Assembly: GCA_021806345.1 (NCBI GenBank)
Contig: JAJZXP010000411.1
Coordinates: 1-19,782 of the forward strand
Reading direction: 5' to 3'
DNA length: 19,782 nt
Source: Thermoplasmata archaeon
Lineage (GTDB): Archaea; Thermoplasmatota; Thermoplasmata; Thermoplasmatales; Thermoplasmataceae
Positions 1 to 19,782 of this stretch are shown piece by piece. The translations under genes and the position numbers were made by a program. The notes beneath the pieces were generated by a model that was given only the letters and a program-made list of their open reading frames with translations, did not search any database and was not told where the DNA came from. The first letter of the stretch is position 1. Every line of letters begins with the position of its first letter.

Positions 1-80
1 GATTTTATTCTTCGAGCCATTATGAGGATAATTATTGCAAGAAAAACAACTATACCCTCAATATTACTGTTATAAACCAT
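1..80 (-). CDS. Start of a small membrane protein (partial, runs off the left edge)
   Basis: Reading the minus strand from an ATG at 80 gives 26 codons open to the window edge. The peptide begins MVYNSNIEG and continues with a hydrophobic run (IVVFLAIIILIM) and a basic ARRIK, the pattern of a single N-terminal transmembrane segment with a cytoplasmic positive flank. There is no Shine-Dalgarno sequence, but a TATA-like element at 101-108 is centred about 25 nt upstream, which fits a leaderless archaeal start. The rest of the gene is outside the window, so neither family nor function can be named. A chance ORF is possible, but promoter spacing and peptide pattern agree. Confidence 0.5.
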   Translation of the reverse strand, partial: MVYNSNIEGIVVFLAIIILIMARRIK

Positions 81-100
81 TGATTAATGATATAAATTTA

Positions 101-108
101 GTATATAA
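101..108 (-). promoter_or_regulatory. TATA box for the leaderless gene starting at 80
   Basis: On the minus strand this reads TTATATAC, centred about 25 nt upstream of the ATG at 80. That is the usual TATA to start distance for a leaderless archaeal transcript. The assignment depends on the partial gene being real. Confidence 0.4.
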
Positions 109-170
109 TAATATTTATAAATGAAGGGTAATTTTATTAATTTTAGGTAACAATATTCCAGTATATTCAG

Positions 171-245
171 CGGGCTCGATGGGATTTGGACCCACGATCA
201 CCGACTTAGAAGGACGGTGCCTTATCCATACTAGGCCACGAGCCC
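171..245 (-). tRNA. tRNA-Arg, anticodon UCU
   Basis: The minus strand folds into a standard 75-nt cloverleaf. The acceptor stem is 7 bp (GGGCUCG/CGAGCCC) with discriminator G at 171. The D arm is GCCU/AGGC, the anticodon loop is CUUCUAA with UCU at positions 34-36, the variable loop has five bases and the T arm is GUGGG/CCCAU with loop UCCAAAU. UCU reads AGA (and possibly AGG) arginine codons. The anticodon stem CCGUC/GUCGG contains one U-U mismatch. No intron is present and CCA is not encoded. A TATA-like element lies about 24 nt upstream. tRNA genes are common integration sites, but I see no second copy of its 3' end in the window. Confidence 0.95.
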
Positions 246-264
246 GTAGGTTAATTTAACGATT

Positions 265-273
265 AAATTTAAG
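265..273 (-). promoter_or_regulatory. TATA box of the tRNA-Arg gene
   Basis: The minus strand reads CTTAAATTT, centred about 24 nt before the tRNA 5' end, which is the expected box A position for an archaeal tRNA gene. Confidence 0.55.
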
Positions 274-557
274 CATTTCGCATAAATGAGGTCGTAAATT
301 TTTAGTAGAAATATTTTCAAAGCGTATAAAGAAGATTCACGGAGATTATAAAGAAAAAATTTTTTTATCATCCTGATTACCCAGCGTTAACAAGGCAAAC
401 AATATTAAATGTCATAATTTTTACTTATGGAAAATTGTTCATGAATAGATTCAAGGCATCCTACTTATGTCACAAATCATCAAGATATATTCGACGGTCT
501 CGTATAACTATCAAAAAATACCATAATTAGAAATATAAGAAAGTATTATAATTATTT
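274..557. other. A/T-rich intergenic region, no gene seen
   Basis: This is the upstream side of the tRNA. Both strands are full of stops and only peptides of about 15 codons are open. I see no repeat array, tRNA or clear structured RNA. It separates the tRNA from the transposase-like remnant and the restriction operon. Confidence 0.5.
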
Positions 558-779
558 ATGGTAGTATCAAGCACATCCCTAATGGGAAGGCTTAACAAAT
601 GTAATGAAGGTGCTGTAAGAACGGTGTTGAGGCAGGCGCATGTGGAAGTGGAAAGTCTTAAGAAATCTTATCTTGTAAAATTCATTAAGAAAAACATAGG
701 AAGATGCTGCAAAATTAAATTACAAATATTATTATATAATCAACTCTATGTAATGGCAGTGTTTAGAAAGAGGCTTTGA
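558..779 (+). pseudogene. Possible C-terminal remnant of an IS110-family transposase
   Basis: A 73-residue open frame shows a pattern resembling the C-terminal Transposase_20 region of IS110-type enzymes: a glycine-rich opening (MGRLNKCNEGAVRTVLRQA), a central LKKSYLVKFIKKNIG like the 'L..fY.....kg' stretch, and a C-terminal hydrophobic helix where such proteins have 'A.vA.arkll...y'. The catalytic RuvC-like N-terminal half is absent. No ribosome binding site is evident. The match rests on remembered family pattern, not an alignment, so this could also be a chance ORF lying in the mod leader region. The mod promoter at 731-740 lies inside it, so it is unlikely to be a working gene. Confidence 0.3.
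731..740 (+). promoter_or_regulatory. TATA box of the mod-res operon
   Basis: ATTATATAAT here would place the transcript start near 760, giving a leader of about 40 nt. The leader contains GGTGAT at 793-798, complementary to the archaeal 16S tail (AUCACC), three bases before the ATG at 802. This Shine-Dalgarno site decides the mod start. Confidence 0.5.
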
Positions 780-801
780 GAAGGCTGTTCTTGGTGATTA
801 A

Positions 802-3303
802 ATGGCTAAAAATGGGAAAAAGAAAGTTGAAGATAACGAGTTGGCACAGTACACTTTTGAAGAGGAAAAGCGACTCAATATACCGCAGACAGGCCTTGTT
901 TCAGCAGAAACAGATCCGATTAATGGGAGGAAAACTTACATGTTTGATCCGCATTTAGACCCTGAATTACAGTGGTCAGGAAAAACTGAAGGAACGAGTT
1001 TTGAAGTTGATACCGTATCTTTGCACGTTCACGAGAGGATTGACCCCCTTACTATAATTGAAGCTGTTAGAAACAAAGATCCTCACGCACAGAGTAGTCT
1101 TTACTATTTCGATAACCCAGAAAACAACCTGCCTATCCGGGAAGCAATAGAATTTTACAAACACTCAGAGGGATGGTCAAACAGGTTAATCGCAGGCGAT
1201 TCACTAATTGTGATGAATTCCTTATTGGAGAAAGAGGGCATGGCTGGAAAGGTTCAGATGATATACATTGACCCACCTTATGGAATCAAGTACGGCTCAA
1301 ATTTCCAGCCTTTCATCAATAAGAAAGACGTTAGAGATGGAAAAGACAATGACTTGACTCAAGAACCAGAGATGATCAAGGCATTCCGTGACACTTGGGA
1401 ACTTGGGATTCACTCATATCTCACGTATCTAAGGGATAGACTTCTTTTAACTAGAAATTTACTCACCGAAAGCGGAAGCGTCTTTGTTCAGATATCTGAC
1501 GAAAATATACATCATGTTAAAGAAATAATGGCTGAAGTCTTTGGAAATGAGAATTTTGTTAGTATCATAAGTTTTGCTACAACAAGCGGATTTGAATCTA
1601 AAACCATATCTAGAGCTGGTGATTACATTGTATGGTTTGCTAGAAATAAAGAAAAAGTAAAATTCCATCAATTATATTATCTAAAAACTGAAGATACAAG
1701 AGGGTACAACAGAATTGAGTTACAAGATGGAACTCGACGAACACTTACTAATAAAGAAAGAGAAGATCTAAAATTACTCCCCAAAGGCTCAAAACTTTAT
1801 TCGTCTGGGGCATTGTTTAGTGCAGGATCTGGTCAAGAAAGAGTTCCCTTTGAATATTCGAGACAAAAATTTTATCCCCCTGTAGGTGCACATTGGAAAA
1901 CGACTATAGAAGGACTTAACTTATTAGCAAAGAAAAATAGAATTGAAATTGCAGGAAATACCCTAAGATATGTAAGATACCTGGAAGATTTTACTGCTGT
2001 CGCATACAATAATTTATGGAAGGATACGCAAACATTTATAGAGAAAATATTCGTTGTTCAAACAAATCCAGAGATTGTAAAAAGATGCGTTCTTATGACA
2101 ACTGACCCTGGTGATATAGTTTTTGATCCTACATGTGGTTCCGGTACAACGGCATATGCTGCCGAACAATGGGGAAGAAGATGGATAACTTGTGACACTT
2201 CACGCGTTTCCATCACATTGGCAAAACAAAGATTGATGGCTTCAATTTTTGATTTTTATGAATTGGCACATATAGGTGAAGGGGTCTCAAGTGGTTTTAA
2301 GTATGAAAAAATCCCACATATTACCCTTGGGTCTATTGCAAATGAAGAGCCTCCTGCAGAAGAAATACTTTATGATCGGCCTATAATTGACCGTTCGAAG
2401 AAGAGAGTCACAGGTCCATTTACCGTTGAAGCAGTACCTTCGCAGCGTGTAGTAAATCTAGAAGATATTGATGAAACTTCCAGTGGTCAGGATCCGGATA
2501 ACACAATCGCTCGGTCTGGGGAAACTATCAGGCAGAGCGATTGGATAGATGAATTGAGCAAGACTGGCATTAGGGCAAAAGGCGGGCAGATCATTAAGTT
2601 CGCAAGGATTGAACCTTTACAAGGCACAAAATGGTTACAGGCAGATGGAGAAACAAATGATGGCCAAAAAGCAGTAATTTCGTTCGGACCCGCATATGCA
2701 CCTCTGGAGCAAAGACAGGTTGAATTGGGCATTGAAGAGGCTCAACAGATTGTACCAAAGCCAAAACTCGTTATATTCGCTTCATTCCAGTTTGACCCCG
2801 AAGCTTCAAAGGATATTGACGAACTAAAATGGCCTGGCATAACAATAATCAAATGCCAGATGAACACTGATCTCTTGACTGAGGACTTGAAGAGGAAAAA
2901 AGCAAACGAAGAATCCTCATTTTGGCTGATCGGTCAGCCTGATATTGAATTAAAGAAGCAAGGCGAGGAGTACTTCGTGACAGTAAATGGTTTTGATTAT
3001 TACGACACCAGAACCGGAGAAATAAAATCCGGAAACGCCTCAAATATAGCGATGTGGGAACTGGACACAGACTACAACGGTAGGAGTCTTTACCCCAGGC
3101 AGGTATTCTTCCCTCTTGGGGGCGAGAATGGTGGATGGAGTAGGCTTGCCAAAGCACTTCATGCATATATAGATGAGGACTTGATTTCCAGTTATGCTGG
3201 TAATAGATCATTGCCTTTCAAAGCTGGGAAGAACAAGCAGATTGCGGTGAAAATCATAGACGATCGTGGCATAGAGTCTCTGAGGGTTCTGAAGGTGGAT
3301 TAA
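802..3303 (+). CDS. mod: Type III restriction-modification system methylation subunit (Mod)
   Basis: This 833-residue DNA N6-adenine methyltransferase would pair with Res to modify one strand of an asymmetric site and to supply target recognition for cleavage. The motif order is beta-class, as expected for Mod: catalytic DPPYG at residues 157-161 (motif IV), then a long recognition region, then FDPTCGSGTT at 441-450 (motif I, SAM binding). Residues around 100-130 (FYKHSEGWSNRLIAGDSL starts just after) fit the family lead-in to the methylase core. The C-terminal third is long and probably contacts Res. The start at 802 is preceded by GGTGAT. The stop overlaps the res start as TAATG, so the two genes are translationally coupled. 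Nucleotides about 1560-2100, the target-recognition part, are clearly more A/T-rich than both flanks, suggesting replacement of this domain by recombination. Confidence 0.93.
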   Translation: MAKNGKKKVEDNELAQYTFEEEKRLNIPQTGLVSAETDPINGRKTYMFDPHLDPELQWSGKTEGTSFEVDTVSLHVHERIDPLTIIEAVRNKDPHAQSSLYYFDNPENNLPIREAIEFYKHSEGWSNRLIAGDSLIVMNSLLEKEGMAGKVQMIYIDPPYGIKYGSNFQPFINKKDVRDGKDNDLTQEPEMIKAFRDTWELGIHSYLTYLRDRLLLTRNLLTESGSVFVQISDENIHHVKEIMAEVFGNENFVSIISFATTSGFESKTISRAGDYIVWFARNKEKVKFHQLYYLKTEDTRGYNRIELQDGTRRTLTNKEREDLKLLPKGSKLYSSGALFSAGSGQERVPFEYSRQKFYPPVGAHWKTTIEGLNLLAKKNRIEIAGNTLRYVRYLEDFTAVAYNNLWKDTQTFIEKIFVVQTNPEIVKRCVLMTTDPGDIVFDPTCGSGTTAYAAEQWGRRWITCDTSRVSITLAKQRLMASIFDFYELAHIGEGVSSGFKYEKIPHITLGSIANEEPPAEEILYDRPIIDRSKKRVTGPFTVEAVPSQRVVNLEDIDETSSGQDPDNTIARSGETIRQSDWIDELSKTGIRAKGGQIIKFARIEPLQGTKWLQADGETNDGQKAVISFGPAYAPLEQRQVELGIEEAQQIVPKPKLVIFASFQFDPEASKDIDELKWPGITIIKCQMNTDLLTEDLKRKKANEESSFWLIGQPDIELKKQGEEYFVTVNGFDYYDTRTGEIKSGNASNIAMWELDTDYNGRSLYPRQVFFPLGGENGGWSRLAKALHAYIDEDLISSYAGNRSLPFKAGKNKQIAVKIIDDRGIESLRVLKVD

Positions 3304-6098
3304 TGGCTGATGACAAGAAGATACAGCATCTAATAATCAACAGTCCCTATGAAAAGCCTAACAAGCATCTCAAGTACAATCGGGATGATCGGAAATTTGA
3401 GTTGGTTCCCGTGAGAAGACCAGCAGGATATACGATAGCTTCTGAACATTCAGAAAAGTTTGACGACCCTGGATTCTTTGTTGAGCTTCCGGAAGTGAAC
3501 AAGATCAGGGAACGCGTAGACAAATGGAGAGGATCAGGATATCCTGGAATAACAAAAGTTACCAAGGAGCTACTGGATTACTGGAAGAGACCAGATAGAG
3601 ACCAGAAGCTCTTCTTCTGCCAACTGGAGGCAATTGAAACCCTGATCTGGTTAATAGAAGCACCTGAAACTGAGAAACAGGGTATAAAGCTGGGGGGCGA
3701 TGGTGGCAGCATAGAACGTTTGTGCTCAAAAATGGCCACTGGAACCGGAAAAACGGTCGTCATGGCTATGCTCATAGCTTGGCAGATCATCAACAAGATG
3801 ACTTACAGGCAGGATACCAGGTTTTCCAAGGACGTTCTTGTAGTCTCACCTGGATTGACGGTAAGAAACAGGCTTCAGGTCCTTAATCCCTCAGCACCAG
3901 AAGAAAGTAACTACTACGTGGAATTTGACCTGATTCCTTCCGGAATGTGGGACAAGCTCCGAGGAGGACGAGTCAAAATCATAAACTGGCACCTTCTGGA
4001 ATGGGAGACTGAAGACCAGGTCAAGAGGAAGAAAAGTGTCGACAAGCGTGGCGTAAAAAGCGATGAAGCTTATGCCAGAGAGGTACTTGGCGAAATGAGA
4101 GATGCCAAGAATCTCATTGTAATAAACGACGAGGCACACCATGCGTGGAGAATCAACCCGGAAGCACTCGGAAAATATGTTAGACAGAGAGACCTCAAAG
4201 ATAGTGCCAAAGAAAGCACTGTGTGGGTTGGAGGTCTTGATAAGATCAATAAGGTGAGAAACATCATGCGATGTTTTGATTTCACTGCCACACCATTCTT
4301 TCCCTCAGGAAAGAAAGCCAGCGAGGAGTCGCTGTTCGGATGGATAGTAAGCGATTTTGGTCTTAACGAGGCAATTGAATCTGGCTTGGTAAAGACTCCA
4401 AGAGTCGTTGTTCGTGACGATGGCACACCGGATGCCAAGACAATGAAATCAAAGTTTTATCACATATACGTAGATGCAGCGGTAAAACAAGATATTAACC
4501 GAGCTGTAGGCAAAGAAATAGCGCTTCCAGATCTTGTCACAAAGGCATACTATTTCCTGGGCTTGGATTGGGCAGAAACACTGAAATTATGGGAAGGAAG
4601 TAAAGCAGAAACCCCGCCAGTGATGATATCTGTGTGCAACAGAACCGAGACTGCAGCACGCGTAAAATTCACGCTGGATAAAGGAAAGATCAGGATCAAA
4701 GAGTTGCAAAATCCAGATGTTACTCTTCAGATAGATACGAAAGTGCTCAATGAGGCCGAATCAGGTATCAATGGTAATAACGGTGCCTCCAAGAAGAGCG
4801 TTGCCGAAGAGTTGAGAGAAAAAGTTGATACAGTTGGGCAGAAAGGGCAGCCTGGAGAAAGAATTCAGAACGTCATTTCTGTTGGAATGCTCTCCGAGGG
4901 ATGGGACGCAAAGACAGTTACGCACATAATGGGCCTGAGAGCATTCACAAGCCAACTTCTTTGTGAGCAAGTGGTGGGAAGAGGCCTGAGACGTACTTCA
5001 TATGATGTGAACGAGGAAACTGGTCTCTTCGAACCGGAATATGTCAACGTGTTTGGCGTACCATTCACTTTCTTGCCGCATGAGGGAGAGGGAGTTGGAT
5101 CAGAAGGTGGCATTCCTCCACCACCTCCAACACCCAAGACAAGGATACACGTTGAAGAAGATAAGCGAGAATTTGAGATTTCCTGGCCTAATGTCCTGAG
5201 AATCAATCATACGTACACTCCGAAGTTGAACATAGATCTTGAAAATGTCCAGGAACTACAACTCAATCCGGAAGACACACCGCTTAAGGCAGAGCTGGCA
5301 CAGATAATTGAGGGAAAACCAGATATCACGAAGAAACTCAAGATTATTGATCTCTCAAACAGCCAGGTTGAGAAGTTACTCACCAGCCTGAGAAAACAGA
5401 GATTGATCTTTGAAACGGCAAGAGACGTTTTCGATCAGATGCAGCCATCTTGGCCAGGCAGTAAGGAGTATCTCATAGCCCAGTTGATCAGAATTGTTGA
5501 AAAATTTCTGAACTCCGATAAGCTTGTGATCCAAAGTGAATCGTACAGAGAGGATCTGAAGAAGCGGCTGCTTATCCTATTGAATCTCAACAAGATTGTC
5601 CAGCACCTGTTCAGCGCCATCCGAGCAGAGAACACAGAGAAACTTGCCCCGATCTTTGACAAGGAGATGCCCATAAAGTCAACAGGAAAAATGGTCACAT
5701 GGTACACAAGCAAACCATGTGAACTAACCAACAAATCCCACATCAGCCATGTCGTATACGACAGCACATGGGAAGCATCTGAATCGTACGAGTTGGAAAA
5801 CAATGATTTCGTGGTGAGTTGGGCGAAGAACGACCATTTGGGTTTCGTTATAAGTTACCTCTACAAAGGAGTTGTTCACAGTTTCTACCCCGACTTCCTG
5901 ATTAAACTCAATAACGGAAAGACCCTTGTGCTTGAAGTAAAAGGAGTGGATAACGAAATGAACCGGACAAAGAGATCAGCACTCAAAGAATGGATAAATG
6001 CTATAAATTCGGATGGTAGATTTGGAAAGTGGGAATCAGACGTGTCCTTCATGCCATCAGACATCAAGGATATATTAAAAAGGCACCTGGCGAGCTAG
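3303..6098 (+). CDS. res: Type III restriction endonuclease subunit (Res), DEAD/DEAH helicase-nuclease
   Basis: This 931-residue protein has the complete Res architecture. The SF2 helicase core shows ATGTGKT at residues 145-151 (Walker A), DEAH at 276-279 (Walker B), DFTATPFF (motif III), and SEGWDAKTVTHIMGLRA followed by QVVGRGLRR (motifs V and VI). The C-terminal nuclease carries a PD-(D/E)XK site: PD at 863-864 in FYPDFLI, then EVK at 878-880 in LVLEVKG. Known family members translocate or slide on DNA using ATP and cut when two head-to-head sites meet, only in complex with Mod. The ATG overlaps the mod stop by one base. All key residues are present and the length is normal, so the system should be active. 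A disrupted toxin gene starts one base after its stop. Confidence 0.94.
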   Translation: MADDKKIQHLIINSPYEKPNKHLKYNRDDRKFELVPVRRPAGYTIASEHSEKFDDPGFFVELPEVNKIRERVDKWRGSGYPGITKVTKELLDYWKRPDRDQKLFFCQLEAIETLIWLIEAPETEKQGIKLGGDGGSIERLCSKMATGTGKTVVMAMLIAWQIINKMTYRQDTRFSKDVLVVSPGLTVRNRLQVLNPSAPEESNYYVEFDLIPSGMWDKLRGGRVKIINWHLLEWETEDQVKRKKSVDKRGVKSDEAYAREVLGEMRDAKNLIVINDEAHHAWRINPEALGKYVRQRDLKDSAKESTVWVGGLDKINKVRNIMRCFDFTATPFFPSGKKASEESLFGWIVSDFGLNEAIESGLVKTPRVVVRDDGTPDAKTMKSKFYHIYVDAAVKQDINRAVGKEIALPDLVTKAYYFLGLDWAETLKLWEGSKAETPPVMISVCNRTETAARVKFTLDKGKIRIKELQNPDVTLQIDTKVLNEAESGINGNNGASKKSVAEELREKVDTVGQKGQPGERIQNVISVGMLSEGWDAKTVTHIMGLRAFTSQLLCEQVVGRGLRRTSYDVNEETGLFEPEYVNVFGVPFTFLPHEGEGVGSEGGIPPPPPTPKTRIHVEEDKREFEISWPNVLRINHTYTPKLNIDLENVQELQLNPEDTPLKAELAQIIEGKPDITKKLKIIDLSNSQVEKLLTSLRKQRLIFETARDVFDQMQPSWPGSKEYLIAQLIRIVEKFLNSDKLVIQSESYREDLKKRLLILLNLNKIVQHLFSAIRAENTEKLAPIFDKEMPIKSTGKMVTWYTSKPCELTNKSHISHVVYDSTWEASESYELENNDFVVSWAKNDHLGFVISYLYKGVVHSFYPDFLIKLNNGKTLVLEVKGVDNEMNRTKRSALKEWINAINSDGRFGKWESDVSFMPSDIKDILKRHLAS

Positions 6099-6346
6099 AT
6101 GTTCCACATTGTTGAATCCACACAGAAGAATTCGAAAAGGAATTCTCCAAGAATCACAGGGATAAGAAAGAGTGGCTTCAACGTATGGCCAAGAGACAGG
6201 GGCAGGGGCCCCAGATAGGAAAGTCTCACGGACTATGGTGGTTAAGAATAGGTTCCTTCAGAATCTGGTATGAGATAAATGAGGAAGAAAAAGTGGTAAC
6301 TCTCAGTGCAATTCTTCACAAGGACGAGGTCAAGAAGTACTATTAG
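6099..6346 (+). pseudogene. RelE/ParE-type toxin gene, frameshifted near the N-terminus
   Basis: The ATG at 6099 follows the res stop directly and opens MFHIVEST. Then a CACACA run at 6119-6124 shifts the frame. Removing one CA unit restores a single frame of 81 codons continuing EEFEKEFSKNHRDKKEW and later GLWWLRIGSFRIWYEI and ILHKDEVKKYY, ending at 6346. The 'LW.LRIG.FRI.YEI' block and the terminal 'HKDEVYxxY'-like segment are typical of RelE/ParE toxins, whose usual length (80-90 aa) is matched. In the present sequence the first frame ends after 39 residues and the toxin frame has no good start, so the toxin appears inactive unless the shift is a sequencing error or is bypassed by slippage. 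Its stop overlaps the stop of the convergent antitoxin-like gene. Confidence 0.75.
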
Positions 6347-6528
6347 GGCTCCTTTAGGAAGTCTCTAACGTTCCTTACTCTTCCTTTCTGTATGTTCTCT
6401 TCACTCCTTTTCAATTGATCCATGACATACTCATTCTCAAGAGTCTCTATGGTAGCCTCAAGGCCATCGAGATCGGACTTAGGAATGCTTACAAGTCTGG
6501 TTTTTGCAGTGGTCATTGCTATACTCAT
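6343..6528 (-). CDS. Putative antitoxin of RelB/Phd type, convergent with the toxin
   Basis: This 61-residue acidic/basic protein has the C-terminal signature seen in RelB/Phd/YefM antitoxins: a helix 'ETLENEYVMDQLKRSEENI' followed by QKGRVRNVRDFLKEP (the toxin-wrapping tail). The N-terminal part, MTTAKTRLVSIPKSDLDGL, could be a short dimerisation/DNA-contact segment. ATGs exist at 6528 and 6516; a T/A-rich element about 15-25 nt upstream and no Shine-Dalgarno suggest a leaderless transcript, favouring 6528. It faces the RelE-like frame and the two share four bases at their stops, so it is not in the usual antitoxin-toxin operon order. Function is inferred from sequence pattern and neighbour. 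Confidence 0.65.
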   Translation of the reverse strand: MSIAMTTAKTRLVSIPKSDLDGLEATIETLENEYVMDQLKRSEENIQKGRVRNVRDFLKEP

Positions 6529-6559
6529 ATCTTTATAGATTTTAATATCTTTCGGTATG

Positions 6560-6970
6560 CTACGACTCTAATTCATTCCCATCCCCTTTAGTATCTTTTA
6601 AGCTTTTTCGTTTCTTGCAGCCAAAATAATCGGCCTTATTTCTTGAATCAATCATTCTTCCTAGGTCAATTTCTGCTATGTTCAACTTTCTGGCCCAAAC
6701 AATTTTGTTCTCACAAATCCAGTAATGAGATTTGCACGGAAATCTCCAGTTGCCTATTGAAGGGTATAACGAGACAGATTCTCTATTCCAAATAAGTGTC
6801 CAGTCTGTTGGTTTAATGGGTGTTACAACAATTTCACCGCAGCCAGAAGGACACTTATGCATCGCAGTCCTGTAACGAATTGATACGTACAATATACCTT
6901 CTTTTACGTCTTCGGGAATGAACTCGACGAATTTAGGTCTGATTTTCCTTTGTTTCTTCATGGTGATCAT
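6560..6970 (-). CDS. DUF6527-like cysteine-containing protein of a ubiquitin-like operon
   Basis: This 136-residue protein matches my recollection of the DUF6527 family: an opening KFVEFIPEDVKEGILYVS, then HKCPSGCGEIVVTP, SVSLYPSIGNWRFPC and SHYWICENKIVW. The conserved Cys40, Cys44, Cys79, His82 (and Cys86) could form a zinc site. DUF6527 genes are found beside multi-ubiquitin and DUF6791-ThiF genes in bacteria, and the biochemical role is unknown. It could be a ligase-like or substrate-recognition partner, but that is guesswork. The gene overlaps the 3' end of the E1-like gene by 38 nt, implying translational coupling. ATGs at 6970 and 6961 are both possible. The basic, charged tail after about residue 105 looks unstructured. 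Confidence 0.75.
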   Translation of the reverse strand: MITMKKQRKIRPKFVEFIPEDVKEGILYVSIRYRTAMHKCPSGCGEIVVTPIKPTDWTLIWNRESVSLYPSIGNWRFPCKSHYWICENKIVWARKLNIAEIDLGRMIDSRNKADYFGCKKRKSLKDTKGDGNELES

Positions 6971-8135
6971 CGTTTGTTATAACATTAGTGATAATGCCGT
7001 AGGTTGTGTTATATTCCTTTTCCGCATCAAAGTAAAAACCTGATAATTTCTTCCATTTAATAACTGCCAGAGCCGCATTCAAGGCATTTATGTCGGCTAT
7101 CTGTATGTTATGTGAATATTCATTGTTTCCTTCGTCTGAAAAGCCGATGCGTTTAGATATGTGCCCATGAAAATCAAGGGTACAGGTTGTTACTTGTGCG
7201 TTGCCACCCAAAACATCATTATCATTGTACATCCCGATACCCACATCTATGAAAGGTATCTTTCTTTCAGTAAGAAAGTCAACTATAGTTTTCTTTTTTG
7301 CTCCTTCCATACATAGAAATACAAAGTTCATGTCGCCAAGGTCACCAACGGTTTCTTCATCGACTAAATGAGCGTGTGGAAATATGTTATGCCTCATCTT
7401 GGAGTAAATCTCAGCAAACCACTCAACCTTGCGCACCCTTTTTTCAAGGTCCTCAATGGAAGGAGCTCCAGGAGAACGGAAGGCATTATGTTGAAGGAAA
7501 AGATCTCCGTCGAATAGATGAATCTCATTCACTGGAGTCTTGGCTAGTAAATCCAGTACGTATGCACCCGTTCCCCCCAGTCCTACAATAGCAATTTTAC
7601 CATTCTTTAGCTTCACATTAGCTGCAGAAACACCGGCACGACTAGATGCGGTATCCATATAGCAGAAAACAGACCGTTCTTCCTCAGGTTTAGTCACCAG
7701 AAAAGTCCTAGCCGTTGCGTTAGGGTCAATAGCATGAGCGTGTCCTTCGAGTATCCTAACATAAGTTGTCATCTTCTCGTAATAATCATTATATCCAGCT
7801 GGGATCGGTTTCTGAGAAAATGAGAAAGTTGCAATGAGTCCCTCGTGTATCTTCTCGTTCTTATTCTGCTCGTTGACTAATGTCGAAATCCGAACTCCCT
7901 TTGAATCGCACGGGAAAGAGCCGGTCCACAAAGCAACGTGATTATCCGGTTTCGCGGTCCTATCGCCTGCGAGAACGAGAGTTGAAATCAGTATTCCATA
8001 CGCAACTTGTCTCTGATCGTTCACATAAGGTACGTGATTGACCAAAAGATATGTATTTTCCACACTTATATCGTAACCCTCATCTCTGAGTTGTTTCAGG
8101 TCTGGACTACGACTTATCAGTACTGGTGACATCAA
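6933..8135 (-). CDS. E1-like ThiF-family adenylyltransferase with DUF6791-like N-terminal domain
   Basis: Expected role: use ATP to adenylate the C-terminus of the ubiquitin-like protein encoded just upstream and pass it on, possibly through a thioester. The 400-residue protein has two parts. Residues about 1-170 resemble DUF6791 (HVALWTGSFPCDSKG, later YYEKMTTYVRILEGHA, and CYMDTASSRAG). Residues about 175-360 are a ThiF/E1 Rossmann domain with GLGGTG at 185-190, HLFDGD at 206-211 (ATP/Mg contacts) and HNAFRSPGAP, in which N217 and R220 are the expected conserved pair. Cys275 and Cys318 are candidates for a catalytic cysteine; C318 in VTTCTLDF is nearer the usual position. The structural CxxC zinc pairs of MoeB/ThiF are absent. 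It overlaps both neighbours. The start could be 8135 or 8132. Confidence 0.85.
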   Translation of the reverse strand: MMSPVLISRSPDLKQLRDEGYDISVENTYLLVNHVPYVNDQRQVAYGILISTLVLAGDRTAKPDNHVALWTGSFPCDSKGVRISTLVNEQNKNEKIHEGLIATFSFSQKPIPAGYNDYYEKMTTYVRILEGHAHAIDPNATARTFLVTKPEEERSVFCYMDTASSRAGVSAANVKLKNGKIAIVGLGGTGAYVLDLLAKTPVNEIHLFDGDLFLQHNAFRSPGAPSIEDLEKRVRKVEWFAEIYSKMRHNIFPHAHLVDEETVGDLGDMNFVFLCMEGAKKKTIVDFLTERKIPFIDVGIGMYNDNDVLGGNAQVTTCTLDFHGHISKRIGFSDEGNNEYSHNIQIADINALNAALAVIKWKKLSGFYFDAEKEYNTTYGIITNVITNDDHHEETKENQT

Positions 8136-8484
8136 AAATCATGCCGCTCTTGATTGTTACTGTCTCTCCTTCAACTAAAGTTCCCTCACGGTGATCTTTC
8201 AGACCGTGGCTATACTGCACTGTGAATATTTTAGTAGGCTTATGAGGCGGCGGAAATGCCAGATCAACTACTTGCGTATAACTAATACTGTCTTCATCCC
8301 AAGCGTTGCCGGCAAAACTGGTGAAAACTAGGACTTTAGGGCGAGAAAGCGAAGTGGGCCGCGAAGCATGGGAAGAAATAAAATTAGACAAGATTATGGC
8401 AAACACTGGTGAAGTGATAAACACACCATTAGGAGCGATATTGAAGACAAGCAACAAGTTAATCAAACAAATGGTATGGGGCAT
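8107..8484 (-). CDS. Ubiquitin-like protein of the multi-ubiquitin type, single domain
   Basis: The last 75 or so residues look like one repeat of the multi-ubiquitin family: strand KVLVFTSFAGNAW, then SISYTQVVDLAFPPP, IFTVQY, EGTLVEGETVTIKSGMIF and the ending DVTSTDKS. There is no C-terminal Gly-Gly. Bacterial relatives often carry several tandem copies; only one is encoded here. The start is uncertain. ATG 8484 has GAGG eight bases upstream and gives 125 residues, but its first 40 residues are hydrophobic (ICLINLLLVFNI). A TTG at 8391 gives 94 residues with a short polar tail before the fold. The 3' end overlaps the E1-like start by 29 nt. Its job is inferred from this coupling: the substrate of the E1-like enzyme. 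Confidence 0.75.
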   Translation of the reverse strand: MPHTICLINLLLVFNIAPNGVFITSPVFAIILSNFISSHASRPTSLSRPKVLVFTSFAGNAWDEDSISYTQVVDLAFPPPHKPTKIFTVQYSHGLKDHREGTLVEGETVTIKSGMIFDVTSTDKS

Positions 8485-8552
8485 TTTTAACGCCTCATAT
8501 TTTTTTGAAATCGCTGTTGCATGTGTTTGCTGAGTCCAAACTTGGAACCCGT

Positions 8553-8561
8553 TATTATAAA
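8553..8561 (-). promoter_or_regulatory. TATA box before the ubiquitin-like/E1 operon
   Basis: The minus strand reads TTTATAATA just after the stop of the nuclease-like gene. Transcription would begin near 8530, about 47 nt before the SD-linked ATG at 8484. It suggests that the ubl-E1-DUF6527 genes have a promoter of their own even though the nuclease gene lies upstream on the same strand. Confidence 0.4.
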
Positions 8562-8574
8562 TCTGCCTTTAAAT

Positions 8575-9429
8575 TTAGGAGTTTATGTTCCCTTCAAGGA
8601 GATTATTTTTCACCTGATCATAATTCGGGTTATCTCGCACATAATCTGCCCCAATTTTCCACAAATAACCGTACCTTGAAAAATATAAACCAATATTTTC
8701 AATTTTGGGGAAACTCCTATCCCTGTGGTGCGCCTCGTCAGCAAGCATTAGGTAACCCACCAACTGGGACCATAAATATTCATCTAGCTTCATTTCCTTG
8801 GTGGTCTTAATGTCGATCATTGTGTTATCCATAATGAGATCAACATCCGCTCCACCCACTATTCCCGAAACCTCCCCAAAATTTGGATCAAGCAAAATAT
8901 TTGTTGCTGAGTTCTTAAATTCATTTGGAGTCAGATTGTAAAGGGCTCTCATATCCTCTATATCAAGAGGATCCACATTTCTATCTATATCATCATAGAA
9001 TCCTGCCCTAAAGATCACATCCATTCGTGCGAATTTGATAGTCGTTTCCAAAAAGCTGTTCTTGAGAATTCCATCCGCAATAAATGCAGCACGCGCCTCA
9101 CGATACTTTTTTGCTACGGATACCATAGAGAAGAGTTCCTTTTCACCTATTCTCTGATTCTTAGCTTGATAGTAGCCTTCCGCCATAATGTGTCCTTGCA
9201 CCTTAGCCATGCTCGCTTCTGCCACAAATTCAGTTTCCATTGACTCAGGATGAACACGCTTGAGTTCAGAACGGAGAAGGTAATCGAAGGCCGTTCCCAT
9301 GAGAGAGAAGTTTTTGGTTTTTGGGCAGGCTACGCAATTCTGTGAGGGTTTGAACTTATCACGTGGAATGGGAATATTAGCGGTCACAATCTTTGAGAAA
9401 CCACCTTTCATTATTGATGTCAGGCTCAT
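8575..9429 (-). CDS. PD-(D/E)XK nuclease-like protein upstream of the ubiquitin-like genes
   Basis: This 284-residue protein carries a RecB-type nuclease signature: an N-terminal MGTAFDYLLR (residues 44-53, like the 'G..fH..le' helix), GGADVDLI with D195/D197, MIDIKTT with D206 and K208, and SQLVGYLML giving the QxxxY motif at Q222-Y226. These are the metal-binding and catalytic residues of Cas4/AddB-like nucleases. Only two cysteines (C32, C35) are present, so a Cas4-like iron-sulfur cluster is unlikely; the CVACP pair may bind metal with another partner. The start is firm: GGAGGA at 9435-9440, five bases before the ATG at 9429, with a TATA element at 9474-9482. Placement suggests a DNA-acting effector linked to the conjugation genes, but it may only be a neighbour. 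Confidence 0.7.
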   Translation of the reverse strand: MSLTSIMKGGFSKIVTANIPIPRDKFKPSQNCVACPKTKNFSLMGTAFDYLLRSELKRVHPESMETEFVAEASMAKVQGHIMAEGYYQAKNQRIGEKELFSMVSVAKKYREARAAFIADGILKNSFLETTIKFARMDVIFRAGFYDDIDRNVDPLDIEDMRALYNLTPNEFKNSATNILLDPNFGEVSGIVGGADVDLIMDNTMIDIKTTKEMKLDEYLWSQLVGYLMLADEAHHRDRSFPKIENIGLYFSRYGYLWKIGADYVRDNPNYDQVKNNLLEGNINS

Positions 9430-9473
9430 AAGAATCCTCCAAACGGCTCGGTAATAAATGCTATGAATTCAAA

Positions 9474-9482
9474 GTATTTAAA
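9474..9482 (-). promoter_or_regulatory. TATA box of the nuclease-like gene
   Basis: The minus strand reads TTTAAATAC. A transcript starting near 9450 would carry the GGAGGA Shine-Dalgarno site at 9435-9440. The element is part of a divergent promoter region shared with the ParB-like gene. Confidence 0.5.
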
Positions 9483-9556
9483 CAAGCTGGTAGTTCTCTA
9501 GTTGAAAAATCTCTTTACCATATGTTTCTAAACCGATGTGTACTTGCAAACCAACC

Positions 9557-9566
9557 CTTAAATAAT
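9557..9566 (+). promoter_or_regulatory. TATA box setting a leaderless start for the ParB-like gene
   Basis: CTTAAATAAT is centred about 25 nt before the ATG at 9586. Because no Shine-Dalgarno site precedes that ATG, the spacing supports a leaderless transcript beginning at or next to it, rather than the upstream in-frame ATGs at 9565 and 9568, which lie at or just after the box. Confidence 0.55.
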
Positions 9567-9585
9567 GATGCCACAATGTACTTTT

Positions 9586-10353
9586 ATGGAAGTCAAAGAT
9601 ATTGAAATGTCAAAAATAGTTGTATCTAAGCAGAATGCCAGAAAAGACCTGAGCGCCGGTAACGAGGAGGCAAATTTAGATGATTTAGCCAATAGTATCA
9701 AGGAAAAAGGCATGCTTAGCCCCATAACAGTAGTTCAAAAGGGAGACCTATACGAATTGATCGTAGGTCAGAGAAGATATCTTGCTTGCAAGAGACTGGG
9801 CTATCAGAAAATCGCAGCAATAATAAGGGATGAAACGGATGACACAGATTATCTTGCAATATCATTGATCGAGAATATCCATCGATCCGACATGTCTCCA
9901 ATAGATAAGGCGAGGGCTTACCACTCTTTGTTTGACAAGTACAGCGACTATGACAGGGTTTCAAAGGAAACGGGAGTATCTACTGCAACAATTAGGAAGT
10001 ATGTGAAACTGCTCGATCTCGCTCCTCAGTTACAAGACAGACTCAGCACTTCGGAAGGTGTCGTAGGAATTGATGCAATGTCCCGTTTGTCATCAACCTT
10101 TAACTCTACAGAAGATCAACTCAAAGTTTTCGACAGTGTTAGAGGTTTTACTGGGAAGATGCAGGCGGAAATCATCAAGAGGAGTGACGGCGATATTTCT
10201 AAAGTACCAGAACTTGTCGAGCGAGCAATGCAGGGAGAGTTTAACGTTTCAATGTGCCATTTCGGCTTCTGTGATCATATGTCAGATAAGCTTAAAGAAA
10301 AGATTGGTGGACTCCTTGAACAGGGAAAAAGTCTTGACCAATTGTTGGCATAG
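9586..10353 (+). CDS. ParB/Spo0J-family protein (ParB nuclease-fold domain plus HTH)
   Basis: The 255-residue protein has the ParB N-terminal fold: SKIVVSKQNARKDL, LANSIKEKGMLSPITVV, the GQRRYLACKRLG box, and LIENIHRSDMSPIDKARAY (the ParB box preceding the HTH). The HTH follows in RVSKETGVSTATIRKYVKLL. Family members bind parS-like sites and, in chromosome partitioning ParBs, bind CTP through the N-terminal fold; others are nucleases or transcription regulators. There is no ParA gene beside it, so it is an orphan and a regulatory role is possible. The C-terminal part has an unusual MCHFGFCDH cluster that might bind metal. It is divergent from the nuclease/ubiquitin-like genes with only 156 nt between, so it may control them. 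I chose start 9586 from promoter spacing; longer starts at 9565 and 9568 are unlikely. Confidence 0.85.
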   Translation: MEVKDIEMSKIVVSKQNARKDLSAGNEEANLDDLANSIKEKGMLSPITVVQKGDLYELIVGQRRYLACKRLGYQKIAAIIRDETDDTDYLAISLIENIHRSDMSPIDKARAYHSLFDKYSDYDRVSKETGVSTATIRKYVKLLDLAPQLQDRLSTSEGVVGIDAMSRLSSTFNSTEDQLKVFDSVRGFTGKMQAEIIKRSDGDISKVPELVERAMQGEFNVSMCHFGFCDHMSDKLKEKIGGLLEQGKSLDQLLA

Positions 10354-10424
10354 TTTCGGTCAGTTTTCCCTTAAACTATTAATCAAATGTTTTTTATTGT
10401 GCCACTCTTTATATTCTTCTGACG

Positions 10425-11141
10425 ATGCAGCCGAAGTATCAGGAGCTCCTTGAGTATGACGATGTAAGGAGATGGTTCGAGAATCTTAAGGCGAGGTCTA
10501 TTTTTACAGCAACAGTGGCATTAATAAATCTAGGCACTATTGTGCGCTTACCACCATGAGCCCTAAGTGAATTCTGAACAAGGCCCGGTAAAACGATAAG
10601 AATTTTAGATACGAATTCATCGATTTTGTAAGTAAACTGGATTAAGAGGGCAATGTTGGACATGCATAGTGATATTCAAGAAGATTATTCTCTTCTAGTT
10701 GAAGTTTAACGATATCCATTTGTAGTTAACCGTTGACATAGACGGTGAAAACGAAACACCGACAATCGTTAATGAAAGGATACCAAGCAAAGAGGAATTA
10801 GCCAGAATACTCAGGAAAACTACGTCAAGAGGCGAGGTAGCTATTACGATAATGATATTCTCAGGCCTAAGACCGGAATCTTTGGGAGATTACGAAGGAA
10901 CAGACGGCCTCAGGCTTGGTGAATATCCAATGAAATCCAGTTCGACAAGACGCCTCTTGCAGACATGAACAACGATAATTTCCAGAAGCTCCGAGGGAAT
11001 AAGGTTGCAGGAGCAATGGCAAGTAACGGTTCAAAGCAGAGATCTGTTCCAATGAATGAGATAGAAAAACTCCTCGGCAAAAGCTATGAATTCCAGATAG
11101 TACTGCCCAACGGCAAGACTATTATGAAAATGCCATTTTGA
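10425..11141 (+). pseudogene. Archaeal tyrosine integrase, heavily decayed
   Basis: Pieces of one integrase appear in order but in different frames. The N-terminus (MQPKYQELLEYDDVRRWFENL) runs from 10425 to a stop at 10557-10559. A second piece in another frame has stops inside it, with traces like NFRYEFIDFVSKLD at about 10600-10640. The core, 10726-10968, contains NERIPSKEELARIL and the catalytic-arginine region FSGLRPESLGDYEGTDGLRLG. A C-terminal piece ends at 11141 with MASNGSKQRSVPMNEIEKLL and LPNGKTIMKMPF. The part that should carry the H-x-x-R and the nucleophilic tyrosine is missing between the core and C-terminal pieces. The enzyme cannot work. It marks the former presence of an integrated element; no att repeat is visible within the window. 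Confidence 0.75.
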
Positions 11142-11160
11142 TTATTGAAATATCATAGTT

Positions 11161-11170
11161 AAGTATATAT
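11161..11170 (+). promoter_or_regulatory. TATA box of the VOC gene
   Basis: AAGTATATAT lies about 50 nt upstream of the ATG at 11218. A transcript from near 11192 would include GAAGGA at 11207-11212, a fair Shine-Dalgarno site. Confidence 0.45.
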
Positions 11171-11217
11171 ATGCAATTTTAATTTTGCTTTAATAACAAA
11201 GATACCGAAGGATAGAA

Positions 11218-11625
11218 ATGAGATTTAACGGAATGATAAATCATGTTGAAATCAATGTTTCAAATCTTTCTGATTCAAGGAAATTTTGGTCACTTTTCTT
11301 GAGTGAGTTAGGTTACGAGGAATATCAAGACTGGGAATATGGTTTCAGCTTCATCAAGGAAGGCACATACGTAGTATTTGTACAAACTTCTGAAAATTAT
11401 CTCAATCTGACATACCATAGATCCGGCACAGGCCTTAATCACATTGCCTTCTTCGTTGATGGCAGCGATAAAGTGGATTACTTCCGCAGGTTGATCAAGG
11501 ATTTCGGCCTGAATGAATTATATACTGACAAATATCCTTATGCCGGAGGAGAGGAAAATTATACACTGTTTTTTGAAGACCCTGACAGGATTAAGGTTGA
11601 AGTGACATGGAAACCTGATTTGTGA
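11218..11625 (+). CDS. VOC superfamily (glyoxalase/dioxygenase fold) protein
   Basis: This 135-residue protein has the paired beta-alpha-beta-beta-beta layout of the VOC fold. It opens with MINHVEINVSNL, where His9 is in the usual first metal-ligand position. The second half begins GLNHIAFFVDGSDKVDYF with a His in the second-module position, and ends FFEDPDRIKVEVTW, where the Glu of KVEV is the normal last ligand. Metal binding is therefore plausible, but the substrate cannot be told: VOC proteins include glyoxalase I, antibiotic-resistance and dioxygenase enzymes. It has its own promoter and a GAAGGA ribosome site. It stands alone among pseudogenes and looks intact. Confidence 0.85.
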   Translation: MRFNGMINHVEINVSNLSDSRKFWSLFLSELGYEEYQDWEYGFSFIKEGTYVVFVQTSENYLNLTYHRSGTGLNHIAFFVDGSDKVDYFRRLIKDFGLNELYTDKYPYAGGEENYTLFFEDPDRIKVEVTWKPDL

Positions 11626-11738
11626 AATTACACAGGATGAATTTGAAGAGCTTAATGACATAGCAGGATCCTTTTCAAGCAACAGCCAAGACATGTCAGA
11701 ACAAGCTAATTTTGGCGGTCTGGTTGTGATTCATATAG

Positions 11739-11948
11739 TCCATGGAATTAACCCATGCATTCTGGCTCAACATCATAGAAACATTCTTCAGCAAGACTGC
11801 AAGATCAATGCTGAGGGGAATACGGGTGAATTCAAAGGAAGAATTGAAAGATAGGATGCTTCAATACATAAACGGGACAAACGAAGAGCCCGTCGTATTC
11901 ACATGGAAATACAAAATGGATGAGATTCCGGGAGGAATAAAAGTGTAG
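11739..11948 (+). pseudogene. IS630-family transposase, C-terminal fragment
   Basis: The peptide from the ATG at 11742 reads MELTHAFWLNIIETFFSK, then ARSMLRGIRV, SKEELKDRM and EPVVFTWKYK. This is the last part of an IS630/DDE transposase, including the 'THa.WLN..E..FS' helix that carries the final catalytic glutamate. The N-terminal HTH and the first two catalytic aspartates are missing and an in-frame stop (11736-11738) lies just upstream. The 110 nt between the VOC stop and this fragment hold an open but unrecognised frame (for example ITQDEFEELNDIAGSF), perhaps another gene scrap. Confidence 0.8.
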
Positions 11949-11972
11949 TGTTGTAAGTGTATTAAGGAAACA

Positions 11973-12107
11973 TTATACTAGAACGATATTTTTTATATTG
12001 TTCTTCGATGATGTAATCATATCGACAGCGAGTTGGATGTCTACCTGCTTTTGTTCACGACTGTATTGAGAAGTGCTGTTCTGCCAGATCCGATGTTTTC
12101 TATACAT
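11973..12107 (-). pseudogene. NYN (LabA/DUF88) RNase-domain remnant
   Basis: A 44-residue minus-strand frame contains REQKQVDIQLAVDMI, the signature of the central part of NYN ribonuclease domains ('kg.Dv.LavD..'), where the aspartates bind metal. It then runs NNIKNIVLV and stops exactly where family members continue with SGDSDF. The preceding residues do not look like a normal NYN N-terminus. This is a scrap of a gene cut on both sides. The 110-residue-plus domain cannot fold from this piece. Confidence 0.55.
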
Positions 12108-12124
12108 GAGGAGTCTTAAGATAT

Positions 12125-12149
12125 AGAAACACTTCCTTCCTGTGTTTCT
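12125..12149. repeat. Inverted repeat (8-bp stem, 9-nt loop)
   Basis: AGAAACAC at 12125-12132 pairs with GTGTTTCT at 12142-12149 around a pyrimidine-rich loop. It sits in the 184-nt gap between the NYN remnant and the nuclease gene, where no gene is seen. It could be a transcript end or the trace of an insertion-sequence end. Confidence 0.4.
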
Positions 12150-12291
12150 TTATGAATTTTATAAAATATCACATTATTTTATTCTCTCAGTACATATGTT
12201 AGATCATGTACTTCATTGTATCAGTGTTCTCTTTTTCACTCTTTCCTTCTATCGTTCTTAATATGACAACTAGGGGAAAATATATTATTTA

Positions 12292-13950
12292 TCAATGACC
12301 GTATTTATCTCTCAATGAATTGTAAACAACCTCCAACAAGAGTAAGTCGTACCTATTCTTTTTCTTTATTTCGTTCAATATTTCCTTTTGTTTTCTTGAA
12401 TCATTCGCTGCCAAGCGATATTCCTCCACCAAACTTACAATATCTATTTGTTTTGGTGAGATTTCATTAAATAGTTTTGGAGATAAAGCACCAGCAACAT
12501 CGTATAACTTTTTTGTATTAGTTCTCAGTGATAATCCTCTTAAAATGATACGAGAAACATCTACTTCATTGCTAACGAAATTCTTTTCTTCTTCCTGCTC
12601 GTTTTCACTAAATAGGTTATTTATGAAGTTTTTATCAGTATTTCCATACGCAGCAAAAATGGCTCCTTCTGTTAATTTACTTTTAACAAAATCAAGGACT
12701 TTATTCCTCTGAGAATCGTCAAATTGTATTATTTCTCCTTTATTCAAAAATCCATATAGTATGGGATCCTTATCTATGAACTCTATGTCGTAAAAAATAA
12801 AGTTTTCTCGAAGAATTTGGTTTAATAAATTTCTGTTTACATACGTTTCACCATTACTAATAGCCCATTTACAAAGGGCTTGTTCAAATATAACTTTGGA
12901 TAGGCCATTTTGTATATTTGGAACTGTTTTCTTTAGTAATGTAATGTTAACATCTTTTGCACTTTTTGCACCCATTTCATATATTTTCACTATATTTGAT
13001 AAGGAAAAACCAAAGATACGTAGCTCAGACAAGTCCTTGAATGAATTCGCAAAATCTTCGCCATATTCGTTAAAAGCATTTTCAATATATTTGTAGGAGC
13101 TTTGTCCCCATATTTCATCTTTGGACATGCTTAATAGAAGGTTAGACTTCTTGTAGAATTGTAACTGTAATTTAACTGCTTCGCTTATGTCTTTTAGTGC
13201 TTTTGAATAATCTGTCTCTCCTTCCGTAGTAAAGCGTTTATCTCTGCAGTAAAAGACACATCTCCATTTTTTTACTCCCAATAATGCAGCGTAAATATTA
13301 GCTTGTGTTTCTTTTGCTTCTTGTATACCTCTTTTTACAACAAAGTTACTCGTTCTATTTCTGTTTGTAACCTCTATCACACCAATATCATCGGAAACAC
13401 CGTCAGGAAAACCAACTAATATAATCAGTAAATCTTCAGTAATACCAAGTGTTATATTAGTAAAAATAGCAACAATGCCTAAACTTAAACTTCCTTTGGT
13501 TTCTTTTAACTCTAATTCTTTCCACTGAGGTAATCCTATTGGATTTATATTTTCATAGTTTATTCTTCCTAAGTTCTGTATTCCTATTACTTTTTCATCA
13601 GGATGTATAAATTCTAATGATGATTTGCTATCATCTAACACATCTATAGCACGCATAAAGTATCCTCGTTCTGTTTTTGCCTGAGAGTATGGCGCATATT
13701 CTCTATTCTCTTTCACAAGACCAATATCTGCACAGCCAAGTGTTATAAAATGAGGTTTTCTTTTCATATATTGGTCTATACTCTTAAAATCCAGTAAAAT
13801 CGATTTTACTAGATATTTAGCTTTGTTGCAATTGATCCTTGGACTATTTAATAAGTCCCAATCCTGATCTTCAAAGGCTACTATATTAAAAACAGAATCC
13901 TTACCAGTATGTAAGTCGACAAACTGAATTTTTCTCCCTGTTTGTTTCAT
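12292..13950 (-). CDS. RecB-like nuclease fused to HhH and RNase H-like exonuclease domain (TM0106/YprB type)
   Basis: The 552 residues fit the plan of TM0106-like predicted nucleases. Residues about 170-235 look like a RecB-type PD-(D/E)XK core: FPDGVSDDIG with D183, VIEVTN with E193, and TQANIYAALLG giving QxxxY at Q216-Y220. The lysine normally following the Glu (E-x-K) is Thr195, so this site may be weak or inactive. Residues about 305-350 resemble a helix-hairpin-helix part. The C-terminal domain shows a DEDD exonuclease order: FIFYDIEF with D388 and E390, AAYGNTDKNFI with D439, and NRYDLLLLEVV with D535. Such proteins are thought to process nucleic acids in repair or defence. Coding is A/T-rich (about 30-35% GC in hand-counted lines), lower than the restriction genes. 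No clear Shine-Dalgarno site precedes ATG 13950. Confidence 0.6.
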   Translation of the reverse strand: MKQTGRKIQFVDLHTGKDSVFNIVAFEDQDWDLLNSPRINCNKAKYLVKSILLDFKSIDQYMKRKPHFITLGCADIGLVKENREYAPYSQAKTERGYFMRAIDVLDDSKSSLEFIHPDEKVIGIQNLGRINYENINPIGLPQWKELELKETKGSLSLGIVAIFTNITLGITEDLLIILVGFPDGVSDDIGVIEVTNRNRTSNFVVKRGIQEAKETQANIYAALLGVKKWRCVFYCRDKRFTTEGETDYSKALKDISEAVKLQLQFYKKSNLLLSMSKDEIWGQSSYKYIENAFNEYGEDFANSFKDLSELRIFGFSLSNIVKIYEMGAKSAKDVNITLLKKTVPNIQNGLSKVIFEQALCKWAISNGETYVNRNLLNQILRENFIFYDIEFIDKDPILYGFLNKGEIIQFDDSQRNKVLDFVKSKLTEGAIFAAYGNTDKNFINNLFSENEQEEEKNFVSNEVDVSRIILRGLSLRTNTKKLYDVAGALSPKLFNEISPKQIDIVSLVEEYRLAANDSRKQKEILNEIKKKNRYDLLLLEVVYNSLRDKYGH

Positions 13951-14006
13951 ACGTTTCTACCAATACTTAAACATAATCTGGTAGTTATTAGTTTCTATAT
14001 TATTTT

Positions 14007-14186
14007 ATGATCCATGACTCTAAAGAACACAAGGAAACGTCTAGGATCTTTCGTGAGGTTTCGCAAAACTTACGCATACAGTTAATATATTTTGAAAAAT
14101 GGTCTCTGTATAGTTCGTTTTTTTGCTCAGCTGATCGGGAACTTAATGCAACAGCTAGGAAATTAGGTATTGAAACTGTACTATAA
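14007..14186 (+). pseudogene. PIN-domain (VapC-like) C-terminal remnant
   Basis: A 59-codon frame from ATG 14007 ends FFCSADRELNATARKLGIETVL. This is the usual last strand-helix-strand of PIN toxins, in which the aspartate of 'SAD.eL' is a metal ligand. The rest (MIHDSKEHKETSRIF) does not carry the expected N-terminal 'DTs' aspartate, and at 59 residues it is under half of a normal VapC. The middle of the domain must be deleted. No antitoxin gene is beside it. It is best read as a dead toxin scrap in the gap between the nuclease and the CARF gene. Confidence 0.5.
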
Positions 14187-14357
14187 GTATCATGATGTGC
14201 TTTTATTTTGCACTCATGAAGCTTCAGATTATGAATAAGTATCGATATTCGCCGTTGATCTGCTTCCTTTATTCATTAGACAGTTATAAAAGAGATAATA
14301 TATATGGAGATGGATCAGAGAGTATCTTGATAGATCCCAATGAAAGAGGTAAAGAAT

Positions 14358-14486
14358 ATGCTTGGTAAATTCACCATTGAAGAAAAGGAACAGATTGTCT
14401 TTGAATCATTCACTGCAATGAATATTCCAAGATCCACAATATATCACAAGAGAAGTGAATTAACATACACTAGTAAACTGTCCTGA
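14358..14486 (+). pseudogene. Short HTH transposase-like fragment
   Basis: A 42-codon frame, MLGKFTIEEKEQIVFESF then AMNIPRSTIYHKRSEL, resembles the N-terminal HTH of IS3/IS481-like transposases, in which 'R.t.Y...' closes the recognition helix, but it appears to have lost residues in the middle. GAGGT lies seven bases before ATG 14358, favouring it over an ATG at 14340, and TATA-like sequence lies near 14283-14303. With no catalytic domain it is a scrap, though a tiny regulator cannot be excluded. Confidence 0.4.
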
Positions 14487-14526
14487 TTCCAGAAGTCAAG
14501 TCTACCGTTATGATATCGTCTAAATC

Positions 14527-14775
14527 TTACTTATCGATAATATCTACGACCTTTGTCGAGATGTCCACTATATTAAATTTCGATACTTCTACTGTTTCAA
14601 CGCTTAGCACCTTGCCAATGGAGTCTGAAATAACCCGCAAGGATTTCTTCCGTACTTCATCCATTTGGTCGTCAATAATGAGTATGAGTTCATTCACTCC
14701 AGGGTGTGTCACTACCCTGAATACTGGTTCAACTTCATACATTGTAGCAATCAAAACTTTTCTTTTTGATGCCAT
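14527..14775 (-). pseudogene. Csa3-like CARF domain, truncated before the HTH
   Basis: From ATG 14775 the 82 residues run KRKVLIATMYEVEPVFRV, HPGVNELILIIDD, then VRKKSLRVISDSIG and KFNIVDISTKVVDIIDK. This strand-helix pattern resembles the N-terminal half of Csa3-type CARF proteins ('kvLiaTlYt.epv....t..g...liLl.de'), CRISPR-linked sensors of cyclic nucleotides that carry a C-terminal winged-helix DNA-binding domain. A stop at 14527 ends the protein before the second half of the CARF fold and the HTH, and the next sequence is a transposase scrap. It probably lost its 3' part by insertion or deletion. An earlier in-frame ATG at 14862 adds 29 unrelated residues and is less likely. No CRISPR array or cas genes are seen. 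Confidence 0.5.
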
Positions 14776-15193
14776 ATTATTGATAATAGAAATGTAACAT
14801 TCATAATGTACATTGCAAATCAATTCATCTAAATGTAAACTAATTAATACTATGGCGATCATTGGAGGTTTGGGATTTAAGTTATTTTTTCTTCCAGATA
14901 CAGTGAAATCCTAAGTGGAGAAGTGTTTGTAGTCTAGTGAAATTTACATAATACAACGTTAATCCTTTTTCTATCCTGAAAATTACAACGCCTGCGAGCA
15001 AAATTCTCCTATTTTTATAACCCTTAATGATCGACATAGAATTAATAGAAAAATATATATTAACAGATATAATCGTATAGGTGGGAAGATATATGATATT
15101 GTCCAACGCGTTCAGTTCTGCAGAAAAAAATATCTTCACTAAAGGTTTACCGTTATTTTCCAATTCAAGAGATTGAACCAAAGAGTCTTTACA
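14776..15193. other. Divergent gap between the CARF remnant and Argonaute
   Basis: About 420 nt, very A/T-rich. A 108-codon minus-strand frame (14882-15208) is open, but it has no recognisable domain, no ribosome site and an isoleucine/tyrosine-rich make-up expected from A/T-rich noncoding DNA, so I do not call it a gene. I see no repeats or CRISPR-like units here. Confidence 0.4.
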
Positions 15194-15201
15194 GTATATT
15201 A
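15194..15201 (+). promoter_or_regulatory. TATA box of the Argonaute gene
   Basis: GTATATTA is centred about 31 nt before ATG 15229. Transcription would start within a few bases of the ATG, giving a leaderless or nearly leaderless message; no Shine-Dalgarno site is present. Confidence 0.5.
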
Positions 15202-15228
15202 AATGCACTTTGCGGTAAATTCTTTAGG

Positions 15229-17373
15229 ATGGGTCTGAGTGCCGCAATGAATGAAGGCTATGTGTATGTGGCCGAGAATTCAGGACTTTCAAAAAAAACT
15301 ATTGAAATAGGAGGGGTTCAATTTAAACGAGATGACAACTTAACGATATTATCTCCACAGAGAGACAGAAAACTCATTGAGAACCTAGTCAGAGAATCTT
15401 TTTTGAGAGCAGCCAAAACAGTGGGTTATACAGGTAGAAAAGGTCAGAAACTCCATTCCGAAACGTTTCATTCATGGAAATACATTAATGTTTACTATGG
15501 ATTTCAATACGAAATAGAAGTTCTTTCAGATGGTAAAACGCTGATATGGATCGATCCTGCTAGTGTGTGGCGAATGCCGGCAATTAAGTTTATAGAAGTT
15601 CTGAAAAGAGAAGGTCTGACTGAAAAAGAAATCGCTGACCGGCTTGTTGGTTCAAAGGTAAGAGTTCCTTCTGTAAAGAATTTCAGTTTAAATAATGCCG
15701 TAATCAATTCCGTGAAGTTTGTTCCGATAGGTGAGTATCAACTGAGGGATCTTGGAACAAGTCTTTATGATTACTGGCAGCAGGATAAATACAAGCATTA
15801 TCTGAACACTAACAATTTCACACTCGATTATTCTGACACACCGGTACTCACAGTAAAGTATTCTGGCATGAGTACTTTGATTGATTTCCCAGCAAAACTA
15901 TGTGATCTCCACATAGACTTGGAAAATGCAAAGCTAACTAAGGATATTGGCAATAAGCTAAGATTTGCAACGGAAAAAGATCACGTAACAGAAACGAAGA
16001 AAATAGCTAAAACAATTCTTGGAAAAGGATTGACTGTTGGGAGTCTCAATCTATCATTTAATGCTTCTTTAATCGACTGGAAGTTGGAAAATTATGGAAC
16101 TGAGTACAAGTTCACAATTCCATCACTAATATTTGGGGATGGACAGGAATATTTGCAAGGAGGTAGTTCAGAACCCAACATCAGGGCTGCACTGAATAAG
16201 TATGGGCCAGTCACCAAAAGAGAGTCTGTGAATGTCGTTGTTATTATTCCAGAGCGACTTAAGAACTGCAAAGATGACCTTGTAGAATATTTAAATGAAG
16301 TTGGAATAGACTTGAAACTTCCAGTCTTAAAAATAGTGGGGACAATGTACACTTCTGAACCTAACCCAGATGAATACCGAATGAAAGCAAGGAACTTGAA
16401 GAACACGCCTGGTGTCGACGCTGTCATTGTGATACTTGATCGCATTAATGAGCAGGCTATCTATTATGAAGCAAAAAGGGGACTAGGTGAAGTTTTCCTC
16501 AAGAGTCAAATGCTGAGCGAATCCACACTCAAGTTGCTCACAGATAAAAGCAACAATTGGAGAATTTTCACCGCTTCAATCATAATGGCCCAATTGTATG
16601 GAAAAATATTAAAACCCGGGGAATCTATATGGCACCTATCGAGAGGAGCGGGGGGAATTCCTGAAGATGAGCAAACCTTTTTCATGGGTTTTGATGTTTC
16701 CAGAAACAATGATTTAAGAAGGGAGGCAGCAGCATATTCAGCAATATGTGATCCGCTGGGAAGGGTACTTACTCGCAAAAGAGTTCCATTCAAAGGAGAG
16801 AGGGTCGGAGCATTAGATCTCAGCGAATGGTTCTTTAGCGCAGCACTGGATGCTTATGAATCTAGCAATGGCACGAAGAGTCTGGATAGTCTTGTGTTGT
16901 TCAAAGATGGCGACATCAAAGAAAACCAGGTCTCAGAATATGTACAAGGTTGTGATTTAGCCATGGAGAGGATGAAAAAGTGGGGGCTCATGAAAGAAGA
17001 TGGAAACATAGTTGTCATTGCTGCCATTAAACGAGGCCCTCATAGACTTTTTGGGTCCGAGGATGAGGGCTATATGATAAAAAATAGCGCAGTAATTAGA
17101 AATGAGAATGAAGCTCTGGTAGTGACATATGGAAACGATCCAAGAGGTAAGCGGGCACTTAGAGGAACACCGCAACCAACTATAATCAAAATAATTCATC
17201 AGGTAAGAAAATCTATGTCAATAGAACAGATTATTCAAATTTTCAACGATCTGAGATACCTCGATTATTCAAGTATAATGAAGCAACCTAAAACAATACT
17301 GCCATTGCATATAGTCCAGAATTTCGCAAAACTGATTAAAGAAGGTATTGAGGTCCCGTACGATCCAAGGTAA
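15229..17373 (+). CDS. Prokaryotic Argonaute, long type with PIWI domain
   Basis: This 714-residue protein has the length of a long pAgo (N, PAZ, MID, PIWI), a guide-directed defence nuclease or binder against foreign DNA/RNA. The MID 5'-phosphate pocket is visible: Y412-x3-K416 in YYEAKRGLG, Q427 in KSQML and K459 in LYGKI. PIWI begins at FFMGFDVSRN with catalytic D489, followed by E524 in KGERVGALDL at the glutamate-finger spacing and D560 in VLFKDGDI. The fourth position, normally Asp (or His/Asn/Lys) in 'P.....D..A' near the C-terminus, reads PLHIVQNFAKL, giving Gln697 or Asn698. Weak cleavage is therefore possible. The start at 15229 fits promoter spacing; ATG 15247 is an alternative. 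Nothing recognisable is in an operon with it, but nucleases and CARF scraps lie just upstream. Confidence 0.9.
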   Translation: MGLSAAMNEGYVYVAENSGLSKKTIEIGGVQFKRDDNLTILSPQRDRKLIENLVRESFLRAAKTVGYTGRKGQKLHSETFHSWKYINVYYGFQYEIEVLSDGKTLIWIDPASVWRMPAIKFIEVLKREGLTEKEIADRLVGSKVRVPSVKNFSLNNAVINSVKFVPIGEYQLRDLGTSLYDYWQQDKYKHYLNTNNFTLDYSDTPVLTVKYSGMSTLIDFPAKLCDLHIDLENAKLTKDIGNKLRFATEKDHVTETKKIAKTILGKGLTVGSLNLSFNASLIDWKLENYGTEYKFTIPSLIFGDGQEYLQGGSSEPNIRAALNKYGPVTKRESVNVVVIIPERLKNCKDDLVEYLNEVGIDLKLPVLKIVGTMYTSEPNPDEYRMKARNLKNTPGVDAVIVILDRINEQAIYYEAKRGLGEVFLKSQMLSESTLKLLTDKSNNWRIFTASIIMAQLYGKILKPGESIWHLSRGAGGIPEDEQTFFMGFDVSRNNDLRREAAAYSAICDPLGRVLTRKRVPFKGERVGALDLSEWFFSAALDAYESSNGTKSLDSLVLFKDGDIKENQVSEYVQGCDLAMERMKKWGLMKEDGNIVVIAAIKRGPHRLFGSEDEGYMIKNSAVIRNENEALVVTYGNDPRGKRALRGTPQPTIIKIIHQVRKSMSIEQIIQIFNDLRYLDYSSIMKQPKTILPLHIVQNFAKLIKEGIEVPYDPR

Positions 17374-17415
17374 AATTCAGGTCTCGTAGGGGTTTATCTT
17401 AATTTTTCCAAATCC

Positions 17416-17443
17416 CACGACCACTTTTAACGTTAAAGTCGTG
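17416..17443. repeat. Palindrome after the Argonaute gene
   Basis: CACGAC at 17416-17421 is mirrored by GTCGTG at 17438-17443, and the interior contains the palindrome TTTAACGTTAAA, leaving a four-base asymmetry. It lies 43 nt past the Argonaute stop. It could help end transcription or be an operator for the small frame at 17447. Confidence 0.45.
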
Positions 17444-17446
17444 ATA

Positions 17447-17599
17447 ATGATTATCATGGTATTAAACTCTTTGAATTTGGGAAATGAATGGAAGAGATAC
17501 GAGAAGAATAAAGTTCCAGAAGATGTTTTGAATACAGTTAGGAAATTCATTTGCCACTTGAACCTTACCGATATCGGTAACAAAAGACAGTACTTTTAG
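17447..17599 (+). CDS. Unrecognised 50-residue ORF
   Basis: The frame opens MIIMVLNSLNLGNEWKRY and continues with a charged helix (KVPEDVLNTVRKFI) and LNLTDIGNKRQYF. The amphipathic pattern and good residue mix look more like coding sequence than the minus-strand shadow ORF over it, which is hydrophobic. No family is recognised. It starts right after a palindrome and ends at the base of a strong hairpin (17596-17612). It may be a real small protein or the end of a lost gene. Confidence 0.3.
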   Translation: MIIMVLNSLNLGNEWKRYEKNKVPEDVLNTVRKFICHLNLTDIGNKRQYF

Positions 17600-17612
17600 G
17601 CAGTTCGCCTAA
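17596..17612 (+). terminator. Strong hairpin, possible transcript end
   Basis: TTAGGC, loop AGTTC, then GCCTAA form a perfect 6-bp stem, extended imperfectly by CTTT and AAAG outside. It overlaps the stop codon of the 50-residue ORF. Archaeal termination mostly uses T-runs, so this could instead be a subterminal hairpin of a mobile element. Confidence 0.35.
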
Positions 17613-17705
17613 GAAAAGTGTATGAAATTATCTCTAATATATGAATATATTTTTTATGATACATGAAAAAAGAGTTTCAGAAAATGTAATAGACGAACCA
17701 TGTAA

Positions 17706-17963
17706 CCATGCTGGCGAATAGACCCAAACAAAGGTAACAGCCCCTATAACCTTATGAATCACTTGATCTTGGAGACAGAAAGAATCCTGTAAATCCATCA
17801 AGATGGTAACAAGGAATATGGTACCAAATCTTTCGAACGTACTTATCTTAATGCTACAGATATACAACAGACATTAACAGAAATCTGTGCTGAAGGTGAA
17901 GTTAAGTCAGCGGAAATTTATGCAAAAACGAAACGAGTCTTTGAACAGGAAGTTGAGCAATAA
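17706..17963 (+). pseudogene. Unrecognised gene fragment with one internal stop
   Basis: A single frame reads RIDPNKGNSPYNLMNHLI, is broken by TAA at 17790-17792, then continues IHQDGNKEYGTKSFERTYL and ends with GEVKSAEIYAKTKRVFEQ just before TAA 17961-17963. The residue pattern (acidic/basic helices, conserved-looking glycines) is that of protein rather than noise. I do not recognise the family. The longer-looking open frame at 17887-18150 in another phase lacks such character, so I prefer this reading. Confidence 0.35.
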
Positions 17964-18103
17964 CAAAGATTCTAATCTATTGGAGCACTGTCTGAACCAC
18001 AGGGGCAAGGGAATGGGGGTATTGAGTGAACCCCTCACATTTTTCTTGAGAGTATATATGTTAAACAAATCTTACTATTGTAGCCTTCGCTTCTATGAAA
18101 TGA

Positions 18104-18427
18104 AATTTATGGTATTATGCGGATTTAACAAATCCACAAACCACAATTAAAACATACACTACAATAAATGTTTCAAATAATATAAAAAAAATAAGTGGGA
18201 TATATTCATTTCCCAACACGGCTGAAATAGATTCACGGGGTTATGGTGGATGTGTTTACGTTTATGATGGTTTATTGCTAAAAAATAAGAGTCTTGCAAG
18301 TAATATATTTGAAAATTATACTTTGAAAGTGTCATCTTCCAAGGGAATATCCTATTATAATATGAGTGATTTGAAATACGGATATACTGGTTCAAACTTG
18401 AGTTCCGCACTTAATTTTGTGGGATAA
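18104..18427 (+). pseudogene. C-terminal fragment of an exported, sequon-rich protein
   Basis: A 107-codon frame without a usable start runs from just after TGA 18101-18103 to TAA 18425-18427. It is rich in Tyr, Asn, Ser and Gly (SGIYSFPNTAEIDSRGYGG, VYVYDGLLLKNKS, YYNMSDLKYGYTGSNLS) and has at least five N-x-S/T sequons (NVS, NKS, NYT, NMS, NLS). Archaeal extracellular proteins are N-glycosylated at such sites, so this is probably the secreted end of a surface protein whose signal region is lost. No upstream frame clearly supplies it. The same style is seen in the intact gene at 19076. Confidence 0.55.
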
Positions 18428-18467
18428 TGCATACTAACACTGTGTGTTACGGGAAGAGCTATTCAAT

Positions 18468-19073
18468 TTATTCGTTTTTTATCCGTGCACCAACTACCTT
18501 CTCCGGATATTCTAATTCCATTTTCATGAGAAGGTTCTTTGCGGCATCAGATTCTGATCTTATCATAATGATCCCTGATTCTTTCTTAATTGGTGTAACC
18601 TTGAGATACGATAGAGTTTTAGATGCTTGCGATATGGTAATGCCTGTTCTCTTCTCAATAAGTCTGGAAACAAGTAGAGATAGTATACAAACAAATACGT
18701 GCCCCCTTATCCTATCGGATTTCCTGTGATATATTGGCCTTATCTCTATAAATGACTTGATGGTTCGGAATGATCTTTCTATTTGCCATTGTTCCTTATA
18801 TGATGATACAACATCATTCATCGGTAGGTCTGTATTAGTTACAATGAGGAATCTACCAGCTATCTTCCTTAATATATTGATTCTATTCTCGTTAAGTATA
18901 GTATTATTATTTGTGAATTTAACCAATGATTTCAATTTACCAAGTGATCTTTTAAGTTCTTTCTGATCCTTTATTTTAGCTATCTTTTCCTTTACTATTG
19001 ATATTTTATTATCAAGATCTGCAAGATCAAGTTTCTCCCTTTCTTTATTATATACAGTTATATGCCTTCTCTT
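18468..19073 (-). pseudogene. IS1634-family (IS4-like) transposase, C-terminal part
   Basis: The 201-codon minus-strand frame contains a coiled region (LADLDNKISIVKEKIAKI), FLIVTNTDLPMNDVVSSY, and YKEQWQIERSFRTIK, which matches the Y-(2)-R-(3)-E-(6)-K block of IS4/IS1634 enzymes with Gln in place of Arg and with the catalytic Glu and Lys kept. It continues IEIRPIYHRKSDRIRGHVF, a common ending of archaeal IS1634 transposases. The N-terminal half with the catalytic aspartates is missing; a stop at 19074-19076 closes the frame upstream, at the point where the next gene begins. The ATG at 18935 is internal and not a true start. Confidence 0.8.
19048..19055 (+). promoter_or_regulatory. TATA box of the last gene, inside the transposase remnant
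   Basis: TTATATAC is centred about 25 nt before ATG 19076, consistent with a leaderless start there. The bases belong to the antisense of the IS1634 coding fragment. Confidence 0.5.
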
Positions 19074-19075
19074 TT

Positions 19076-19747
19076 ATGCCAAAAAATAAAGTAAATTTAA
19101 AAAATAAAGAGTATAATATTAGTTTTAATGATGCGATAGAAGGATTTTTTGGAATTATAGTGGCTCTTGCTGTTTTTTCAATGCTAAGCTATAATTTTAC
19201 TCCAAACATCACAACCAATGGTTCTGGTCATCAACCAGAGGTAGTCGGTCCAGGTGGAGTGTGTTATTCCACAGCTTCAATGAAATTTTCAATAATTAAC
19301 AGTACACCGTGGTATGATTTTACTAATAGTGTGAATTCGCATGAAATCGCGTATTTCAACGTTACCAATTGTTATTTTCCGTCTCAGACATTTAATCCAC
19401 CTGATACAATTGCATTTCCAACTATCCATGGGATGGTCACAAGACACCCTGGTGGAAAGGTTTTATCAACCAACGGACCACATAAGTGGAATAATTACAC
19501 TTCTAACGGAATAAAATATGTCAATTTTTTTGGTGATATAATTATGAGTAATTATGGATATAATGCATTCTCTCACCATTATAAAACAGAAACGGTTACA
19601 AATATAGTTGTAGCCTATAGAACATCATCGAATGGAGGGATATGGATTAGATATTGGGTGCAATATAATAAAGTAACTACACAATCACAACAAAATTGGC
19701 TGGCCATTAAAAACCTTGCAAAGACACTATCAGAATCGGGGAATTAA
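19076..19747 (+). CDS. Membrane-anchored extracellular protein of unknown function
   Basis: From ATG 19076 the protein has 223 residues. A short basic N-terminus (MPKNKVNLKNKEYNISFND) is followed by one transmembrane segment at about residues 23-38 (FFGIIVALAVFSML). The rest is Asn/Thr/Ser/Tyr-rich and should lie outside the cell; it contains sequons such as NIT (44-46) and NVT. The N-terminal plan also resembles archaeal pilin-like or signal-anchor proteins. Two lone cysteines (in GVCYST and NCYF) could form a disulfide. I recognise no family. A longer frame from 18998 reads through the transposase remnant and lacks a promoter, so I reject that start. No other gene follows in the window. Confidence 0.7.
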   Translation: MPKNKVNLKNKEYNISFNDAIEGFFGIIVALAVFSMLSYNFTPNITTNGSGHQPEVVGPGGVCYSTASMKFSIINSTPWYDFTNSVNSHEIAYFNVTNCYFPSQTFNPPDTIAFPTIHGMVTRHPGGKVLSTNGPHKWNNYTSNGIKYVNFFGDIIMSNYGYNAFSHHYKTETVTNIVVAYRTSSNGGIWIRYWVQYNKVTTQSQQNWLAIKNLAKTLSESGN

Positions 19748-19782
19748 ATTTATATAAAATAAACATTTATAGATAAAAATGA

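Follow-up and report, generated by a model that had tools for sequence, protein, structure and literature searches.

Three overlapping genes in a Thermoplasmata archaeon raise the question of whether archaea carry a compact ubiquitin-like conjugation system of a kind described from bacteria, and whether this copy of it could work. The genes lie on the minus strand, from 8484 to 6560, of a stretch of 19,782 nucleotides (the window), and encode in order a ubiquitin-like protein (Ubl), an E1 that joins DUF6791 to a ThiF domain, and a DUF6527 protein. All three products match Pfam families far above chance, with Multi_ubiq at 1.7e-11, DUF6791 at 5.6e-56 together with ThiF at 1.4e-9, and DUF6527 at 2e-22. 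These matches bear out the preliminary description, which had made the same assignments and had named a Multi_ubiq match of the 8107-8484 product as a check. The features of the window are as follows.

8107..8307, minus strand: recognisable part of the Ubl (Multi_ubiq), ORF residues 60-125, ending ...FDVTSTDKS; PF14452 at 1.7e-11, family HMM positions 18-83 of 83
8308..8484, minus strand: 5′ half of the ORF called Ubl, probably non-Ubl; residues 1-59 lack a BLASTP match and codon scores are antisense-like
8306..8533, plus strand: coding-like fragment abutting the truncated Ubl; codon score 0.16-0.47 over 8306-8455 and 0.06-0.14 beyond
8107..8132, minus strand: Ubl/E1 overlap of 26 nt, with the E1 start codon inside the final Ubl codons
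6933..8132, minus strand: DUF6791-ThiF enzyme of 399 aa (E2-like domain fused to E1 domain), from Pfam and NCBIfam; AlphaFold2 model with pLDDT 89
7635..8132, minus strand: DUF6791 domain, predicted UBC (E2-like) fold closest to BubB; carries C75 (codon 7908-7910)
6963..7622, minus strand: ThiF/E1 adenylation domain; ATP-site residues conserved, Y339 (codon 7116-7118) invariant
6560..6970, minus strand: DUF6527 protein, predicted metal-binding and C/H-rich; PF20137 at 2e-22, probable start 6961
8575..9429, minus strand: candidate-defence-family or DRT-nuclease-like gene; PDC-S61 1.7e-9, RTasPDDEXK 5.1e-5, phrog_34041 3.2e-17
802..3303, plus strand: Type III-like DNA methyltransferase, part of the flanking restriction system; PADLOC MTase_III 1.4e-159
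3303..6098, plus strand: BPTD_3080-family restriction endonuclease of the same system; NF046055 1074 bits (cut-off 800)
15229-17373: prokaryotic-Argonaute-like gene, from profile matches in the window

A ParB-like gene also lies within the window. By homology the E1 start is ATG 8132, the closest homologs likewise being 399 aa long, and the TTG at 8135 first proposed is corrected accordingly; the DUF6527 protein probably starts at ATG 6961 (133 aa). Both genes look intact and without visible decay, with departures from near-invariant columns at 1 of 61 in the E1 and at 1 of 24 in DUF6527, or 2 of 23 in a smaller row set.

A database search with the E1 scored at least 7,999 candidates, 7,992 of them at E below 0.001, and DUF6791 is carried by all E1 relatives among the 120 matches listed of the 7,992 scored. 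The gene also occurs on 115 of 72,556 plasmid records; among the 40 listed, many are annotated 'multiubiquitin' and some also 'DUF6527'. For comparison of loci we used the best 80 of 420 relatives from a scan of one genome per species. The Ubl precedes the E1 in 79/80 of these and DUF6527 follows it in 79/80, and both missing partners are contig ends (L064 begins inside the E1, L079 stops soon after it). In three loci there is an insertion between E1 and DUF6527: in L017 it holds frames that, by eye, read like an IS3-type transposase, whilst in L053 and L069 it is a dCTP deaminase (PADLOC dCTPase, 3e-121 and 2e-122). Occurrence is sporadic, with 3 of 200 genomes in the phylum of locus L001 (G001 and G004 of these were already in the one-per-species scan), and, for any Multi_ubiq over cut-off, 13 of 369 in the class to which a Pseudohongiella genome belongs, that genome counted. 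A JAB protease, noted earlier as missing from the window, was not found near the E1 in the related loci either: a JAB motif pattern gave 2 chance-like matches in 10,177 stop-to-stop frames within 4 kb of the E1. Applied to the other operon type, this pattern detects 8 of 10 E1 frames, the two misses being without JAB in the E1 frame.

The archaeal origin of the window was upheld by kinship. In a quick E1 tree of 91 rows, for which no root was inferred, we placed the window, the 80 loci and 10 of the 120 listed database rows, the ten being chosen among the closest relatives of the window. A branch with SH-aLRT 100 has the 75 bacterial loci on one side and, on the other, the window with all five archaeal loci and the ten database rows, a Thermoplasmata and a Nitrososphaerota protein among them. 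In this tree, therefore, the archaeal E1s are a clade separate from the bacterial E1s.

What, then, would the E1 activate? The C-terminal residue of the Ubl is serine in 79/79 loci, usually in the end T-D-K-S, and the stop codon follows it directly in every case. Among the database rows, the window included, 73 of 76 end in serine; the other three (P0193, P0195 and P0196) have unrelated last residues. Lysine or arginine precedes the serine in 76/79 loci. The Ubl gene shares exactly 26 nt with the E1 gene; a start codon sits at this offset in 78/79 loci (ATG in 77, GTG in 1), and the relative frame of the two genes is identical in all 79. Moreover, the serine codon is TCN throughout (79/79), its T being the third codon position in the E1 frame, whilst the E1 residue that shares the codon varies (Arg 51, His 16, Leu 11, Pro 1). 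A constant serine codon beside a varying E1 residue means that the constraint acts on the Ubl frame. The C-terminal glycine that marks modifiers of the ThiS/MoaD/ubiquitin type is absent. Of the comparison Ubls, the six standalone ones beside JAB-E1 genes end in Gly (4) or Ala (2) and a further one, next to another type of E1, ends in Ser; they have no motif in common.

A sulphur-carrier pair (MoaD/ThiS with MoeB/ThiF) for cofactor synthesis or tRNA thiolation has its adenylation fold in common with the trio, but the missing glycine sets the Ubl apart. Grouping of the E1 with MoeB/ThiF had been named beforehand as an outcome that would refute the cassette, and did not occur. NCBIfam places the E1 in PRK06153.1-4 (530.8 bits, cut-off 352), against 22.8 bits for ThiF (cut-off 275.25) and 19.7 bits for MoeB (cut-off 266), both far below threshold. 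Among the scanned neighbours there were restriction and other defence-type genes, and not cofactor genes. On the serine end and these scores we rejected a sulphur-carrier identity, to which we attach almost no credence.

The domain that precedes ThiF bears on how an activated Ubl might be handled. In a structural alignment the predicted DUF6791 model matched UBC folds, BubB first. Foldseek with the same model gave no significant match (best E 0.76), searching the PDB with a profile produced no convincing match (a serine recombinase came first, at E 0.046) and a profile comparison with seven BubB-like sequences indicated no relation (probability about 1%); the E2 assignment therefore rests on structural alignment of the predicted model. 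On that footing DUF6791 likely represents the E2 (carrier) part of a tagging enzyme, in support of the earlier suggestion that it may stand in for an E2. An E2-like protein of BubB fold is a trait of the Bub pathway that the cassette, by predicted fold, shares. The probable UBC fold would thus give a likely role to a domain without known function.

Iyer et al. 2006, in the passages of PMC1779556 available to us, speculated on 'domain X' as a protease-like replacement of JAB, and DUF6791 might accordingly mature or remove the Ubl. It lies N-terminal to ThiF, the place of JAB in the sister E1 proteins, and has conserved polar residues. Nevertheless, its model matches UBC folds, and the Ubl has no cleavable extension because the stop codon directly follows the serine. 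We rejected DUF6791 as a JAB analogue on the predicted fold, and a protease role seems very improbable. No JAB stands among the 50 matches listed in the structural alignment, which by itself excludes nothing.

We then consider which residues of the E1 chain might be catalytic. G184, G186, G187, D208, D210, N216, R219 and K235, ATP-site residues that we take to correspond to those of MoeB/ThiF, are kept in 80/80 loci; D276 and R313 are each kept in 78/80, the window having Glu and Gln there. In DUF6791, position 75 is cysteine in 77/80 loci, within a G-[ED]-[HY]-P-C type motif that recalls the HPC motif of Atg3, and C75 is our best candidate for the acceptor cysteine of the E2-like domain. The preliminary description had instead proposed C275 and C318 for mutation. 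As an obligate catalytic pair these do not stand, for in the 399-aa numbering C274 is cysteine in 66/80 loci and C317 in 3/80. The window also has a cysteine at 157, in a column whose five most frequent residues do not include Cys. Y339 is invariant (200/200 rows), JAB-E1 proteins have a conserved Tyr before the last helices (8/8 rows), and a Y370F variant of BubCD is named in a PDB title. Their correspondence is a guess based on position, and the profile alignment stopped short of them.

The DUF6527 protein has H35, C37, C39, C41, C76 and H79 conserved in 79/79 loci, with Ser at 39 in the window, and is a probable zinc-binding protein. We counted C37-x3-C41 ... C76-x2-H79 as the metal-binding signature of operon type 6e, C-x3-C-x(35-38)-H-x2-C, from which it departs in its spacing of 34 and in the C/H order of the second pair. 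Named relatives include proteins of Ferroplasma acidiphilum (74%) and Nitrosopumilus adriaticus (59%).

Activation of the Ubl need not lead to protein conjugation. The E1 could modify the Ubl C terminus as MccB does, with a nucleotide or small-molecule adduct, or the Ubl could be an assembling sensor regulated by the E1/E2-like chain. MccB acts on a peptide C terminus. It comes within about 2 Z units of the best structural match of the E1 (21.3 vs 23.5) and is matched by sequence as well (3e-5). Moreover, the Ubl lacks a glycine end, its ORFs span 88 to 276 aa in the related loci, and bacterial Ubls reportedly form filaments. Against this, an E2-like domain fused (by fold) to the E1, with DUF6527 following in 79/80 loci, fits transfer and not C-terminal capping. 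We therefore consider a non-conjugating role unlikely, although a good deal less so than the protease role.

Taken together, we favour, with a probability of roughly 0.6, the reading that the cassette belongs, as its archaeal branch, to a compact system that lacks JAB and is sister to the Bub (bacterial ubiquitination-like) pathway of bacteria, and that it works as follows. The ThiF domain, whose adenylation residues are conserved, would bind ATP and adenylate the C-terminal serine of the Ubl. The acyl-Ubl would then pass to the fused DUF6791 or be held in place by it, where C75 is the best acceptor candidate; Tyr 339 of the E1 domain is an alternative. The seryl carboxyl of the Ubl would form the link to protein targets, and DUF6527, a probable zinc binder, may recruit the targets or complete the transfer site. 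Beyond sequence and fold, every step here is inferred. A C-terminal serine would be an unusual acyl donor, which counts against this mechanism, as do the 3 of 80 loci without Cys at position 75, the Glu and Gln that the window has in place of D276 and R313, and its incomplete Ubl. More tentatively, and at somewhat less than even odds, we propose a Ubl pathway of bacteria and archaea in which a single E2-E1 chain activates the seryl carboxyl of the modifier and joins it to targets. Given the Lys or Arg before the serine, trypsin would leave a lone seryl remnant on modified lysines (+87.03 Da, calculated from the residue mass). We expect such a remnant to be absent from routine proteomics searches. 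Should activation take place at the serine end, the system would break with the glycine rule that ubiquitin-like modifiers follow, and mass spectrometry would offer a direct test, existing proteomes included.

Could the copy in the window itself work? The family HMM aligns its Ubl at positions 18-83 of 83 only, and the Pfam match begins at profile position 12 of 69. The 75 other Ubl database matches are 82-86 aa long in 59 cases (range 73-119), and against them residues 1-59 of the window ORF had no BLASTP match at E up to 10. In 14 inspected relatives the Ubl has a first strand of KFEIIVN type, followed by a conserved Trp. From 8484 to about 8310 the Ubl frame has codon scores of -0.39 to 0.00, where antisense windows have a median of -0.24 and real-gene windows a median of 0.19 with a 5th percentile of -0.01. 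On the plus strand, the scores over 8306-8455 range from 0.16 to 0.47, similar to or above those of the real genes in the window. The upstream half of the ORF 8107-8484 thus reads like the antisense of a coding fragment. Codon usage switches at about 8305, where the Ubl homology also ends, and upstream of this point a start codon and first beta strand of the Ubl are not recognisable. Therefore, of the Ubl frame first described, the downstream half (about 8307 to 8107) stands, whilst the first half does not.

The unrecognisable 5′ end suggests either that a rearrangement has truncated the gene there or that the contig is a chimera joined at about 8305. An inversion traced by an inverted repeat (8241-8260 / 8480-8499, 80% complementary) was dropped because the Ubl homology ends at about 8305 and not at the repeat. 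No second Ubl was found within the window. Comparison of the plus-strand ORF 8306-8533 with Pfam, PHROG, phage and plasmid sequences gave nothing significant, and no parent gene for it was found in 300 genomes of the phylum of L001, an empty result that shows little. An identical 125-aa ORF is present on two contigs in the protein database, so the junction is not limited to one record; a shared assembly artefact is possible. It is quite probable that the cassette is dead as sequenced or the contig chimeric, in which case little about a working system can be read from its anatomy. Beside the lost 5′ end and the codon-usage switch, the absence of a start codon at the usual distance for the family speaks for this. 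The E1 and DUF6527 genes without visible decay, the identical ORF on two contigs, a family that is intact elsewhere, and a possible TTG start at 8391 with a strongly diverged first strand speak against it. If the contig is not a chimera joined at about 8305, the copy in the window is probably inactive.

Lastly, we examined the genes around the cassette. One ORF was taken on each side (127 ORFs, 70 loci), leaving out eight near-identical and two cut loci. These nearest neighbours include 11 CapP, 9 CapH, up to 14 RmrA-type and 12 Peptidase_M78 proteins, whilst among 127 distant ORFs, a control sampled from 161 such ORFs of these loci, the largest family had 2 members and others at most 1. Defence families overall were about equally numerous in the two sets (194 and 191), and thus the excess lies in these regulators. 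According to the part of PMC13373217 available to us, CapH and CapP regulate adjacent operons, Bub among them, upon DNA damage. For the archaea, four of five loci had enough flank, and ten larger ORFs were scanned, in this case with no control set. All four have a defence-type match near the cassette: in L001 part of a protein matches a Type II enzyme model, L002 and L003 have IetS, L003 also has a Type I methyltransferase, and L016 has Hachiman HamB with Type I restriction genes. A defence role, proposed at the outset, is thus supported by genomic context only (restriction, regulator and defence-type neighbours), and it is this context that points to the operon being part of mobile defence or stress islands.

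How does the cassette compare with known systems? SAMP, Urm1 and Asgard-type Ubl systems are known in archaea, and the branch described here (Nitrososphaerota, Thermoplasmata), among defence-type genes, stands apart from them. CBASS Cap2 and the PADLOC E1-E2 proteins differ in that the trio has no nucleotidyltransferase partner. A solved Ubl, PDB 9cd2 ('ZDHYS365 multi-ubiquitin domain protein'), matches the family profile at 7e-22 and likewise ends in ...TDKS; it is 222 aa long, the match covering residues 143-222 only.

The kind of operon has been known since 2006 as the bacterial polyUbl operon type 6e with 'domain X' (Iyer, Burroughs, Aravind 2006, PMC1779556). As far as the available passages of that paper go, type 6e and the trio are alike in a Ubl of one to three domains, an E1 with an N-terminal non-JAB domain and a C/H metal-binding protein. 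The window has the Multi_ubiq Ubl adjoining the E1 gene, here without its 5′ end, and DUF6791 with ThiF as the E1 with a domain in place of JAB. By position and description domain X, which those passages considered JAB-like, may well be DUF6791, for which we predict a UBC fold. The lineages that they give for row 6e are bacterial, in contrast to the archaeal copy in the window. DUF6791 had no mention by name in the literature searched, nor had DUF6527 among the matches listed for literature on 'multiubiquitin' or 'DUF6527'. Relative to the passages available, the DUF6791 fold, the serine rule and the archaeal clade are new.

The Bub pathway (Ye et al. 2026; Gong et al. 2025), represented here by citations in PMC13373217 and by PDB titles, comprises BubA, BubB and BubCD (PDB 9ea4-9eav). 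It shares with the trio a Multi_ubiq Ubl, an E2-like domain, an E1 domain and, further downstream, a DUF6527 relative, all arranged in one order, and also a conserved Tyr before the last E1 helices. In Bub, however, JAB is fused to the E1, whereas the trio is without JAB and has the E2-like DUF6791 fused to the E1 instead; the trio Ubl ends in serine, whereas Ubls beside JAB-E1 genes have a variable end. Since JAB was not found and DUF6791 takes its place, we call the trio a sister type and not a member of Bub. A puzzling trio thereby becomes a recognisable minimal Ubl-E2-E1 module beside the newly described Bub pathway.

Defence genes lie within or around the trio of Ubl, E1 and DUF6527 genes in some other genomes, as seen among the loci of the best 80 of 420 E1 relatives. 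In Nitrosotalea devanaterra, an archaeon, the trio has a Hachiman HamB-like helicase on one side and Type I restriction genes on the other (L016:4656-7271, 10582-15488), and in two Bacteroidota loci an anti-phage dCTP deaminase gene is placed between E1 and DUF6527:

L053:2443-4404, anti-phage dCTP deaminase gene
L069:10175-12232, anti-phage dCTP deaminase gene

In the plasmid collection, 115 records carry the cassette E1, and Acinetobacter accounts for 45 of these; among the 40 records listed, at least one was a Klebsiella pneumoniae plasmid.

In the window, the following features were identified in and around the cassette:

170-245, tRNA-Arg(TCT), close to one window edge
8241-8260 and 8480-8499, arms of an imperfect 20-nt inverted repeat, 80% complementary
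12292-13950, minus strand, 552-aa protein
15229-17373, plus strand, Argonaute-like protein of 714 aa (PADLOC PprPIWI 4.6e-36, pAgo 1.4e-33)
18468-18935, transposase remnant close to the other edge (DDE_Tnp_1 2.9e-7, archaeal ISC1217-type 7.4e-5)

The tRNA gene and the transposase remnant are possibly the borders of a mobile island. The arms of the inverted repeat enclose the disrupted region of the Ubl gene. Pfam and PHROG searches with the Argonaute-like protein gave no match, and no relative was found in the plasmid collection. Close to its gene, on the other strand, is that of the 552-aa protein, which had nothing significant in Pfam, NCBIfam, PADLOC or PHROG and is a possible partner of the Argonaute-like gene.

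At one Ubl operon locus compared alongside (L117), a BPTD_3080-family gene is found about 370 nt beyond a JAB-type, Bub-like operon:

L117:3-863, minus strand, restriction enzyme gene cut by the locus end (NF046055 1.6e-98, spanning the N-terminal part)

The window enzyme at 3303-6098 is of the same family. In two further Ubl operons (L124 and L122) E1 and JAB, the latter recognised by eye from its motif, apparently lie in separate frames, a third arrangement of Ubl operons.
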